64,000 nt of DNA from Mesorhizobium liriopis (GTDB taxonomy: Bacteria > Pseudomonadota > Alphaproteobacteria > Rhizobiales > Rhizobiaceae). Position 1 is the first letter of the stretch, and the number at the start of each line of letters is the position of its first letter. Shown here one piece after another: positions 1-64,000 of this stretch. The notes under the pieces are model-generated. The model saw only the letters and a program-made list of their open reading frames with translations, was not told where the DNA came from and did not search any database. Made by a program: the position numbers and the translations under genes. The stretch is taken from NCBI RefSeq assembly GCF_024053505.1, contig NZ_JAMXQS010000009.1, positions 1-64,000 of the forward strand, given 5' to 3'.

Positions 1-1
1 G

Positions 2-346
2 GAAGTGGCCGAGCAGGAAACCATTGCCGACATTCTGAAATCGATGGAATCGGCTGACATGAAGGCAGAGGGCGCACTGCATCCGCCAAGCGAAGCGGAA
101 GTCGAGGCGATGCTCGATGAGGCAGGCAAGAAAGCTTTGGCCGATCTCAATGCGGCGAGCGGCGCGGCATTCGACAAGGCCTATGTCACGGCACAGCTCG
201 ATGGCCACAAAAAGCTTCTGGCAATCCAGGAAGATTACCTCAAGGTCGGTCAGAACCGTGAGCATCTCTCCGTCACCAAGCTCGCACGCGGCCAGATCAA
301 GGAACACATCGACCACCTGACCATGCTGCAGTCCAAAGCAGGCTGA
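2..346 (+). CDS. DUF4142-type protein, C-terminal part (cut by window edge)
   Basis: The reading frame is open at the left edge, so the N-terminus, including any signal peptide, lies outside the window. The visible 113-114 residues are mostly helical and charged, with the DUF4142 pattern: a segment on moving or grasping a substrate (FDKAYVTAQLDGHKKLLAIQ), then a C-terminal helix ending in HIDHLTMLQ. DUF4142 proteins are usually exported, four-helix, ferritin-like proteins of unknown function, and are often stress-induced in Rhizobiales. A GTG at 5 is only the first possible start inside the window. A strong terminator follows about 115 bases downstream. The family call is from pattern recognition; function is unknown. 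Confidence 0.7.
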   Translation, partial: EVAEQETIADILKSMESADMKAEGALHPPSEAEVEAMLDEAGKKALADLNAASGAAFDKAYVTAQLDGHKKLLAIQEDYLKVGQNREHLSVTKLARGQIKEHIDHLTMLQSKAG

Positions 347-459
347 GCAGGCGAGGTATGATGGTTGATCTTGCTCCCCTTGGCATTTGCTGAAACGATC
401 GAGGGGTGAGGTTGTCCCGTCAAACTGCTTTCGCGCGATCATGATAGAGATTGCAGAAA

Positions 460-496
460 CCCCAGGCTCGGCTTTGGTCGAGTCTGGGGCTTTTTG
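460..496 (+). terminator. Rho-independent terminator (copy 1 of a repeated type)
   Basis: CCCCAGGCTCG (460-470) can pair with CGAGTCTGGGG (479-489), giving an 11-bp stem with one G-T pair, followed by CTTTTTG and a second T run. It lies downstream of the DUF4142 gene. The core CCAGGCTCGGCTT recurs in three other terminators at 1.2, 2.8 and 3.3 kb. Confidence 0.85.
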
Positions 497-644
497 TTTT
501 TTGGGGTTGGATTTGCATACCTGCCATACTTCAGATACCGCGTCCCTAGACCTCGCAGCATACGCAAGCGCTGCATTTTCAGTCTCTACCAACATTCAAG
601 TCCGTCTCGTGCTACGTGGGGCGGACTGAAGGGGATTGGCTGGT

Positions 645-1148
645 ATGACTGCTGACGAACTTGCCTCCATAATCGACGATGCTGGCTACTCGCTGCCGAA
701 TGAGTCTGCCATCTCGGATATCGAGACCCTGATAGGGTCTACGTTGCCAGAGGACTATCGCGCGTTCCTTTCACTTACACCTGGAGGCCAGGTGTATGGT
801 CGCGTGCTCTTCTCACTCTCCGGTGAGCCCGTTGGCACGGAACGGCTGAGCAGGGTGGCAGGTGTGCGGCCGGAGCCCGATCTGTCGCTCGTTGAACGCT
901 TCCACTCGGCAAATGACAACGATGTTCCGTTGGGGCTGTTATCGATCATGACGGATGGAGGTGGCAACGACATCGCCATATCCTTACGGCCCGATCGTTT
1001 TGGTGAGATATTCTTCCTCGACCATGAGGTCTCAGGCGGTGAGGGCAGCCCGGCCCTAGAAGAGGCTGAAAGCGACGACTGGGCCTACGCCATCAAGTTC
1101 GCATCGTCTTTCAGCGAACTGATCAACGGCTTCACTGTCGACAGATAG
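645..1148 (+). CDS. SUKH / SMI1-KNR4 family protein, possible immunity protein
   Basis: This is a 167-residue protein with the SUKH superfamily pattern: an N-terminal helix with ISDIETLIGSTLPEDYRAFL, then a GG turn, then beta-rich segments including LLSIMTDGGGNDIAISL near the middle and an acidic IFFLDHE strand. SUKH proteins are often immunity proteins for contact-dependent or polymorphic toxins, but many have no known partner, and no toxin gene is adjacent here. The ATG at 645 is preferred over a TTG at 636 because AAGGGGA (629-634) sits about 10 bases upstream of it. A terminator follows 30 bases after the stop, so it is probably monocistronic. Confidence 0.8.
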   Translation: MTADELASIIDDAGYSLPNESAISDIETLIGSTLPEDYRAFLSLTPGGQVYGRVLFSLSGEPVGTERLSRVAGVRPEPDLSLVERFHSANDNDVPLGLLSIMTDGGGNDIAISLRPDRFGEIFFLDHEVSGGEGSPALEEAESDDWAYAIKFASSFSELINGFTVDR

Positions 1149-1178
1149 ACGGCTACAGAGCGTATCGCATGCAGGACC

Positions 1179-1216
1179 GCCCTGGTTCAGCTTCGGCTGG
1201 CCGGGGCTCTTTTTTC
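1179..1216 (+). terminator. Rho-independent terminator (copy 2)
   Basis: GCCCTGG (1179-1185) pairs with CCGGGGC (1201-1207). An inner CAGC/GCTG stem is capped by a TTCG tetraloop, and TCTTTTTT follows. It ends the SUKH transcript and shares the CAGCTTCGGCTGG-like core with the other copies. Confidence 0.85.
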
Positions 1217-1355
1217 CAGAGCCTGAGGGCTGCTGCGCGAGATGCAGCGGGCGATCACCATCAAGTAGGTTGGATACCTGCGTCCCGACCCTTGTCGCCG
1301 ACCAAAAACAGGTCAGTTGTCCCTTGGTGCCGCTGCGCATCACTTGGAGACTTGC

Positions 1356-1481
1356 ATGTCTTTACTCATCCGCTTGACGGCTGTCTTGGCGATCACGTTC
1401 GCTGTCGCCGCTTGCTCTCATACTGCCGACCCTCAGCCGCCGACGAACGGTGATGGTGTGGGTCAGAGCCAAGAAGGCTGA
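1356..1481 (+). CDS. Small lipoprotein, entericidin-like size
   Basis: This is a 41-residue ORF. It starts MSLLIRLTAVLAITF and has a classic signal-peptidase-II lipobox AVAAC with Cys20, followed by a Pro/Gly-rich hydrophilic tail. GGAG at 1345-1348 is a good ribosome-binding site about 8 bases upstream of the ATG. Size and layout resemble entericidin-type lipoproteins, but no specific family motif beyond the lipobox is visible. Its TGA overlaps the ATG of the next small gene (TGATG), so the two are probably translated together. Confidence 0.7.
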   Translation: MSLLIRLTAVLAITFAVAACSHTADPQPPTNGDGVGQSQEG

Positions 1482-1585
1482 TGTCAGCATCAGGGAACGA
1501 CCCGAAGCCAATGTTCAAAGGCCTCGGCTTTCTGCTCGTTCAGGCGATCGGTGCGCTGTTGCTCTGGTTCGTGTTCGGCGAGTGA
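1481..1585 (+). CDS. Small single-span membrane protein coupled to the upstream lipoprotein
   Basis: This is a 34-residue ORF starting inside the stop codon of the lipoprotein gene (TGATG overlap). A charged N-terminus (about 14 residues, with Lys and Asp) is followed by one hydrophobic segment, FLLVQAIGALLLWFVF, and a Gly-Glu end. The overlap argues for translational coupling and hence for a real gene. No family is recognised. It could be a lipoprotein partner or a small stress protein. Confidence 0.55.
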   Translation: MSASGNDPKPMFKGLGFLLVQAIGALLLWFVFGE

Positions 1586-1783
1586 TTTTCACCAGGCCTG
1601 GACGAGCCATCTGGGACGCCGCCCACAGCAACACCTGGAGCCAAGTGAACCTCGATAGCGGGTTCGCAAGCAGCCTGTGATTATGGGTTGCGCATGTCTC
1701 TCGCCGTCTGGCTGAAGGTAGAGAGGAGGATAGGATCGCTCGCAGAAGAGACGGCCGGGCCAGCGGGTGGTAAATGGTGACGG

Positions 1784-2218
1784 CTACCGCTCTCCAAGGA
1801 AGTCCCTTTTTGCGAATGCCAGGACGGTATCGAGCATAACGCCGCCTTCAGCGTGAGACGCGATACGACCCTCGAGGGCTGCGCGTGACAGGCTGAACGA
1901 ACGCTCATCATGCTCACTACGATTGGGCATGTAGTCAAACCCCATGCTCCATTCGCCGAATGCACGGTCCGATGCGTCCCGCTCCATCATCACCATGCTG
2001 TTGCGATGGCGTGGATCGGTTTCGATCCGACTGTAAAGCTTGCGAACGGCAGCGCGCGGACCCTCGAGCACCTGCAAAAACACTTCGGATCGGTAGAGCA
2101 ACATGCCGGTGATGGCGTTGACCGAGTTGTTTCGCCGCGACGTCTTGAGGATGCCCTCAATGTCATCGGCCGACATCGGATGAATGGCACCACTGACGTA
2201 GAGGAGTTGGTGAAGCAT
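1784..2218 (-). CDS. BLUF-domain blue-light sensor
   Basis: This 144-residue protein is essentially a stand-alone BLUF (FAD-binding blue-light) domain. Landmarks are Tyr7 in LLYVSGA (flavin-contacting tyrosine), Asn30/Asn31 in SRRNNSVNAITGMLLY, Gln49 in FLQVLEGP (the photocycle glutamine), the D-PRH segment at 68-71, and FGEWSMGF with Trp90/Met92. All key residues are present, so a light-active photoreceptor is expected. The 45 residues after the BLUF core are helical and could form the usual C-terminal cap for dimerisation. No output domain is fused, so it must signal by protein-protein contact. The partner cannot be named from context. Confidence 0.93.
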   Translation of the reverse strand: MLHQLLYVSGAIHPMSADDIEGILKTSRRNNSVNAITGMLLYRSEVFLQVLEGPRAAVRKLYSRIETDPRHRNSMVMMERDASDRAFGEWSMGFDYMPNRSEHDERSFSLSRAALEGRIASHAEGGVMLDTVLAFAKRDFLGER

Positions 2219-2357
2219 ATAATCTCGCGATGAAACCGATCACCTCGATGCTGATGCAAAAGCACACGCGAGTGAAGCAATAAAACTAACTGTTCTTATC
2301 CTGCTGCTCTGAACCTTTCGTAAGCCGAGCCATTAAATGGCTGAGGGTGGGGTTCAA

Positions 2358-2594
2358 ATGCAGTCGTTTCGATTTCAGCTGCGATGCCGCGGTGAGCTGC
2401 GGCACTCGATGACGTGCGATTGCTCCGACCACCATGAGGCATGGAAGCATGCGCTGGCGGCGTGCAGCGATATGCTCCGCGACAGCGGAGCACATTTCAA
2501 ACCAGGCGATGGCTGGATGCTTGAGGTCAAGACATCAGCAGGCGAGCACTGCTGGCGGTTGGCGTTCTCGACCAGCGGCGTCGAACTGAATTAG
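2358..2594 (+). CDS. DUF6894-like small protein (copy 1, divergent)
   Basis: This is a 78-residue protein. The family pattern is an N-terminal strand (FRFQL, in place of the usual RYFFH), a central helix beginning DHHEAWKHALAACSDML, and a C-terminal strand pair ending WRLAFSTSG. An in-frame ATG exists at 2337, but GGGTGGGG lies 5-12 bases upstream of 2358, so the later start is preferred. The central helix resembles that of the copy at 7134 (EVWAHALVACGEFL), which suggests paralogy. Function is unknown; such proteins are often present in many copies in Rhizobiales. Confidence 0.65.
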   Translation: MQSFRFQLRCRGELRHSMTCDCSDHHEAWKHALAACSDMLRDSGAHFKPGDGWMLEVKTSAGEHCWRLAFSTSGVELN

Positions 2595-3012
2595 ATGAGG
2601 GCCCGGTGCCCGCCTTGGGGGTTGGTAGGGAAGGCGCTGAGTTATCCGCTGGCCACAAGCTTGCAGGGAGTAGTCAGCCCTGAGACTGGGTCAGATGCCA
2701 CCTCTCTTGCCAATCCAAACAATTGATAGATGCGGCCTTGCATACGCCTTCTGTTCTGCCTGCTGGCTCGGACCGAACTCAACCTGCCACACTTGACATC
2801 CGTTGCTCCCTGCAAAGAGCAGCGCATTTAAGCCCCAGGCTCGGCTTCGGTCGGGTCCGGGCTTTTGCTGTTTGCGGCTGGGGAAGGTTCCTTCGACCCC
2901 TCGCGATACATGAAGAGCCTAGACCGCACGTCTCACAGCCAGCGTTAAGCAAACTGGCAGAATAACCGATTTGATCGGTGCCTCGACCGGCCAACTCCGA
3001 TAACCCGGTGCC
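2595..3012. other. Intergenic region, 418 bases
   Basis: No convincing gene is seen on either strand. Short frames here lack ribosome-binding sites and recognisable composition. The only clear element is the terminator at 2831-2867, more than 230 bases past the upstream stop. Confidence 0.5.
2831..2867 (+). terminator. Rho-independent terminator-like hairpin (copy 3)
   Basis: AGCCC at 2831-2835 pairs with GGGCT near 2858-2863. The inner arms of the CTCGGC-TTCG-GTCGGG type form a second stem, and a short T run follows. The core is nearly identical to copy 1. It is far from the preceding gene, so it may end a small transcript not identified here. Confidence 0.7.
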
Positions 3013-3264
3013 ATGCATCGATACTTCTTCAGCAAGTTCTACAACGGCGGTTGTGTGATCGATGATGTTGGGGAGGAATGTACCTCAGATGCCGATGCTC
3101 GACGCAGAGCTGTCGAAGCGCTTCCTTCGGCGGCACTTGACGCCAGCTCGGATCTGAACGGGAAAGGCGCCTACTCCATTCATGTGACCGACGAGACTGG
3201 CCGTCTCGTGTTCATCGCCACGCTCAGCCTCTTCCCACTCGATCAAAAAACAACGAACCTGTAA
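3013..3264 (+). CDS. DUF6894-like small protein (copy 2)
   Basis: This is an 83-residue protein opening MHRYFFSKFYNGG, the typical RYFF strand of the family. The central DVGEECTSDADARRRAVEAL segment leads into a helix, and the end is a strand with VTDETGRLVFIATLSLF (the family's D-G-x-V/L-x-x-x-x-L edge). It is a likely paralogue of the 7134 gene. No catalytic residues are evident and the function is unknown. A terminator follows 22 bases downstream, so it is probably a single-gene transcript. Confidence 0.75.
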   Translation: MHRYFFSKFYNGGCVIDDVGEECTSDADARRRAVEALPSAALDASSDLNGKGAYSIHVTDETGRLVFIATLSLFPLDQKTTNL

Positions 3265-3286
3265 TGCTCAGTTCGCATGCTAGATC

Positions 3287-3320
3287 GCCCAGGTTCAGCT
3301 TCGCGCGCCGGGGCTTTCTC
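3287..3320 (+). terminator. Rho-independent terminator (copy 4)
   Basis: GCCC at 3287-3290 pairs with GGGGC ending near 3314. The loop region again contains AGGTTCAGCTTCG, and TTTCTC follows. It ends the DUF6894 gene at 3264. Confidence 0.7.
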
Positions 3321-3478
3321 AAGTTTTGGCAGCAGGTTTTAGATCGCGGGTATCCCTACTTCGCATATATGATCATACTTGGCATGCCTACCGAGCGTTA
3401 GTTCGGTTCCGTGTTGGAACGCCGAGAACAAGCCTCGGTCGCCGCCTTGCTCTTCAGGAAACTCTGTCCGCCACAGCC

Positions 3479-5455
3479 TTAGAGCAACGCCCGTCCAGCG
3501 CTCCCATCTACCCCAATTTTGGGCGCCTCCGCCTTTGTTCGTTCCGACACAGGCAGGCTGATCGTACAGTGTACGCCGTTGGGCTCCATGACATAGGTTG
3601 TCCTGGCACCAAGCTGGTGGGGAAGGGCTCGTTCGATCAGCTCTCGCCCCAATCCGCCGCCTTGGGCGGGCGCGCCTTCGGGGGGCATGGCGACACCGCA
3701 TTCTCGCCAGTCGACATGAAGCCAGGGCACACCACCTTCGCCCGAGATTTCAAGCTGCCAACTGATCAAGAGCCGTCCCGCTTCCTGTTTAAGCGCACCG
3801 TATTTCAAGGCATTGGTGGCAAGCTCATGCAGCGCCATGGAGAATGTCTGCACGGTGGACGAGCGCAGCATGACGTTTGCCGGCCCGTCGAGCACGACAC
3901 GCTCGCTTTCCGCATCGAGCGCCATGAGCTCGGTGCGGATGAGCTCATCGAAGGTGATGCGCTCCCACGTGTTCATGCGCGAAAGGAGGCCTTGCACGCG
4001 GGCCAGCGCCAGCAACCTGTCCTTGAAGGCTGGCGTGAAATCATCCAGGCTCGTGCTGCGCCGCAAGGTCCGGTCCGCCATGGAGCGCACGATGCCCATC
4101 AGATTGCGCGTGCGGTGCTGAAGCTCGGCGACAAGCACCTGAAGCCTTTCCTCGCTTGCGCGCAGTTTCTGGTCGGCAAGCTTCTGTTCGGTGATGTCGA
4201 AGCTGACACCGTTGATGATCCACGGCTTGTCGCGATCGGCGCGACCACGCCACTGGATCCAACGGCCGGAAGTCGGGCCGCGGGTAACTCGCACCTGATC
4301 GTGAAACTGTTCGCCTGGGTTGATCTCCTTGGCTCTCACGGCGTGAAGCGAGGCAGCCCCGTCCGGGTCCATCCGATCGATGTAGACCGTGAAGGGATGC
4401 GCTTGGTCACCGAACGAAAGGCCCCACAATGCCTGGAAAGCATCATCCGCCCGGACCATTCCATCTCGGGTGTCCCACCTCCAGGCCCCCATGGCGCCCC
4501 CATCGAGTGCGATGCGATACAGTTCTTCGCTCTCGCGTAAGCGCACTTCGGCACGCTTGCGGGCGTCGATGTCCAGGTTCAGTCCGACCCACTTCTCGAT
4601 ATGGCCTTGCGCGTCGAGCACAGGAGCGGCCCTCACATTCGTCCAATGCCAACCACTGCCGGGCACGCGTAGCCGAAACTCGGCATTGACGGGACTGCGA
4701 GCTACGACTGCCTCTTGCCACTGCTGCTGAGCATAGGAGCGGTCTTCGGGATGGATAGCATCCAGCCAGCCGTAGCCGAGCCACTCTTCCAGAGTTTGTC
4801 CTGTAAATGCACGCCAACTCGGGCTGTCGGCGGCGACCACACCGGAGGCATCCGCTTCCCAAACCGCCTGGAGAAGACGACCCCGCGTCTCGCTTTCGCG
4901 TCGCGCGGCGTCAGCCCTCGCACTAGTTACGCTCAAGGTTTGCACCTTGAGAAGACGGTCGATCACAGGTCCAAGGATCGTGGCATAAGTGCGCAGGAAG
5001 TGCGTGTCTTCTTTGCTAAAGTTACGGGGCTCGGTCGCGTCGACTTGAAGGAGGCCATAAGCCCGACCGCCTGGCACAAAGATCGGAACGTTCGCCATGG
5101 CAACGACGCCCGCTTTCTTCATGAAGGCAGGGATATCGAACCGGTCTTCCTTCCTGATGTCTCGTGAGACGACGGGCCGGCCTGCTTGGATAGAGAAGCT
5201 CTCGGAGCTGCGCTCGTCCATCGGTATGCGGAGCTGGCCCACGGTCCCTGGCTCCCAGCCGATCCCGGCCCGCATCAGAAGCCGCTGCCCGCCCTCCTCG
5301 ATCTCCAAAACCTTGGCGCGATGGATGTCGAGTGCCTCTGCCACGAGACGGCAGGCTTCGGTGAGAACCTCATCAAGGCGATCTGAGCGAAGCGCAAAGT
5401 CCCCGAAGTCGGCCAGCACCTGCTGGCGCTTCATCATCTGCAATCGATCGGGCAT
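3479..5455 (-). CDS. HWE-family sensor histidine kinase (GAF-PAS-PAS-HWE)
   Basis: This is a 658-residue soluble kinase. Residues about 12-170 form a GAF domain (VPIFVPGGRAYGLLQVDA). Residues about 190-300 and 305-425 are two PAS domains, each ending in a PAC-like segment (WVGLNLDIDARKRAE and INGVSFDITEQKLAD). The HWE kinase core follows: phospho-acceptor His447 in ELQHRTRNLMG, Asn548 in ALHELATNALKYGAL, the W-x-E signature at 583-585, and a G-box GGGLGRELIERAL at 599-611. It autophosphorylates on histidine and is expected to pass phosphate to a separate response regulator, as HWE kinases do in general-stress or light signalling. No receiver gene is adjacent. The ATG at 5455 has GGAGG 5 bases upstream; the in-frame ATG at 5488 has none. 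Confidence 0.93.
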   Translation of the reverse strand: MPDRLQMMKRQQVLADFGDFALRSDRLDEVLTEACRLVAEALDIHRAKVLEIEEGGQRLLMRAGIGWEPGTVGQLRIPMDERSSESFSIQAGRPVVSRDIRKEDRFDIPAFMKKAGVVAMANVPIFVPGGRAYGLLQVDATEPRNFSKEDTHFLRTYATILGPVIDRLLKVQTLSVTSARADAARRESETRGRLLQAVWEADASGVVAADSPSWRAFTGQTLEEWLGYGWLDAIHPEDRSYAQQQWQEAVVARSPVNAEFRLRVPGSGWHWTNVRAAPVLDAQGHIEKWVGLNLDIDARKRAEVRLRESEELYRIALDGGAMGAWRWDTRDGMVRADDAFQALWGLSFGDQAHPFTVYIDRMDPDGAASLHAVRAKEINPGEQFHDQVRVTRGPTSGRWIQWRGRADRDKPWIINGVSFDITEQKLADQKLRASEERLQVLVAELQHRTRNLMGIVRSMADRTLRRSTSLDDFTPAFKDRLLALARVQGLLSRMNTWERITFDELIRTELMALDAESERVVLDGPANVMLRSSTVQTFSMALHELATNALKYGALKQEAGRLLISWQLEISGEGGVPWLHVDWRECGVAMPPEGAPAQGGGLGRELIERALPHQLGARTTYVMEPNGVHCTISLPVSERTKAEAPKIGVDGSAGRALL

Positions 5456-5816
5456 TCGGCCTCCTGGCACGGCGTTGCCCTTTGGCATCAGGTCATCGCA
5501 CCGCTCAGCCTACTCCGGTCGGTTAGCACCTTGGGATCGCTCCTGTGTTAACAAAGGTTAGTTGCGCTCCTCGCGCAGGCGCCAAGTTCTGCGCAAATGC
5601 GATGCTGAGGGACGATTACATGTACCGCGCTATGAGATCGGTGTTGCGAGGTAGGGAACATCCTTCCGGTACTTCTTTGTCTTCAGGAATTGGAGGGGAG
5701 GCGCTCTAGCGCGTCAATCAGACTTTCTTCAGGGCCAAGCTTTCGTTCGTCCTCCGGATGCACCTACATCTTCTTCATCTGCTCGAGACAGATACCCCAA
5801 CCTCTTGGGTCGCACC
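5456..5816. other. Intergenic region between two minus-strand regulators, 361 bases
   Basis: It should contain the promoter of the HWE kinase gene. I see no convincing -35/-10 pair, general-stress promoter or terminator, and no supportable small gene. Confidence 0.4.
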
Positions 5817-6884
5817 TTACGCGTTCAAACTTACAGTGAGATACGAAGGGTCGAACTCCGCGAGTGAGGTCAATCCAGCGAGGTTGTCGATGTGGACGCG
5901 ACCGCGATACCAGCTGATATAGTTCGCCTTCTTCAGCGCGGTGAGCGAGCGGTTCACATGAACCGTGGAAAGCCCGAGCATATCGCCAAGTGCGTCCTGA
6001 TTGACGGGGAAGCTGAACTCGTGGCCGTTCGTCAGATTGCGCGTCTCCAATCGGTGAAACACTTCGCAGATCAGATGTGCCGTCCGCTCAATGGCGCTGC
6101 GCCGGCCCAGTTGTGAGGTCCAGACACGCAAGCGAGCAGCGTCTGCGGCGGCGTTGAGCCAAAGAGAGCGCATGATGTTGGGGAATGTTGCAGCCGCCTG
6201 GGCCAGCATGGTCCGAGAGGCGAATGCCGCATGCCCTTTCGTCAACCCGAAAAGCGAGTGACCAGTTCCTCTTTCGTCGGAAACACTGAAGGGCTCCAGA
6301 TCACCGTACAGCAGAAGGCTGGCGAACTGCCGAGCCCCTGATGCGAAGAGCTGTGCTTGGCCAGCGTAACCATCCACCACAACGCAGATCGCTGTCCGAT
6401 CCTGATCGGGTCGGCTGATCTCCTCGCCCACCTCATAGGATCGGGTCCTCAAGAAAGTTGAGCGAAGAGCGCTTTCTTCCTCAAGAGTAAGCGGTCCCCA
6501 CCGCCTGAGGGCAGTGACAAGCGGATTGGCTTGGTCGGGGTGATCCGCCTCCTTGAACGCCTGTCCTAGCAATCTGGTCAGAGCCACCAGTCGTTGGGGG
6601 CCCATCCCGTCGGGAAACAAGGATACGTGGTTCTCGACCCAGACAAGAGAACCATCCGGGCGGACGTAGCGCTTCCGGATCGTGAATGGCGTGCCTTCGG
6701 TCAGAAGCCGGCGCAGCTGGATCTCATTGCCGGCGCGGTCTGCATCGTGGGTTACGTCCAGAATATGCTTGCCAGCGAGCGCGGCTGGGGTCAGGCCCAA
6801 GATTTCACTGAAGCCTTGGTCAACGGATAGGAGGTGGCCGTTTTGGTCTGCAAGCGAGTGACCAAACACTGCAATATCCGACAA
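5817..6884 (-). CDS. PAS domain fused to Crp/Fnr-type transcription regulator
   Basis: This is a 355-residue regulator. Residues about 5-110 form a PAS domain (DQGFSEILGLTPAALAGKH, then RYVRPDGSLVWVENHVSLF). Residues about 130-240 have the cyclic-nucleotide-binding fold of the Crp/Fnr group (TRSYEVGEEI and the LLYGDLEPFS region). Residues about 290-330 form the winged helix (FPVNQDALGDMLGLSTVHVNRSLTALKKANYI). No Fe-S cysteines or clear cAMP-contact residues are seen, so the signal is probably sensed by the PAS domain. A TTG at 6884 with AGGAGG 5 bases upstream is preferred; the ATG at 6974 has no ribosome-binding site and gives a basic, cysteine-rich leader unlike a protein domain. It lies directly upstream of the HWE kinase gene. 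Confidence 0.85.
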   Translation of the reverse strand: MSDIAVFGHSLADQNGHLLSVDQGFSEILGLTPAALAGKHILDVTHDADRAGNEIQLRRLLTEGTPFTIRKRYVRPDGSLVWVENHVSLFPDGMGPQRLVALTRLLGQAFKEADHPDQANPLVTALRRWGPLTLEEESALRSTFLRTRSYEVGEEISRPDQDRTAICVVVDGYAGQAQLFASGARQFASLLLYGDLEPFSVSDERGTGHSLFGLTKGHAAFASRTMLAQAAATFPNIMRSLWLNAAADAARLRVWTSQLGRRSAIERTAHLICEVFHRLETRNLTNGHEFSFPVNQDALGDMLGLSTVHVNRSLTALKKANYISWYRGRVHIDNLAGLTSLAEFDPSYLTVSLNA

Positions 6885-7133
6885 GCTATCCTCCTGATGG
6901 AAAAGAACACGCAGTAGGCAGAGACGCTTTCCAAGACATCGGCGATGGTAGAGCTCAGTTCTACAAACCAACATATGTTTGCATGGCCCGATCCTGCGTC
7001 ATTTAAGAATGTGAAAGACCCAGGCCGTAGCTGACCGCGGCCAACACCAACACGTCATCACTTCCTTCCTGAAATGACGGAACAGCCAAGGGCACAAGGC
7101 GCTACCCAGGCGGCTCATGGAAAGCACTTGCAC

Positions 7134-7349
7134 ATGCGGTACTTCTTCCACATTCACGACGGCATTTCGAAACCAGACGAGATCGGGATGGAGTGCGCGA
7201 CCGAGCGCGAGGTCTGGGCGCATGCGCTTGTCGCCTGTGGCGAGTTCCTGACCGACCATGGCGCGCTGATGGCGATCGGCAGTGGGCTACAGATGAACGT
7301 GGTCGATGAGAACGGTCGCGAACTGTGGACGCTTACCCTTCAGGCATGA
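7134..7349 (+). CDS. DUF6894 family small protein (copy 3)
   Basis: This is a 71-residue protein starting MRYFFHIHDG, the textbook start of the family. It continues with a D-x-x-G-x-E-C turn, helix VWAHALVACGEFL, and the closing strand MNVVDENGRELWTLTLQA. The ATG at 7134 has GGAAAG about 9 bases upstream. The in-frame start at 7074 adds a leader absent from the family. Function is unknown. Three relatives lie within 5 kb. Confidence 0.85.
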   Translation: MRYFFHIHDGISKPDEIGMECATEREVWAHALVACGEFLTDHGALMAIGSGLQMNVVDENGRELWTLTLQA

Positions 7350-7359
7350 GCTTGACAGC

Positions 7360-7701
7360 CTAGTTCGCACGGCCCTTCGGCTGGTGGCGCTCAAGAACGA
7401 CTTCATACTGTGCATCGAGGATCACTTGCGTCGCCTCAATCAGAAGGGCCGCACCTTTGAGTGTTTCGGCAAGCTTCGCGTCCGCCAGGTAAGCCACCTC
7501 GCGAGCCATCTTGCGCCACTCGCGGACAATGGCGTCTGAGGCGTAAGCCGGGCGGCCTGCTTGCAGAATGCGTCGGTTGAAGTTCTCGATACAGGCTGCC
7601 GCACGCGTCAAAAGGGCGACGCGCTCGTGGACGCTAGTGTGCGCGATCTCAGAGGCAGCGAAGTTCAGGTCTGCTAGGAGACTGGCTGTGGCTTGATCCA
7701 T
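7360..7701 (-). CDS. Hypothetical helical protein, 113 residues
   Basis: It is almost entirely alpha-helical by composition (long Ala/Leu/Glu runs such as AACIENFNRRILQAG and ETLKGAALLIEATQVIL), with no signal peptide or membrane span. No family is recognised. It converges with the DUF6894 gene (10 bases between stops). The codon pattern and uninterrupted frame support a real gene; nothing in the sequence suggests a role. Confidence 0.6.
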   Translation of the reverse strand: MDQATASLLADLNFAASEIAHTSVHERVALLTRAAACIENFNRRILQAGRPAYASDAIVREWRKMAREVAYLADAKLAETLKGAALLIEATQVILDAQYEVVLERHQPKGRAN

Positions 7702-7725
7702 TTGGTTGCTCTGATAGCTGCGCGC

Positions 7726-8031
7726 CTATGCTCTGACCATGGCTAAGGCTGCCGCTGCGTCATATTGGTTCAGCCGTGCTTGCTCGATCAGATCGACGAG
7801 GTGCCCGAACTCGCCCCAGCTCGTTTCTGTTACAGCCAGGAGGGCGCCTATGGTTGCTGTGCTCGGCCAATGGAGAGTGCCGCCGCGAGTTCGGTTGGAA
7901 CGGTTCAGCGTGCATGAGTTCAGCCCAGCGTGAACGGCAAGGGCGGACGGACTGAGGTTCACTTGGACGGCAAGATCATCAATAGCCGTCCACAGCGCAT
8001 AGTGCCGGACCTCCAAGCATTCCTCGCTCAT
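7726..8031 (-). CDS. Stand-alone HTH domain of the S24/LexA-like repressor type
   Basis: About 101 residues from the ATG at 8031. The pattern matches the N-terminal DNA-binding domain of rhizobial S24-type repressors: RHYALWTAIDDLAVQVNLSPSALAVHAGLN, then RGGTLHWPSTATIGALLAVTETSWGEFGHLV. In the usual proteins this domain is followed by an S24 serine-peptidase domain; here the chain ends about 20 residues later, so the self-cleaving half is absent. The start codon overlaps the stop of the upstream gene (ATGA), indicating a two-gene operon. It is probably a repressor or anti-repressor-type regulator; its target is unknown. Confidence 0.7.
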   Translation of the reverse strand: MSEECLEVRHYALWTAIDDLAVQVNLSPSALAVHAGLNSCTLNRSNRTRGGTLHWPSTATIGALLAVTETSWGEFGHLVDLIEQARLNQYDAAAALAMVRA

Positions 8032-8273
8032 CCCTTCCGCCCGCGTCGAGCCTTGCGCAAGGCCGCGTCTTCCGCCCATGGCGGGATCGGTTCGCCAGTG
8101 ACATCGCGCAGCGTGGCGAGGAGAGCGTCAAATAGGCGATCAAGCGCCTGATCATGCGGGCAGTTCAGCTTGACCATGCCGCGATGCTTGCGGATCAGCC
8201 GGGACACGGTTGTCATGTCCGTCTCGAACTCGGGCAGGTTGATGATCTCGGCAGGCATGTTGTGCACGACCAT
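8028..8273 (-). CDS. Hypothetical protein, 81 residues, operon partner of the HTH gene
   Basis: It starts MVVHNMPAEIINLPEFETDM, has a helical centre (VSRLIRKHRGMVKLNCPHDQALDRLFDALLATL), and ends in a very basic tail (LRKARRGRKG) that could contact nucleic acid. Its stop overlaps the start of the downstream HTH gene, so the two are co-translated. No family is recognised. A small helical protein feeding into an HTH regulator would suit a toxin-antitoxin or phage-type regulatory pair, but there is no direct evidence. Confidence 0.6.
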   Translation of the reverse strand: MVVHNMPAEIINLPEFETDMTTVSRLIRKHRGMVKLNCPHDQALDRLFDALLATLRDVTGEPIPPWAEDAALRKARRGRKG

Positions 8274-8354
8274 GGGATACTCTCCGTGGGTATGGTCGCG
8301 AACCTAAGCGAGTCGGGATTGCCCACTCAAGGCATTTGTTCCTACTATGTTCTC

Positions 8355-8633
8355 ATGAGCCGAGTCGCTGACACCCTGAAGCACTACCCCAGCCCTAAGG
8401 TCGAGGTGGCCTGCGCTCTGTGTGGGCGAAAGGGCCGATATGACCGGGACGACATGCTGCGCGCGGGGGGCGATCGCAGGCTCAGCGATCTGCTGGATGC
8501 CATTGCGCGGCGATGGGAGTGCGACCGGGCGACGTCGTACGAGGACTTAGAATTCTGTGGATTAGCGTTTTCGAACCTGCCTGAGGCAGTCCCACCTGCG
8601 GCAAATGCCTACGCGCTCGCGAAGGGGCTCTAA
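8355..8633 (+). CDS. Small protein with a CxxC zinc-ribbon-like motif
   Basis: This is a 92-residue protein from the ATG at 8355; upstream in-frame starts run antisense through the previous gene. The N-terminus has VACALCGRKGRYDRDDM, a CxxC knuckle, and a third cysteine in RRWECDRA, suggesting metal binding with an incomplete second pair. Proteins of this layout are common and unannotated in Rhizobiales. Its stop overlaps by a few bases the stop of the convergent gene at 8630. Confidence 0.65.
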   Translation: MSRVADTLKHYPSPKVEVACALCGRKGRYDRDDMLRAGGDRRLSDLLDAIARRWECDRATSYEDLEFCGLAFSNLPEAVPPAANAYALAKGL

Positions 8634-8989
8634 TGCGGGCCGAACAGCGCCAAGCTGAGGAGCAGCGTTCCGATTGCCCCGACCGCGACCCACCACTGAG
8701 CATGTGGACTGCCGCCTTGGCCCTGCTTGCGCAGCGGTGGCACGATCCGTCTCGCGTGCTCAATGCAGACGTAAGCCTCGTTCCGGATCGAATGGTTGGC
8801 GGGGTGCTCAGGGTCGAGCTCGCTAATCTCGCGCAGTAGGGAGAGAAGGTGAGCTCGGCGCCCACGCTCTGACACCATGGTGCGGGGCAGAAGCAAGTTC
8901 AGGGCGCGTTCGACGCGATCCGGCTCAAAGTCCATGACGTGATCGACGATGGCTGTCAGGTAGGTAGCAGCGCTTCCGCGGTCGTGCAT
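8630..8989 (-). CDS. Hypothetical protein with C-terminal membrane anchor
   Basis: About 119 residues. A helical soluble part (DFEPDRVERALNLLLPRTM, SLLREISELDPEHPANHSI) is followed by a single C-terminal hydrophobic helix (WWVAVGAIGTLLLSLALF), a tail-anchored layout. The ATG at 8989 lies only a few bases after the stop of the preceding minus-strand gene; a TTG at 8992 is an alternative. It is the last gene of a three-gene minus operon. No family is recognised. Confidence 0.6.
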   Translation of the reverse strand: MHDRGSAATYLTAIVDHVMDFEPDRVERALNLLLPRTMVSERGRRAHLLSLLREISELDPEHPANHSIRNEAYVCIEHARRIVPPLRKQGQGGSPHAQWWVAVGAIGTLLLSLALFGPH

Positions 8990-8992
8990 CAA

Positions 8993-9283
8993 TCAGCGCG
9001 CCTGCGCCTTCATCGTCTCGAGCTGCTCGCGTGCCCACCACTGTGCCTGCTCAAGGGCCTGCGGATCGTTCTCGCGGATGGCATCGACAAGCTGGCGAAG
9101 TGCAAGGGTGAGATGAGCTGAGACATACTCACGCTGCGCAGGATCAGCGATGCAAGCGGCAAGCGCTCCGCAGTCGTCATCATTGGTGCGGATCGCCTCG
9201 GCATCAGCACTCGGCCGGTCGATGAAGTCTGCAATCGATGAGGCCAGCAAGCTGACCAAGGCTTGTCCGAGATCCTCTGTCAC
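8993..9283 (-). CDS. Hypothetical soluble protein, about 96 residues
   Basis: It is helical and acidic, with segments LGQALVSLLASSIADFIDRP and LTLALRQLVDAIRENDPQALEQAQWWAREQLE. A GTG at 9283 is preferred because it overlaps the TGA of the 35-residue upstream gene (GTGA coupling). A GTG at 9298 in the same frame would add five residues. No family is recognised. The operon arrangement (small membrane peptide, this protein, tail-anchored protein) suggests a membrane-associated complex. Confidence 0.55.
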   Translation of the reverse strand: MTEDLGQALVSLLASSIADFIDRPSADAEAIRTNDDDCGALAACIADPAQREYVSAHLTLALRQLVDAIRENDPQALEQAQWWAREQLETMKAQAR

Positions 9284-9387
9284 GGCACGATCACGCACCA
9301 GACGCAGCCTGAGGCGGCAATCACTGGCGTGAGCATCAGAACCCAGAACGCAGCCCAGAACCGAAGATCATCGGATATACGCGGCAC
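9280..9387 (-). CDS. Tiny membrane peptide, 35 residues
   Basis: A GTG start at 9387 is preceded by GGGGGAAG (on the minus strand), a strong ribosome-binding site. The peptide is one hydrophobic span (FWAAFWVLMLTPVIAA) followed by a Gly-Cys-x-x-Cys end. Its TGA overlaps the GTG of the next gene. The ribosome-binding site and overlap are the evidence; the size is too small for family assignment. It could be a holin-like or regulatory membrane peptide. Confidence 0.5.
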   Translation of the reverse strand: MPRISDDLRFWAAFWVLMLTPVIAASGCVWCVIVP

Positions 9388-9423
9388 GACTTCCCCCAAG
9401 CGGTACGATCCCCGCACGAAGAG

Positions 9424-9666
9424 CTAGCACCGGTTGCCGTTGGGGTAAGTAGCCGGGACGCAACACCAGTGATCTGGTGAGTAAGCTGGTACCCATCTAC
9501 GCTCGCGGCCGTTCATCCGATCCATCTCGATGCCGGGTAGCGGCGCGTGAAGCACGGAAGCATGGGCTATAGCAATGTATTCGCAGCGTGCTTGCCCGTT
9601 GTGATCCGCATCGACACATCTGAGCCAATGTAAGCGGGCGGTCTTGTTTTGCGCGATTGGTCCCAC
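9424..9666 (-). CDS. Doubtful ORF, up to 80 residues
   Basis: This frame starts at GTG (9666) and ends in a Trp/Cys-rich segment (RRWVPAYSPDHWCCVP). No ribosome-binding site or family is recognised. It lies in the gap between the small minus operon and the oxidoreductase gene, so it is not an obvious shadow, but support is weak. Confidence 0.2.
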   Translation of the reverse strand: MGPIAQNKTARLHWLRCVDADHNGQARCEYIAIAHASVLHAPLPGIEMDRMNGRERRWVPAYSPDHWCCVPATYPNGNRC

Positions 9667-9736
9667 GTCGATGACTGACAGCCTGGGCGTGGCTCGACCC
9701 TTCTCGACATAGACTTAGATTCGTTCACTTGGAGCA

Positions 9737-10744
9737 GTGCAGGTCTGTGGGGTGAGCGTGACGAGATGGGGCATCGCGGGTTTTGGCTGGGTGGCACAGG
9801 ACTTTGTGGCACCGGCCATGTCACAGGCTGGAGACGAACTGGTCGCAGTTGCCGATCCATCGCCCATAGCGCGGCGTGTGGCAGAAGGAATGGGCTCGAA
9901 CGCCTATGACGGCATCGAGGGTTTAGCTGCAGACCCATCCGTCGAGGCCGTCTATGTCGCAACCCCCAATCACTTGCATTGGCCGGTCGTGGAGGTGCTC
10001 GCGCGCAACCGCAAGGCAGTGCTTTGCGAGAAGCCCATGGCGGCAACACTTTCGGATGCCGAGAATATGGTCAGTTCGTGCCGCGCAGCAGGTGTGCTCT
10101 ATGCCACAGCCTTCGATCAGCGCCATCATCCGATCCACCGGGAGATGAGCAAACTGATCGCGGAAGGTCTGATTGGAACCGTGACAGCCGTTCGTATTGC
10201 TTACGCCTGCTGGTTGGGAGCCGACTGGGGACAAGGCGAGAACTGGCGTGTCGATGCGAGCCGAGCAGGAGGTGGGGCTGTGATGGATCTGGCGCCGCAT
10301 GGCCTCGATCTGATCGATGCATTGCTCGGTGAGCCTCTCGTCCAAGCCTATGCGCTTCTGCAGAGGCGAGTGCACGATTATGCCGTCGATGATGGCGGCA
10401 TGATCGTGGGACAAACACGCTCAGGCGTGCTTGCGAGCATCCACAACAGCTACAACTGTCCCGAAGGCTTGCCCCGTAGGAGGCTCGAAGTGTTGGGAGC
10501 GAAAGGCCAACTGACAGCTATCAACTCGATGGGGCAGGAGGCCGGCGGCAGCTTGGTTCACACGGATGGAACGTCTGGCCTCGAAACACCAATCATGGTG
10601 CCAAGCATTGATCGCTCACCGTTCAGTCAGATGATCGAAACCTTCTCGGCCGCACTGCGGTCTGGCGACCATCGAGCCTTCGATCCGGAGCGCGATCTCC
10701 GCACCATGCGGCTTCTGGATAGTCTCTACCGCCGAACCAGCTGA
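9737..10744 (+). CDS. Gfo/Idh/MocA-family NAD(P)-dependent oxidoreductase
   Basis: This is a 330-335-residue protein. The N-terminal Rossmann domain has GIAGFGWVAQDF, then AVADPSP, then VYVATPNHLHWPVVEVLARNRKAVLCEKP (the family's EKP signature). The C-terminal alpha/beta domain has GGAVMDLAPHGLDLIDALLG, matching the conserved G-G-x-x-x-D-x-x-x-H. These enzymes act on sugars, inositols or their phosphates. The substrate cannot be read from sequence, but a sugar-type ABC binding protein lies 1 kb away, pointing to a carbohydrate. Start is uncertain: GTG at 9737 or at 9752 (VSVTRWGIAG); no ATG is available. Confidence 0.85.
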   Translation: MQVCGVSVTRWGIAGFGWVAQDFVAPAMSQAGDELVAVADPSPIARRVAEGMGSNAYDGIEGLAADPSVEAVYVATPNHLHWPVVEVLARNRKAVLCEKPMAATLSDAENMVSSCRAAGVLYATAFDQRHHPIHREMSKLIAEGLIGTVTAVRIAYACWLGADWGQGENWRVDASRAGGGAVMDLAPHGLDLIDALLGEPLVQAYALLQRRVHDYAVDDGGMIVGQTRSGVLASIHNSYNCPEGLPRRRLEVLGAKGQLTAINSMGQEAGGSLVHTDGTSGLETPIMVPSIDRSPFSQMIETFSAALRSGDHRAFDPERDLRTMRLLDSLYRRTS

Positions 10745-10750
10745 CTGCGG

Positions 10751-11617
10751 TCAGAGCAAGTCCACGAGAGGCACTGGGGCTGCGTGTGGACGCGTAGACA
10801 GCATTCCATCGATGAGGGCGAGCGCTTCGCGCCGCCCAGCATTGGTGACTTGCTCGAAGGGCGTCCAGGTTTGTCTGAAGTCGAGGGGTGCGAACACATC
10901 GCGATAACGCCGCAACTCATTGGGCGTCATCGGCACGCCACGGACGAAAGCTTTATGCGTCGAGATCGTGCGCGCATGTCGAGGGTTGTCTGCCGCCAGT
11001 TCGAACTTGAGCGCGTCGCCGCAGAACAGAATCTTCCGCGTCCGATCAAACAGAACGGCATGGCCGTCGAAGTGTCCGCCCGTCCAGTGAAGTTCCAGTC
11101 CTGGCAGCGGCTCAAGGAAGTCGTCGAACGGCCACGTGACGCAGAAGGCTGTACTCCAGGCCAAATCACCCGGATGCAGGGCGAGTTCAGGATCGAACCG
11201 GTCCTGGATCTGCCACAGCGCACCATAGGAATGCGGATGAGACGCTGACAGCACCTGAACGCCGCCGAGGCTGTGGATATGGTCGAGAGCGGCGCGGCTG
11301 TAGACTGCGCAGCTTTCAAAAATCATGTTACCCACTTTCGTCTGGATCAGATAGCTGTGAGAACCGATCCCGTTCACCGGCTCATTGCGAAAGCGCCAGA
11401 TACCCTCTTCGGGCTCGTCCCAATGGCAAGGAAAAAGTTGTTCTGCCTCTTGCTGGGAGCGAAAGCTCCAACCCTTCTGCGGCACCACATGACGCGCGTC
11501 CAAGCATAGCGGGCAGCTTGGAGGCTCTGCGAAGTGACGCTGCCAGAAACCGCAATTGTCGCAGAAAAAGACGGGAAGCTCCAAGGCTCCAGCAAAAGGC
11601 AGGTAGCCGGGACTCAT
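10751..11617 (-). CDS. MBL-fold protein with N-terminal zinc-ribbon-like site
   Basis: This is a 288-residue protein. Two CxxC pairs (Cys19/22 and Cys35/38) form a rubredoxin- or zinc-ribbon-like N-terminus. The metallo-beta-lactamase fold follows: SASHPHSYGALW (127-129 carry the first two histidines), then GGHFDGHAVLFD (His182), FCGDALKF (Asp201) and a late His221. The canonical H-x-H-x-D-H is changed: Asp and the third His are Tyr-Gly, so one metal site may be lost or altered. It converges with the oxidoreductase gene (7 bases between stops). It is a hydrolase of unknown substrate, possibly linked to the same carbohydrate metabolism. Confidence 0.75.
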   Translation of the reverse strand: MSPGYLPFAGALELPVFFCDNCGFWQRHFAEPPSCPLCLDARHVVPQKGWSFRSQQEAEQLFPCHWDEPEEGIWRFRNEPVNGIGSHSYLIQTKVGNMIFESCAVYSRAALDHIHSLGGVQVLSASHPHSYGALWQIQDRFDPELALHPGDLAWSTAFCVTWPFDDFLEPLPGLELHWTGGHFDGHAVLFDRTRKILFCGDALKFELAADNPRHARTISTHKAFVRGVPMTPNELRRYRDVFAPLDFRQTWTPFEQVTNAGRREALALIDGMLSTRPHAAPVPLVDLL

Positions 11618-11653
11618 ACTCGCGATAACTCTTTCAGCAGCACGACTGCTGCC

Positions 11654-12916
11654 CTACTGCGGCAAGGAAAGAACGTTCGTGATATCGGCATCGGCTTGCT
11701 TGAGCGCATCGGCTGGCTTTGCTTTTCCGAGCCAAGCAGCCTCGATGTAAGAGCGCAGGATGCGATCGACTTCGGCTGTCTGCGCGATGTTGGGGTCGGT
11801 CAGCGCGCGGCCGCTTTGTAATGCATCGACATAAGGTTTGGTGAAGGCGTCCCCCAGTTCGGCCTGGCTTGCTGCAATGTCTGCCTTGTTGGCGGTTAGC
11901 CCACCGAGCGTGACCACCATGTCGCCGACGCAGGAGCGCCCGCCATCGGCCTTGGGCGCGTTAAGCCAGCGGATCAGCTTCCAGGCTTCGTCCTTGTGCG
12001 GGCTATTGGCGTCAACGGCCTGGAAGAAACTATACTGGTAGGTCTTCCAGTCCGGGCCAGCTGGGATGGGTGCCACGCCGACAGTGGCGTCGAACTGGTC
12101 CCCCAAGCCATCGCGGAGCGTCTGCTCGAACCAGTTGGCCATGATCTGCATGCCGTTGCGGCCCGAAGGAAAATCCTTGACCACATTGGATGGGCTCGTC
12201 GATCCTTGTGAGAAGAGTTCGACTTGGCCTTGCAAGATCTCCGCTGCTGCCGGTTCTGCGAGATTGGTAGAAAGCCCGTCCTCCTTGATGAGCGGGAGCC
12301 CGCGCGAGAACATCAGCGCACGAAACGGATGGGTGGCGTTACCCGGCGAGGGACCAAAGGCATAGCCAGCCGTGACTACCTTCCCATTGCCGTCACGTTC
12401 GGCGATCTTTGCGGCATCCGCGACCACTTCGGCCCAGGTCGAAGGTGGCTGGGTAATGCCCGCCTTGGCAAAAAGCTTCTTGTTATAGAGCAGCATGTAA
12501 AGGCTGACCTCGGCCGGCACGCCATAGATCTGACCATCGATCTTGGCGCCTTCCACTGTGCTTGCTTCATAGCTGTCGTTGATGAATTGCAGGATGTCGT
12601 CCGGAGGCGTCGCAAGCACGCCGCTGTCGACCAGCCTGCGGCTCCATTCGGAATAAACATTGGTGATATCGGGGCTGGTGTTGGCTATGCGCGAGGTGAG
12701 CGTCGCCTGCAGGAAATCTTCGAAGCCGATCTGCTGATAGCGGATGGCGACACCGGGATTGGCCGTCTCATACTGTCGAAAACAGGCTTCGAGCGGAGCC
12801 ATCTGGGCTGTCGTGTAGTGCGCGGCCCATGTCAGTGTGACGGGCTCCTGCGCTCCCACGCTCGATGCCACCAAGGCGAACCCACCCGCCAATGACGCGC
12901 AGATAATCTGTCTCAT
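11654..12916 (-). CDS. ABC transporter sugar-binding protein (extracellular solute-binding family 1)
   Basis: This is a 420-residue exported protein. The signal peptide MRQIICASLAGGFALVASSVGA is cleaved before QEP. The mature protein has the family 1 layout: an early ITLTWAAHYT-like strand, ANTSPDITNVYSEW (ligand-lobe motif), GQIYGVPAEVSLYMLLYNKKLFAKAGI (hallmark of sugar binders) and NGMQIMANWF. GGGAGGAG about 6 bases upstream of the ATG is a strong ribosome-binding site. Binding proteins of this type deliver mono- or oligosaccharides to MalF/MalG-like permeases, but no permease or ATPase gene is adjacent, so this is an orphan or a remnant of a transporter operon. Confidence 0.88.
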   Translation of the reverse strand: MRQIICASLAGGFALVASSVGAQEPVTLTWAAHYTTAQMAPLEACFRQYETANPGVAIRYQQIGFEDFLQATLTSRIANTSPDITNVYSEWSRRLVDSGVLATPPDDILQFINDSYEASTVEGAKIDGQIYGVPAEVSLYMLLYNKKLFAKAGITQPPSTWAEVVADAAKIAERDGNGKVVTAGYAFGPSPGNATHPFRALMFSRGLPLIKEDGLSTNLAEPAAAEILQGQVELFSQGSTSPSNVVKDFPSGRNGMQIMANWFEQTLRDGLGDQFDATVGVAPIPAGPDWKTYQYSFFQAVDANSPHKDEAWKLIRWLNAPKADGGRSCVGDMVVTLGGLTANKADIAASQAELGDAFTKPYVDALQSGRALTDPNIAQTAEVDRILRSYIEAAWLGKAKPADALKQADADITNVLSLPQ

Positions 12917-13053
12917 GCCCGCTCCTCCCAGCCGATTGCTGGGATATGGATTCCAGCAGTCAAACGTCGAGGACGAGCGCGTCAGCCAAAGATCACTTCA
13001 GCACGAAGACGACGCGAGGCGCTCTGATCACTGCGATGCGCAAAGCTTCGTTT

Positions 13054-13125
13054 GGGGTCGGATGCGGTTTGGCAGCTTTCGATCGGTTGTGCCCAAAACC
13101 AGACAGTCCGCTTCCGGCCCAGGTC
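13054..13125. repeat. Dispersed repeat, copy A (left of Shedu)
   Basis: It has two parts: GGGGTCGGATGCGG at 13054-13067, and AAAACCAGACAGTCCGCT followed by TCCGGCCCAGGTC at 13095-13125. Both parts recur in the same order and orientation at 15926-16020. The rest of the 404-base gap (12917-13320) holds no supportable gene. Confidence 0.7.
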
Positions 13126-13320
13126 TTGCCGTTCCGCTCTGCGCCTCATCTCAGTCATTCCGATTACCCCATGAGCTCCTCGAAAGCTGTCACTGCTGTC
13201 AGGCCGAAAGAGAGTTCTCAATGGGGTGGGAAGCGGAACGTCTGCAATTGTCCGGGTTGGGACCTTAGCTGCCGCTCTTCACTTCATCGCTGCCCTGCAC
13301 AAGCGCGGCGCAAGATTTAC

Positions 13321-14655
13321 CTACGCGTTTCGCGTTATGAATCGTGCTCGCTCGAGCAGTTCGTCGAACGTAACGATATCGATACCGCGCGTCTCTCGCC
13401 GGAACAGCTCAAACGTGTCACGCATGATGTTGGCGTCTCGGGCGTTACCAGAACGCTCAAACTCCTCCGAAGAGCCGAAGACGAGGATCGCTTTGGCGTT
13501 GCGGGTTCGGGCCGCAAGTTCGACGCCTTGTCTATTGTAGTTCTCACCGTGTTGAGCAAATGCGGCCCATTCCGCTTTCTGCTCGAGAATTTGAGATACG
13601 GCACTTATGAATTGGGGGGTAAACTCCCACGTGCCCGCTCGGGAATTTCCGCCGGATGTCCGTTTGAAAATCGCGGTATCCGGCCGCTTTATCTCAACTA
13701 GAACCGTGTAGTCTTTGAACGTTTGCAGGAAGTCGAGGAGCGGCTTATTGCGATTGTCCGTGCCTCCCCCGCCGACCGTCGCCTCGCGGTCAAAGGTCCT
13801 CATGATCCGATAATCTAGGCCGTAACCGAAAACCCAGCGCTCGCTATCGAAGAAGTCTTGCCAAGAGGCCTCTGCCCAGTCGCCGGCCCCCATTTCGCGC
13901 TCAAACTGCTCGAGGCCCTTTCGACGCCCGAGCAATATGTTGATTTCCTCAGCAGTTAGGTCATCTTGCAATTCCGCCAGCGCACCTGCTCGCTGCTCCC
14001 GGGGCAGAGACTTCAAGCGCGCAATTAAGGTACGATCATCCGCGTCGATAATCGCCTTTCGACCAGTACCGGTTGAAATGTCTTCGATCTGATGCGTATT
14101 CTGGTTGCTCGGATCGACGAACTTGATCTGCTCCAGAAACTGGAGGAGGCGGGCAAACTCTTCGCCACGGAACGTGAATTCCTCCTTCTCCGTGCCTTCA
14201 TACCACCCGCCGGCCCGGCTTCTAAACGTTTCGAGAGTAAGACGGCGAATTCCCTTGTGGTCGCTCGTTACAATTGCCGACACTTGGGTCTTGCGCTTCT
14301 CTCCCGTCAAGCGGAGGCAGAGCGCGCCCTCGATCTCGCCTAGCAGCAGTTCGTCGCTGCCCACGAGGATCATACGAACAAACCTGAGCTTTTCATCATT
14401 GATGGACCCCGGGCGGTCGAAAATTTTTGATAGGTAAGTCTTCCCTGCGACGCGATTTTTGAAAAATTCATAGTCGCCTTCGTTACTCAATGCGCACTCC
14501 CAAGCCCTATTGATTCGACAATGCTGCGAAATTGCCAAATCCGCTAGAGGTACAGCTGGAAGCCACGCGACTGGCGCCTCGTGATTGATCGGAAGCTGCA
14601 TTGGGGTGGGAAGTTGACGGTCGGCTCCTGAGCGGTGAGTTATTGAAGCGGACAT
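13321..14655 (-). CDS. sduA: Shedu anti-phage nuclease (SduA, DUF4263)
   Basis: This is a 444-residue protein. Residues about 245-430 match the Shedu/DUF4263 nuclease: LEQFEREM, then WQDFFDSERWVFGYGLDY, then KPLLDFLQTFKDYTVLVEIKRPDT, then FISAVSQILEQKAEW. Asp308, the Glu321-x-Lys323 pair and Gln355 form the PD-(D/E)XK-type active site. Residues 1-240 are a separate N-terminal region, presumably the sensor half, with no domain I recognise. Shedu is a single-gene defence system that cuts DNA upon phage infection. GGGAAAG about 5 bases upstream supports the ATG at 14655. The gene is divergent from the MerR-ATPase gene and flanked by direct repeats. Confidence 0.85.
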   Translation of the reverse strand: MSASITHRSGADRQLPTPMQLPINHEAPVAWLPAVPLADLAISQHCRINRAWECALSNEGDYEFFKNRVAGKTYLSKIFDRPGSINDEKLRFVRMILVGSDELLLGEIEGALCLRLTGEKRKTQVSAIVTSDHKGIRRLTLETFRSRAGGWYEGTEKEEFTFRGEEFARLLQFLEQIKFVDPSNQNTHQIEDISTGTGRKAIIDADDRTLIARLKSLPREQRAGALAELQDDLTAEEINILLGRRKGLEQFEREMGAGDWAEASWQDFFDSERWVFGYGLDYRIMRTFDREATVGGGGTDNRNKPLLDFLQTFKDYTVLVEIKRPDTAIFKRTSGGNSRAGTWEFTPQFISAVSQILEQKAEWAAFAQHGENYNRQGVELAARTRNAKAILVFGSSEEFERSGNARDANIMRDTFELFRRETRGIDIVTFDELLERARFITRNA

Positions 14656-14803
14656 CGCTTTCCCGCTTGCCGACGCTCACAGCAATCCTTCGGGACCGCG
14701 CTTCTATGATCCGAAGAATTCTGGCGGGACTGTCGGAAAGCGCCTTGACCCGGCCCCTGCGGCAGGCCTGATAGAAGGTGGGTTCAACCGGTTAAGGTGA
14801 GTC

Positions 14804-15868
14804 ATGAACCTTTCGCTTCGCAGTTACACACCCGCGCAAGCCAGCGCTTCTCTTGGCGTTTCGGCCAAGGCGTTACGCCTCTACGAGCAGCACGGTCTGC
14901 TATCACCCGATCGCACCCGGACGGGATGGCGCACTTACGACGCTGCTGTGATGGCCCGGGCGGCCGAAATCGTTGCACTGCGGAATCTAGGTCTAAGCCT
15001 CGTTCAGGTTGCCCGTGTACTCAGTGGGGAGCCACGCGATCTGGATGCTGCCCTTGCGGCTCACGAAGCTCGCTTGAGCGAGGCGGGCCAACGTACGGCT
15101 GCCGCTCTCGAACGGATAAGGTCACTACGCGCGGAACTCGCCCAAGGCCGCGTTCCAACCGCCGCAACATTGGCGCAGGCGATTGCCGAAAATGCACCCG
15201 CGACAGTCGGCTTTGCACTACCGTGGCCGTGGGCTGGAGAGTGGTTCGCTATCCACGACGTTCCCCGCCTATCCTTCATCACGGGGGCACTTGGTAGCGG
15301 GAAGACCCGGTTCGCCCAGACCCTCGCCGCTGCGTTGCCCGATGCTGATTTCCTTGCTCTTGACCGCCTTAGGGATCCAGCCATTGCGCAACGCCTTGCG
15401 GAGGATCCGTTACTCGCAGAACGGGTCGAACGACGCCTGACGTGGTTGGTCGAGGATGGTGCGGAGCGGTCGGAGGCACTGACTACGCTGGTTGTCGCGC
15501 TGGAGGCGGCGAAGCCCACAGCGCTTGTGGTCGACATGGTGGAGGAAGGGTTGAACGCGGCAACGCAGGTGGCGCTGATGGCACACTTGCGCCTCCGAGG
15601 AATGAGCAAGCGCATGCTTGTCCTAATGACGCGTTCCTCAGCGATCCTTGATCTCGACATGCTTGAGCCTTCGGAGATCGTCATCCTGTGCCCGGCCAAC
15701 CACAGCGTTCCGCTTCTAACCGCCCCATATCCAGGCGGGCAAGGTTATGAGGCTGTGGCCACATGCATTGCTTCGCCTGAGGTCCGGGCACGTACCGCGG
15801 GGGTCGTCGCCATGCGCCTTCACGATCTGAGCGGTAGAACAGCATCCACATCGAGCCAAAGTTGCTAG
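14804..15868 (+). CDS. MerR-type HTH fused to a P-loop ATPase
   Basis: This is a 354-residue fusion. Residues 1-75 form a MerR HTH (SYTPAQASASLGVSAKALRLYEQHGLLSPDRT, then GWRTYDAAVMARAAEI). Residues 80-115 form the usual dimer coiled coil. Residues about 150-340 form a P-loop domain with Walker A GALGSGKT (161-168) and a Walker-B-like ALVVDMVEEGL around Asp244. There is no ligand-binding or metal cysteine cluster as in ordinary MerR proteins. It may couple nucleotide hydrolysis to transcription control, or act like a kinase or uptake ATPase. It is divergently placed from Shedu with about 150 bases between starts. Confidence 0.8.
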   Translation: MNLSLRSYTPAQASASLGVSAKALRLYEQHGLLSPDRTRTGWRTYDAAVMARAAEIVALRNLGLSLVQVARVLSGEPRDLDAALAAHEARLSEAGQRTAAALERIRSLRAELAQGRVPTAATLAQAIAENAPATVGFALPWPWAGEWFAIHDVPRLSFITGALGSGKTRFAQTLAAALPDADFLALDRLRDPAIAQRLAEDPLLAERVERRLTWLVEDGAERSEALTTLVVALEAAKPTALVVDMVEEGLNAATQVALMAHLRLRGMSKRMLVLMTRSSAILDLDMLEPSEIVILCPANHSVPLLTAPYPGGQGYEAVATCIASPEVRARTAGVVAMRLHDLSGRTASTSSQSC

Positions 15869-16795
15869 ATGGGTGCCGAACGACCGCTTCTAGGAAGGTT
15901 CAACGCCTGTTCGTAGGGCTGAATTGGGGTCGAATGCGGACATTTGACCCACCGTGCACGAACGTCTGTTCTGCGCTTGCCGACAACCAAAACCAGACGG
16001 TCCGCTCCGGGCCCAACCTCAGACGCGCAAGAATCTTTGGAGCAAGATTGGCAGATGCAAGGGTCGGGTCTAGCCGTTCTAAGATCGACCCGATGCGGTT
16101 GAGCGAAAGCTCTGTCTTATTATCGGGGGTCTGTAGCTGCCTGAAGATCACAGCATCAATTCGGAAGCGGTAGAGCTGATGCTGCTACAGCTCTGCGATG
16201 CAAGACCAAAGCGGATGAGAGCCGGACGGCGGCATAGAGCATAAAGCCGCCGGTCTGGTTGCAGCGGCAAACCTTGCCGGACCGCTGAGGTGGCAGACGC
16301 GGCGCGCACAACCGACATCGAGTTTTGGTCGGCATCGAGCCATTCGACACGAGGCACAAGAAGGCGGTGGTGCAACGCGAGAGAGGTTGCCGAGGCAGGC
16401 AAGCTTCTCAAGGTTACCATCGATAGCGGGGGGGGGCGCGCAGTTCGGGCGCGCGTGTGCTTCGAGCTCTCACCACCTCAGCTCAAGTTATCTACACACT
16501 GATCAGACTTGCCGGCACATTGGAATAATTTGTGCTCTTGCGATTCAGAACATTGGATTGGCGATTCAAACGCTCTTGGTTGCAAGCTGCCAACCAAACC
16601 GCGCGGCCTGGATGGGTTCGCATGTTTGTTCGATGACGGTAGCCGTTTCCCTCTGATCTGCTGATCTGCTGGTCTGCCGCTCTGCCGTGCTTTCCAAGCG
16701 GGGGGAGCGGCTCTCTCTCGCCCTCTGCCGCTTTTGTGTCTTGCAAGCCCTGGCCCCATCCTTGGGGTGCGGAACTAACAGGGGGAGCAGACGGG
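15869..16795. other. Non-coding stretch, about 930 bases, next to the recombinase
   Basis: No supportable gene is seen. It contains dispersed repeat copy B (15926-16020), a G8 run near 16430, and a run of imperfect TCTG-CTGATCTGC units at about 16650-16690 just upstream of the recombinase. The position suggests a junction or attachment region, but no matching second attachment site was identified. Confidence 0.4.
15926..16020. repeat. Dispersed repeat, copy B (right of Shedu/MerR-ATPase)
   Basis: GGGGTCGAATGCGG at 15926-15939 and AAAACCAGACGGTCCGCT followed by CCGGGCCCAACCTC (to 16020). Same orientation as copy A, with 59 rather than 38 bases between the two parts. A third, partial copy lies at 26002-26030. 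Confidence 0.7.
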
Positions 16796-17782
16796 GTGTT
16801 TGCAGAAGCCATCAGCAAAGCGGGCAAGGAGCCGACCCGAACCGAGGGGACGGGTATCGCCTATGTGGCGAATGCAGCCTGCGTGGTGCGCGCAGCCCAG
16901 CGCGAGCTCGGCGGGCGGCCAACCCTTCTCGAGGTCGTGGGATGGTTCACCCAGGCGCACCGACGCTATCAGCCATCCACCATCCGGCAATACAAGGCCA
17001 GCCTCAAGACGCTCGGTGCCGTTCTTCGCCATCAGGGCAAGCTTGCCGAGGCAGAACTCGCAGCCGTCCTGCAGCGGCTTGAGACCCCACCCCAGCCGAT
17101 GGGAAACGGGCCCAAGCGGACCTCGGCCAAAAAGCGGCGCAGCATCCGGCCAGCCGAGCTGCGCGCGCTGATCATGAGCCTGCGCAACAGCGATCGCGAA
17201 GACGATGCCTTTCTGGCTCAGTATATCGGCATGACGGTGATGGTGTTCCCACGTCCGATCGAGTGGGCCAACGCACAAAGGGACGGCCAAAGGCTTGTGC
17301 TCGTTAACGCCAAGACCACGAACGGCCGCGCCCATGGGCCAACGCGCACGATCGAACTGCCGGGAATGTCGCGTCAGCAGCTCGAAGGCATCGACGCGTT
17401 TCTCATAGCCCTGCGCACGCGCGCAGACGCAAAAGGCAACTGGCAATCCTTCCACCGCTGGCTGGCGCGACAGCTGAGGGCTGCCTGCATCCGTGCGGGC
17501 ATCGCACCCCTTGCCCCCTACAGCCTGCGTCACCTCGGCATGGCGAGCGCAAAGAAGCTGTTTGACGCCCAAACGGTTGCCTACCTTGCCGGGCATGCCT
17601 GTGATCGCACGGCAAGCTCGCACTATGCGCCGGCACGCTCAGGCCTCAAGGGGGTGAAGGCGGTGATTGCGGCAAGGCCTGAGAATGTGGGGCTTGTGCG
17701 CGTCACGGGACGCGCCAGCCGGCGCGAGCACCTGGCAAGGCGAGAGCACACGCCCCATTCCCCGCGGCCGTTTGTTGGGTGA
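16796..17782 (+). CDS. Tyrosine recombinase (integrase-like)
   Basis: About 328 residues from the GTG at 16796, which has GGGGGAG about 9 bases upstream; a GTG at 16736 in frame lacks this. Residues 10-95 resemble a core-binding SAM-like domain (PTLLEVVGWFTQAHRRYQPSTIRQYKASL). The catalytic part shows Arg153 (FPRPIEW), a beta-hairpin Lys173 (NAKTTNG), Arg245 in YSLRHLG, His267 in LAGHA, and nucleophile Tyr277 in SSHYAP. The first position of H-x-x-R is Tyr instead of His, so the set is complete except for that substitution. It converges with the AAA+ protease gene and is the mobility gene of the island. Confidence 0.8.
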   Translation: MFAEAISKAGKEPTRTEGTGIAYVANAACVVRAAQRELGGRPTLLEVVGWFTQAHRRYQPSTIRQYKASLKTLGAVLRHQGKLAEAELAAVLQRLETPPQPMGNGPKRTSAKKRRSIRPAELRALIMSLRNSDREDDAFLAQYIGMTVMVFPRPIEWANAQRDGQRLVLVNAKTTNGRAHGPTRTIELPGMSRQQLEGIDAFLIALRTRADAKGNWQSFHRWLARQLRAACIRAGIAPLAPYSLRHLGMASAKKLFDAQTVAYLAGHACDRTASSHYAPARSGLKGVKAVIAARPENVGLVRVTGRASRREHLARREHTPHSPRPFVG

Positions 17783-17800
17783 GAGAGAAAGCGAAAGCCG

Positions 17801-20317
17801 TCACGGCGCTGGCGGTGTGGCTGCCGGCGCAACAGTCTCCTCCAGTCCCGCTGCCAGTCGGATCGCCTCGCCTTCGAGTTCGCCTTTTGCCTCGAGCGCC
17901 TGTGCCAGCCGTTCGATGGCATGGCGGTGGTCAGCGCAGAGGCTATGGGCTTCGAGGTACGCCTCATCGAGCTGGCTGTGCACGCGGGCCGCAAAGGGGG
18001 GATCAAAGGCAAGCCTGTCATCAAGCGCCTTGTCGCTTTGCCAGATCAGCGGATGCTTCTCCTTGCCCCAGCCATACGAGCCCTCCATCCTTACTGCGAT
18101 GCGGGTGGCAACCGCGAGATCGCAGGAAGCCTCACCCCCGCCTGAGCCGACCGAGAGCGAGCCGAGCAGAGTGCTCTCTGCCGCACGGCCTGCCAGCGTG
18201 AAGACAAGCAAGCGCTTCAGGTCTGCGAACTCGCCTTCCATCTCGTTGTCGAGATCGTTGCTGAGCGTATGGGGTCCAAAGGGACCATCGAGCGTGATGC
18301 GCTGGGGTGTGCCCAGGTTGCGCACCATGTGCACCACCGCATGGCCTGCCTCGTGGATAGCGATGCGTCTGCGCTTGGGCGCGCTCAGCTTGGGCCGCTG
18401 GTCGAGAAGGGTTGCTTCGAGATCGGCATAGGCGAGAGCCCGTTCTTCCCGCCGTGCCCGGCCCCTTGCCTCGCGGACCAGGCGTTCGATGTCGGCACCT
18501 GACAGGCCACGAGCGAGACGCGCGAGGGAGGCGAGGGTGCTGCGGACAGGAGCTTCGTCAGCGGTTGCGGCTGCCATGCCGTTCCCGTCTCTGTCTCTAT
18601 CTTCCCCTCCCTTCGTATCCGCGCTCCTGCTCGCCACCACATCAGAGAGCGCATCGCCCAGATGCGTCTGGAAGATGCGTGCCCGTGCGCTCTGGTCGGG
18701 CAAGGTGATCCTCACTTGGCGCTCCAGCCTGCCCGAACGCAGGATGGCAGGATCGATCACCTGCGGTCGGTTGGTGGCACCCACCACGATCACGCCTTCC
18801 GTTCTGGCTGCCCCATCGAGAAGGGTGAGGGTCTGGTTGACCAGCGAGATCCAGTAGTCGCCATGCTCGCGCCGGTCCTGGTCTTCGCGTGAGCCCAGAT
18901 TGTCGATCTCGTCGATGAAGAGGATCGCGGGCTGGGCGCTACTGGCTTGCGCAAAGGCGCGCTCCATGCGCTGGAGCACATCACCCAGATAGCTCGCCTG
19001 CAGCCAGGTGGCGACGGAAGTGACGAGAAGAGGCAGTTCGAGGGTGTTTGCCAGCGCTCGGGCAAACAGCGTCTTGCCGGTGCCGGGCGGACCAGACAGC
19101 AGGATGCGCGAGGAGAGCTGGTCCCAGCCAAGCGTGCCATCCCGCCATGATGCGAGATCGGCCTTCAGCGTCATGGCCCAGTCGTGGGCTGCACCATAGC
19201 CTGCGAGCCGATCGAGGTGCGGGGCGTTAGCGGACGTGTCAGGTGCCACGAGCGTGCCACCTCGTCCACCATCACGTCCCCGGTTGTTATTGCCGCTGCC
19301 CTTGCGCCCCAAGCCAGACGACCAGCTGCCGGCCTTGCCGCTGCCGCCGGAGCCAGTGCCCTGGCCTTCATCCCCTTTGCCGTCCTTCTCTTCGTTGGCC
19401 TTGCGTTGTTTGTTGTCGCGCGCATAGCGCACGAGGTCCGCGATGATGGCATCGTGTGATCGGCCCGGGCGGATAGCAATGGCGAGATCGGCCAGCGTCA
19501 GATGCTGGCAGGTGACGGCATCGAGATGAAGACGGTCTGGATCGTCTGGATCGGCGATCTTGGAAGCCTCCCCATCGCCGCCGACGATCTCGACGTCTGC
19601 TGCCCCGCTTCTGGCTTCGCCATCCGCCTCGGTGCCCACCATGAGCCTGATCACATCCTCTACGATCGCTGGTGTGAGCGGCCCTGTGTGGAGGATGATG
19701 TTGGCAACATCCTCAAAGCGCAGGGGCAGGTCGTCCCGTGTCCGGCCCAGGCTCAGCATAGGCGTGCTGTCGGCCAGCGCAGCGGCCAGTTCGCGAAGGT
19801 TCTGCGCGGCACTGAAGTCGGTGGTCAGGCGCAGAAGCGTTGCCACGCGGCGGGGTGCCGGGCTGTCCGCTTCATCACGGCGTCCGAACTGGCTGCGATA
19901 GGTGAACTTGTGGCTGCCCGGTGCTGCGAGATCGAAGGCCAGGCCCGGGATATCGGTCTCGCTCATCAGGCTGCGCAGGGCGGTGTTGAAGCCCGACAGG
20001 GGCGAGAGGATGCCAACGATGGGAGTTGGGCGCGCAAGCAAGTCTCGCATGCCCCGCAGACCAAGCCCTGACCGCTCAATGGCGTCGGCCAGAAGGAGAA
20101 CGATCGTCAACCGGATGACGGGAAGGGGAGACTGCGGCCGAGAATGAAGCGCAACGTCTGCGTGATCGTCGTGCTGCGTAGCATGCCCGTTCCTTTCAGC
20201 TTTCTGCTTTCGTCTCTGCTCGCGGCGCAGTGCACCGACCAGGAAGCGTGCGGTCGGCGACTTGGGAGTACGCTTGATGTGAGGCCTGGGTGCCGTTGCC
20301 GTCATTGATGCCGTCAT
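17801..20317 (-). CDS. Soluble FtsH-like AAA+ zinc metalloprotease
   Basis: This is an 838-residue protein. Residues 1-300 form a unique N-terminal region with no clear membrane span. Residues about 300-355 are a Gly/Asp/Lys-rich linker. Residues about 370-560 are an AAA+ module with Walker A GPPGTGKT (409-416), Walker B FIDEID (467-472), a sensor NRP and RSGRLE arginine-finger region. Residues 600-625 form the FtsH lid. Residues 645-830 are an M41-type peptidase with HEAGH (655-659) and third ligand Asp733 in GGEASCDLAVAT. FtsH is normally membrane-anchored; this one is not. The ATG at 20317 overlaps the upstream stop (ATGA). It is predicted to unfold and degrade specific proteins. Substrate unknown. 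Confidence 0.85.
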   Translation of the reverse strand: MTASMTATAPRPHIKRTPKSPTARFLVGALRREQRRKQKAERNGHATQHDDHADVALHSRPQSPLPVIRLTIVLLLADAIERSGLGLRGMRDLLARPTPIVGILSPLSGFNTALRSLMSETDIPGLAFDLAAPGSHKFTYRSQFGRRDEADSPAPRRVATLLRLTTDFSAAQNLRELAAALADSTPMLSLGRTRDDLPLRFEDVANIILHTGPLTPAIVEDVIRLMVGTEADGEARSGAADVEIVGGDGEASKIADPDDPDRLHLDAVTCQHLTLADLAIAIRPGRSHDAIIADLVRYARDNKQRKANEEKDGKGDEGQGTGSGGSGKAGSWSSGLGRKGSGNNNRGRDGGRGGTLVAPDTSANAPHLDRLAGYGAAHDWAMTLKADLASWRDGTLGWDQLSSRILLSGPPGTGKTLFARALANTLELPLLVTSVATWLQASYLGDVLQRMERAFAQASSAQPAILFIDEIDNLGSREDQDRREHGDYWISLVNQTLTLLDGAARTEGVIVVGATNRPQVIDPAILRSGRLERQVRITLPDQSARARIFQTHLGDALSDVVASRSADTKGGEDRDRDGNGMAAATADEAPVRSTLASLARLARGLSGADIERLVREARGRARREERALAYADLEATLLDQRPKLSAPKRRRIAIHEAGHAVVHMVRNLGTPQRITLDGPFGPHTLSNDLDNEMEGEFADLKRLLVFTLAGRAAESTLLGSLSVGSGGGEASCDLAVATRIAVRMEGSYGWGKEKHPLIWQSDKALDDRLAFDPPFAARVHSQLDEAYLEAHSLCADHRHAIERLAQALEAKGELEGEAIRLAAGLEETVAPAATPPAP

Positions 20318-21042
20318 GGCCGCACCGCCGCACTCGTGACCAGGCGCAGGATAGGCGATGGTGGCGGTGGTGCAGGAACAGGCTCTGGTTCGGGCTTGGC
20401 CTTGAGCTCTGACCCAAGTCCACCGCTGGCCCCGCCATCGCCGCCGATCAGCTTGTGTTCGAGACACCACTCCCAGATGATCTGTGCGGTCGGGTCGCCT
20501 GTTCCGACGAGGTCGGCGAGCGCAAGCCCAAGCCCGCGCGGCAGAAACAGGCCTCGGCCCTTGAGCATGTGGCCATAGCGCAGAGCGAGGCCAGCAACGA
20601 GGCTGGGGTCAATGGTCCCATTTGCGACAATGTCGCCATTCGCATAGCGCGCGGCTGCCTCGTCATCATGCGCTTCAAGAGCTGCAAATGATTTGCAGCC
20701 ACCCTCCTGGGCAGAATAAGCGGCGACGGAAGAGGAGGCACCAGTGTCGCTCCGTTTGCCCTCACAGTGGCAGCCGAAGCTTTGTCCGCTGCGGGCTGCA
20801 GCAAGGCATGCCGCGTCGTGGCCGAACGCGGTGAACAGGACGGCAAGCGGGCTCTCGGCAAGGGGTAGTGTCGAAGCCAATACGGTGGATGGCGTAGGAG
20901 CCGGTGCGGGCGATGGCACAACCGCATCCCGCACCCAGGGCAGGCGGGCAACCACGCTGCCGATGGGCTCGGACAGATGGGTGTCTGAGACGGTGTTCTG
21001 GTGGGAAGGCGAAGGCAAAGGGCAGAGGTGATCGGTCGTCAT
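20314..21042 (-). CDS. Hypothetical island protein, Pro/Ala-rich ends
   Basis: This is a 242-residue protein, co-translated with the protease (ATGA overlap). Low-complexity Pro/Ser/Ala-rich stretches at residues 40-60 and 205-235 flank a central globular part (LAVLFTAFGHDAACLAAARSG, then SLVAGLALRYGHMLKGRGLF, then AQIIWEWCLEHKLIGGD). GGAG about 7 bases upstream supports the ATG at 21042. No family is recognised. Close coupling suggests an adaptor or substrate of the FtsH-like protease. The 17-bp palindrome at 20682-20698 lies inside this gene and encodes part of CKSFA. Confidence 0.6.
   Translation of the reverse strand: MTTDHLCPLPSPSHQNTVSDTHLSEPIGSVVARLPWVRDAVVPSPAPAPTPSTVLASTLPLAESPLAVLFTAFGHDAACLAAARSGQSFGCHCEGKRSDTGASSSVAAYSAQEGGCKSFAALEAHDDEAAARYANGDIVANGTIDPSLVAGLALRYGHMLKGRGLFLPRGLGLALADLVGTGDPTAQIIWEWCLEHKLIGGDGGASGGLGSELKAKPEPEPVPAPPPPSPILRLVTSAAVRP
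20681..20699. repeat. Palindrome CTGCAAATGATTTGCAG, copy 1
   Basis: GCTGCAAATGATTTGCAGC at 20681-20699 is a perfect palindrome around one central base. The same 17-base core recurs at 22311-22327. It lies within the coding region of the 242-residue island gene. Confidence 0.75.
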
Positions 21043-21150
21043 GGCAAAGCTCCGCTTGTCCGGCAGGCTGCTTGGGCAGCGCCAGAGCGATGGGATAGGT
21101 TGTTCGAAGGGGATGGAGTGTCAGTGGGCCTAGGCGGCTGCCCTGCCGGT

Positions 21151-22215
21151 TCAGCTCGGCCCGGCCCGTGCGAAGCCGACGCTGACGCGCCGCCAAGCCG
21201 AGCGGCGGTCGTTGCGATCACGGATTGTGGGCCCGCCCGAGAAGCGCGAGTGCGGTGGCAAGTGTGCGCCGTCCACGAAGAGGTCGCCCTCTTCCATCAT
21301 GCTGTCGCCATCCAAGTGATCGGATGCGTTGGGATCGCAGGGATCGGCGTGCATCGCTGTCGTGCTGGCCGTAGCGGGTTCAGGTGTCGGCATCACAATC
21401 GCCCGGCACGCCTCTTCCATTGCAGCCTGAATGCGGGCAGCAAACAGCGCGCGCAAGTTGGCCATCGCTTCGCCCGCACCCGTCACCCCGATCAGGGTAT
21501 CGATCTCGCTGAGGCCAAAGATGCCCTTGCTATGATCGCTCGTCTCGTTTGACCCATCGATGATGGCAATGCCGACCTGTGACACAGGCGGCGCCTTGCC
21601 TTCCACATGCAGCCAGTCAGCGGCAATCATCGCCGTTGCCATCATACGCTCACGCAAGCGGTTGAGCCTGGTCTCGGAATAGGCATGCAGACCCCGCTTG
21701 AGATCGAGGATCAGAGCGGCATGCCTGGCCTGGTCCACGATCAGGAGATCAGGCGTGTAGGTGGTCTTCGCATGGACCTCGGAGCTCAGCTGAATGCCAC
21801 CCAGATCCTTCCAGCCATTCCGGCGAATGATGGCGAGTGCTGCGGGGACAATCGGCAAGGCGCAGTCGGAGGCCATCACGAGAAGGTCGGGGTTGAGCGA
21901 ACAAAGATGCGTCAGGCCCCCTTCGAGCAGCACACCCTCGTGGAAGGCAACGGAGCGGACGAGCGCAACCACAGGGGCAAACGCACCAAAGGCCAGATCA
22001 GGCTTGGCATCGCTTGAAGCCATGGCTGCCATCGCGCGATTGACAAGCTGGCCCCAAGCCGCCTCGACATCGAGCGGAAGGGGTGAGCTACACGATGCAT
22101 CGTCCAAGTTAGCAGGAAAAGCGTCAGCCGCATGTGAACGCGACGGGACTGAGGCCGAAGCGGAAGATGAAGCAGCTGCAAGGCGCGAGGCAGCCGAGAA
22201 CGTGCCGTGAGGCAT
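21151..22215 (-). CDS. Island protein with PD-(D/E)XK-nuclease-like motif
   Basis: This is a 354-residue protein starting at the ATG at 22215, which has GGAG about 8 bases upstream. The N-terminal 45 residues are Ala/Ser-rich. The centre carries Glu146 (SSEVHAK), then Pro155-Asp156 (YTPDLLIVD), then Asp171-Leu-Lys173 (ALILDLKRG). This is the E...PD...(D/E)xK spacing of restriction-endonuclease-fold nucleases. Helices follow (RLNRLRERMMATAMIAADW). The C-terminal 70 residues are acidic, then Arg-rich. The nuclease assignment is an inference from motif spacing, not a family match. It lies 108 bases upstream of the 242-residue gene, in the same direction. Confidence 0.6.
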   Translation of the reverse strand: MPHGTFSAASRLAAASSSASASVPSRSHAADAFPANLDDASCSSPLPLDVEAAWGQLVNRAMAAMASSDAKPDLAFGAFAPVVALVRSVAFHEGVLLEGGLTHLCSLNPDLLVMASDCALPIVPAALAIIRRNGWKDLGGIQLSSEVHAKTTYTPDLLIVDQARHAALILDLKRGLHAYSETRLNRLRERMMATAMIAADWLHVEGKAPPVSQVGIAIIDGSNETSDHSKGIFGLSEIDTLIGVTGAGEAMANLRALFAARIQAAMEEACRAIVMPTPEPATASTTAMHADPCDPNASDHLDGDSMMEEGDLFVDGAHLPPHSRFSGGPTIRDRNDRRSAWRRVSVGFARAGPS

Positions 22216-22308
22216 GAGGAGAACTCCCGAGATGTGATGAGGATGGCGATGCCGTTGCAGCCAGCGCGGCCGCAACAGCGCGCACCGACGGACTGTCTTG
22301 TGCAAGCC

Positions 22309-22329
22309 CCCTGCAAATGATTTGCAGGG
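22309..22329. promoter_or_regulatory. Palindrome CTGCAAATGATTTGCAG, copy 2, upstream of the nuclease-like gene
   Basis: CCCTGCAAATGATTTGCAGGG at 22309-22329 is a 10-bp perfect inverted repeat with one central base. It sits about 95 bases upstream of the ATG at 22215, a position suited to an operator. TGCAAAT-N-ATTTGCA resembles sites bound by Fur-family regulators in alphaproteobacteria, though nothing in the island suggests metal control. CAAG/CTTG arms extend it to 22303-22333. Confidence 0.5.
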
Positions 22330-22342
22330 CTTGAGCGCACGG

Positions 22343-22576
22343 TCAGCTGGCGAGGGCCGCCCTCGTGCCCAGCACACTGCGGCAGAGCACCAGGGCCCAT
22401 GCCGTGGGGCTCGGCTCTTCCATCACAACGGTCAGACCAGCAGGCCGGGCCATGCGATCACGCACCAGCGCACGACCATCATCCGCAGGTCGTCCACCAC
22501 GGGACGCACAAACGGGAACTTCCCCAAACGGGGCAATCAAGCTAGGGAGCATCTCAGCCCAATCCTTCTTAGCCAA
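22343..22576 (-). CDS. Doubtful small protein, 77 residues
   Basis: The frame starts at TTG (22576), MAKKDWAEMLPSLIAPFG, and ends WALVLCRSVLGTRAALAS. The amino-acid composition looks protein-like and the opposite strand offers nothing better, but no ribosome-binding site stands out. The rest of 22330-22916 holds one other weak frame (22662-22823) and the terminator. Confidence 0.35.
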   Translation of the reverse strand: MAKKDWAEMLPSLIAPFGEVPVCASRGGRPADDGRALVRDRMARPAGLTVVMEEPSPTAWALVLCRSVLGTRAALAS

Positions 22577-22661
22577 GGTTGCGGGTCAGGCCCTCGTTCG
22601 GTGCTTCCAACACCTGCGGGGGCCGCATTGTTCGATCCAGCTTCAACTGGACCGCTCTCAC

Positions 22662-22823
22662 CTAAGCAGGATCCGGGAGAGATCCCAAGGCGCCAAAACG
22701 CGGTTCGATCGTCTGAACGATCGCATGGTTAACGGCGGGCTCGTGAACCAAGCCGTTCAACGCAGGTCTGGACGCCGGTTCGCCAGCCATAAGACGTTCC
22801 TCCAGTTCATCTGCCTTCGCCAT
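22662..22823 (-). CDS. Doubtful small protein, 53 residues
   Basis: It starts MAKADELEERLMAGEPASRP at the ATG at 22823 and ends GALGSLPDPA. It begins just past the terminator that ends the DUF3102-like gene. Charged helical composition is plausible, but the ribosome-binding site is weak and no family is recognised. Confidence 0.3.
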   Translation of the reverse strand: MAKADELEERLMAGEPASRPALNGLVHEPAVNHAIVQTIEPRFGALGSLPDPA

Positions 22824-22837
22824 CTTTAGTGTCGGGC

Positions 22838-22868
22838 AAAAAGAAAGGCCCGGGGATGCCGGGCCTTG
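22838..22868 (-). terminator. Rho-independent terminator, minus strand
   Basis: Read on the minus strand, AAGGCCCGG pairs with CCGGGCCTT around a short ATCC-type loop, followed by TCTTTTTG. It lies about 50 bases after the stop of the DUF3102-like gene at 22917. Confidence 0.85.
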
Positions 22869-22916
22869 AAGACAACCCACGCTCAGACGCGTGGGATTGA
22901 AGCGAATGTGAGGCGA

Positions 22917-24242
22917 TCAGAGCTTGGGCGTCGGGCTCGCGGACGACCCAGCCTGTGCCGTCTTCATCAGAAAGTCCGGCCGCACCATCGTGCGTGGGGC
23001 CTTTGTCGCAGCGCTTTCCGTAAGCTTTTGGTTCGCGGTCGGTTGCAGCGCGATCGGGGCAACGGCCTCGTCGGTAGTGTCGCCAGCCATGGCGTCGTCT
23101 GCTTCCGCGGCCGCGTCAGTCCCTTCAGTCGCCTTGACCACGATCGCCACGGCCTTGGCCGGCTCGACAGTCTCGACGACTTCGCTCTCATCAACTGACT
23201 CAACCCGCGCCTCGGTCCGCGTCGGCATCAGGCGTGCCTCCACCTTCGGTAGCTTGCCTTTGGGCGAACCCGTGGTCCACAGAAGGGTCGGCACAACCGT
23301 GCCGCGCAGCCAGGCCAAGAGAACTGGACCCGAGGGCCAGCGGCTCATGTCGCCCAACTCGTTGAGCAAAGTGATCACAAAGCCCCAGCCCGACTTCGGA
23401 TCGAGCCGCATCGGCGCCATGTGCCATGGCTGGATGTCGTTGGTCGGCACCAGCGGCAGGATCAGATGCTCCAGCTCACGCCGGGCACGACGTGCCAAGG
23501 GCTCGACCTGTGGCCCAAGCTTGGACTTGGTGACCCTCTTGGGCATGGTGCCTGAGCCCATCGCCGCCTCGATCGCGCTGACGATGGAGCTGATGCGGCC
23601 CACCAGATCGGCAAAGCTCGTCTTCACCATCTGACGTGACATCGCCGTGATGCCGGCCGGTCCACCGATCTCGGTCAGTGGCACAATAGGTGCCGGCGCC
23701 TCGTTCGGATCCTTCAGCATCGCCTTGATGCCGGCAATGGTGAGCTTATTGCCCTTTTCCATCGCAGCCAGCACCTCTTCCACCTTGGCTTCGTTCTGGG
23801 TAGCGAGCGTCACAAGGGCCGTGGACGAGGCTTCCACTGCTTCGAAGCGGTGCCGCAGATGGCAAAGCCGCACATGGACGTTCATGAAGTTGGTCGCGTG
23901 CGTCCGGCTGTAGCCGTAGACGCGCTTGTTCCAGGCATGGAACTTGTCTTCGGGCACGATGACGGCGACCGCCACCATGCAGCGTCCGGTCTCGAAGACG
24001 TCGACCGTGCGGCGCCGGTGCAGGCTGTGCATGGTGAGGTTGAGTTCGGCGAGTGCGGGCATGTCGTCGGAAGCGACACCGCACTCGGCGGCAAACACTT
24101 CCCAGCTTGCGGGAAGTGCGGCAGCCAACTGCTCGGACGATGAAGACGCAGGCAAGGATGCATCGGACACAACAGATGTGGCGTCCGCTGCCTCACGCTT
24201 CATTCCCCCGCGCGCCGGGGCGTCGTGTGCATGTGTATGCAC
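22917..24242 (-). CDS. DUF3102-like protein; original start probably at 24296 behind an amber codon
   Basis: This is a 441-residue protein from a GTG at 24242. Residues about 65-130 match the DUF3102-type pattern: LNLTMHSLHRRRTVDVFETGRCMVAVA, then PEDKFHAW, then YSRTHATNFMNVHVRL. This domain is typical of mobile-element and phage proteins. The middle is basic (MPKRVTKSKLGPQVEPLARRARREL); the C-terminal 120 residues are low-complexity Ala/Thr/Glu. In the same frame, an ATG at 24296 has a far better ribosome-binding site (AGGAGAATTC) and reads MTTHTSTVPAPTA, then TAG at 24255-24257, then continues into this ORF. So codon 14 of the apparent original gene is a stop. A terminator follows the gene. 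Confidence 0.65.
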   Translation of the reverse strand: MHTHAHDAPARGGMKREAADATSVVSDASLPASSSSEQLAAALPASWEVFAAECGVASDDMPALAELNLTMHSLHRRRTVDVFETGRCMVAVAVIVPEDKFHAWNKRVYGYSRTHATNFMNVHVRLCHLRHRFEAVEASSTALVTLATQNEAKVEEVLAAMEKGNKLTIAGIKAMLKDPNEAPAPIVPLTEIGGPAGITAMSRQMVKTSFADLVGRISSIVSAIEAAMGSGTMPKRVTKSKLGPQVEPLARRARRELEHLILPLVPTNDIQPWHMAPMRLDPKSGWGFVITLLNELGDMSRWPSGPVLLAWLRGTVVPTLLWTTGSPKGKLPKVEARLMPTRTEARVESVDESEVVETVEPAKAVAIVVKATEGTDAAAEADDAMAGDTTDEAVAPIALQPTANQKLTESAATKAPRTMVRPDFLMKTAQAGSSASPTPKL

Positions 24243-24254
24243 GAGAGCGGGATC

Positions 24255-24296
24255 CTACGCCGTGGGCGCAGGGACGGTAGACGTGTGGGTGGTCAT
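24255..24296 (-). other. 13-codon leader ending in in-frame TAG
   Basis: ATG at 24296 with GGAGAATTC before it, 13 sense codons, TAG, then open frame into the DUF3102-like ORF. It could be a nonsense mutation, a leader peptide with reinitiation, or an amber-readthrough site. Confidence 0.6.
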
Positions 24297-24815
24297 GAAT
24301 TCTCCTTCTCTGACCATGAACCTCTGCCCACCGCTGGATCATCCCATGCAACGGGCATTGAAAGTATCATAGCTCAGAAAAGAAGGACTGGCAAAAATGG
24401 TAATGTACATAATTGTTTAATTATACCAAAATGTACTTGAGATATCTAATTATATGAAGAAAACGACGGAATCTTGGAAGTGAAATACATGACATTAGAT
24501 TATGTTGCTGTCATTCGTAAAAAAATTCATGTCATCTAACTCGTCTATGCTGTTATCGAGCGCGATCCGTAAGCCGAGGCGTTATCGCAGCCGCGCTGTG
24601 CTGCTGCGATAACGCCTCGGCAAGAGCAGTTCTCTGCTGAACCGCGTCCGCCATGATGACAGCAAGTAAAGTTGTAGGGTAGCCACCAAGGGGTGGCACA
24701 GCGCCTGTTACAGGGTTGACATATCCGTATGATCAACGAGAAGTGCGCGGGCTCAGTCTAAGACAGATTCATATGGACAGCGGAAATTTATTCGTTGCTC
24801 GGATAGGAGAACAAC
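24297..24815. other. AT-rich intergenic region with a large inverted repeat
   Basis: About 24370-24545 is strikingly AT-rich for this genome (runs such as AATTGTTTAATTATACC). No gene is seen. It should hold the promoter of the DUF3102-like gene (minus) and of the lipase gene (plus). The low GC suggests an origin, attachment or foreign segment. Confidence 0.6.
24573..24621. repeat. Perfect 19-bp inverted repeat, 11-base loop
   Basis: GCCGAGGCGTTATCGCAGC at 24573-24591 is the exact reverse complement of 24603-24621. No T run follows on the plus strand, so it is not a standard terminator there. A protein-binding or cruciform site at the island edge is likelier. Confidence 0.85.
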
Positions 24816-25655
24816 TTGGACTTTTACGCAGGAGTCGACGGCACCGGTGTCGGCAACGATGCCCAATACGCCAAAGATTTTACTGACAGCTACGTCAACC
24901 AGCTCTATCGCAGCAGCCGCTTTGATGTGCGCTATTACCTGCGCGGACCAACCTGGGAGGGCGGCACGGCCAAGGCGCTATCCAAAGAGATGCTGCGCGA
25001 GATGGAAACCCGCATCCACCAGAAAGGTGGGCGACAGGTGGGGCGGCTGATCCTTGCCGGCTACAGCCGAGGCGGGGCGATCGCTATCCGCATCGCGCGA
25101 GAGCTCGGCAAGCATGGCCATAAGGTGCACTGCCTCTTGCTGTACGACGCAGTGGATATGTCACTGGCGATTGCGGCCAAACAGATTCCCGCCAATGTGC
25201 GCTACTGCTTCCACGCCATGCGTGACCCCGTCTCACGCTCACGCACGTCCTGGGGCAATTGCGGTACCGAGCGTGAGGCCAAGGACGACAAAATCACTTA
25301 TTTCCGCTGGCGCCGCTTCATGTGCACTCATGGCGGCATGGGCGGTACGCCTTGGACCAAGGCCGATCCGGACGGCTTCATCAACGAGGCGCTAACGGGG
25401 CCTGAAACTACCAGCGCATTTGCCAAGATGCAGAGTAATATGGGCTATCAGGTTCTGCGGGCCACTCCTTTTGGCTTGGGAGGTGGCGCGATCATCGATG
25501 GTGCAGGCGCCGCAAACAGTTGGCACCGGAATTCGAGCCGTACGGCGATAACCCTTCGACAAGATCGCGATGAGTCACGGCAGGTCGGCATCTGGATGAT
25601 GAACAAGCTCGATTGGGCCTTAAAGCAGCAGGCCGCTCCAGCTCTCGTGGGCTAA
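24816..25655 (+). CDS. Alpha/beta-hydrolase, probable T6SS lipase effector (Tle-like)
   Basis: This is a 279-residue protein. It opens FYAGVDGTGVGND, the D-G-T start of DUF2235/Tle-type phospholipases. The nucleophile motif is GYSRGG with Ser84, followed by LLLYDAVDM (Asp111 or Asp114) and THGGMGGTPW with His172, completing a plausible Ser-Asp-His triad. The TTG start at 24816 is preceded by TAGGAGA at an ideal distance. No signal peptide is seen, as expected for a T6SS cargo. T6SS lipases attack membrane phospholipids of target cells. No obvious immunity gene or VgrG sits beside it, so the link to the T6SS rests on family and location. Confidence 0.75.
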   Translation: MDFYAGVDGTGVGNDAQYAKDFTDSYVNQLYRSSRFDVRYYLRGPTWEGGTAKALSKEMLREMETRIHQKGGRQVGRLILAGYSRGGAIAIRIARELGKHGHKVHCLLLYDAVDMSLAIAAKQIPANVRYCFHAMRDPVSRSRTSWGNCGTEREAKDDKITYFRWRRFMCTHGGMGGTPWTKADPDGFINEALTGPETTSAFAKMQSNMGYQVLRATPFGLGGGAIIDGAGAANSWHRNSSRTAITLRQDRDESRQVGIWMMNKLDWALKQQAAPALVG

Positions 25656-26061
25656 GGCGATTGAAACGACATGTCGGCCAATGAGGGCCGCGTGTGTGGC
25701 TGAGAGGGTATGCTGAAGTAACCAAGACGCCCCCATGATCGAAATCTGTGGTCGTGGATTACCTGATCTCTGCTTCGAGCCCGTTGCGCAATGGATCGAC
25801 ATCGACCAGCTGCACAAATTGCTCTGCCCCTTTAAGCCGTTGACTGATCTCCAGGTTGCCAAATCAGCTTAACACGTCCGCTTTAATAGGAGCAGTTTAC
25901 TGGCCTGCAACGGCATACATGGCTTGCCTGACCAATGCAGCGAAAGTCGAATGGCTCAAATGGGTGGAAAACGAGTTCCAGCTTCTCAAGTTTCTCTGCC
26001 TGAAACCAGACAGGCCGCTTTTGGCCAGAGACCAAAATCTTACCAATGCTTCCGGGCATGC
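25656..26061. other. Intergenic region, about 400 bases
   Basis: No convincing gene. A 45-codon plus-strand frame (25735-25872, MIEICGRGLPDL...) lacks a ribosome-binding site. A partial copy of the dispersed repeat (AAACCAGACAGGCCGCTTTT) lies at 26002-26030. Confidence 0.4.
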
Positions 26062-26447
26062 TTATGCGATGGCCACGATCTCCAGCTCACGCTGTCCGGC
26101 TCGCACGACGTCGCCGACAGCCTTGCCGATCAAAGCCAGCGCCACGGGCGATCCATGCGAGATCGAGCCATGCGAGGGGTTCGCTTCATCCTCGCCAACG
26201 ATGCGGAAGGTTTGGGTACGCCCATCATCGCGCGCGAAAGTGACGGTGTGGCCGAAAGCAACCACATCATAGGAGGCAGGCAAGTGCTGCAATTGGGCCG
26301 TCCGGATGCGCTCGGCATAGTAGCGCACGTCACGCATTGGTCCTGCCGCCTGTCGGCGCTTCTCGTTGACGTCGTCAATGAGTTGGCAGCGTCCAGAGCC
26401 TCTTGGGCACGTGCTAGTTCTCTAGCGTGAGGGAGGTAGCTCTCGAC
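26062..26447 (-). pseudogene. GreA/GreB-family elongation factor remnant, frameshifted
   Basis: The C-terminal GreA domain is intact in one frame (26062-26337: YDVVAFGHTVTFARDDGRTQTFRIVGEDEA, then GSISHGSPVALALIGKAVGDVV). The preceding coiled coil continues upstream in this frame as LIDDVNEKRRQAAGP, then breaks off; the next part, ARELARAQEALDAAN, is in another frame. The junction is near 26372-26380. The N-terminal third of a normal GreA relative is missing, since the remnant abuts the stop of the immunity gene at 26448. Translation from the ATG at 26337 could still give a 91-residue C-terminal domain, but without the coiled coil that reaches the polymerase active site. Confidence 0.8.
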
Positions 26448-27122
26448 TCAGCCTAGCGACCTGACCGGCACAATTTCCTCCGCTGTTACTGCAACGAGCT
26501 GAAATTCCTCAAGCTGAGCTAAAATGGTAAAGTGTTCGGCTGCCGACAAGCGCTTGATATGTTCCACAGACCGCATTGGGCTGAACGCTCCTGAGATCGC
26601 CAGAGCAGGCACGAAGCCGAGGCATTGTCCCTCTTCGAGGCTTCCATAAGCTTCCACGCAGCGGTCGAACATGGGTTCACCGCGAAAATCGAGAAAGTCG
26701 GCAGCGTCCTTGTCCGGCACCACACCTGCCACCAAGTGATTGGGCGATGCCTTGGGGCTCCAGTTCGGCACTGTAAGCGCTCTGCAGTAAATCGATGTTT
26801 CAGGCAGATTGATCTGAAAATTGGCAAGGCGCTTTGACCAGCATTGCAGAACGCCAAACGCGCTGAAGCCCACCACATGACAGTCCTTATGGTGGAAGTC
26901 TTTGTCAGCTTTGAATATCAGCGCAAGAATTGAGCGGAAGTCGTCAGGATCGCATAGGCTGAAGAGGCCATTGTGGAAACGACGAAACCCTTCTTCACAC
27001 AGAAAGCTCGCGAGCGACGGCGGCACCCATTGCCGAATCTTGTTTGCCGCCGCAGCATCAGGACGAGAGGCCTGAAGAATAGGCGTGTAGTGCTTCAGGT
27101 AGTAGGTGAAATTTTCATGCAT
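26448..27122 (-). CDS. GAD-like/DUF1851 protein, probable T6SS immunity protein (Tdi1-like)
   Basis: This is a 224-residue protein. The N-terminal half shows the GAD-like pattern (VPPSLASFLCEEGFRRFHNGLFSLCDPDDF); the C-terminal half shows the DUF1851 pattern (YGSLEEGQCLGFVPALAISG, then VEHIKRLSAAEHFTILAQL). The same two-domain combination is known for Tdi1, the immunity protein of the DNase effector Tde1 in Agrobacterium tumefaciens. It is cytoplasmic, with no signal peptide, as expected for protection against a DNase. It is the last gene of the hcp-type operon, 24 bases past the 147-residue gene. It may neutralise the effector encoded two genes upstream. Confidence 0.8.
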   Translation of the reverse strand: MHENFTYYLKHYTPILQASRPDAAAANKIRQWVPPSLASFLCEEGFRRFHNGLFSLCDPDDFRSILALIFKADKDFHHKDCHVVGFSAFGVLQCWSKRLANFQINLPETSIYCRALTVPNWSPKASPNHLVAGVVPDKDAADFLDFRGEPMFDRCVEAYGSLEEGQCLGFVPALAISGAFSPMRSVEHIKRLSAAEHFTILAQLEEFQLVAVTAEEIVPVRSLG

Positions 27123-27146
27123 GTCGGAGATCGATGACGACCGTTT

Positions 27147-27590
27147 TCATCCGATGAAACTTATCGGCTTGAAATCTTCCATCTTGCCCTCCCAAGTGCC
27201 GCGCGCGAAGGCCGTTACGGAATATTCTTCGCGTACGTTCTCGTCCAAGCGGCCGGTGGTGATGCCGATCTTGTCGAAAAGCACGACCCCAACATCTTCC
27301 AAAGCTTGCCCATTGGCTTCCTCCAGGCGGCGCATGACTTCAGCGCCCGGTGTTTCGAACAAGTCCATGCCTTCGAAGCGAACGTTTTTCACGTCGTAGA
27401 AAGCCTCGATCTGGTTCACCGTCCCGTTCCTGTAGCGCACGATAGGCTGATCCACTTCGCGGAACTCGCGCTGCGAGGCTCCACGGGTGTCAGCGGTTTC
27501 CGGCGGCCCCAAGATCGCTGCAACCTCTGCCGGCGTCATGCCGAACCTGATCGGGCCCATTCCTTCAAACGGCACAATATCCCATTCCAT
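27147..27590 (-). CDS. Probable immunity protein adjacent to the DUF4150 effector
   Basis: This is a 147-residue cytoplasmic protein. It opens MEWDIVPFEGMGPIRFGMTPAEVAAILGPP, a short fold in which a G-M-T-x-x-E-V-x-x-x-L-G-x-P turn recurs in BamE/SmpA-like and several toxin-immunity families. The rest alternates strands and helices (VNQIEAFYDVKNVRFEGMDLF). The start lies 10 bases after the effector stop. The position right behind a toxin is the main evidence for an immunity role. No enzyme motif is seen. Confidence 0.65.
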   Translation of the reverse strand: MEWDIVPFEGMGPIRFGMTPAEVAAILGPPETADTRGASQREFREVDQPIVRYRNGTVNQIEAFYDVKNVRFEGMDLFETPGAEVMRRLEEANGQALEDVGVVLFDKIGITTGRLDENVREEYSVTAFARGTWEGKMEDFKPISFIG

Positions 27591-27600
27591 GGCTTGTTCC

Positions 27601-29190
27601 TCACTTCTTCTTGCCAGGCAAAAGCCCGTGCTTCTCTAGGCATCGCTGATAGGCCGAGCGCTCCTTCAGCGCTTGGTTGTACTTACGCTGATCGCCGGTT
27701 TCGCGGGCGACTCGGCGTGTATCATGGTAATCCATAGCAGCCGCATCGCGATAACGGCCTGCATTGATCAAGCGTTGCTGTTCCTTGCGCCAATCTCTTG
27801 CCTCGTCGCTTGAGCCTGTCGACATCGCTCTGCGATGGTCCTTCTTGTCCTTGGAGATGGCCGGGCTCTGGCCTTCGCTCAGAGGCGACACGGATTTCGG
27901 CGGGATGTGGTCGGATTCACGATCCTCGCCCGCCCCGCGCGTGCCCTCATAGGAACCCCCGCGATAGTCGCCTGGACCGTTCGGGTCGCCCTTGGCAAGA
28001 TGGGCGCAAGGGTTGCGGGTACGCTTGGTTTTGCCAGTCGAGCGCGCTCCGCCATCGCCTGGGGCCTTGTCATGGTCGAGTTTGCGCTTGAGCTTGGCGA
28101 CATCCCCAAGATCCTCAAGTCCATCCGCGACCTTGCCAGCAAGCTTCAGCTTCTTGAAGGGATTGACCACGCTCAAGCCCGCTGCCGCGAGATGGCCGCC
28201 GGCCTGCGCCACGCCCCCTTTGTCATAGGCGTCGGTGAGACCGCCCCACAGTCCCTTCAACCCGTCGATGCCGCTGTTCAGCGCGCCGGAGGCCGCTTCC
28301 CCTGGATTGTTCCAGACGTATTTCGCGCCTTCTACCGCGCCGTGGCCCACATTCTGGCCGAATTCCACGATCTGCTCTTTTGTCGGCGCCGCATCAATGA
28401 GGGCCCGCCCGTCCTTGAGTGCCAGAGAAGGATCGTTGAGATATTCGCGGCCGCGCTTCAGTCCGTCACCGATCATCTGCGCTTCGCTGGAATTTTCGTA
28501 GAAACCGTCCCAGCCTTTCGCGCCCGAGCCGCGCTCGTCGGTGGGCTCCGACTTGTCCTGATGGTCGCCCCCTCCGGGTGCTGGGTTCACCTCGGTTGAT
28601 TTGACGTGGACATACTCGCCAGGGCAGTTGCCGTTGTTGAGCGTGCAGGTGTCGGAATGGCGCTGGACCCGATTGCCGTTCACCTTGACGATAGGGGATG
28701 ACGAGGTCGGCGCGACCGGCTTGCCTTCCGTGCCAGACTTCACGCCCGTGTCGCCGGGCTCAGCGCCATAGGTCACCGTCATCCTGGAATTCTGGTGCTT
28801 GACGACCTGGCCGTTGGAGCGGACATCCGGCGAATAATTGTGGTCGTCGCTTCCCTTGCCGTGAACGGCGAACGGAGTCGGCTTGTCACCCACCTTCACC
28901 ACGTCCGGCGAGGTATAAACCGCGAGAGCTTCCGAACTGTCGGGGATCAATTCGGGAGGATGCGGGTCGGGCGCAGTCGGAAGCGGCTTGCGCTTCTTCT
29001 CATAGGGTTCGACAAGCGCGGTGGCCTCTTCCCACTTGGCCTTTGCGCCCAATTTGTCGCCCGCATCGTACAGGGCATCGCCCGCCCGGTTGAGAGCGTC
29101 ATACTGCTCCACCATGCCGGGCGGCATGCGGTCCCAGTCGAAAGTGCGTCCGCCGACGACGCTGACCTCGAGTGGAGGAGCGTCGCTCAT
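27601..29190 (-). CDS. T6SS effector: DUF4150 PAAR-like head with C-terminal nuclease-like toxin
   Basis: This is a 529-residue protein from the ATG at 29190, which overlaps the stop of the DUF2169 gene (ATGA). Residues 1-90 form a helical leader. Residues about 92-197 are a DUF4150/PAAR-like spike-tip domain (TSPDVVKVGDKPTPF, then SPIVKVNGNRVQRHSDTCTLNNGNCPGEY). Residues about 220-390 are a linker. Residues about 395-525 are the toxin: ESDHIPPKS (His428), KKDHRRA (His452), WRKEQQRLINAGRYRDAAAMDYHDTRR. The D-H-I-P with later His residues resembles HNH-like nucleases of polymorphic toxins. It has no H-x-x-D core as in Tde1. It is loaded on VgrG with the DUF2169 adaptor. Confidence 0.8.
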   Translation of the reverse strand: MSDAPPLEVSVVGGRTFDWDRMPPGMVEQYDALNRAGDALYDAGDKLGAKAKWEEATALVEPYEKKRKPLPTAPDPHPPELIPDSSEALAVYTSPDVVKVGDKPTPFAVHGKGSDDHNYSPDVRSNGQVVKHQNSRMTVTYGAEPGDTGVKSGTEGKPVAPTSSSPIVKVNGNRVQRHSDTCTLNNGNCPGEYVHVKSTEVNPAPGGGDHQDKSEPTDERGSGAKGWDGFYENSSEAQMIGDGLKRGREYLNDPSLALKDGRALIDAAPTKEQIVEFGQNVGHGAVEGAKYVWNNPGEAASGALNSGIDGLKGLWGGLTDAYDKGGVAQAGGHLAAAGLSVVNPFKKLKLAGKVADGLEDLGDVAKLKRKLDHDKAPGDGGARSTGKTKRTRNPCAHLAKGDPNGPGDYRGGSYEGTRGAGEDRESDHIPPKSVSPLSEGQSPAISKDKKDHRRAMSTGSSDEARDWRKEQQRLINAGRYRDAAAMDYHDTRRVARETGDQRKYNQALKERSAYQRCLEKHGLLPGKKK

Positions 29191-30272
29191 GCCGCCTCCG
29201 CCATCTCGCCCTGGCATTCCACGATGGGAAGGCCGCGCCGCTCGGGCCAGGGAAAGGCGGTGCGCCAAGTCAGGTAGACGCGTGCGCCGCTCGGACGTAA
29301 GTCGAAATGCACGCCATCGAGCACCATCGCCGCATCCTGCAGCCCCGCTCCGCGATCAAGCCTTACTCTCATCTGGAGCCCTGGCAGCCAGCCCTTCAAG
29401 CTTGGATGGCGGAATGCGAGATTCTCCAGCTCATACGACTCGTTGCCCTTAAGCCAGGGCGTGGCGATCAGATCAGGGTGCGCGCACTGCCAAAAGCGGA
29501 AGTCGAAGTCTTTCGGCAACAGCGGGTGTCGTTGCTCCAGCCAAGCGTCATCATAAGTTCCAGCATATTGATGCCGCTGGTTCCACCAAGGTGGGATCGG
29601 TCCCAATCCTTCCGGCTGCCATTTTCCAGCAGGCGAAGTGATAGGTTTATCCAAGGACTCAATCTGCGGAGCAGAAATCTCTCTGACTTCCTGAAATTTC
29701 TCATCGTCCGCGATGCCACATCCGATCGCGTTGAACTCGTAACAGCCCTTAGGACCAGGATCGGCATGGCCAGGCAGGCGTCCACCATAAGCCAAGCGCC
29801 AGTCGATCGGCACATATTGAACGGGGTCAGGCTTGCTCAGTCTCCATTCGTCCAGTTCCTCGACCTCGCCCTGCGCAAACCATCCTCGTTTACGCAAGGT
29901 CTTTGCGTGCCATTTGCGCGGCCCGATCACACGCAGGCGCTTCGCTACGGGTCCTATGCGTATTCCACAGCTCCATGAGGGCTGCGGTTTTCCATCGGGG
30001 CTGTGCGCAGCGCCAATAAAGGTGACATCGGTGCCTGGTTTGAATGGCGTAAGATCGGATTGAAATAACATCGGCGCTTGATGGGGGTCGCCATCATAGG
30101 TGTCAGCGAGCACGAGTGGTGCCTGCACCTTTGCAGGCACCAGCGGACCATTCGGGGACAGCAAGAAGGTTCCGCGCGCAGCCACCACGCCGAGAAGGTC
30201 GCCAGCTAGGTTGAATTGACGAAATGCGATCGCCGGAAATGGAGTGCGGTTGTCTACTGACATCGCGCTCAA
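29187..30272 (-). CDS. DUF2169-family T6SS effector adaptor
   Basis: This is a 361-residue protein with the DUF2169 pattern: an N-terminal LAGDLLGVVAARGTFLLSPNGPL barrel strand, TYDGDPHQAPMLFQSDLTPFKPGTDVTFIG (a conserved T-D-V motif), VQYVPIDWRLAYGG (the hallmark PIDW-x-x-x-YGG), PWWNQRHQYAGTYDDAWLEQRHPLLPKDFDFRFW, and a C-terminal TWRTAFPWPER. DUF2169 proteins act as chaperones or adaptors that fit DUF4150 effectors onto VgrG; an example is encoded in the second vgrG locus of A. tumefaciens. The gene overlaps both neighbours (ATGA), matching a vgrG-adaptor-effector cassette. Confidence 0.85.
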   Translation of the reverse strand: MSAMSVDNRTPFPAIAFRQFNLAGDLLGVVAARGTFLLSPNGPLVPAKVQAPLVLADTYDGDPHQAPMLFQSDLTPFKPGTDVTFIGAAHSPDGKPQPSWSCGIRIGPVAKRLRVIGPRKWHAKTLRKRGWFAQGEVEELDEWRLSKPDPVQYVPIDWRLAYGGRLPGHADPGPKGCYEFNAIGCGIADDEKFQEVREISAPQIESLDKPITSPAGKWQPEGLGPIPPWWNQRHQYAGTYDDAWLEQRHPLLPKDFDFRFWQCAHPDLIATPWLKGNESYELENLAFRHPSLKGWLPGLQMRVRLDRGAGLQDAAMVLDGVHFDLRPSGARVYLTWRTAFPWPERRGLPIVECQGEMAEAA

Positions 30273-32584
30273 GTCTTAGCGGCACTATCAGCCGGTGTAG
30301 GACCAGCCTCGGAAAAACCGCCACCCGGCTTGTTCAAATCAACAACGCGGCCATTGATCTGGGTCGGACCAGACGCCGTAAAATTGAATGCCGTACCTAA
30401 GATGATGACCGTGCCGTCTTTTCGCATGATGAGTTTGGACGCGCCGCACTCGATTACGAACTCCTCGCCGACGATGGTCTTCTTGAACTTTCCGACGTGG
30501 GTGAGTTGCGTGCTTCCGACATTCGTCACCTTGGAGACCCCGATCTGTTCGACGCGGGCCATGCCGATGGTGTCGGATTTGAAGTTGCCGACCACCGTGT
30601 TCATGATGCCTCCCATCGGAAACAGGCTTGCGGCATCCTCGCCCATGCCGGTGCCGGAGCCCGCGAGGGCTGTGCCGGCATCCGCGCGGGGGGAAGGGCC
30701 TGCGACCACGCCCTGGCGGGCGGACAGGCCGTTGTTGCCTAAGAATCCGAGGGCGGAAGAGGCGAGCGTGGTGACAAAGGAGGCGATGGCCGGTGCGCCG
30801 GCGCCACCGGCGCCACCGGCGATCTGGCTGGCCTGACTGAGAAGGCCAGCGGTCTGCCCGGCAAGCCCTGCGACCTGGCCCATCAGCGCAATCGCGCCAG
30901 CGCCCGTACCGCCCACCGTCAGGTTCATTGATCCGCCGATCTCTTGCTTCTGGTTGCCGCCCACTTCCACCGCGCGGTTGGCGCCGATCGAGGACACGTC
31001 GTGGCGATCGACACGCTTAGTGCGGTCGTTCAGGACTTTTGTCGTCATGTCCTTTTGGGCGTGTTGGAAGAAGTTCTCCTTGCCGGCCTCGTCTTCCATC
31101 GAGAACTCATTGAAGCCGTTGCCCTTATGCGTATTGGAACGGAAGGTCATACGTGTCTTGTTGGCGGGCAGGTTATAGGGCACGCTCTGGGTGGGGTTGG
31201 GCACCAGCGCGGTGACGATGGGCTTGTCGGGATCGCCATCCTGATAGGAGACGACGGCTTCCATGCCGATGCGCGGGATCACCTGCGCGCCCCATGTGCC
31301 GCCCGCCCAGGGCTGGGCCACGCGCACCCATTTGGTGTCTGAGCCATCCTTTTTCGCGCGGCGATCCCAAGGGAACCAGAGCTTCACCCGGCCATATTGC
31401 TCGGTGTGGATTTCCTCGCCCTCGGGACCCGCGATCAGGGCGATCTGCGAACCGTCGATACGCGGGCGCGGTGTCGAGCGGTGCGGGGTGGCTGCAAGGC
31501 GTGCGGGCAGCGCTTCGAACGTGTTCTGGTAAATCGGTTGATCGCCGCCCGTCTCGTAGGTGGTGTCGTGCGCGAAGTGTTCGATGGCTGTGATCACGGC
31601 CGTTTCGAACGTGTGCTCTGGGTGCGCCACATCGTAGGGCGTGACCTTGGCGCCGGGTGCGAGATGGCGCGTGGTGGACTGCGCCTCGATGCGCTCGTGG
31701 TCGGCTTCGGTCGATTGCATGCGCAAGCGGCTTGCGCGCTCGTTCGAACCTGTGTCGAGCGCACGCGCCGGATACTCGTAAAGCTCGTAAGAACCGTTGC
31801 GCGGCAGGTTGACCTGGGAAGGCGTGAAGGCCTCGGGCACCGTCGAGGGCGTCTCGAAGTTCCAGTCGCGGCCAGCCCGCTTGCCCGGCGTGAACTTGAA
31901 GTGGCGGTTCCATTTGGCGATGTGGTCGCGATCGGTGGAACCGGATGCGAATCGCGTGGCACCACCCTCACCGTCCGCGCCCTTGTCCCAGCCCTGCGCG
32001 CTGTCGGCCAAGACCACGCGTTGGCCCTCATCCGTCTGACGCACCCAGAAGAACAGGCCATCTTCTTCCAGGCGGCGCAGGAGATAAGCGAGGTCGGTCT
32101 CGTTCCACTGCACGCTGTATTCGAGCGGCGCCGGGGTCGAAAGCACGCCACCGACATCGGGTGCGGGAAGCCCATGCTCGGACAAAAGCGTCTCGGCCAC
32201 CTCAACGCTCGTCTTGTTCTGCCAGATGCGGCAGTCGCTCTTCTGCGACAAGAGCCAGAGATCAGGGCGAAGGGTCAGCACATACTGCCGAAGGGCGCGC
32301 GTCAGCCGGGGCTCTTCGGTCAGGCCCGTCACGAGTCCGTCCCATACCCGGCGCGGACCCTCGTCGCCACGGTCGAGGCTCACCTGCAAGTTCTTGCCGA
32401 CCAGATCCTGTGGGGTCACATCATCGCGCTTGGCGCGGATGACCGCCTTGAACGAGAAAAGCTCGTTCACCGCCTCGCGCCCCTCGAAGCGCTCCATCAG
32501 AAACGCGTCGGCGCCCAGCGGCGTCTCGATGCGAAGAAGGCGCGACGCCTGGATGAAATCGTTGAGGCCGGATTGGACGTTCAC
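30269..32584 (-). CDS. vgrG: T6SS spike protein VgrG (TssI)
   Basis: This is a 771-residue protein. Residues about 10-380 form the gp27-like base (LRIETPLGADAFLMERFEGREAVNELFSF, then VQWNETDLAYLLRRLEEDGLFFWV). Residues about 390-480 form the gp5 OB-fold (AQVIPRIGMEAVVSYQDGDPDKPIVTALV). The C-terminal needle follows, with DUF2345-like strands (ECGASKLIMRKDGTVIILG). It has an unusual hydrophobic Gly/Ala-rich stretch at about residues 558-620. It assembles as a trimer at the tip of the Hcp tube. The last 30 residues are Pro/Gly-rich. The stop overlaps the DUF2169 start. Confidence 0.93.
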   Translation of the reverse strand: MNVQSGLNDFIQASRLLRIETPLGADAFLMERFEGREAVNELFSFKAVIRAKRDDVTPQDLVGKNLQVSLDRGDEGPRRVWDGLVTGLTEEPRLTRALRQYVLTLRPDLWLLSQKSDCRIWQNKTSVEVAETLLSEHGLPAPDVGGVLSTPAPLEYSVQWNETDLAYLLRRLEEDGLFFWVRQTDEGQRVVLADSAQGWDKGADGEGGATRFASGSTDRDHIAKWNRHFKFTPGKRAGRDWNFETPSTVPEAFTPSQVNLPRNGSYELYEYPARALDTGSNERASRLRMQSTEADHERIEAQSTTRHLAPGAKVTPYDVAHPEHTFETAVITAIEHFAHDTTYETGGDQPIYQNTFEALPARLAATPHRSTPRPRIDGSQIALIAGPEGEEIHTEQYGRVKLWFPWDRRAKKDGSDTKWVRVAQPWAGGTWGAQVIPRIGMEAVVSYQDGDPDKPIVTALVPNPTQSVPYNLPANKTRMTFRSNTHKGNGFNEFSMEDEAGKENFFQHAQKDMTTKVLNDRTKRVDRHDVSSIGANRAVEVGGNQKQEIGGSMNLTVGGTGAGAIALMGQVAGLAGQTAGLLSQASQIAGGAGGAGAPAIASFVTTLASSALGFLGNNGLSARQGVVAGPSPRADAGTALAGSGTGMGEDAASLFPMGGIMNTVVGNFKSDTIGMARVEQIGVSKVTNVGSTQLTHVGKFKKTIVGEEFVIECGASKLIMRKDGTVIILGTAFNFTASGPTQINGRVVDLNKPGGGFSEAGPTPADSAAKT

Positions 32585-32629
32585 GGATCAACCCCCTTCA
32601 ATGCTAGCAATGCTTCTGTGCCAAAGCGT

Positions 32630-33574
32630 TCACGGCACCATCTTCAAGGCTGAAACGAACGCGACAAGTGCCTGCTTGGCATTCTCGTCGTTCTGCTTCT
32701 GGAATGCGGCAACGAGCGCATCGCGTTTCTTCCGGCCCTCGGCGCTGGCGTAGAAGGCATGGAGCGTGGCGACATCATCTTCGGAAAGCAGAAGCAGCCT
32801 TCCTTCAAGATAGGCGCGGCCTTCGGCCACGCCCGTCTGGCGCGACAGCGGCACCGACGCCTCACCTCCATCGACGCGCGAGCGGGCTATAAATTCCGCT
32901 ATGGTCTCTCGCCATTCGGCATCGTCGGTCGCGGCCACCTTTTCAGCACCGGCCGAAAAAACAAGATCGAGCGCGCGCTCGATCCGTTGTGCGGTCAAGC
33001 GAACCTCGCCCCGCAATTCGGGACTTGCCATCAAGGTCGAAAGCTCTTCGATCCGCGCCTTGTCCGACCGCGCCGCGGCACGTTTTTCCATGTCCTCTGC
33101 CACAAGCTCGGAATTCTTGCTGGCTGAAAGCTTTTCCAATTCGGCGCCGGCTGCGTCGAAGCGGGTGGCAACAGCGGCAAGCCCGTCTCCCGCAGTTTCC
33201 CCGCCGGCGCCCGCAACGGCCTCCACGACTTTCCTTTCAGCAGTGGCAGGATCGAATCCGGCATCGACGGCATCACCGAGCTTTCGAACGACGGCACCAG
33301 GAATGCTGCCGCCCTGCGTCGCCTCGGTCATTTGCGCCAAGAGAGAAGGCAGCCTGCGCATTTCATCGACCACCTCTTGCGGCCGTTCGATGCGGAGCAG
33401 GATTTGATCGACCGTTTCAACAGAGCGAGCCGTTCCGGTTTTGTCGGGCGCAGCCGTGCTCTCGCTCGCAGCCATGGCAGGATCGCCATGGTTGCCCGCC
33501 AAGAAGAGCGTCAAGCCGAGAAGCCCGGCGCTCACGATGCTTCGCGTCGGCCATGGCCATCGCGTGAAGCTCAT
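32630..33574 (-). CDS. Exported T6SS-operon protein, possible immunity protein
   Basis: This is a 314-residue protein. The N-terminus has a basic start, then hydrophobic SAGLLGLTLFLAG and a cleavage-like AMAAS, so it is periplasmic. The body is helical. The C-terminal 60 residues resemble DUF2059-type ends (LHAFYASAEGRKKRDALVAAFQKQ). Its ATG overlaps the stop of the preceding gene (ATGA), so the two are coupled. In A. tumefaciens the corresponding place after hcp holds a peptidoglycan amidase and its periplasmic immunity protein. By position this could be the periplasmic antidote to the 350-residue protein. No specific family is recognised. Confidence 0.65.
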   Translation of the reverse strand: MSFTRWPWPTRSIVSAGLLGLTLFLAGNHGDPAMAASESTAAPDKTGTARSVETVDQILLRIERPQEVVDEMRRLPSLLAQMTEATQGGSIPGAVVRKLGDAVDAGFDPATAERKVVEAVAGAGGETAGDGLAAVATRFDAAGAELEKLSASKNSELVAEDMEKRAAARSDKARIEELSTLMASPELRGEVRLTAQRIERALDLVFSAGAEKVAATDDAEWRETIAEFIARSRVDGGEASVPLSRQTGVAEGRAYLEGRLLLLSEDDVATLHAFYASAEGRKKRDALVAAFQKQNDENAKQALVAFVSALKMVP

Positions 33575-34623
33575 ACGCTGAACACCCCGTTGGGCATGGT
33601 CGGCCTTGTGCGTTCCGCCAGTTTCTCGAGTGTCGATTCTGCCTTGACGAGTTCAGCTGGCGAGGTCGAGCGCTGCCAGAAATTCGTGTTGATGAAGAAC
33701 GGCTCCTTGAAGACCTTCTGGTGTAGTTCGTTGGTCTTCTTGATGATCTCACCACCGGCCTGATCGATCCCGACCCGCTGGTGGGTGGGCATGTAATTGC
33801 CCTGGTTGCGCGGCAGACCCGGTCGCGGATAGTTCGGATCGCTCGGCAGCATGTCGATCCGCCTGGCCTTTTCCGGGCGAGCGAGTGCGTCACCCAGCGA
33901 AGCAGCCGGATTGCCGGTGATGGCGCGGCCCGGCACGTCGATCAGCGTGTCGAGGTCGAGCACATAGGTCATGAACATCGACAAGCCGATCTTGGGCCAG
34001 AGTTCGGTGGCGTTGAGCGCGTTGCTGGGACGCACCACGATCGGCGCCCGCTTCAGGATCGCGAAATGCGCATCCTTCTGCGCCTCGTTGAGCGAGGAAT
34101 CCTTTTCGATCGCTTCGGCAGCATCGGTCGCACAAAGCGCCTGCCAATCGAGGGTCGCCTGCAGCTGCGCGCGCATGGAGCCGGGCGACTCGGTCAAGCG
34201 GTGCGGCACGAGCTTGATGTTGCGCTCGACCACGCCCTGCGCGCTCTTCTTGGCCGAGGACTGCGCTTCGTCGACCAGCTTGCCGAGCGCGAAGACGGTA
34301 ACGGGATGGGTGCCGAAGGCGCGCGCCTTGCGATAGGTCGCCTGCAGGTTGCGCTGACTGATCATACGCAGGCCCGAACGGCGCAAGGCGACCATCATGG
34401 TCGAACCCATGGCGGCAGTGAGGATCGAGCCGGACACGACGGACGCCGCGAACACGGCCAGTTCGGCATTGCGCTTGTCGGCCTCGGCCTGGTCGTTCAG
34501 CGCCTGCTTGAAGACCTCGAACGCCTTTTCATAGGCTTCGCCATAAGGATAGACGAAGGCGAGGTTCCATGCGCGGACCCCGCTATTTACAGAATTGATA
34601 TAGCTTTGCAGCCGATCGCTCAT
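33571..34623 (-). CDS. Unknown T6SS-operon protein with hydrophobic segment, candidate effector
   Basis: This is a 350-residue protein directly after hcp, without signal peptide. Residues 1-55 are an amphipathic helical region (YINSVNSGVRAWNLAFVYPYGEAYEKAFEVFKQALNDQ). Residues about 57-80 are hydrophobic (AVFAASVVSGSILTAAMGSTMMVAL). A middle region with IGLSMFMTYVLDLDTLIDVPGRAITG and a C-terminal Pro/Asn-rich part follow. No known domain or catalytic motif is recognised. Coupling to a signal-peptide-bearing protein and the place next to hcp suggest an Hcp-carried effector, perhaps membrane-active. This is an inference. Confidence 0.6.
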   Translation of the reverse strand: MSDRLQSYINSVNSGVRAWNLAFVYPYGEAYEKAFEVFKQALNDQAEADKRNAELAVFAASVVSGSILTAAMGSTMMVALRRSGLRMISQRNLQATYRKARAFGTHPVTVFALGKLVDEAQSSAKKSAQGVVERNIKLVPHRLTESPGSMRAQLQATLDWQALCATDAAEAIEKDSSLNEAQKDAHFAILKRAPIVVRPSNALNATELWPKIGLSMFMTYVLDLDTLIDVPGRAITGNPAASLGDALARPEKARRIDMLPSDPNYPRPGLPRNQGNYMPTHQRVGIDQAGGEIIKKTNELHQKVFKEPFFINTNFWQRSTSPAELVKAESTLEKLAERTRPTMPNGVFSV

Positions 34624-34727
34624 GCCGGCTTCCCTCCTCGGATCGCATCACGGAATGGCTGCCGCCCGCCGCAAGTCGATGCGGCGGACGGCAAGTCGGT
34701 GTCCGACGTGGGGCTTGAGCTCGAAGC

Positions 34728-35204
34728 TTAGCCGGCCTTCGTGGTGGAGAGATCGTAGGACGCGATCATCGGCGACTGCGGCTGGTTCTGATCGTCGTAA
34801 GGCGTGTACTTCACTTCCATCTTGGTGAAGTTCAGGCGAATGGTCTCGAGCGGACGGTCGCCGTTCGAATCGACTGAGTAATTGGCGATCAGCGTGTTGG
34901 TGAGCACATATTCGATATAGGTGTCGCCCGGATTGCCGGTCGTCACGAGATGGATCACCGCGCGCTGGCCCTGGCGGCCCGAGCAGGCCTCGCGGAACAG
35001 CTTCACGGAAGACGAGTCGCTGACCTTGGTCAGAACGACTTCTGAGATCGAAGGCTCGGAAGCCTCACGGTTGGAAGCGGAGCCAGCCGCCGTGTTCATA
35101 TTGCGGGCCACGTTCCAGTGGATCGCTTCGATGTCCATCCACTTGCGGTGCTGCTCGTGGGTGGCGTCGCCCTGGATTCCATCGATCTGCAGATAGATAG
35201 GCAT
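34728..35204 (-). CDS. hcp: T6SS tube protein Hcp (TssD)
   Basis: This is a 158-residue protein opening MPIYLQIDGIQGDATHEQH, the standard Hcp start. It continues with EPSISEVVLTKVSDSSSVKLFREACSG and closes with the beta strand IRLNFTKMEVKYTPYD. Hcp forms hexameric rings stacked into the tube that is pushed into target cells and carries small effectors in its lumen. The gene lies 60 bases after clpV on the minus strand, the same arrangement as in the Agrobacterium hcp operon. Confidence 0.97.
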   Translation of the reverse strand: MPIYLQIDGIQGDATHEQHRKWMDIEAIHWNVARNMNTAAGSASNREASEPSISEVVLTKVSDSSSVKLFREACSGRQGQRAVIHLVTTGNPGDTYIEYVLTNTLIANYSVDSNGDRPLETIRLNFTKMEVKYTPYDDQNQPQSPMIASYDLSTTKAG

Positions 35205-35264
35205 GTTCCGGTAGTCCTTCTCGATTGAGGTTGTGCTTCTTTCGGGAAAGCGCGTTTCGCGCCG

Positions 35265-37952
35265 TTACACCGCGATCCTTTCCGGCCCCTCTTCGGCCTC
35301 CGAACGGCTCGCGGGTGAATCCGCCGTGACCGTCGGCACGGCGAATGGCTTGGAGGAGGCGGGCTTTGCGGAAAAGCCTCCCTCCTTGTCGTAATCGATC
35401 TCGACCGGGCGGCGCTCGCTGCCGTCGCCGGCTGCCAGATGGTCGAGAAAGTAAGTGGACAGAACGGGCAGGATCTCGCGCGCGATCGTGGTCTCGATGG
35501 CACGCGCGCCGGCATCGCCCGCTTCGGCATTGGCGACGAGATGCGCGCGCGCGGCATCCGACACGCGAAGCTCCGCATTGTAGCTCGCGCGCACCCGGTC
35601 GCGGACGCGCGTCAATTGGATATCCACGATGCCTTCGAGCGCGTCGCGCGTGAGTGGCTGGAACGCGAGAACAGTGGTGCGGCCGAGGAAGGCGGGGCGG
35701 AACTGTTCGAGCAGCGCGCCCTTCAATGCCCCTACCAGCGCCTCGCCCTCAGGCATGGTATCGGGGTCGGCTGACAACGCCGCGAGCACGTCCGAGCCGG
35801 TGTTCGCCGTCATCAGGATCGTGGTGTTCTTGAAATCGATGTCGCGGCCTTCGCCGTCGCGAAGCGAGCCCTTGTCGAAGAGCTGGTAGAACACGTCCTG
35901 AACGCCGGGATGGGCCTTGTCCATCTCGTCGAGCAGGAGCACGCCATAAGGCCTGCGCCGCACGGCCTCGGTCAGCACACCGCCTTCGCCGAAACCGACA
36001 TAACCCGGAGGCGAGCCGACGAGCATCGAGACCTTATGCTCTTCCTTGAACTCGGACATGTTGATGGTGGTGAGATATTGCGAGCCGCCATAAAGCAGGT
36101 CGGCGAGCGCCAACGCTGTTTCTGTCTTGCCCACGCCCGACATGCCGACCATCAGGAACACGCCCGGCGGACGGCGCGGGTCGGAAAGCTTGGCGCGCGA
36201 GACCTTCATCGCAGCCGACAGCGAATCCAATGCTGCATCCTGTCCCACTACACGCGCCTTCAACCGCTCGGCGAGCGTACCTGTGGCATTGATCTGGTCG
36301 GACACGAGCCGCCCGACAGGCACGCCGGTCCAGCGCGCGACGACGGCAGCGACGGCATCAGCATCCACCACGCGGTGGACGAGAGCCGCTTCGCCCTGCA
36401 CCTCGCGCAGGCGCTTTGCCGCGTCTGGGAAAGCCTTGCGCGCTGCTTCGTCCTCGGCAAAGGCGTCTTCGAGACGGTCGGTCTTGCTCAAAAGCTCACG
36501 CTCGGTTTCGAGCCGTGTTTCGAGGGCCGCGATCTCTTCTGCGAGTTCACTTTTGCGCTTGGCGATCACATCCAGCCGCTCGGCGATCTCCTCATTGCCC
36601 GGCTCACTGCCGAGGCGCTCGGTTTCGAGGTCGAGATGCTCCACCTCGCGCTTGGCACTGGCCAGCCGCTCGGGTTCGCTCTGGCGCGAGAATGCGACGG
36701 AGGCTGCTGCCGTGTCGATCAGGCTGATCGCCTTGTCGGGCAATTGGCGCGCGGGGATGTAGCGGGCGGAAAGCTGGACTGCGGCACGCAAGGCCTCGTC
36801 GCGGATGCGCACGCCGTGATGCTTCTGCAGGGTCGAAACCACACCGCGCAGCATGCGCACGGCCGTTTCTTCGTCCGGCTCCTCGACCTTCACGGGCTGG
36901 AAGCGGCGGGTGAGCGCCGGGTCGCGCTCGATATAGCGCTTGTATTCGCTCCAGGTCGTGGCCGCGATGGTGCGCAGTTCGCCACGCGCGAGGCTGGGTT
37001 TCAGGATGTTCGCTGCGTCGCCCTGGCCGGGCTGGTTGCCCGCCCCGATCAGTCCATGCGCCTCGTCGATGAACAGGATCACCGGCTTGGGCGAGGCCTT
37101 CACGGCATCCACCACGCCACGCAAGCGGCGTTCGAACTCGCCTTTGACGCCGGCACCCGCCTGAAGAAGGCTGAGATCCAGCGATAGCAACCGCACGCCG
37201 CGCAGTTTTTCGGGTACTTCGCCGGCATGGATCGCGAGCGCAAAGGCCTCAGCCACCGCCGTCTTGCCCACGCCCGCCTCGCCGACGAGGATCGGATTGT
37301 TCTGGCGGCGGCGCAGGAGGATGTCGACCACCTGCCGCAACTCGGCATCGCGGCCGACCACCGGGTCGATGCGCCCGGATGCGGCGTCCGCCGTCATGTC
37401 CTGCGTGTAGAGCTTGAGGAAGTCTTCGCCGCCCGCATTGCCGCCGCCAAGCATCGGAGAGGGCGTGGCGGGTGCTGAAGCCTCGCCCGCGTCATCCGCC
37501 GCCTTGACGCGCGCGGCTTCCACGGAAGCCAGGTTGATCTCGCGCAGCGATGGCGCGATGGCGCGGGCGGTCAGCCGCAGGCTCGGATCGGAGGCCAGCG
37601 TGTGAAGAAGGTCGGCCAGTGAAACGCTGCCGCGATCATGAGCCAGCGAGGCACCGAGCCACGCTTCGCGCGACAGGCCGATCACGTTCTGACCAAGGGA
37701 CGGCGTGCCGCCCGTGCCACGGCGCATCTCCGTTAGGGCGCGCCCGGTTTCACTTTCGAACCGCTCGGGCGAAACGCCGGCCTCTTCGAGCAGCGCACGG
37801 AAGCCCGGACGTTCGGCCAGCGCCGCCATCCACTGAACCAGATCGATCGCTTCATGGGAATTGCGCACGGCAAGTGCCGCAGCGGCCTCCAGCGAGAAGC
37901 GCGCGTCAACATCGAGACGCTTGATCAGATGCTGCAGATCGACAGCCGCCAT
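35265..37952 (-). CDS. clpV: T6SS sheath-recycling AAA+ ATPase ClpV (TssH)
   Basis: This is an 895-residue protein. The N-terminal repeat domain spans residues 1-150. AAA1 has Walker A GEAGVGKT (224-231) and FIDEAHGLIGAG near 294-305. A coiled-coil middle domain covers about 420-500. AAA2 has Walker A GMSGVGKT (603-610) and a MNMSEFKEEHKVSMLVG-type segment typical of ClpV/ClpB. The first residues, with HLIKRLDVDARFSLEAAAALAV, match ClpV rather than ClpB. It disassembles contracted TssB/TssC sheaths for reuse. It is the first gene of the minus-strand T6SS operon, divergent from tssA. Confidence 0.96.
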   Translation of the reverse strand: MAAVDLQHLIKRLDVDARFSLEAAAALAVRNSHEAIDLVQWMAALAERPGFRALLEEAGVSPERFESETGRALTEMRRGTGGTPSLGQNVIGLSREAWLGASLAHDRGSVSLADLLHTLASDPSLRLTARAIAPSLREINLASVEAARVKAADDAGEASAPATPSPMLGGGNAGGEDFLKLYTQDMTADAASGRIDPVVGRDAELRQVVDILLRRRQNNPILVGEAGVGKTAVAEAFALAIHAGEVPEKLRGVRLLSLDLSLLQAGAGVKGEFERRLRGVVDAVKASPKPVILFIDEAHGLIGAGNQPGQGDAANILKPSLARGELRTIAATTWSEYKRYIERDPALTRRFQPVKVEEPDEETAVRMLRGVVSTLQKHHGVRIRDEALRAAVQLSARYIPARQLPDKAISLIDTAAASVAFSRQSEPERLASAKREVEHLDLETERLGSEPGNEEIAERLDVIAKRKSELAEEIAALETRLETERELLSKTDRLEDAFAEDEAARKAFPDAAKRLREVQGEAALVHRVVDADAVAAVVARWTGVPVGRLVSDQINATGTLAERLKARVVGQDAALDSLSAAMKVSRAKLSDPRRPPGVFLMVGMSGVGKTETALALADLLYGGSQYLTTINMSEFKEEHKVSMLVGSPPGYVGFGEGGVLTEAVRRRPYGVLLLDEMDKAHPGVQDVFYQLFDKGSLRDGEGRDIDFKNTTILMTANTGSDVLAALSADPDTMPEGEALVGALKGALLEQFRPAFLGRTTVLAFQPLTRDALEGIVDIQLTRVRDRVRASYNAELRVSDAARAHLVANAEAGDAGARAIETTIAREILPVLSTYFLDHLAAGDGSERRPVEIDYDKEGGFSAKPASSKPFAVPTVTADSPASRSEAEEGPERIAV

Positions 37953-38255
37953 CGTCGGGAATACCCTCTCTTCGATCAGATCGGGCTCACTCCCAGCCCT
38001 TGCTTCGATAGATTGAGATTACCACTGCACGGTGGCAGCATTTACACGTTACTGCAACAGTATCCCTCCAGCATAGAATTTAGCTAAAAGAGATCAGAAT
38101 TCTTAGATGACGGGTATACAACAGAATTATGATACCAGATTCCAACAAACCGCCCGTCCTTACGCAGAACCCCTAGCGACAAGCGACAATGAGGGCTTGA
38201 AATATTGGTTTAATCCTTTAAGTCAAGCCCTGGATTAACATTTAATGGTTTCCGC
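37953..38255. promoter_or_regulatory. Divergent promoter region between clpV and tssA operons
   Basis: This 303-base gap separates the two T6SS operons. It is AT-rich compared with the flanks, especially 38060-38255, as expected for back-to-back promoters. No clear sigma-54 site or binding palindrome could be assigned. No gene is seen. Confidence 0.6.
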
Positions 38256-39314
38256 ATGGCAGCAGCGCCGCTCGACATCGAGCGTCTGAGCGCACCGATC
38301 TCATCCGTTTCGCCGGCCGGCGAGGACATCAGGATGGGCTCGAAGGTGGAGCTCTATTACCGGCTGAAGGATGCCCGCTCGTTGGCTCGCAACGAGGAGC
38401 GCAGCCAAGCCCCGGGCGAGCCCTTCCGGCTTTCGCCGGCTTGGGGCGACGTGCGTTCGCTTGCCGTCGAGCTTCTGGAAGGCACCACATCCGACATCGA
38501 AATTCTGGCCTGGCTTGCAGAGGCTGAACTCAGGCTCAACGGCTTCGCCGGTCTTGCTCAGGTCTTCGACTTGGGTACGGCTCTCGTGGAAGACCGCTTC
38601 GACGCACTCCATTCCATCGATGGCGACACGCTGGCCGACAAAGTCGCTCCCTTCAGCGGGCTCAACGGGGTCGGCGGCGAAGGCACCCTGATCCAGCCTA
38701 TCCGCCTCTCGCCCGTCATCCCCGAGCGCGGCTTCTTCCAGTCGAGCCTGTGGGACTTCCAGCTCGCCCAGCGACCGGGCGAGGAGGGGCGGCGCAAGAA
38801 ACTCAAGGATGCAGCCGTCGAGGCAGGGCCAGCCGCCATGCGCCGGCACCTCGAAGCGATCACCCGCGCGCTGCAAAGCTTCAACGCGCTGACGGCAGCA
38901 CTCGATGCGCGCTGCGGCCCGGAGGCGCCCGCCTCGTCTGCCATCCGCAGCGTGCTCGATGAAGCGAGGCTCGCGGTCATCAATCTGGGTAGCCTGGAAC
39001 GCGAAGTGGCCACGGAAAGCGGAGTCGCGGACAAGGTGCCCGAAGCTGCCGAAGCGGCGGGCACCCCGGCGCAAGCGCAAGGTGCGGGCCCCATCCGCTC
39101 GCGCGAGGACGCCTTCGACCGCCTCCTCGACGTCGCCGACTATTTTCGTCGCACCGAACCTCAGTCGCCCGTCGCAAGCGCCCTCGATACGATCGTCGCG
39201 CGTGGGCGCATGGATTTCACCGCACTCCTCGCAGAACTCGTCCAGGACGAACAAACGAGGCGTAACATCTTGATATCGGCAGGCATCAGGCCAAATCCTG
39301 ATCGATCATCGTGA
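38256..39314 (+). CDS. tssA: T6SS cap protein TssA (ImpA)
   Basis: This is a 352-residue protein. The N-terminal ImpA_N pattern is LDIERLSAPISSVSPAGEDIRMG (the conserved P-AGED/x-x-x-R), then DWRAV-like GDVRSLAVELLEGTTSDIEILAWLAEAELRLNGFAGL. The C-terminal part holds RSREDAFDRLLDVADYFRRTEPQSPVASAL, the usual TssA end helix bundle. TssA primes sheath polymerisation at the baseplate. It is the first gene of the plus-strand operon of 14 genes; a ribosome-binding site is not obvious. Confidence 0.93.
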   Translation: MAAAPLDIERLSAPISSVSPAGEDIRMGSKVELYYRLKDARSLARNEERSQAPGEPFRLSPAWGDVRSLAVELLEGTTSDIEILAWLAEAELRLNGFAGLAQVFDLGTALVEDRFDALHSIDGDTLADKVAPFSGLNGVGGEGTLIQPIRLSPVIPERGFFQSSLWDFQLAQRPGEEGRRKKLKDAAVEAGPAAMRRHLEAITRALQSFNALTAALDARCGPEAPASSAIRSVLDEARLAVINLGSLEREVATESGVADKVPEAAEAAGTPAQAQGAGPIRSREDAFDRLLDVADYFRRTEPQSPVASALDTIVARGRMDFTALLAELVQDEQTRRNILISAGIRPNPDRSS

Positions 39315-39405
39315 GCGGCGGGCTTTTGTCCGCCGCCCACGATTTTCGTGTTCGGGGGACGGCTCGTCGCTTGGGTGAAGCCGAAAGACACAGAAGGAGA
39401 CTGGA

Positions 39406-39927
39406 ATGCCGAGTGTGCACGACAAGCTCGAACGCGTCCGCAAGCCACGCGTCCACATCAAATACGAGGTGGAAACCGAAGGCGCGATGATCGAAAAGGA
39501 GCTGCCCTTCGTGGTGGGCGTGCTCGGCGATTTTTCCGGCAATCCGACGCAACCCCTGCGCCCCTTCGGCGAGCGCAAGTTCGTGCAGATCGACCGCGAC
39601 AATTTCGATGAGGTCATGCGCCGCATGACGCCGGGGCTCAATCTCGACGTCGAGAACACGCTGGCCGGTGACGGCACCGATATGCGCGTGAACCTGAAAT
39701 TCGAGAAACTCGACGACTTCGAGCCGGCAGCCGTCGCCAATCAGGTGCCGGCGCTCAAAGCGCTTCTCGAAGCGCGCAACCAGTTGCGCGACCTGATGGC
39801 CAAAGCCGACCGCTCGGAAGAGCTCGAAACGCTTCTGGAAAACATCCTCCAGAATAAGGGCGAGCTGAAGTCCCTGATGGACCAGATCGACGCCAAGAAG
39901 ACCCAGCCGGCCCCTTCCGGCAACTGA
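39406..39927 (+). CDS. tssB: T6SS small sheath protein TssB
   Basis: This is a 173-residue protein with [35 protein letters not shown] near the start, then [22 protein letters not shown] and a C-terminal [30 protein letters not shown]. All are diagnostic of TssB/VipA. AAGGAGAC lies 6 bases upstream of the ATG. It pairs with TssC to form the contractile sheath. Confidence 0.97.
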
Positions 39928-39950
39928 CTTAACGGCGAAAGGACCCTTCG

Positions 39951-41432
39951 ATGAGCACTGAAGTCCAGACCCGAACCAGCACCGAGAACGTCGACGCGCA
40001 GTCTCCCGCCCTTCTCGACCAGGTGATCGCGGCGACCCGCCAGACCGAGCCGGCCCGTGCGCAGGACCTGTTGAAGACGCTGACCGACGAGGCCTTGAAA
40101 GGCACCGTCGTCTACAACCGCAACCTGACGATCACGCTGAACGAGGCGATCGCGGCGATCGACGCCAAGGTCTCGCGCCAGCTCAACAAGATCATGCAGT
40201 CGGAATCCTTCACCAAGCTCGAAGGATCATGGCGCGGGTTGCACCATCTGGTGTCGAATTCCGAAACCAGCGCCAACCTCAAGATCCGCGTGTTGAACGC
40301 CTCCAAGCGCGACCTGTCGCGTGACTTGTCGAAGGCCGTCGAATTTGACCAGTCGCGCCTGTTCAAAGGCATCTACGAGGACGAGTTCGGCACGCCGGGC
40401 GGCGAACCGATGGGCGCCATCATCGGCGATTACGAGTTCTCGAACTCGTTCGAGGACGTGCAGCTCTTGCAGGGGCTGGCCGCGATTTCAGCGGCGTCTT
40501 TCGCGCCGCTGATCTCGGCTGCGAGCCCGCGCCTGTTCGGCTTCGACGATTTCCGCGAGCTGGCGCGTCCGCGCGATCTCGAGAAGATCTTCGACACCGC
40601 CGAATACATCAAGTGGCGCTCGTTCCGCGAATCGGAAGACTCGCGCTTCGTCACGCTCGCGCTGCCGCGCGTCCTCGCCCGCCTGCCTTATGGGCCCGAA
40701 ACGGTGCGCGTGGACGAGTTCAACTATGACGAGACCATCGACCGCGACAACAAGCAGCTGCCGCACGAGAACTACACTTGGATGAACGCCGCCTATGTCT
40801 TGGGCGCGCGGCTCACCAACTCGTTCTCGATCAATGGCTGGTGCACGGCCATCCGTGGTGCCGAGAATGGCGGCAAGGTCGAGGACCTGCCGATGCATCT
40901 CTTCACCTCGGACGACGGCGATCTCGACGTGAAGTGCCCGACGGAAGTCGGCATCACCGACCGTCGCGATGCCGAACTCGGCAAGCTCGGCTTTCTGCCT
41001 CTCTGCCACTACAAGAACACCGATTACGCTGTGTTCTTCGGCGCGCAGACGGCCAACAGGCCCAAGCTCTACGACCGGCCGGAAGCCACCGCGAATGCGG
41101 CGATCTCCGCGCGCTTGCCCTACATCATGGCCACCTCGCGCTTCGCGCATTACCTGAAGGTCATGGGCCGCGACAAGATCGGCTCCTTCATGGAAGCCAA
41201 GGATGTCGAGAACTGGCTGAACCGCTGGATCGCGGGCTACGTCAACGCCAACGAGGATGCCGGCGAGGAGATGCGCGCCAAGTTCCCGCTGCGCGATGCC
41301 AAGGTTACCGTGGAAGAGGTGGCCGGACGCCCCGGCTCCTATAATGCGGTGGCCTGGATGCGGCCATGGCTGCAGATGGAGGAACTGACGACCTCGCTGC
41401 GCATGGTCGCCCGCATTCCGGAAAAGAGCTGA
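39951..41432 (+). CDS. tssC1: T6SS large sheath protein TssC (ImpC type)
   Basis: This is a 493-residue protein. Diagnostic segments are ESFTKLEGSWRGLHHLVSNSETS, then FDQSRLFKGIYEDEFGTPGGEPMGAIIGDYEFSN, then FAPLISAASPRLFGFDDFREL, ENYTWMNAAYVLGARLTNSF, and MRPWLQMEELTTSLRMVARIPEKS at the end. It is the main sheath subunit and partner of TssB; the start follows an AAAGGAC ribosome-binding site. It corresponds to TssC41 in A. tumefaciens. Confidence 0.97.
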   Translation: MSTEVQTRTSTENVDAQSPALLDQVIAATRQTEPARAQDLLKTLTDEALKGTVVYNRNLTITLNEAIAAIDAKVSRQLNKIMQSESFTKLEGSWRGLHHLVSNSETSANLKIRVLNASKRDLSRDLSKAVEFDQSRLFKGIYEDEFGTPGGEPMGAIIGDYEFSNSFEDVQLLQGLAAISAASFAPLISAASPRLFGFDDFRELARPRDLEKIFDTAEYIKWRSFRESEDSRFVTLALPRVLARLPYGPETVRVDEFNYDETIDRDNKQLPHENYTWMNAAYVLGARLTNSFSINGWCTAIRGAENGGKVEDLPMHLFTSDDGDLDVKCPTEVGITDRRDAELGKLGFLPLCHYKNTDYAVFFGAQTANRPKLYDRPEATANAAISARLPYIMATSRFAHYLKVMGRDKIGSFMEAKDVENWLNRWIAGYVNANEDAGEEMRAKFPLRDAKVTVEEVAGRPGSYNAVAWMRPWLQMEELTTSLRMVARIPEKS

Positions 41433-41454
41433 TCCGAAAAGCACCCCGACCGCG

Positions 41455-42858
41455 ATGGGAGCTGAAGCGGCCGCAATGAACAGACCGAGTTCGGCCCCGC
41501 AGGAAGACGCCTTCCTGCGGGCCGACCGGCTCGTGGCGCTTATCGACGATGCTCTCTCGAAACAGACTAGCCGCATCATCCAGCATCCGCAGTTCCAGAG
41601 CATGGAAGCGCGCTGGCGGGGCTTGGCGCTTCTCCTGCGCGCCTCGCGCAACGCACCGGAAGTGAAGATCAAGATCCTGAGCATCGGCTGGACCGAGTTC
41701 AGCCGCGCCATGGAGCGCGCCACGGAATTCGACCAGAGCCGGCTGTTCGAGCTGGTCTATTCCCAGGAATTCGGCATGCCCGGCGGCGAGCCGTTCGGCA
41801 TGCTGGTGGGCGATTACGAAATCGGCCACCTGCCCGATGGCGAGGGCCGCGATCCGGTCGGCACCTTGAGCGCGGTCGCGTCCGTTGCGGCGGCAGCCTT
41901 CTGCCCCTTCGTGGCCGGCGCTTCACCGCGCCTGCTTCAGATCGACAATTTCGCCGAGCTGTCGCGCCTGCCAGACCTGTCGCGCCTACTTCTCGACAAC
42001 GGCCTGTTCCGCTGGAAGCGCCTGCGTGCGCGGGAGGACACGCGTTTCGTCGGGCTGGTCGCGCCCCGCATCCTGTTGCGCGGGCCGTACGACCCCGACA
42101 CGCGGCTGCGCATCGACGGTTTCCGCTTCCGCGAAGACACCACCTCCGATGGCTCGCACCTGCTCTGGGGCAATGGCGCCTTCGCTTTTGCCAGCGTCGC
42201 CATCCGCCGTTTCCTCCAGTCGGGCTGGTTCGCCGACTTGCGCGGCGCGCCGCAGGATGAGGAGGGCGGCGGTCTGGTCTCGGCCTTGGCGCCCTTCGAA
42301 CTCGGCCTCGAAAGCCAGGGGCTTTCGGCGCAGGCGCCGGTCGAGGTGCGGCTGACGAGCCTGCAGGAACAGCAGATCAGCGAACTGGGCCTCGTGCCCA
42401 TCTCCACCAACTACCTGTCGAGCACGGCGGTGTTCAACTCGAACCAGTCGCTGCACGAGCCGCAGAATTATGCGAACCAGCATGCCACGCAGAACGCGCG
42501 GCTTTCGGCCATGCTGCAATATGTGCTCTGCGCCTCGCGCTTTGCCCACTACCTGAAAGTCATCCTGCGCGAGGAAGTGGGCCGGCTCGCCGACCGCAAC
42601 TCGATCCAGCGCAAGCTCGATAACTGGCTGTCCAACTACACGCTCGGCAACGACGACGCGGATGCGGACATGCGCTCGCGCTTCCCCCTGCGCTTGGCGC
42701 AAGTGTCGGTCGAGGAACTCGCGGGCCGTGCGGGGGCCTTTGCCTGTGCGGTTCGCCTCCAGCCCCATTTCCAGCTCGACGATGTAGCGACGAGCTTCCA
42801 CCTGCTTGCCGAAACCGGAACGCTCGGTGGTGCCGCGCCCGCGAGGGCCAGCGCTTGA
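41455..42858 (+). CDS. tssC2: Second TssC-family sheath protein (ImpD / TssC40 type)
   Basis: This is a 460-467-residue TssC paralogue. It keeps FDQSRLFELVYSQEFGMPGGEPFGMLVGDYEIGH, FCPFVAGASPRLLQIDNF and LCASRFAHYLKVILREEVG, but diverges elsewhere. A. tumefaciens likewise has tssC41 and tssC40 in tandem. Such paired TssC proteins occur in one T6SS subtype and are both needed for assembly in the studied cases. An ATG at 41476 is an alternative to 41455; neither has an ideal ribosome-binding site. Confidence 0.92.
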   Translation: MGAEAAAMNRPSSAPQEDAFLRADRLVALIDDALSKQTSRIIQHPQFQSMEARWRGLALLLRASRNAPEVKIKILSIGWTEFSRAMERATEFDQSRLFELVYSQEFGMPGGEPFGMLVGDYEIGHLPDGEGRDPVGTLSAVASVAAAAFCPFVAGASPRLLQIDNFAELSRLPDLSRLLLDNGLFRWKRLRAREDTRFVGLVAPRILLRGPYDPDTRLRIDGFRFREDTTSDGSHLLWGNGAFAFASVAIRRFLQSGWFADLRGAPQDEEGGGLVSALAPFELGLESQGLSAQAPVEVRLTSLQEQQISELGLVPISTNYLSSTAVFNSNQSLHEPQNYANQHATQNARLSAMLQYVLCASRFAHYLKVILREEVGRLADRNSIQRKLDNWLSNYTLGNDDADADMRSRFPLRLAQVSVEELAGRAGAFACAVRLQPHFQLDDVATSFHLLAETGTLGGAAPARASA

Positions 42859-42883
42859 GAAATTGCATGAAAGGACGCCGCCC

Positions 42884-43702
42884 GTGAGCGCAAGCGAAGC
42901 AATTGGACAGGCTCTTTCCGCCGATCGGCTGACGGAAGCGCTGAAGCTCGCGCTCGATGCGGTGAAAGCCAAGCCGCAGGACGCGCAGGCGCGCCTCCTG
43001 CTGATCGACCTCCTGATCCTGTTGGGCGACTATGAGCGTGCCGACAAGCAGGCGGATGCAGCCGCCAAGATCTCGCCCGTGGATGCGGTCGGCCTCTCGA
43101 TCCTGCGCGGTCAGGTTCGCGGGCTCGACGCGCGCGACAAATGGTTCCGCGGAGGTGCCGTGCCCGCGTTCCCCGGCGGTCCGAGCCCGGCCGACGAGGC
43201 GGCGCTGCGTCTCGGCCTCGCTCTGCGCGAAAAGGACGGCATCGCGGCACGTGCCGCCTATGAGGCGCTCGAAGCTGCCCGCGAGCCTTTATCACTCATA
43301 TGGAACGGCGCGCCCGCACCCGACTTCCGCGATGCCGATGACCGGCTCTTCCACGCCTTCGAGGTGATCACCACCGGTGGCGCCTACCTCTGGATCGAGT
43401 TTGCGCGCGTCGAAAACCTCGCGCTCGAACCCATCCGCCGTCCGCGCGACCTCGCCGTGCGGCGCGCAACCCTGACACTCAAAAGCGGCTCGGCGGCGGA
43501 AGTGCTGATTCCGGCCATCTATGGCATCGCCAGCGAACTTTCCGATCCCTTGCGCCTCGGCCGCCAGACCAACTGGATCGAACTGCCGGGCGGGCTGATG
43601 GCGGGGCAGGGCCAGCGCTGCTTCCTGGTCGGCGAGGAGATCGAACCGCTGTCAGGGGCGGAAAGCATCGACGCCGCAGCGGAGGAGGCCGCCCTTGGCT
43701 GA
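42884..43702 (+). CDS. tagJ: T6SS accessory protein TagJ (ImpE)
   Basis: About 272 residues from the GTG at 42884, preceded by GAAAGGA at about 10 bases; longer in-frame starts overlap tssC2. The N-terminal half has tetratricopeptide-like helices (LTEALKLALDAVKAKPQDAQARLLLIDLLILLGDYERADKQ), and the C-terminal half has the ImpE domain (GGAYLWIEFARVENLALEPIRRPRDL, then LLIPAIYG-like VLIPAIYGIA). TagJ binds the sheath and aids ClpV function in certain T6SS classes. Confidence 0.9.
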   Translation: MSASEAIGQALSADRLTEALKLALDAVKAKPQDAQARLLLIDLLILLGDYERADKQADAAAKISPVDAVGLSILRGQVRGLDARDKWFRGGAVPAFPGGPSPADEAALRLGLALREKDGIAARAAYEALEAAREPLSLIWNGAPAPDFRDADDRLFHAFEVITTGGAYLWIEFARVENLALEPIRRPRDLAVRRATLTLKSGSAAEVLIPAIYGIASELSDPLRLGRQTNWIELPGGLMAGQGQRCFLVGEEIEPLSGAESIDAAAEEAALG

Positions 43703-44204
43703 TCCGCTGGAGCGTTTTCGCCCCACTTCCGAAACGCTGCGCCGTTCGCTGCTCGACCGTGTGGTCGATCTCGACCCGGACCTCCTCGAGGACCGGCCGA
43801 AGACGGTCGGCGCGCAGATGGAAGAGATCCGCGAAAACCTCCGCCGCGATCTCGAAACGCTTCTGAACACCCGCCGCCCGCCTGTCTCGCCGCCCGAAAA
43901 GCTGGCCGAGCTGGATAATGCCCTGGTGTCCTTCGGTGTCGATGGCTTCTTCATCACCTCGCTCGTCACCACCAAGCAGCGCGAGAATTTTGCGGAACGG
44001 CTGGAGACACGCATCCGTTTGTTCGAGCCGCGTTTCGAGGCCGTGCGCGTGTCGGTTCTTCCCGCCCGCAACCCGTCCGAACGCTCGCTGCGGCTGCGCA
44101 TTGAGGCGAGCTACGTGGCGCAGGCCGGCTTTCCGGCGGTGGCCTTCGAGACGGCGGTGGACCCGTCCACGCAACGCATCGTAGTGGAAGCTCCGCATGG
44201 CTAG
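43695..44204 (+). CDS. tssE: T6SS baseplate protein TssE (gp25-like)
   Basis: This is a 169-residue protein with a TTG start overlapping the end of tagJ. The gp25-like core has LRRDLETLLNTRRPP, then GVDGFFITSLVTTKQRENFAERLETRIRLFEPRFEAVRVSV (the E-P-R-L-type motif of the family), and a C-terminal strand ending RIVVEAPHG. It forms the inner baseplate wedge with TssF and TssG. The stop overlaps the tssF start. Confidence 0.93.
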   Translation: MADPLERFRPTSETLRRSLLDRVVDLDPDLLEDRPKTVGAQMEEIRENLRRDLETLLNTRRPPVSPPEKLAELDNALVSFGVDGFFITSLVTTKQRENFAERLETRIRLFEPRFEAVRVSVLPARNPSERSLRLRIEASYVAQAGFPAVAFETAVDPSTQRIVVEAPHG

Positions 44205-45969
44205 CGGCTTCCTCGCCCGCTATTCCGAGGAATTGACCGCGCTGCGCCGCCGCGCGGCGCGTTTCGCGCAGGCGCACCCCAAGGTCGCGAGCCGCTTGCG
44301 CTTGTCCGACGAGGCGGCAGACGACCCGCATGTGGAACGTCTCGTCCAGAGCTTCGCATTCGTCGCCGCGCGCGTGCGCCAGAAGCTTGACGACGAGTTT
44401 CCCGAACTGACGGGCAGTCTGATGGAAACGCTCTACCCGCATTATCTCGCGCCCATCCCCTCCATGATGACCGTGCGCCTTTCGCCCGTCGCCGGTCTCG
44501 ATGCCGTGCAGACGGTGTCGCGCCATACGGAAATCTCCACCGAGACCATCGAAAACGAGCGTTGCCGTTTTCGCACCACGCAGGATGTGCGGTTGGCACC
44601 TGTGGCGTTGACGGCCGCGAAGCTCGGTGGCCAGCCCATCGAAGCGCCGTTGGCGCCGCAACTGAAGGCAGCGGCCGTGCTGCGCCTATCTCTGCGCCCC
44701 ACCGGCCCCGGCGGCTCCATCGGGGCGTCGAAGCTGTCTTCCCTCCGCCTCCACCTCGCCGGCGCATGGCGCGAGGCGACCGCACTCCACGAACTCATCG
44801 CCAACCACACGGTCGGCATCGCGCTGGCCCGCCACGCCGACGATACCGAGCCGGTTTTCCTCTCTCCCGACCGCATCGTGCCGGCGGGCTTCGAGGCGGA
44901 AGAGGGGATGCTGCCTTATCCGGCGTCCTCCTTCATGGGCTATCGCCTGCTCGGCGAGTTCTTCGCGCTGCCCCAGAAATTCCTGTTCTTCGACATCGAA
45001 GGCTTGAGCGCCTGGAAACACGACACGCTCGACATCTTCATCTATCTCGACCGTGCCGATGGCGCGCTGGAGCGCAGCGTGGCGGCGGAAAACTTCGTGC
45101 TCAACGCCACGCCGGTCGTGAACCTTTTCGCCCAGCGCGCCGAGCCCGTGGTGGTGGATGGCACCCGCACCGAGCACGCGCTGGTGCCCGACGCGCGCCG
45201 CCACCGCACCCGCGAAGTCCACAGCGTGGTGGGTGTGACGCTGACCGACCGCGAAGGGGCTAAGGAGAAGGCCCCGCATTTCTTTGAGGGTGCGAACAGC
45301 GAGGCGCTCGCCTGGCAACTTCGCCGTGCCTTCGACCCGCTCGACAAGTCGAGCGACGTGTCCATCGCCTTTGTCGAGCGCTTCGGCGCGGCCTCCCAGC
45401 GGACCGATCTGGTGGCGAGCATCGATACTGTCTGCCTCAACCGCGACCTGCCCGAGCGCCTGCCTTTCGGCGGCGGCCATCCGCGCCTCGAACTGGTGGA
45501 TCCCTCGGCCAGCGTGTCGCGCGTGGAAGCGCTCTCGGCACCCACGCCCGCCATGCGCTTCGACGAGGACGAGGAGCGCCGCTGGCGGCTCGTCAGCCAC
45601 CTCAACCTCAACCACCTCTCGCTCACCGACGGCAATGGTGCCGCGCTCAAGGAGATGCTGCGGCTTTACGTGCTGCGCGACCGGCGCGAGCAGAACCTGA
45701 TGATCGACGCCATCGCCGGCCTGTCCTCGCGCCCCGCCATGGCGCGGGTCTCGGGCGGCGGCATGGTGCCGGGCACGGATGTGACGCTCGTTTTCGACCC
45801 CGCCCAGATCGACCGGGGTGCCGCCTATCTCTTCGCATCCGTGCTCGACCGCTTTTTCGGGCTCTACACCTCGATCAACTCCTTCACGCGGATGACCGCA
45901 CTCATGCGCGGCCAGGATGAGCCAGTGGCACGCTTTCCCGCGCGCATCGCGGAAAGGCGGCTCGTATGA
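44197..45969 (+). CDS. tssF: T6SS baseplate protein TssF
   Basis: This is a 590-residue protein. It starts FLARYSEELTALRRRAARFAQAHPKVASRLRLSDEAADDPHVERLVQSFAFVAARVRQKLDDEFPELTG (shortened here in importance to the Y-x-x-E-L and PHVERL/FAF-L-AARV signatures). Later segments LGEFFALPQKFLFFDIEGL and the end GLYTSINSFTRMTALM are also diagnostic. It forms a TssF2-TssG wedge. Start and stop overlap both neighbours, indicating tight translational coupling. Confidence 0.96.
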   Translation: MASGFLARYSEELTALRRRAARFAQAHPKVASRLRLSDEAADDPHVERLVQSFAFVAARVRQKLDDEFPELTGSLMETLYPHYLAPIPSMMTVRLSPVAGLDAVQTVSRHTEISTETIENERCRFRTTQDVRLAPVALTAAKLGGQPIEAPLAPQLKAAAVLRLSLRPTGPGGSIGASKLSSLRLHLAGAWREATALHELIANHTVGIALARHADDTEPVFLSPDRIVPAGFEAEEGMLPYPASSFMGYRLLGEFFALPQKFLFFDIEGLSAWKHDTLDIFIYLDRADGALERSVAAENFVLNATPVVNLFAQRAEPVVVDGTRTEHALVPDARRHRTREVHSVVGVTLTDREGAKEKAPHFFEGANSEALAWQLRRAFDPLDKSSDVSIAFVERFGAASQRTDLVASIDTVCLNRDLPERLPFGGGHPRLELVDPSASVSRVEALSAPTPAMRFDEDEERRWRLVSHLNLNHLSLTDGNGAALKEMLRLYVLRDRREQNLMIDAIAGLSSRPAMARVSGGGMVPGTDVTLVFDPAQIDRGAAYLFASVLDRFFGLYTSINSFTRMTALMRGQDEPVARFPARIAERRLV

Positions 45970-46970
45970 CCATCGCCGTCGCCTCGCGTGTGGGAGAAAG
46001 CCAAGCAACTCTCCCGACCCCGCTCGAACGCCTCTTAGCCGCCCCACAGAGCTTCGAGCTAACTACCGCGATCCATTTGGTCGAACAGGCCGGACGCCGC
46101 GTCGAGATTGTGTCGGATGCTTCCACCACGCTCGCACCTTCCGCCATCACGCGCGCCGAGGAGCGCGACGGCGTAGTGCGCTTTCATGTGACGGTAGCCG
46201 GCCTCGTCGGCGCCTTCGGCGCGCTGCCCCCTGCTTATACGATGGCCGTGCTCGAAGAGGACCGCCGCCGCTCGCGCTCGCTGCGCGCCTTTCTCGACAT
46301 CTTCGCCGCTCCCCTTTTCGAGCTGATGCTCGAAGCGCGGGAGAAGTATCGCCTGCCGCGCCTTTTGCGCTGGCGCAAGCTCGGCCGTGCCAATCGCATT
46401 GTCAGCGCGCTGCTGTCCTTGGCTGGACTCAGCTCGGAAACTTTGCGCGCCCGCAACGCCGTGCGCGACGACACCGTGCTGCGCTATGCCGGCTTCTTCG
46501 CTTCCCGCACGCGCAATGCGAGCGCGTTGCGCTCCATGCTCGCCGACTATCTGCGCCTGCCGGTCGAAATCGAGCAGTTCCACCCGCGCTGGATCGAGGT
46601 GCCCGCGCATGAGCAGACGGCGTTGGGTGCAACCAAAGGCGCGCGGCTCGGCGTCGATGCGATGGCGGGGGCCGCAGTGCGCGACCATGCCGGCGGCTTC
46701 CGCGTGGTGGTCGGGCCCGTGGCTTACGCCGACTACCTTTCGCTCGAACCCGGCTCGCCGCGCCTCAACGCCTTGATGGCGCTTGCCCGTCTTTATGCCG
46801 GCCCGAGCCTGCGCTTCGACGTGCAGGTGGTGCTGCGCAAGGAGGACGTACCGTTCTGCCGCCTGGGCGATCCCGTTCACCGCCTGCGCCTTGGCTGGAA
46901 TGCTTGGGCGCGCATCGCCCCTGCCAATGCTGACAGCCGCGATGCGGTTGTCCAGGCCCCGGCTGCGTGA
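45966..46970 (+). CDS. tssG: T6SS baseplate protein TssG
   Basis: This is a 334-residue protein with FELTTAIHLVEQAG near the start, FHVTVAGLVGAFGALPPAYT (the G-L-x-G-x-x-G-x-LP signature), FLDIFAAPLFELMLEARE, and VVGPVAYADYLSLEPGSPRL. It completes the baseplate wedge with TssE and TssF. ATGA overlap with tssF. Confidence 0.95.
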   Translation: MTIAVASRVGESQATLPTPLERLLAAPQSFELTTAIHLVEQAGRRVEIVSDASTTLAPSAITRAEERDGVVRFHVTVAGLVGAFGALPPAYTMAVLEEDRRRSRSLRAFLDIFAAPLFELMLEAREKYRLPRLLRWRKLGRANRIVSALLSLAGLSSETLRARNAVRDDTVLRYAGFFASRTRNASALRSMLADYLRLPVEIEQFHPRWIEVPAHEQTALGATKGARLGVDAMAGAAVRDHAGGFRVVVGPVAYADYLSLEPGSPRLNALMALARLYAGPSLRFDVQVVLRKEDVPFCRLGDPVHRLRLGWNAWARIAPANADSRDAVVQAPAA

Positions 46971-46980
46971 GGGGCTTGCG

Positions 46981-48225
46981 ATGCGGTTGAGACTGGTCAA
47001 GCAGGGCGGCGAACAGGTGGCGGGCGAAAAAGGCTGGCGCCTGCTCGAACAGGGCGAGATGACGCTCGGGCGCGCGAACACCTGTTCCTGGGTAATCGCA
47101 GACCCTGAACGCCGCACCTCCTCGCTGCATTGCCGGATCACCCGCGACGCCCAGGGTTTCGCGCTGCGCGACGAGAGCACCAACGGCACGGTCGTCGACA
47201 ACCGCTCGCTCGCGCAGGGCGAAACTGTGCGCCTGCGCGACGGCTCGGTGGTCGCGATCAGCGGCAACCGCTTTCGCGTCGAGATCACTGGCGAAATCGA
47301 GCCCGACTGGGTCGATCCCGACCAGAACCTGTCGCTTGGCGACGAGGTGCCGAGCATCACCTCGATTCTCGCCGATGTGGCCCCAAGTGGGCGCACCGCG
47401 ACCGGCATCCTGCCCGGCCGGCTCGGCGACGACTGGATGAACGAAGAGGTCGAGCGCACTCCGCGCGAGGGCAGGGCGCAGCCCGCTTCCCGCGCCTCCG
47501 TCGGCTGGGGCGGTCCGCCCGACACGTCCGTGCTCGCAGGCGGCGGCGTGCTGCCCGATGACTGGGACACCGAAGCCGAGGCCGGCTCGCGCTCCGAGCA
47601 TGTGATGGCGACCTCCACCCGCGTGCGCCTGCCTTCCGTGCCCCGCAGCCCCGACACGAATCAGGCGCCCGTTCAGGCGGGTGGCCCCACGGCGGACGAA
47701 GCGCTCGACGCCTTTCTGCAGGGCCTTGGCGAAAGCGGCGGCCTGGTCGAGGACCCGCTGCTCTTTCTGCGCCGCATGGGCGCGGAAGTGCACACCATGC
47801 GCGAAGCCCTGCGCTCTGCCGAACGCGAAATGCGCGAGCTTTACGACGATCTCGGCGAAGCGCCGCCTATCGCGCCCGCCACCGATCTCGCCACACGCCT
47901 CACGGAAGTGCGCCGCGACCGCGAGCGGTTGGTGGATGCCCTGCGCGAGCTTCTGCGCGAAACCGACAAGCTCGACCCCGACGCGCTCGAACGCCGCGCG
48001 GCGGTGGAGACCGCCGGCCCCCCGAGCGTGCGCGACCGGCTGACGCCCGCGCTGACGCGCATGCGCGGCATCTGGAGCCTGTTTTCCAAGACCTATCGCG
48101 GCGTTTCCGTGAACGGCAGCCCCCGCGCGCGCTTCACCGCGCGGCTGATGGGCACGGCCACGCCGGTCGACGACGAATTCGAAGAGCTGCGCGCGGACCC
48201 ATCCTCCGCGAAGCCGGAAAGGTAG
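46981..48225 (+). CDS. fha: T6SS FHA-domain regulator (Fha / TagH-like)
   Basis: This is a 414-residue protein from the ATG at 46981, 11 bases after tssG. Residues about 5-105 form a forkhead-associated domain: MTLGRANTCSWVIAD (the G-R of FHA), SSLHCRITRDAQGF (S-x-x-H), DESTNGTVVDN (the S/T-N-G-T loop). FHA domains bind phosphothreonine. Residues 105-220 are disordered and acidic. Residues about 240-400 have the helical C-terminal TagH-type domain (ALDAFLQGLGESGGL, then EVHTMREALRSAEREMRELYDD). In A. tumefaciens, Fha binds TssL phosphorylated by PpkA and this promotes secretion. The same role is likely here. Confidence 0.93.
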   Translation: MRLRLVKQGGEQVAGEKGWRLLEQGEMTLGRANTCSWVIADPERRTSSLHCRITRDAQGFALRDESTNGTVVDNRSLAQGETVRLRDGSVVAISGNRFRVEITGEIEPDWVDPDQNLSLGDEVPSITSILADVAPSGRTATGILPGRLGDDWMNEEVERTPREGRAQPASRASVGWGGPPDTSVLAGGGVLPDDWDTEAEAGSRSEHVMATSTRVRLPSVPRSPDTNQAPVQAGGPTADEALDAFLQGLGESGGLVEDPLLFLRRMGAEVHTMREALRSAEREMRELYDDLGEAPPIAPATDLATRLTEVRRDRERLVDALRELLRETDKLDPDALERRAAVETAGPPSVRDRLTPALTRMRGIWSLFSKTYRGVSVNGSPRARFTARLMGTATPVDDEFEELRADPSSAKPER

Positions 48226-48226
48226 C

Positions 48227-49564
48227 ATGAGGCACGAGAATCGCGTGGCCTGGACCGAAGGCATGTTCCTCCGGGTTCAGCACTTTCAGCAGGCGGACCG
48301 GTGGACGGAGCGCACCGTGCGCGCCTCCGTGCGCGATCTGCGCCTCTATGGCTGGGGCGTGTCGAACATCGAGATCGACCGCGAAGCGCTGTCGATCGGC
48401 CGCTTCGCGCTCACCGCCATTCGCGGCATCATGCCCGACGGCACGGCCTTCGAGGCGCCCGGCGACGCCGACCTGCCGCCCGCCGCCGACCTGCCCGCCG
48501 GCATCAAGGACGCGATCGTCTATCTCGCACTCCCTTCCCGCCGCCCCGGCCGCGCGGATATCGCCGATGAGGAAACGGGGGGACCGAGCATCCGCGTCGC
48601 TGTCTCCGCCTATGAGGTGCCCGACGCCAATGCCGGCAGCGATTTCTCGGCCCCCATCGAAGTCGGCCGTTTGCGCCTGCGCCATCTGGTGACAGGCGAC
48701 GAGCTGGGGGGGCAGGAACTGATCGCACTCGCCCGCGTGGTCGAGGTCCGCCCCGATCAGGCCGTGGTGCTGGACGAAGGCTTCATTCCCCCGAGCCTCA
48801 ACTGTGATTCCGGCGGGCGGCTTCTGGCGCTGCTCACCGAGCTTCTGGGCATCGTGCGCCATCGGGCGGAAGCCGTTTCCCAGCGCATCGGCGACCCGAC
48901 CGTGCGGGGCACCGCCGAAGTGGGCGATTTCCTGCTGCTCCAGACGCTCAACCGCGCCGAGCCGCTGCTCGCCCATCTCGCTTCGCAAGCCCGCCAGATC
49001 CATCCCGAGGATTTCTACCGCTCTTGCCTCCAGCTGGCCGGTGAGCTTGCGACCTTCACCGCGCCCACCAAGCGCGCCACCGAGTTTCCGCCCTATCGCC
49101 ACGACGATCTGCAGGCGACCTTTGCCGCCGTGTTCGACGATCTGCGCGCCTCGCTGTCCGCCGTGCTCGAACAGGCGGCGGTCGCCATTCCGTTGCAGGA
49201 GCGCCGTTATGGCGTGCGCGTGGGCACCATCAACGACCGCACGCTGCTGGTCGGCACCGGCTTCGTGCTGGCGGTCCGCGCGGACATGCCGTCCGAAGCG
49301 CTACGCCGCAACCTGCCCAACCAGATCAAGGTCGGCCCAGTCGAGCGCATCGCCGAACTCGTCAATGTGGCGCTGCCGGGCATTCCAGTGCGCCCGCTTC
49401 CCGTCCTGCCGCGCCAGCTGCCTTACCGCTCGGGCACCGTTTATTTCGAGCTCGATACGGCCGCACCCATGTGGAAGCAGCTCGAAAGCTCGGGCGCCAT
49501 CGCCCTTCACTTAGCCGGCGAATTTCCGGGGCTTGAACTCGAATTGTGGGCGCTGAAGGAATGA
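48227..49564 (+). CDS. tssK: T6SS baseplate-membrane linker TssK
   Basis: This is a 445-residue protein starting MRHENRVAWTEGMFLRVQHFQQADRW, the classic TssK start. Also diagnostic are ESFEAPG-like PDGTAFEAPGDADLP, YGVRVGTINDRTLLVGTGFVLAVRADMPSEALR and the C-terminal LARQLPYRSGTVYFELDT-like strand. TssK trimers tie the baseplate to TssL/TssM. The start is 2 bases after the fha stop. Confidence 0.96.
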   Translation: MRHENRVAWTEGMFLRVQHFQQADRWTERTVRASVRDLRLYGWGVSNIEIDREALSIGRFALTAIRGIMPDGTAFEAPGDADLPPAADLPAGIKDAIVYLALPSRRPGRADIADEETGGPSIRVAVSAYEVPDANAGSDFSAPIEVGRLRLRHLVTGDELGGQELIALARVVEVRPDQAVVLDEGFIPPSLNCDSGGRLLALLTELLGIVRHRAEAVSQRIGDPTVRGTAEVGDFLLLQTLNRAEPLLAHLASQARQIHPEDFYRSCLQLAGELATFTAPTKRATEFPPYRHDDLQATFAAVFDDLRASLSAVLEQAAVAIPLQERRYGVRVGTINDRTLLVGTGFVLAVRADMPSEALRRNLPNQIKVGPVERIAELVNVALPGIPVRPLPVLPRQLPYRSGTVYFELDTAAPMWKQLESSGAIALHLAGEFPGLELELWALKE

Positions 49565-51108
49565 CGCCCGACACCGATCCCCTGCGCGAGCCGACCGCGA
49601 TTGCGCCGACAGCCGAGGCGCAGCGCCGTGCGGCCTTGGCGTCCGGTCTGGCCGATGTGTTCGACGACCTGTCCCAGCCGCGCCCCGGCGAGAACAACCG
49701 CGCGGTCAGCGCCGAGCGTTTCGAAAAGCTTTTGAGCGAATTTCTCGTCGGCGGTGGTCTGCCGGCCATCGTCACGGCAGCCGCCCCCATGCTGGCGCTG
49801 GCCCATGCGCTGCGGGAGGCGCACACGCAGCCCGATATCGATGGCCTGCGCGCGCTCGCCATTGCCGCCGTGCGCGATTACGAGCGCGACCTTGCCGGCG
49901 CGCGCATCGCGCCCGAGCGCGCACGCGCCGCCCATTACGTGGTCTGCGCGACCATCGACGACGTGGTTCTCTCCCAGCCATGGGGCGTGCAGGGCGGCTG
50001 GGCGCGCTCAGGTCTTGTCTCCACCTTCCACATGGACGTGACGGGCGGCGACCGGGTGTTCGACCTGCTCGACCACTTCCACCGCAATCCCGGCGCCAAC
50101 AAGGATATCCTGCTTCTCATCTATCTCAGCCTGTCGCTCGCCTTCGAGGGCCGCACCCGCGTCTCCCCGCGCGGCACGCTGGAGCTGATGCAGGTGCGCG
50201 ACGGGCTTTACCGCACGCTGAAAGGCCAGTTCGGCGAGTTCGAGCGCGAGCTGTCGCCCCACTGGCGGGGCATCTCCGCGCGCCACACGCCGTTGCGCAA
50301 CTGGACCGCACTCTGGGCGCTGCTCGGCGCGCTCGTCCTGATCTTCGCGCTCGGCTACCTGTTCTTCACGCTGGCACTCAACCGTGCCTCGGATGGCACG
50401 CTCGCTGGCTTCGTGGGTGCGGTCCCCCAGCCGACGCCGAGCATCGCGTTTCTGCCGGCCCCCGAAAAGCCTACCGAGGTGGCCAAGGTAGAGGTCGGCA
50501 ACGACGACGCGCCGCCGAAGCAGGAACCGCCGGCCGATACCCCGCCCCAGCGCGACGCCATCGGCGAGTTCGCCCGCTTCCTTCAGCCGGAAGTGGACCA
50601 GAGCCTCGTTTCACTGTCGCGCGACGGCAATGCCGTGCTCGTGCGCATCCGCAACACCGGTCTGTTCGACACGGGAAGTGCCGATGTGAAAGACGATTTC
50701 CGCGATCTCCTGTCACGCATCGGCACGGCCATCGCCTCGGAGAATTTCACCGCGCGCGTGATCGGCCACACCGACAACGTCCCGATCAACACGATCCAGT
50801 ACCCGTCCAACTGGCATCTCTCGAATGCCCGCGCCAAGGCCGTGGCGGAAATTCTGCAGGAGTTCGCGGGGCCGCAGGCGATCAAGTTCGAGGGCCGCGC
50901 GGACACCGAGCCAGTCGGCGACAACGCGACGGATGCCGGCCGCGAAGCCAACCGCCGCACGGAAATCCTGGTGGAGGGCGCGGCCAACCGCGCGGGCGTC
51001 GCGCCCAATCCGGCCCCGCCCGATGGAACGCCACCGCCTGACAGTCCGGCTCCGGCCAACAATTCGGCCCCTGCCGATAATCCCGCTCAGGGAGGTGCTC
51101 AGCCATGA
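49561..51108 (+). CDS. tssL: T6SS membrane protein TssL (DotU) with OmpA/peptidoglycan-binding domain
   Basis: This is a 515-residue protein, with ATGA overlap with tssK. Residues about 40-245 form the DotU cytoplasmic domain (APMLALAHALREAH, then YVVCATIDDVVLSQPWG, then LLLIYLSLSLAFEGRTRV). A single TM helix spans about 249-270. Periplasmic residues about 370-475 form an OmpA domain (VIGHTDNVPI, then WHLSNARAKAVAEIL, then GRADTEPVGDN, NRRTEILV) that anchors to peptidoglycan. In A. tumefaciens the N-terminal part of TssL is a PpkA target (Thr14); Thr5 and Thr12 here are candidates by position only. The C-terminal 40 residues are Pro/Ala-rich. Confidence 0.96.
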   Translation: MTPDTDPLREPTAIAPTAEAQRRAALASGLADVFDDLSQPRPGENNRAVSAERFEKLLSEFLVGGGLPAIVTAAAPMLALAHALREAHTQPDIDGLRALAIAAVRDYERDLAGARIAPERARAAHYVVCATIDDVVLSQPWGVQGGWARSGLVSTFHMDVTGGDRVFDLLDHFHRNPGANKDILLLIYLSLSLAFEGRTRVSPRGTLELMQVRDGLYRTLKGQFGEFERELSPHWRGISARHTPLRNWTALWALLGALVLIFALGYLFFTLALNRASDGTLAGFVGAVPQPTPSIAFLPAPEKPTEVAKVEVGNDDAPPKQEPPADTPPQRDAIGEFARFLQPEVDQSLVSLSRDGNAVLVRIRNTGLFDTGSADVKDDFRDLLSRIGTAIASENFTARVIGHTDNVPINTIQYPSNWHLSNARAKAVAEILQEFAGPQAIKFEGRADTEPVGDNATDAGREANRRTEILVEGAANRAGVAPNPAPPDGTPPPDSPAPANNSAPADNPAQGGAQP

Positions 51109-54100
51109 ACCCATTGAGCATCTTCTATACGATCCGCGCCTATGTCGATTCCTATGCCGGCATTCTCGGGCAGCGCTTTCTTTCGCTGATCTGGGTTCTG
51201 GCGATCGCGATCGTCATCTGGTTCTACGGCTCGATGCTGGGCTGGGGCACGTTCCGCCCCCTCGAGCCCGCCTTCAACCGCCTCGTCGCCATCGGCGTCG
51301 TGGTCGTCCTCTGGATCGGCTGGACCGTCTGGTCGTGGTTCAGAGCCAAGCGCGCCGACGCCGCGCTCATCGACGACATCGCCTCCGACGGCCAGGGCAA
51401 CCCCGACGCCGAAGCGCGCGCCGAGGTCGAGACGCTGCGCACGCGCCTCAAGGATGCGCTCGTCACGCTGCGCAAGGTTTCGGGCAAGCGCTTCGGTTAT
51501 GTCTATGAACTGCCCTGGTATCTGTTGATGGGCGCGCCGGGCTCGGGCAAGACCACGAGCCTTACGAATTCCGGCCTGAAATTCCCGATTGGCGACGGTT
51601 CCGGCGGCGAGCCGTTGAGCGGTGTGGGCGGCACGCGCCATTGCGACTGGTGGTTCGCCGAAGACGCGATCCTCATCGACACCGCCGGGCGCTACACCAC
51701 GCAAACCGGCTTCGGCGGCATCGACAAAGCGGGCTGGAACGGCTTTCTCGCCATGCTGCGCAAGCGCCGGCCCTCGCAGCCCATCAACGGCGTGCTTGTC
51801 ACGCTGTCCATTCCCGACCTGCTCGACCGTGACCCCGCCGAGCGGCTGGAAGAAATTCGCTCGATCCGCCAGCGCCTGAGCGAGATGGACGAGCTGTTGC
51901 GCGCCCGCGTGCCGGTCTATCTCGTGCTCACCAAGGCCGACCTGCTCGACGGCTTCGAAGCCTTCTTCGACGGGCTCTCGCGAACCGACCGCGATCAGGT
52001 CTGGGGCATGACCTTCGACCTCGATCTCAGCCAGGACCCGCGCCTCCTGCCCGACCAGTTCCTGTCGGAATTCGACCTGCTGCGCGAGCGCGTGGCGGCG
52101 ATGCTGCTCGAACGGCTCCAGCAGGAGCCCGACATCGAAGCGCGCGGCCGCATCTTCCAGCTGCCCGCGCGGCTGTCGCTCCTGCGCGAGCCGGTGCACG
52201 AGGTCCTGTCCGAACTCTGCTCGGCCTCGAAGATGGTGTCGGCGCCACTCGTGCGCGGCGTTTACATCGCGTCGGGCACGCAGGACGGGGCGGCGGCCCT
52301 TCTGCAGCCTGCGAAAAGCGGGCGCTCCATGCGTCGCTCCTATTTCCTCCAGCGCCTCTTCAACGAGGTTATCTTCGAGGAAGCGGCGCTTGTCGCGCGC
52401 GACCGGCGGCTTTCAGGCCGCTCCCTTCTGATCCGCCGCATCGCCTTCGGCGTGGCCACAGCACTCGTGCTCGTGGTGCTCGGCGGCTGGATCAGCGCTT
52501 ATCTCCACAACCGCTCGGCCATCGCCTACGCCGAGGAGCAGACGCGCGTGTTCGGCGAGCAGTCGCGCGGCATTCCGACCCGCGACGTGGCCGACGCCGA
52601 TTTCCTGCGCATCCTGCCTTCGCTCGACACGCTGAAGAACGCCACCGCCAAGTTCGGGGAGCCGGCCCCGCTCGGCGTCGATTTCGGTCTGAACCAGGGC
52701 GAAAAGGTCGAGGGCAGCCACCAGCTCGCCTATGGCCGCGCGCTGAACGCCCTGCTCCTGCCGCGCCTGATGGTGGAGCTGCAGAACCGTCTCGCCAAGC
52801 CCGACATCACGGTGGCGCAAACCTTCGACGCGCTGAAGCTCTATGCCATGCTCGGCGGCGAAGGACCGCTCGACCCGGCTTTCGTGAAGGCGCAGGCAAA
52901 TAATATCTTCGCCGAGCGCTATCCGGGTGACGGCCGCGCCACCTCGCGGGCAAGCCTTGGTGCCCATGTGGATGCCCTCGTTGCCCGTCCGCTCGCCAAC
53001 CTGACGCTCGACGAACGGCTGGTGCGAGAGGCGCGCGAGCGTATCGCCGGCCAGTCGCTCGCCGCCCGCGCCTACGACTTGTTGCGTTCGACCCCCGAGG
53101 CCGCTGCGCTCACGCAGTGGACGGCCGCGTCCGCGCTCGGCACCAGCGGCGAGGCGGCGTTCGCACGGCGCTCGGAGAAGTCCCTGCGCGACGGCATACC
53201 CGGCATCTTCACACGCGCGGGCTTTCAGACGGTGATCCTGCCCAAGCTCGCCCAATCGGCGCAAACCGCGCTCGACGAGGAATGGGTGCGTGGGCGGAAA
53301 GCCGAGGGCAGCCAGAGTACGTCCGATATCGGCCGCGACGCGCTGCGCCTCTATCTCGCCGAATTCGAGGAGCGCTGGCGCACGCTTTTGTCCGACATCA
53401 CGATCCGCCATTCGGAAAACCTGTCGGACATGACGGAAGTGTCCCGCACACTGTCGAGCGCGCCATACATTCTGGTCGAGTTGTCGAAATCGGTCGCCGA
53501 TTCCACTCATCTGATGGGTGGTATCGCGGGCGATAACACCACCGAGGCGAACCCCTTGGTGGCACTCCTGCCCGTCGATCCGGCCTCGCTGCCCGATCCT
53601 TACCAGAAACTCCGCGAGGCGCTGAACACGCCCGCGCCCGGCTCGGCACCCGCCACGGAGGGCCAGGAACCGCCCTCGCAGATCCAGGCGCTCCAGCCGC
53701 TCATCGAAGCGCTCTACGCGCAGCTTTCCCGCGCTTCGGCCTCTTCGGCTGAAGTGGCCGCGATCTTCGATGTGGACGGCAAGCTTAACGAGGCCAATCA
53801 GGCGCTGGTGGTGGAAGCCCGCCGTCTGCCCCCGCCCGTCGATGGCTGGGTGGCGGCACTCGCGGCCGAGGTGGAAGCGCTCGCGGTCAACACCGCGCGC
53901 GCCAGCCTCGACACCGAATGGCGAGCCAACGGCGCACGGATCTGCCGCGAAACGGTGGCCGACCGCTATCCCTTCGCCGCCGACACCGACCGCGAAGTCG
54001 CCATCGACGATTTCGTTCGCGTGTTCGGCCCCAAGGGCGTTTTCCGCTCCTTCTTCGACAACCGCTTGCGGCCCTTCGTGGATACGAGCAGCAATCCGTG

Positions 54101-54593
54101 GCGCTGGAAGGGCACCTTCGGCGTGGAAGGCGCGCAGAGCGAGGCGCTGCAGCAATTCGCCCGCGCGCAGGCCATTTCGGACGCTTTCTTCACCGATGGT
54201 GAGCGCCCCTCGATCAGCCTCAACATCACGCCGAAAGCGCTCGACCCAGAGGCCTCCGCCGTGATCCTCGAGATCGGCGGCGAGCGCGTGGCCTATTCGC
54301 AAGGGCGCCCGCCGGCGTCGAAGACTATTCCCTGGCCGTCGCGTGAGGGCTCGACGCGCTCTCTGGTGATCGTGCTGCCTGGCGGCTGGGAAGGGGCCTT
54401 GTCGCGCACTGGCCCATGGTCGGCCATGCGGCTGTTCGATGCGGCAGAGAAGTCGGCGGTCAGCGCCGACCGCTTCACCGCGCGGTTCAACGTGCAGACC
54501 CGCTGGGCCGAGTTCGAGGTGCAGACGGGCTCGGTCATCAACCCCTTCGCCACGGATGCCATGAAGGCGTTTCGCTGCCCGGAGGGTCTCTGA
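51105..54593 (+). CDS. tssM: T6SS inner-membrane protein TssM (IcmF)
   Basis: This is a 1162-residue protein. TM helices at about 24-44 and 60-80, and a third near 447-468. Between them is a cytoplasmic NTPase-like domain with intact Walker A GAPGSGKT (143-150). The large periplasmic part has the IcmF-related and DUF1215/TssM C-terminal regions (RAQAISDAFFTDGERPSISLNITPKALDP, then WPSREGSTRSLVIVLPGGWEGALSRTGPWSAMRLFD). The intact Walker motif suggests ATP binding, as in A. tumefaciens TssM. It forms the channel with TssL; TssJ is not encoded nearby. Confidence 0.96.
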   Translation: MNPLSIFYTIRAYVDSYAGILGQRFLSLIWVLAIAIVIWFYGSMLGWGTFRPLEPAFNRLVAIGVVVVLWIGWTVWSWFRAKRADAALIDDIASDGQGNPDAEARAEVETLRTRLKDALVTLRKVSGKRFGYVYELPWYLLMGAPGSGKTTSLTNSGLKFPIGDGSGGEPLSGVGGTRHCDWWFAEDAILIDTAGRYTTQTGFGGIDKAGWNGFLAMLRKRRPSQPINGVLVTLSIPDLLDRDPAERLEEIRSIRQRLSEMDELLRARVPVYLVLTKADLLDGFEAFFDGLSRTDRDQVWGMTFDLDLSQDPRLLPDQFLSEFDLLRERVAAMLLERLQQEPDIEARGRIFQLPARLSLLREPVHEVLSELCSASKMVSAPLVRGVYIASGTQDGAAALLQPAKSGRSMRRSYFLQRLFNEVIFEEAALVARDRRLSGRSLLIRRIAFGVATALVLVVLGGWISAYLHNRSAIAYAEEQTRVFGEQSRGIPTRDVADADFLRILPSLDTLKNATAKFGEPAPLGVDFGLNQGEKVEGSHQLAYGRALNALLLPRLMVELQNRLAKPDITVAQTFDALKLYAMLGGEGPLDPAFVKAQANNIFAERYPGDGRATSRASLGAHVDALVARPLANLTLDERLVREARERIAGQSLAARAYDLLRSTPEAAALTQWTAASALGTSGEAAFARRSEKSLRDGIPGIFTRAGFQTVILPKLAQSAQTALDEEWVRGRKAEGSQSTSDIGRDALRLYLAEFEERWRTLLSDITIRHSENLSDMTEVSRTLSSAPYILVELSKSVADSTHLMGGIAGDNTTEANPLVALLPVDPASLPDPYQKLREALNTPAPGSAPATEGQEPPSQIQALQPLIEALYAQLSRASASSAEVAAIFDVDGKLNEANQALVVEARRLPPPVDGWVAALAAEVEALAVNTARASLDTEWRANGARICRETVADRYPFAADTDREVAIDDFVRVFGPKGVFRSFFDNRLRPFVDTSSNPWRWKGTFGVEGAQSEALQQFARAQAISDAFFTDGERPSISLNITPKALDPEASAVILEIGGERVAYSQGRPPASKTIPWPSREGSTRSLVIVLPGGWEGALSRTGPWSAMRLFDAAEKSAVSADRFTARFNVQTRWAEFEVQTGSVINPFATDAMKAFRCPEGL

Positions 54594-54595
54594 CG

Positions 54596-55981
54596 GTGCG
54601 CGCGGCGGCACCGCTCTCGCGCGGGCTCGAAGCCGAGACCGGCTTTTTCGGCAAGCTCGCGAGCCAGGGCGATTTCGTGGCGAACCGCTTCGACCGCTCC
54701 TTGCGCGACCTGCTCGATCGCTGGCTGCAAAAGGCGCTCGACCATGAGCGGCGCGAGCGCGGCGAGGCGTGGCGCGCGGGCTTCGCCAAGATGCCCGCAT
54801 GGCGCTTCGTGCTCGGCGCGGAGGTGGTGGGCCGCACACCCGTGATGGGCGTGATGGTGCCGAGCACGGATCGCGTAGGCCGCGCTTTTCCACTTTTTCT
54901 GGTGTCCCGGCTTCTGAACTATCGCGGCCCCACCCGCGCGCTGTGCGGCGAAAGCAATTGGTTCACGGCCACCGAAACACTCTTGCGCCGCGCCACAGCA
55001 CCCGGTTTCGACTTCGCGAGCTTTGACCGGCAACTCGCCCAACTGCCGCCCGCCACCGGCGACAGCCGCGCCTATCAGAGCCTGCCGCCCGAAACCGACC
55101 GTTCCTTCTGGTGGACGGAAGGCCGCCGCGAGGATCGCCGCTTTGCAGCCCTTGGCCTGCCCGCGCCCGACAGCTTCGGCCGCTTTCTGGGCAGCGCGAC
55201 GGAAGAGGAGGCCGCCCCGCTTGTGTCCGCGCGCAACGCAGCAGTGCCCAGGCCGGTCGTCGCGCATCCCTCGCCGCCGCCGCCCGCGCGCTCTGCACCG
55301 CGGCCCGTTCGGGCGGTAGAACCTCTTCGCGCCGACGCTGCCGGAACCTCCCATCCCGGCACGCGCCTGCGCCTCAATGCAGACCGATTGAGCGACCCCG
55401 CTCTTGCCCATCTCCATGCGCTGGCCGATGGCCAAGGCGAAAGCCCCGCTGCGGCACAAGCGGCCGAGCTGACGATCGAGCGCCTGTCGCGCGTCGAGCC
55501 CGCCGAGCGGCTGGCCGATCTCGTTGCCAGCGCCAAAGGCGCGCTCGGCTCCGTGAATACGCTGTTGCGCATCGGCGCGGACGAGCCGCCGAGCGTGGCA
55601 GTCGTCGCCCTGGTTTCCACTCAAGAGGAGTTCGCGGTGGTCTGGGCCGGTGACGCGCGCGTTTATCTGTTTCGCGACGGGCTGATGCGCCCGCTCACCC
55701 GCGACCATATGGAAGTGGGCCTGCGCCGCCGCCTGTCGCGCAGCGTGGGTGGGGCTGCGCAATTCGCCTGCGACACGGTTTCCGGCCAGCTTCAGGACGG
55801 CGACCGCTTCCTGCTGCTGTCCGGCGCACTGCCCCGCGTCGTGCCCGAACGCCTGATCGCGACACGGATGTCCGAACTCGAAACCGAGGCTCTGGCCGAG
55901 GCGCTGATACAGGACGCGCTGATCGCCGGCGCCCCCGACAACATCTCGGCCTGCGCCGTATCGTTCGGCGGCATCGGCTGA
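54596..55981 (+). CDS. tagF-pppA: TagF-PppA fusion, regulator of T6SS; PppA part looks degenerate
   Basis: This is a 461-residue protein from the GTG at 54596, with GGAGG 11-15 bases upstream. Residues about 10-200 are TagF (TGFFGKLASQGDFVANRFDRSLRDLLDRWLQ, then GVMVPSTDRVGRAFPLF). Residues about 205-245 are a Pro-rich linker. Residues about 250-460 are a PP2C-like PppA domain. The metal motifs are NADR (261-264, normally NED), ADGQGE (D278 kept), WAGDARVY, SGAL (409-412, normally SDGL) and PDNIS (D448 kept). The Asp of the SDGL motif is missing, so phosphatase activity is doubtful. In A. tumefaciens the TagF part represses secretion. Confidence 0.9.
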   Translation: MRAAAPLSRGLEAETGFFGKLASQGDFVANRFDRSLRDLLDRWLQKALDHERRERGEAWRAGFAKMPAWRFVLGAEVVGRTPVMGVMVPSTDRVGRAFPLFLVSRLLNYRGPTRALCGESNWFTATETLLRRATAPGFDFASFDRQLAQLPPATGDSRAYQSLPPETDRSFWWTEGRREDRRFAALGLPAPDSFGRFLGSATEEEAAPLVSARNAAVPRPVVAHPSPPPPARSAPRPVRAVEPLRADAAGTSHPGTRLRLNADRLSDPALAHLHALADGQGESPAAAQAAELTIERLSRVEPAERLADLVASAKGALGSVNTLLRIGADEPPSVAVVALVSTQEEFAVVWAGDARVYLFRDGLMRPLTRDHMEVGLRRRLSRSVGGAAQFACDTVSGQLQDGDRFLLLSGALPRVVPERLIATRMSELETEALAEALIQDALIAGAPDNISACAVSFGGIG

Positions 55982-56883
55982 TGGGCGAGGGGCCGTTTCC
56001 CCATCTGGCCCAAGCCTACCGGGCGCTCGTCGCTGCGCTCGACACCATCCCGAACCCCACCGACCGCCGCGTCGCGCGAGATGCCCTGCGCGATGCGCTC
56101 GACCGCACGCAGGAGATGCTCGATGGCCACGGCCACGCCGTCATCGCCGACACGTTCCTGGTCGATCAGACGCTGCATCAGGGCAACGCATTTGTGGTCC
56201 TCAAGCTTCGCCACCGCGATCTCGGTACCGCGCATGCCCTAAAATCCCTGCGCGAAGACCGCCGCCACGAGCCCATCCTGCGCGATCTTCTCCAACGCGA
56301 AGCCCGGCACCAACTTCAGCTCGCTCATCCCGCGATCCTTCCCATCCGCGCCCTTCTCCGCCTGCCCGACGGTCGGCCAGGCATTCTCATGGATTATGTG
56401 AAGGGCCCTTCGCTCGCCGACCGTCTCTTCGAGGAAACTCTGATGGAACCGCAAGCCGCGCGTCTCGCGGCGCGCCTGTGCGAGGCGCTCGCAGCGGTCC
56501 ACGCCGCAAACCTGCTCCATCTTGATCTCTCGCCCGCCAACATCGTGCTGCCTGGAGGAAAGCTCGAAGACGCGCTGCTCGCCGATTTCGGTCTCTCGCT
56601 AGCCATCGGTGAATGCCATCGCGACCGCGAGCTTACGCAGGCACAGAGCCACCATTTCGCTTCGCCTGAACAGGCCGCCGGCGCCGTGCCGCTCGACGCC
56701 CGCGCCGACCTCTTCGCGCTCGGCCGCGTGATTCGCGCCTGCTTGCCCCCGGACGCTTCGGGCCCGCTCGCTGCATGGGCCGATCATCTGGCAACACCGG
56801 ATCGTGCCGCGCGCTTTCCAAGTATCGCCGAGGCAAGGGCTGCGCTCGACGCCCTTCATTTTGGTGAACCCCTTGAAATATGA
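55981..56883 (+). CDS. ppkA: T6SS Ser/Thr protein kinase PpkA
   Basis: This is a 300-residue kinase starting inside the previous stop (TGATG). Lys88 (HALK), Glu107 on helix C, the catalytic loop HLDLSPANI (Asp182, Asn187) and DFG at 202-204 are present. The Gly-rich loop is loose (HQGNAFVV). After the kinase core there is no transmembrane or periplasmic sensor, unlike the longer PpkA proteins. It probably phosphorylates TssL and is read by Fha. It is the last gene of the plus-strand operon. Confidence 0.92.
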   Translation: MGEGPFPHLAQAYRALVAALDTIPNPTDRRVARDALRDALDRTQEMLDGHGHAVIADTFLVDQTLHQGNAFVVLKLRHRDLGTAHALKSLREDRRHEPILRDLLQREARHQLQLAHPAILPIRALLRLPDGRPGILMDYVKGPSLADRLFEETLMEPQAARLAARLCEALAAVHAANLLHLDLSPANIVLPGGKLEDALLADFGLSLAIGECHRDRELTQAQSHHFASPEQAAGAVPLDARADLFALGRVIRACLPPDASGPLAAWADHLATPDRAARFPSIAEARAALDALHFGEPLEI

Positions 56884-57052
56884 CAGAGAATGCGGCCTCG
56901 GTGCCACACTTATCATTTGTTTTACTTTCTGGCATGAGCCGTGCAGCGAATGCTTGGCACAGGGGTTCTCTGCAACCATACACAAAGGCTGGAACGCCCC
57001 TAGGTAAGACTGACAGGTCGGGCTCTGGGGCCGGCAGGGACGAGAGGGACGG

Positions 57053-58192
57053 ATGAGGGGCATGAAAGGCTGGCGCCGCACAGGCAGCCGGGCATTGATC
57101 GTCGCGGGCGCGCTCGGCCTGCTTTCCGCCTGTACCACGGCGGGTTCGGGGCCTTCCGCGGGCGCCGTTGAGCGCACTGCGCGTGCCAGCGCGCAAGGCA
57201 AGTTCCCAGTGGTAGAACTCGGCGATTTCCCACTCGCTTACTCGACCACCACCGTCGGTGACGGCTTGGCTGCGCTCGGCAACTCCAAATACAACGGCAA
57301 TGTCCTACGCGCCGGCGACACGATAGACGTTAAGATTTTCGATACCGGCACGGACGGGCTCCTAAGTTCGGCCGAGAGCAAGGCCTTGCAACTCGGCACC
57401 TTCCGCATCGACAATAATGGCTCGGTCAACCTTCCTTTCGCAGGTCGTGTCCGGGCTGCGGGTTCCTCGCCCTCCGCGCTTCAGGATCGCATTGCAGGCA
57501 GCCTTAGAGGCTCATCCGTGTCGCCGCAGGCCTCGGTCTATGTTACGGAATCCGGATCGAGCGGCTTCACGGTCAGCGGCGACGTGAAGGGTGCAGGCCG
57601 CTTCAACTTATCTCCACAAGGCGAAAAGGTGCTCGACGCTATTGCCATGGGCGGGGGACCCGCTTCGCCGCCAGGAGAGTTGGAGATCTCGGTTCTGCGC
57701 GGTGCACGTTCGGCCAGTGCATCAATGGAGCGCGTGCTGTCGGACCCGCGCCAGAACATCCATGTTCAACCCAACGATCAGATCTTCGTACGTCGCCAAG
57801 CCTCGAGTTTCACCTCTTTCGGCGCCTTCAAAAGCCCTGGCGAATTCAATTTCGAACCAGGCCGCATGAGTATGGCGCAGGCCGTTGCGCGCGCGGGCGG
57901 GTTGCTCGACGATCGAGCCAATCCTAAGAAGGTCTACCTCTTCCGCTACGAGCCCGCAGCTGTTGCCCGCTCGCTCGGTGTAGCGCCTGCCAGCTCGGTG
58001 CAGTCGCCGCCAGTGCCGATGGTCTATTTGGTGGACATGACCAAGACGCCGTCCTTCTTCCAGATGCAGAGCTTCCAGATGCGCGCGGGCGACGTGCTTT
58101 ATGTCCCCAATACCGCTTCAGCCAATCTCGGCAAGGCGTTTCAAGTCTTCCAGAAGGCGCCACCAACTGCTGCGGCACCACTGCCTGAATGA
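57053..58192 (+). CDS. Polysaccharide export (OPX/Wza-type) lipoprotein
   Basis: This is a 379-residue protein. A signal peptide ends in lipobox LLSAC (Cys27). Residues about 95-185 match the Poly_export domain (NVLRAGDTIDVKIFDTG, then TFRIDNNGSVNLPFAGRV, then GSLRGSSVSPQASVYV). SLBB-like repeats follow (FTVSGDVKGAGRF and FGAFKSPGEFNFE). OPX proteins form or support the outer-membrane pore for capsule or exopolysaccharide export. No polysaccharide genes accompany it here, so it is an orphan copy. The gap to ppkA is 169 bases, probably with its own promoter. Confidence 0.88.
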   Translation: MRGMKGWRRTGSRALIVAGALGLLSACTTAGSGPSAGAVERTARASAQGKFPVVELGDFPLAYSTTTVGDGLAALGNSKYNGNVLRAGDTIDVKIFDTGTDGLLSSAESKALQLGTFRIDNNGSVNLPFAGRVRAAGSSPSALQDRIAGSLRGSSVSPQASVYVTESGSSGFTVSGDVKGAGRFNLSPQGEKVLDAIAMGGGPASPPGELEISVLRGARSASASMERVLSDPRQNIHVQPNDQIFVRRQASSFTSFGAFKSPGEFNFEPGRMSMAQAVARAGGLLDDRANPKKVYLFRYEPAAVARSLGVAPASSVQSPPVPMVYLVDMTKTPSFFQMQSFQMRAGDVLYVPNTASANLGKAFQVFQKAPPTAAAPLPE

Positions 58193-59186
58193 GAGTCTCT
58201 TGATTGGCGGCAGGCCAGAGAGCCGATGGATCGGATCAACCCTAAAAGAGGGTTAAGACTCCATATCTGTAGCTTCCCCGAGATTTTGTTGGCAACTTGA
58301 CCACTAATGATGGGATGCACACGCTGCTCGCACATCAGCTTATGTGGCTGCTCAGAGGAAATATGAGCTGGAAACCGAGCGTGAAGCTTAGTTCACATAT
58401 ATCCTCTCAATGCGTTCCCTGATTTCAGGCTGACAGGATTGCGAGAAAGTAATAGAGATTGTATCCACAATCATAACCTTATCGAGAAAAGCGCAAAACA
58501 TCTGGGCGTGCTGTGGAAAGGGAGCTTTAGGGGTTCAGATCCCTCCTCCGCTACCACTGATCCCCCTACATTTTAGCTTCTGCCCGAAGGTCGGATTGAT
58601 CAACTCGGACAGGCAGCCCTGAACCTTGATCTCCGACCTTCGTCGCTTGATAGATGGACGATCACCTTCGAAACGAGGTCGCGGAGCGCACGCGGCGCCT
58701 CTGGTGTGGGAGGCTGGCCGTCGCGGATAAGCTGCTCGATGCCACGCGGTGGCTCGCGACACCACCTTGGCAATGGATGCTCAGGCGCATACCAATCTCG
58801 AAGCCAGCCTTGCCGATCATGAGGGCGCGGAAAACGCGTTCGGCACCATGATCTTCATAGAGAGCATGACTGGACGGATGGTGGATCAAGCGCTCGCGAC
58901 GCCCAGCTGTCCGAACTGCGCGAACTCCAGATCGAAGAGATTGCGCGAGTGCCGGAGAGATGGGCATGCCAGCCATGCCTGAACATGTTCCTGGTTGGCG
59001 AGTGAGAGGATTCGCTCCTGGCCGAACTCGGCCCTCGGCAGTTCCCGCACGAGGGTGCCATTGGATCAGAGCAGACAATTATGCGATGGCACATGCCGAT
59101 CAGTTCGTGGAGGTTGGAAGAGGGCATGACGATAGATTGTCGGCCTGCCACCAGCCTCCAGAGCAGTTGATCGAGAGATCGTCGAA
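58193..59186. other. About 1 kb without a supportable gene
   Basis: Frames on both strands are short, lack ribosome-binding sites and look like decayed or junction DNA. Elements seen: a 6-bp hairpin AACCCT/AGGGTT at 58238-58254 without a T run, and a tRNA 3'-end-like fragment at 58530-58556. The stretch borders the end of the secreted-protein gene at 59187. Confidence 0.45.
58530..58556 (+). other. tRNA 3'-end-like fragment (possible attachment site)
   Basis: GGGGTTCAGATCCC resembles a T-arm, followed by TCCTCCGCTACCA, which resembles the acceptor 3' strand and CCA of a serine tRNA. No D-arm, anticodon arm or matching 5' acceptor strand precedes it, and the conserved A58 appears as G. It is a fragment, not a functional tRNA. 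Confidence 0.4.
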
Positions 59187-60671
59187 TCATTGTCCATCGC
59201 AGGCCCTCGCTGTGCCAGTCCCGATTGGCTGCGCTTGGGCGTGGCCAGATTCGGGGAAGGGATCGAGGCGGCCGAGTGATTGCGGCCCATCCGCCGTGTC
59301 GAACGAGCCGCCACCTGCGGCGAGGAAGCAGAAGTTCTCGAAAGGAACGGGAGTCGGATAACCCGTGATGCCGAAGCTCGTCGGCTCGGGATAGATATAT
59401 TCCCCGATCGGGCTGACATAGACGCCCGAGGTCAACCCGTTGGGTAGCGTGGCATGCGGACTGCCGACCACGCTCGCGATCGCATCGCGGCGCACGGCGC
59501 GCGCATCGTCCTTGGCCGGCCAGGTGTTGCGGAAGCGGCCGAGCTGTGCACCGTTGGAGGGTGCGAGGCCTCCCGGCCCGGTGAAGGAGGTGCCCGTCTC
59601 GTTGCGGCCCGTATCGAGGAGCCGTACTTCCACGTTTCGGCTCGGATCGGTGGAGAAGCCGACGATGCGGAAACGGGTGGTTTCTTCCTGCGGGATGTCG
59701 GGGAACGGCTCGCCCTTGGTGCCCTGCAGTGCCTCCTCGATGAACACATAGACCGGCTCGGTGCCGGGAGCCGTGTAGATGCCCAATTCGGCATCGAGCG
59801 CATAGGCGGCGATCAGAAAGCCGCCGGCGGGATCGGGCTGGAGAATGCCGGAATAGGTGACGTAGTCGCCCACCGCGAGCGGCACGGGTCTGGTCGGGTC
59901 GCAAGACTGCACGGGCGCGTCGGGTGCGGCCGCCGTGCCGCCTGCTGCCGCGCATGTGAAGCGCATATGGGCGGCACCGCCCGGACGGTTGGCGGACGGA
60001 CAATCCGGGTCGCTGCCGGCGGCGGGAACGCAGACCGGAAAGCCCGTCTTGGCATGGACCGGGGAGTTCTCGGGATCGAGCGAAAAACGCGCATCGAGCG
60101 GGATCGCGGCCTTCGCACCTTCGCCGTTCGCAAGCCCGTAGACACCCGAGGGATCGTTGAGCCGCACGCGCGCGCCGGCAGCACCGCCTGCAACACCGAT
60201 GCGCAACTCGCCGGTGGCCGCGTCGATAGCCTGGATGAAGCCCGCGCCCGTGTGCAGCGCGCCCTGGCTGATGCGGACATCGCCCGCGAGATACTGACCG
60301 CCGAAGATGTTGCCGATGATCTCGGCCTCGAACGGCACGGGCGGCGGGGTCGGGTCGGCCAGAGCCAGGCCGCTGCGGGCTTGGGGCGCACCGCCGCCCG
60401 GCCCGATGAAGAGATCGTGCGCCGTCATGTACTGGCCGGGCAGCGTGACCAACAGGTTGCGTGGCATGCGGACGGGAATGTTGCTGACGGTGATGGTCGC
60501 GGCACTCAAGGGATCGGCTGCGTTGTCGAGCGTAAAATCCTCGATGTGGCCGACCAGGGCGAAGGAAGGACTGGCGACATCCACGGCAATCGCCGGGCCG
60601 GACATTGCCGCGAGCGCTGCCGCTGCCGGCAAAGAGCGGAACAACGACAGCATAAGCTTTTCGGAACGCAT
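59187..60671 (-). CDS. Secreted protein of unknown function
   Basis: This is a 494-residue protein. The signal peptide (FRSLPAAAALAAMSGPAIA) ends near residue 29. The body is beta-rich and has many Gly/Pro/Asn turns (VGHIEDFTLDN, then GGQYLAGDVRISQGALHTGAGFIQAIDAATGELRIG). It has four or five Cys, two in the CVPAAGSDPDC segment and others in RFTCAA and QSCDPT. No family is recognised. It is the last gene of the minus-strand operon headed by the beta-propeller gene, 3 bases after the cytochrome gene. It may be a cell-surface or periplasmic partner of the redox proteins. Confidence 0.7.
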   Translation of the reverse strand: MRSEKLMLSLFRSLPAAAALAAMSGPAIAVDVASPSFALVGHIEDFTLDNAADPLSAATITVSNIPVRMPRNLLVTLPGQYMTAHDLFIGPGGGAPQARSGLALADPTPPPVPFEAEIIGNIFGGQYLAGDVRISQGALHTGAGFIQAIDAATGELRIGVAGGAAGARVRLNDPSGVYGLANGEGAKAAIPLDARFSLDPENSPVHAKTGFPVCVPAAGSDPDCPSANRPGGAAHMRFTCAAAGGTAAAPDAPVQSCDPTRPVPLAVGDYVTYSGILQPDPAGGFLIAAYALDAELGIYTAPGTEPVYVFIEEALQGTKGEPFPDIPQEETTRFRIVGFSTDPSRNVEVRLLDTGRNETGTSFTGPGGLAPSNGAQLGRFRNTWPAKDDARAVRRDAIASVVGSPHATLPNGLTSGVYVSPIGEYIYPEPTSFGITGYPTPVPFENFCFLAAGGGSFDTADGPQSLGRLDPFPESGHAQAQPIGTGTARACDGQ

Positions 60672-60674
60672 GTC

Positions 60675-62045
60675 TTACCCTCCTTGAGCTGGATCGAATG
60701 GCGTCCGTCGTGCCGTGCCGCCCGGATCGGCGCGGGCGGGAATAGCGATCAGGCCCGGGTCCCAGCCGAAGCGCCGCGTGCGGGAAAAGCGCAGCGGCGG
60801 CAGGCCCGGCAACGGTTCGAAGCCGGAAAGAGCCGAGAGTGCGTCGAGTGTCGAACGCTCATGGGGGACGGCTCCTGCATTCGCGAGAAGCTCGATCACG
60901 ACGCGACCGGCGGCCTCTCCCAATCGCCGCCATGGTTCGCTCGCGGCGCCGCCTTCGCTCAACAGTTCTTCCGGCATGGGCAGGACGATGCGTTGCGCCG
61001 CCGACGGTGGAGCGGCCGACGACAGGCCGATGGCGGCAAGGCCGAACCCGACGCATTCGTCGCGGCCTCCGGTCGTCGCGCTCTTCTCGAATGTGGCGGC
61101 GAGATCCGAGGCCGAGATCACCCAGCGGACCGAGGATGGCCGTGGTCCTTCTGTGCCGATCGCAAGCGCCGTTCGGCGGGCAGGGTTTCCGCACGTCGCC
61201 ATCGCCCCAGCCAGCAGCTTCTGCTGCTCCTCGACCGGAGGCAGAAGGTCGAAATCCCATTCCCCGGCCTCCCTGCTCTTTTCCCGGACCACGAGGCTCG
61301 CAAGATTGGGGATGCGAGCCTCCGTCAGCAGGCGTTCGGCCTCGGGCTCGCTGTCGGGCCAAAGGCTTGCCGCCAGCGCATAAACAGGCTTCTTCGCCAG
61401 TTCACGGACAGCAACGGCCGGCCCGCGCGGCACCGTGTCCGCGCTTATCAGCATGACCGTACGGCCGTGGATGCCGCCTTGTGCGTTGAGCGGGTCGATG
61501 CTGTCGTGAAGACCTTGCAGAATCGCGGCACCGGTCGCGGCGGCAGGGCCCGACAAGGGCAGCGCCGTGCCGATCCGTATCTCGTTTGCGCTGATGCCGG
61601 GCGGCAGATCGGCCCGCGTTCCGAGCACTTCGAGATAGGCGAGAAGAGACCGGGCTTCGTTTGGAGACAGCCGATAGCGCGGCATCGCGGGCGAAAGCAG
61701 TTCGTTGTTGCGGCCCATGCCGATGGTGACGGCGCGCAGCACCTCTTCGCCGGAACGAAATGCGGAGTTCGTGCCGCTTGGTGCCGTGAGTTTCGCCCAA
61801 AGGAGCGGCGGCGCGATCACGCCGCCTTCGCTTGCACCGGCACCTCCGTGCCCGTGGCAGTTGCTGCAGGCCGCGAAGCGCGCGGGCAGCCGGGAAGCCG
61901 TGGCCTCGATGCCGGCCTCGAAACCGGCAGTGCCCTGATAAAGCGCACGGCCCTGCGCGGGGTCGGCCGATGCCACCCCTCCCATCGTCAGGCCCGCGAG
62001 AAGCAGTGCGACGGCCCGAACCGGCATGCGCCATGGGCCGGGCAT
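60675..62045 (-). CDS. Cytochrome c fused to periplasmic-binding-protein domain
   Basis: About 456 residues from the ATG at 62045, which overlaps the stop of the SCO gene (TAATG). Signal peptide to about residue 27 (GVASA-DP). Residues 28-145 form a class I cytochrome c with CSNCH (Cys60, Cys63, His64) and probable axial Met121 (AMPRYRLS). Residues about 150-430 form a type 1 periplasmic-binding (leucine-type, Peripla_BP_6) domain (IRIGTALPLSGPAAATGAAILQGLHDSIDPLNAQGGIHGR). Heme and ligand-binding domains in one chain are unusual. It may couple ligand sensing or capture with electron transfer in the periplasm. Confidence 0.8.
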   Translation of the reverse strand: MPGPWRMPVRAVALLLAGLTMGGVASADPAQGRALYQGTAGFEAGIEATASRLPARFAACSNCHGHGGAGASEGGVIAPPLLWAKLTAPSGTNSAFRSGEEVLRAVTIGMGRNNELLSPAMPRYRLSPNEARSLLAYLEVLGTRADLPPGISANEIRIGTALPLSGPAAATGAAILQGLHDSIDPLNAQGGIHGRTVMLISADTVPRGPAVAVRELAKKPVYALAASLWPDSEPEAERLLTEARIPNLASLVVREKSREAGEWDFDLLPPVEEQQKLLAGAMATCGNPARRTALAIGTEGPRPSSVRWVISASDLAATFEKSATTGGRDECVGFGLAAIGLSSAAPPSAAQRIVLPMPEELLSEGGAASEPWRRLGEAAGRVVIELLANAGAVPHERSTLDALSALSGFEPLPGLPPLRFSRTRRFGWDPGLIAIPARADPGGTARRTPFDPAQGG

Positions 62046-62614
62046 TATGGTTTCTCCAAGAGAAGGTCGGCGATCTGACCGGCGTCCGACATCGCGTTCA
62101 CCCGCGTCCATCGCTGGTTGTCGGGCTGGCCGATCCAGAGAAAGCCCGAATGGTCGCTGATCGGCCCTTCTTCCTCGAAGCTTGCCCAAACGGGCGCCAG
62201 CATCCGGGCTGAGCCGGACAGCATCAGCCAGTCATGGTCCCGGCCCAGTTGGATGCCGAACTGCGCGGCATAGGCGCGGACCGAAGAAGGCGTATCCCCG
62301 ATCGGGTCGAGCGAGATCGACAGCAGAAGCGGCGTGGCCATGTTCGCGAGGTGGCGTGTGGCCAGCTCACCCTGAACCGCCTGCATGGTGGCCGTTTGCA
62401 GCGGGCAGATGGTGGCGCAGCCGGTGAAGAAGAAGCCGACGAGAACCGGCCTGTCGCCCACGAGATCGGCGAGCGGCTGATCCTGCCCGTTCTCGTCCAG
62501 AAGCGTCACGGCAGGGATCGCCGGGCCCGGCGACATCCATTGCGCGGTTTCGGCACGCGACGCGGACACGAAGGCAAGTAGGATCATCGCGACAAGACCG
62601 GAGCGCCCGATCAT
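62045..62614 (-). CDS. SCO1/SenC-family protein
   Basis: This is a 189-residue exported protein. Signal peptide MIGRSGLVAMILLAFVSASRA. The thioredoxin-like fold has the SCO copper motif C-x-x-x-C at Cys66/Cys70 (FFFTGCATICP) and His155 in SDHSGFLWIG. SCO proteins deliver copper to or reduce the CuA site of oxidases, or serve related copper/thiol-disulphide roles. Start overlaps the propeller stop (ATGA), so it is co-translated in the operon. Confidence 0.9.
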   Translation of the reverse strand: MIGRSGLVAMILLAFVSASRAETAQWMSPGPAIPAVTLLDENGQDQPLADLVGDRPVLVGFFFTGCATICPLQTATMQAVQGELATRHLANMATPLLLSISLDPIGDTPSSVRAYAAQFGIQLGRDHDWLMLSGSARMLAPVWASFEEEGPISDHSGFLWIGQPDNQRWTRVNAMSDAGQIADLLLEKP

Positions 62615-64000
62615 GGCCGTGCTCCCAACTCAACTTCGCCCAGCCGGCCCTCAACAAAGGAAAGGTTGGCGGAAGGGCTTGAAGCCAGCACTTCGTAGCG
62701 CGAGGGGCGCGGTACGACGATTTCCGCCTCGTATTCGCCCGGCGCCGTTTCCACCCCGGCAAAGCGATGCTGCCAGCCGCGCCGCTTGTCGAAGACCAGA
62801 ACCGAAAGGTCGGCCACGCCGGACAGGGGGAGGGTCGCTTCGTTTTCCGTCCGATCCAGGCGCAGGCGGATGGTCTCGGATCCCTCTTTTTCGGTCGGCT
62901 CGCCGGCGAAAGCGGCGCGGATGACGGTTTCCATTCCGAGTGGCCGCACGGCGGTCGGCGCCAGGGCAAGCGGTGCGCAGACGGTGAAGCGCGGGCCGAG
63001 GCCGGCCAGAATCAGTTCATAGCCGCCGCCTTCTTCGTAACGGATCTGTCCCCGATAGCGGCCAGCCTCCACCTCGCGCAGCGAGGGATCGAGCACCATG
63101 ATGCCGAGGGCAGCGCGGCGGTAATTGGAATAGCTGCCGCTCGGCGCCATCATGCCTTCGCTGTATTGGAAGATCATGCCGTCGGCCGGGCTCGCCACCA
63201 GAAGGCCGCTGCCATCGGGGTCGGCCACGGCGCGGTGGAGGCTTGGCCCCGAGAGGCTTTCAGGCGCGGGCGAGCCGGTCATCACGTCGAGCGGCCGGTC
63301 GCCGCGCCCGGCACGCAGATCGGCGAGAGACCACAGGCTCGCGCGCCCGGTTTGCGCGTGTGTGGCATAGGCGAAACTGCGCGAGAAGACGATGTCGTCC
63401 GCCCCCGCCCCGCCGGCAAGCGTGGCGACGAGCCGGGCGGAAGCGAGATCGACGAGGCCGGCCCAGCCTTCACCGGCAAAGATGCCACGCCGGCCGCCGT
63501 CGAAAAGGGCGAGACGGCTGATCGGGTGTCCGAGCGACAAAGTGCGCTCGGGAATTTCAGCGCTTTTCGAAGCCGGATCGAGCCAGACGAGGCCGCCTTC
63601 GTCCGTGCCGACCACGATCCGTCGCGACAGCGCGCTGTAGGCGGCGGCAACGGGCCTGTTGTCGAGGTGCCAGCGCTTCGGCGTCGGGCTGTTGTCGTGC
63701 AGCACGACATCACCGTTCCGGTGCAGCGCAACGATGCCACCCATGCCATCGGCACTGTCTTCCGAGGCCAGCGAAACGAGTGTCGTCAGTCCCTGTGCGG
63801 CAAGGGTTCCCAGTGTGGGAGCCGAAGCTCTCAGGTCGAGACGCCCGATCTGTTGCGTGCCGGGAAGCGAAACCCAGAGCGTGTGGTTCGACGCATCGTA
63901 AACGACGGTATCGGGCGCGCCATTCTCGGGCAGAGCGAGTTCGGCCGTGATCTTTCGCGATTGCATGTCGAGCGCGACGAGCTTGGCCGGCTGGTCCGTC
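62611..64000 (-). CDS. Beta-propeller periplasmic protein (cut by window edge)
   Basis: The frame is open to the right edge; the visible part is about 463 residues. Repeated segments such as DTVVYDASNHTLWVSLPGTQQIGRLDL, then VAAAYSALSRRIVVGTDEGGLVWLD, then ISRLALFDGGRRGIFAGEGWAGLVDLASARLV mark a 7- or 8-bladed YVTN/cytochrome-d1-type propeller. The last 150 residues are beta-sandwich-like (RYRGQIRYEEGGGYELIL, then VFDKRRGWQHRFAGVETAPGEYEAEIVV). No signal peptide is visible because the N-terminus is outside. It heads or lies upstream in the redox operon. Confidence 0.75.
   Translation of the reverse strand, partial: TDQPAKLVALDMQSRKITAELALPENGAPDTVVYDASNHTLWVSLPGTQQIGRLDLRASAPTLGTLAAQGLTTLVSLASEDSADGMGGIVALHRNGDVVLHDNSPTPKRWHLDNRPVAAAYSALSRRIVVGTDEGGLVWLDPASKSAEIPERTLSLGHPISRLALFDGGRRGIFAGEGWAGLVDLASARLVATLAGGAGADDIVFSRSFAYATHAQTGRASLWSLADLRAGRGDRPLDVMTGSPAPESLSGPSLHRAVADPDGSGLLVASPADGMIFQYSEGMMAPSGSYSNYRRAALGIMVLDPSLREVEAGRYRGQIRYEEGGGYELILAGLGPRFTVCAPLALAPTAVRPLGMETVIRAAFAGEPTEKEGSETIRLRLDRTENEATLPLSGVADLSVLVFDKRRGWQHRFAGVETAPGEYEAEIVVPRPSRYEVLASSPSANLSFVEGRLGEVELGARP

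Follow-up and report, generated by a model that had tools for sequence, protein, structure and literature searches.

A PD-(D/E)XK-type protein (nuc), a small variable protein (u) and an AAA+ ATPase with an M41 zinc peptidase, the last two on one chain or on two, appear to be encoded in a conserved operon that travels as cargo on both integrase islands and repABC plasmids, and judging from sequence comparisons we tentatively favour, at a little short of even confidence, a role in defence or in conflict between mobile elements. The analysis began from a window, meaning the whole stretch of 64,000 nt of Mesorhizobium liriopis contig NZ_JAMXQS010000009.1 (assembly GCF_024053505.1, positions 1 to 64,000) that was analysed, in which all five open reading frames of the original prediction were found where it had placed them. 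These genes and the features that accompany them are as follows.

13321 to 14655, minus strand: Shedu SduA gene (PADLOC PDLC00392, 1e-130), a neighbour outside the module
16736 to 17782, plus strand: tyrosine-recombinase-like protein, convergent with the protease gene, with 18 bp between the stops
17801 to 20317, minus strand: fused FtsH-like protease, 838 aa, with a head (about residues 60-330), an AAA+ large domain (about 400-560), a lid (595-627) and an M41 peptidase (645-819)
20314 to 21042, minus strand: u, a coupled ORF of 242 aa
20682 to 20698, no strand: palindrome CTGCAAATGATTTGCAG, second exact copy, within u and about 365 nt before the protease ATG
21154 to 22215, minus strand: nuc, PD-(D/E)XK-type protein of 354 aa, with E98, D156 and D171-L-K173 numbered from this ATG
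22311 to 22327, no strand: palindrome CTGCAAATGATTTGCAG, centred 104 nt before the nuc ATG, a candidate operator
22845 to 22867, minus strand: terminator-like hairpin with a T run, after the DUF3102-like gene
22917 to 24242, minus strand: DUF3102-like protein, 441 aa from a GTG, with an alternative ATG at 24203
24573 to 24621, no strand: near-perfect hairpin of 49 nt (arms of 22 nt, 95%), near an AT-rich stretch before the DUF3102-like gene

Transcription on the minus strand runs in the order DUF3102-like gene, nuc, u, protease, with the recombinase on the opposite strand, and the coupling that had been described is present, the protease ATG (20317) overlapping the stop of the 242-aa ORF as ATGA. 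The window copy of the module is atypical: it lacks F2 (a 115-aa protein of no known family that usually follows M41), its u is missed by the u profiles, its recombinase is rare, and its protease is of the fused, rarer form.

The main evidence for an operon is linkage. Among 297 genomes of the family, which were not selected for linkage and so provide the fair linkage figure, nuc was present in 59 genomes (85 places, 40 of 109 genera), and at no fewer than 64 of the 85 places, that is at least 64, distributed over 46 genomes, an M41 gene lay on the same strand 1746-3217 bp downstream. The 21 remaining places include some close to contig ends and some with weaker M41 matches outside those listed (for example G020 and G052, where the protease adjoins nuc). 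Seen from the protease, 52 of the best 62 M41 places were linked to nuc. The family is most likely Rhizobiaceae, judged by named plasmid records; in the class at large, nuc was found in 4 of 385 genomes, the window's own counted, and such a patchy spread is in keeping with defence. Loci were read around the closer protease matches and around 40 M41-linked nuc places, together with L069 and L119, giving 67 loci with nuc, among which L061 and L138, duplicates of L046 and L064, are counted, and L069 stands outside the counts over 66 loci as its record ends before M41. The presence of M41 in 66 of the 67 is no evidence of linkage, since these loci were picked as protease neighbours or as M41-linked nuc places. 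Across the 66 loci, u was found in 61, F2 in 52 and the DUF3102-like gene in 37; the profiles were built from the first 25 loci or so, and the 40 loci fetched afterwards gave u in 38, F2 in 34 and the DUF3102-like gene in 24. None of nuc, u, F2, M41 and the DUF3102-like gene occurred in any of 39 control regions, and an F5-kind integrase occurred in two of these. The recurrence in the same order that the original prediction had proposed to look for was confirmed for nuc-u-M41, which is found on many unrelated islands and plasmids. Linkage of this kind, combined with absence from the controls, argues for defence, and it leaves next to no room for chance neighbours or an annotation artefact: high G+C does yield many spurious ORFs, but these families recur together and are missing from all the control regions.

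Several sets of matches were kept apart from these counts. Excluded were 37 further loci that matched in or near the AAA domain, as judged from the list of matches, and three distant AAA loci from the genome contig scan. A phage origin was considered and rejected: of 41 phage records with a match to the protease none covers 80% of it, and in the 20 listed the match is confined to the AAA region; the viral contig collection contained one true module locus (L119). No description of the module was found in the literature searched (including PMC10924106), which covered the field in part, most subscription journals and bioRxiv lying outside it.

The window protease matches Pfam AAA at residues 405-538 (1.2e-31) and Peptidase_M41 at 645-819 (1.4e-12), with AAA_lid_3 at 595-627 under its cut-off (7e-05), and approximately its first 395 residues have no Pfam match. 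The unique head and charged linker of the original prediction were both recovered, the linker at about residues 300-360. Its HEAGH and third zinc ligand (SCDLAVAT) are likewise in place and nearly invariant among relatives, HExxH being kept in 65 of 66 M41 loci (L122 lacks it) and the third-ligand string SDLxxAT also in 65 (L030 lacks it). Conserved in the AAA part are Walker A, Walker B, a hydrophobic-Gly pore loop and the arginine pair of RSGRLE, elements with known functions in FtsH. The claim that membrane spans are absent stands in so far as no clear span was seen, and is weakened by a borderline segment at residues 62-80 (19-residue hydropathy maximum 1.49); the heads of 22 protease relatives gave hydropathy maxima of 0.38-2.08, and by this measure some of them may have a helix that touches the membrane. 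The head was also compared with a degenerate AAA+ domain, a candidate that was rejected (profile comparison probability 0.1).

In about 51 of the 66 loci the protease is encoded by two genes. The M41 chain of this split form starts with a segment around GADIERLVREAR, which in the window protein is the AAA lid (595-627), and the cut therefore falls within the AAA+ module, between the ATPase domain and the lid, which leaves the lid on the peptidase chain. A script rule that asked for an own Walker A in the M41 ORF scored 14 of 66 loci as fused and 52 as split; one of the latter (L034) is a cut fused form, hence the figure of about 51. On plasmid records the two halves are annotated as 'ATP-binding protein' and 'ATP-dependent Zn protease'. 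In two loci (L044 and L054) the AAA gene appears to be in pieces and M41 is still there, as is nuc in L044; these are probably decayed copies. All of 101 relatives searched had some protease match, mostly to ordinary FtsH.

The PD-(D/E)XK motif that had been claimed for nuc is upheld, with E, PD and DxK conserved across the nuc family and the full signature (E/Q, D, D/E, K) complete in 64 of 67 members. Together with the zinc ligands of the protease, these kept signature residues count in favour of defence; counting against it, the lysine is missing from nuc of L030 and L148, and the window itself has a divergent u and no F2. There was no confident Pfam match for nuc, and no NCBIfam or PADLOC family names it. 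Weak matches to nuclease-fold Pfam families were seen among 24 members, four to REase_AHJR-like (best 0.019) and three to VRR_NUC (best 0.008), none of them significant. By sequence, no solved structure was related to nuc or to the DUF3102-like family, each having one match, to designed proteins, at E values of 1.5 and 0.48, respectively. The AlphaFold models of the two families (mean pLDDT 42.8 and 38.4) are too poor for fold comparison; the order of elements in the nuc model, H-E-H-E-E-H-E, loosely fits an alpha-beta-beta-beta-alpha-beta core, at a mean pLDDT of only 42.8. The absence of a known family for these proteins, as originally claimed, held good in that Pfam, NCBIfam and PADLOC name no nuc, u or recombinase and leave the protease head uncovered.

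These kept nuclease residues and the tight spacing of nuc also bear on a very unlikely alternative, namely that the protease is an extra, island-borne FtsH-like enzyme of protein quality control or stress and that nuc and the others are passengers. Its FtsH-like AAA and M41 domains (TIGR01241, 9.2e-55) and the existence of nuc-less relatives beside other partners are what such an enzyme would lead one to expect; the constancy of nuc in spacing and sequence is not.

The u protein measured 118-242 aa among the cases examined. Window u matches u of L040 at 26% over 137 aa (7e-8) and that of L049 faintly (0.002), and the u profiles miss it at 1e-4; neither it nor u and F2 of the relatives has a family named in Pfam, NCBIfam or PADLOC. 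For the DUF3102-like protein, even the label is weak: the window protein matches DUF3102 (PF11300) at E 0.17 and 12.6 bits, under the gathering score of 24.4, and the best E value among 12 relatives was 0.0085. Its proposed membership of the set has a mixed record, the gene being present in 37 of 66 loci (on the same strand and upstream in 28 of the 37, counted by eye) but followed in the window by a terminator-like hairpin of its own, and from this arrangement the window copy is probably its own transcription unit; the scan for such hairpins returned 5 sites where 3.4 were expected from shuffled sequence. The 49-nt hairpin, whose end at 24621 had served as the right edge in the original prediction, stands in the gap between the DUF3102-like gene and the one after it (z -7.8), and its core has no additional match within the window. 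Beyond it, two further window proteins were recognised by eye, one DUF2235-like (24816-25655) and one PAAR-like, the latter possibly with a toxin tail (27601-29268); the genes from 24816 to 29268 may lie at the edge of a type VI secretion region.

The surroundings of the module are those of mobile DNA. A tRNA gene was present in the stretch for 16 of 37 scanned protease loci (Gln 8, Ser 5, Met 3), and the islands compared have their integrase flanked by a tRNA-Gln gene on one side and the module on the other. In the window there are no tRNA genes, and no convincing direct repeats bound the island. The module is also carried on repABC plasmids: rep genes were found within the region for five of eight nuc-bearing plasmid records, adjoining the module in two and 5 to 9 kb away in three, an adjacency that suits plasmid functions as well as it suits defence. 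The neighbour scan, which left out L061, L138, L069 and the window, drew ORFs from 61 loci, and at 1e-8 120 of these neighbour ORFs matched 217 PADLOC families, a figure that is not a gene count, as several families describe one ORF. Among the 25 families listed were HNH (5 ORFs) and, with two ORFs each, SNF2/DrmD/Zor/Brx-type helicases, DrmA and type IV restriction. By comparison, for 117 ORFs of the 39 control regions the matches comprised five families (mad3 4, mad8 4, mad2 2, GlgB-like 1, AriA 1), and Pfam gave a similar contrast between neighbours and controls. However, core chromosome makes up most of the control regions, and the richness in defence genes may therefore reflect the mobile island alone. 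The contrast places the module in mobile DNA that is rich in defence genes; it does not make the module a defence system.

The Shedu gene of the window, which ends 2.1 kb before the recombinase and 3.1 kb from the module, belongs to the same defence-rich setting. It is adjoined by a gene for a MerR-type regulator with a P-loop-like region (14804-15868). A protease relative without nuc (L028) lies near a Shedu that is 58% identical. That locus belongs with L029, L031, L070, L073 and L074 to a second AAA-M41 type without nuc, part of a wider protease family. Nuc-less fused AAA-M41 genes adjoin genes for a metallophosphoesterase and a DUF6634 protein (with Tn7-like genes in one record), other nuc-less genes of the fused form are near TIR and S8 peptidase genes or adjoin a metallophosphoesterase, and some nuc-less proteases have as neighbour F8, a small protein that looks TnsA-like by eye and matches no Pfam family. 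It therefore seems that the protease combines with differing enzyme partners, as happens in conflict systems, and this partner swapping argues for defence.

The recombinase fared less well as a member of the set. No Pfam model (PF00589 included) or NCBIfam model matched it at E<=1, nor did any PADLOC family, although the catalytic residues R...K...YxxRH...GH...Y can be recognised by eye. Its family occupies eight places in 7 of the 297 genomes. The protease lies within 1.5 kb in four of these (the window, L267, L270 and L272; the two genes converge in the window and in L270), and no protease was found within 1.5 kb in the recombinase stretches of L268, L269, L271 and L273. Since it adjoins the protease in only half of its places and other islands use a DUF6538-type integrase, the idea of a fixed recombinase had to be given up; on this distribution, it is part of the carrier rather than of the core module. 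Taken as a whole, the original interpretation survives in its gene co-occurrence, its lack of a family name and its kept residues, and does not survive in its fixed recombinase or its fixed DUF3102-like member. Large recombinase-like proteins were also noticed by eye in L041 (13138-15471, 778 aa) and L119 (8186-10810, 874 aa). The former has no Pfam match, and its gene is convergent with a DUF6538-type integrase gene and has its stop adjoining a palindrome.

The proximity of integrases is relevant to a second reading, in which the module would control the life cycle of its carrier: the protease would degrade a repressor or recombinase and so switch excision, transfer or replication, nuc would process the DNA of the element, and the DUF3102-like protein or F2 would be a DNA-binding regulator. 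We regard this as possible but rather less probable than not. An F5-kind integrase was found within 9 kb of the module in 17 of 66 loci and the window recombinase family in two, and the four of eight places where that family adjoins the protease point the same way; however, at least two unrelated kinds of integrase accompany the module, and its presence on repABC plasmids also counts against this reading.

A family of palindromes argues for this second reading. The 4.48-Mb genome contains just two exact copies of CTGCAAATGATTTGCAG, each of them within the module, and the relative CGGAAATNATTTCCG or a half-site-matched variant stands before nuc in 14 of 67 loci (the window counted; L061 is a duplicate). 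Palindromes of the CGGAAATNATTTCCG type are also centred 19-22 nt past the stop of the F5 integrase in 7 of 67 loci and lie 1289-1295 nt before the DUF3102-like gene in six, a gap that in L041 is filled by an HNH gene. From the nuc-proximal site to an ATG with a ribosome-binding-like sequence, the distance is 38-77 nt in 12 of 13 measured loci and 104 nt in the window; the locus at 38 nt (L141) has undetermined bases, and no such ATG was found in L142. AAT-centred palindromes numbered 61 in 1233 kb of nuc loci, homologous and duplicate loci being counted each time, versus at most 3 in 761 kb of controls, where they were not among the 12 commonest kinds, the last of which number 3. At the level of whole genomes, 73 sites were found in a selection of 37 of the 59 nuc-positive genomes (22 of these 37 with any) versus 11 in 37 nuc-negative genomes (7 of 37), with a reversed-pattern control giving 0 and 1, respectively. 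Thirty-nine of the 73 sites lie in 36 regions away from modules, which shows the palindrome to belong to these islands and not to the module alone; an F5-kind integrase was near the site in nine of these regions, seven of which have a tRNA gene. Palindromes of this family were seen on many islands, including L041, L045 and L130.

Both window copies have one half-site in common and both copies of L139 another, which suggests a co-evolving protein that binds the palindrome; in L121, the two sites differ at the centre base. A site before nuc suggests that the operon may also be controlled by a repressor, with its binding site preserved within any one locus. The palindrome is a candidate operator or recombination site. 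A terminator was rejected as its identity, as by eye there is no T run and the stem has A/T inside. Homology between modules begins exactly at the left site in 5 of 10 pairwise comparisons, which favours control of the carrier, as do the sites before nuc and past the integrase and the 73 versus 11 sites in nuc-positive and nuc-negative genomes. However, in the other five comparisons it passes the palindrome, extending 9 to approximately 940 nt further left, and in many pairs conservation extends over roughly 400 nt to the left of the nuc-proximal site, so that no block boundary lies there. For the defence reading, the many palindromes of the same design elsewhere, nine of these regions having an F5-kind integrase close by, are an adverse observation that favours element biology.

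The palindrome before nuc would also suit autoregulation of a toxin-antitoxin or addiction system that stabilises its carrier, with nuc as toxin, u as labile antitoxin and the dedicated protease as its degrader. This arrangement is unlikely. A location on plasmids and islands and a small ORF between nuclease and protease genes are what it calls for; however, a dedicated protease of 2.5 kb is costly, antitoxin turnover is normally the work of the host proteases Lon or Clp, and u, at 118-242 aa, was not found in 5 of 66 loci.

If the operon does act in defence or conflict, it would protect the cell or the carrier element against competing DNA, whether a phage, a plasmid or a rival island. The AAA and M41 parts, on one chain or two, would form a soluble hexameric protease like FtsH, and the head and u might serve as its sensor or adaptor. 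Once a trigger appears, the protease could destroy an inhibitor of nuc, or could itself be aimed at the trigger; u is the natural candidate for that inhibitor because it is small, variable and encoded between nuc and the protease. In either case nuc would then cut DNA. A narrower assignment, to a class of immunity or conflict systems in which a cytosolic FtsH-type protease, usually of two chains, gates a PD-(D/E)XK nuclease encoded upstream, with a palindromic operator of integrase-site design, is at present doubtful. If the proposal is true, the repertoire of mobile islands extends to a nuclease coupled with its own AAA+ zinc protease, as part of a module that is widespread in one family (59 of 297 genomes) and without a name in the libraries searched. 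Additionally, the split inside the AAA+ module would represent a natural two-chain FtsH, useful for studying communication between ATPase and peptidase. The module is compact, its genes are intact, and it can be tested in laboratory rhizobia.

Where parts of the module can be assigned (AAA-M41 and the PD-(D/E)XK signature), they are of known kinds, and the theme of a protease plus partner on a mobile island is likewise known. The nuclease signature of nuc (E, PD, DxK) recalls REase_AHJR-like and VRR_NUC proteins, to which its matches are weak and none significant. Regulated proteolysis occurs in mobile elements where FtsH acts on lambda CII and ImmA on ImmR, by the same logic as proposed here, although ImmA is not an AAA+ protease and no repressor of those kinds was identified at the module. 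IetAS consists of the AAA ATPase IetA and the serine protease IetS, and it resembles the module in combining an ATPase and a protease on islands. Among PADLOC families, IetA matches the AAA domain best (4.2e-28), which supports the defence reading. However, that match is limited to residues 401-617 of the window protease, the module has a zinc peptidase and a nuclease-like partner, and the other four proteins of the original prediction (nuc, u, the DUF3102-like protein and the recombinase) matched neither IetS nor any other PADLOC 2.0 family at E<=1. FtsH (TIGR01241) is similar to the window protease in having AAA+ followed by M41, the Walker motifs, HExxH and a distal Asp, and its aromatic-hydrophobic-Gly pore loop corresponds, by eye, to YLG in the window protease. 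However, the window protease scores 186.5 bits against a TIGR01241 cut-off of 600 and has a head of about 300 residues with no clear membrane span, and in about 51 of 66 loci its relatives carry the AAA large domain and the lid on separate chains.
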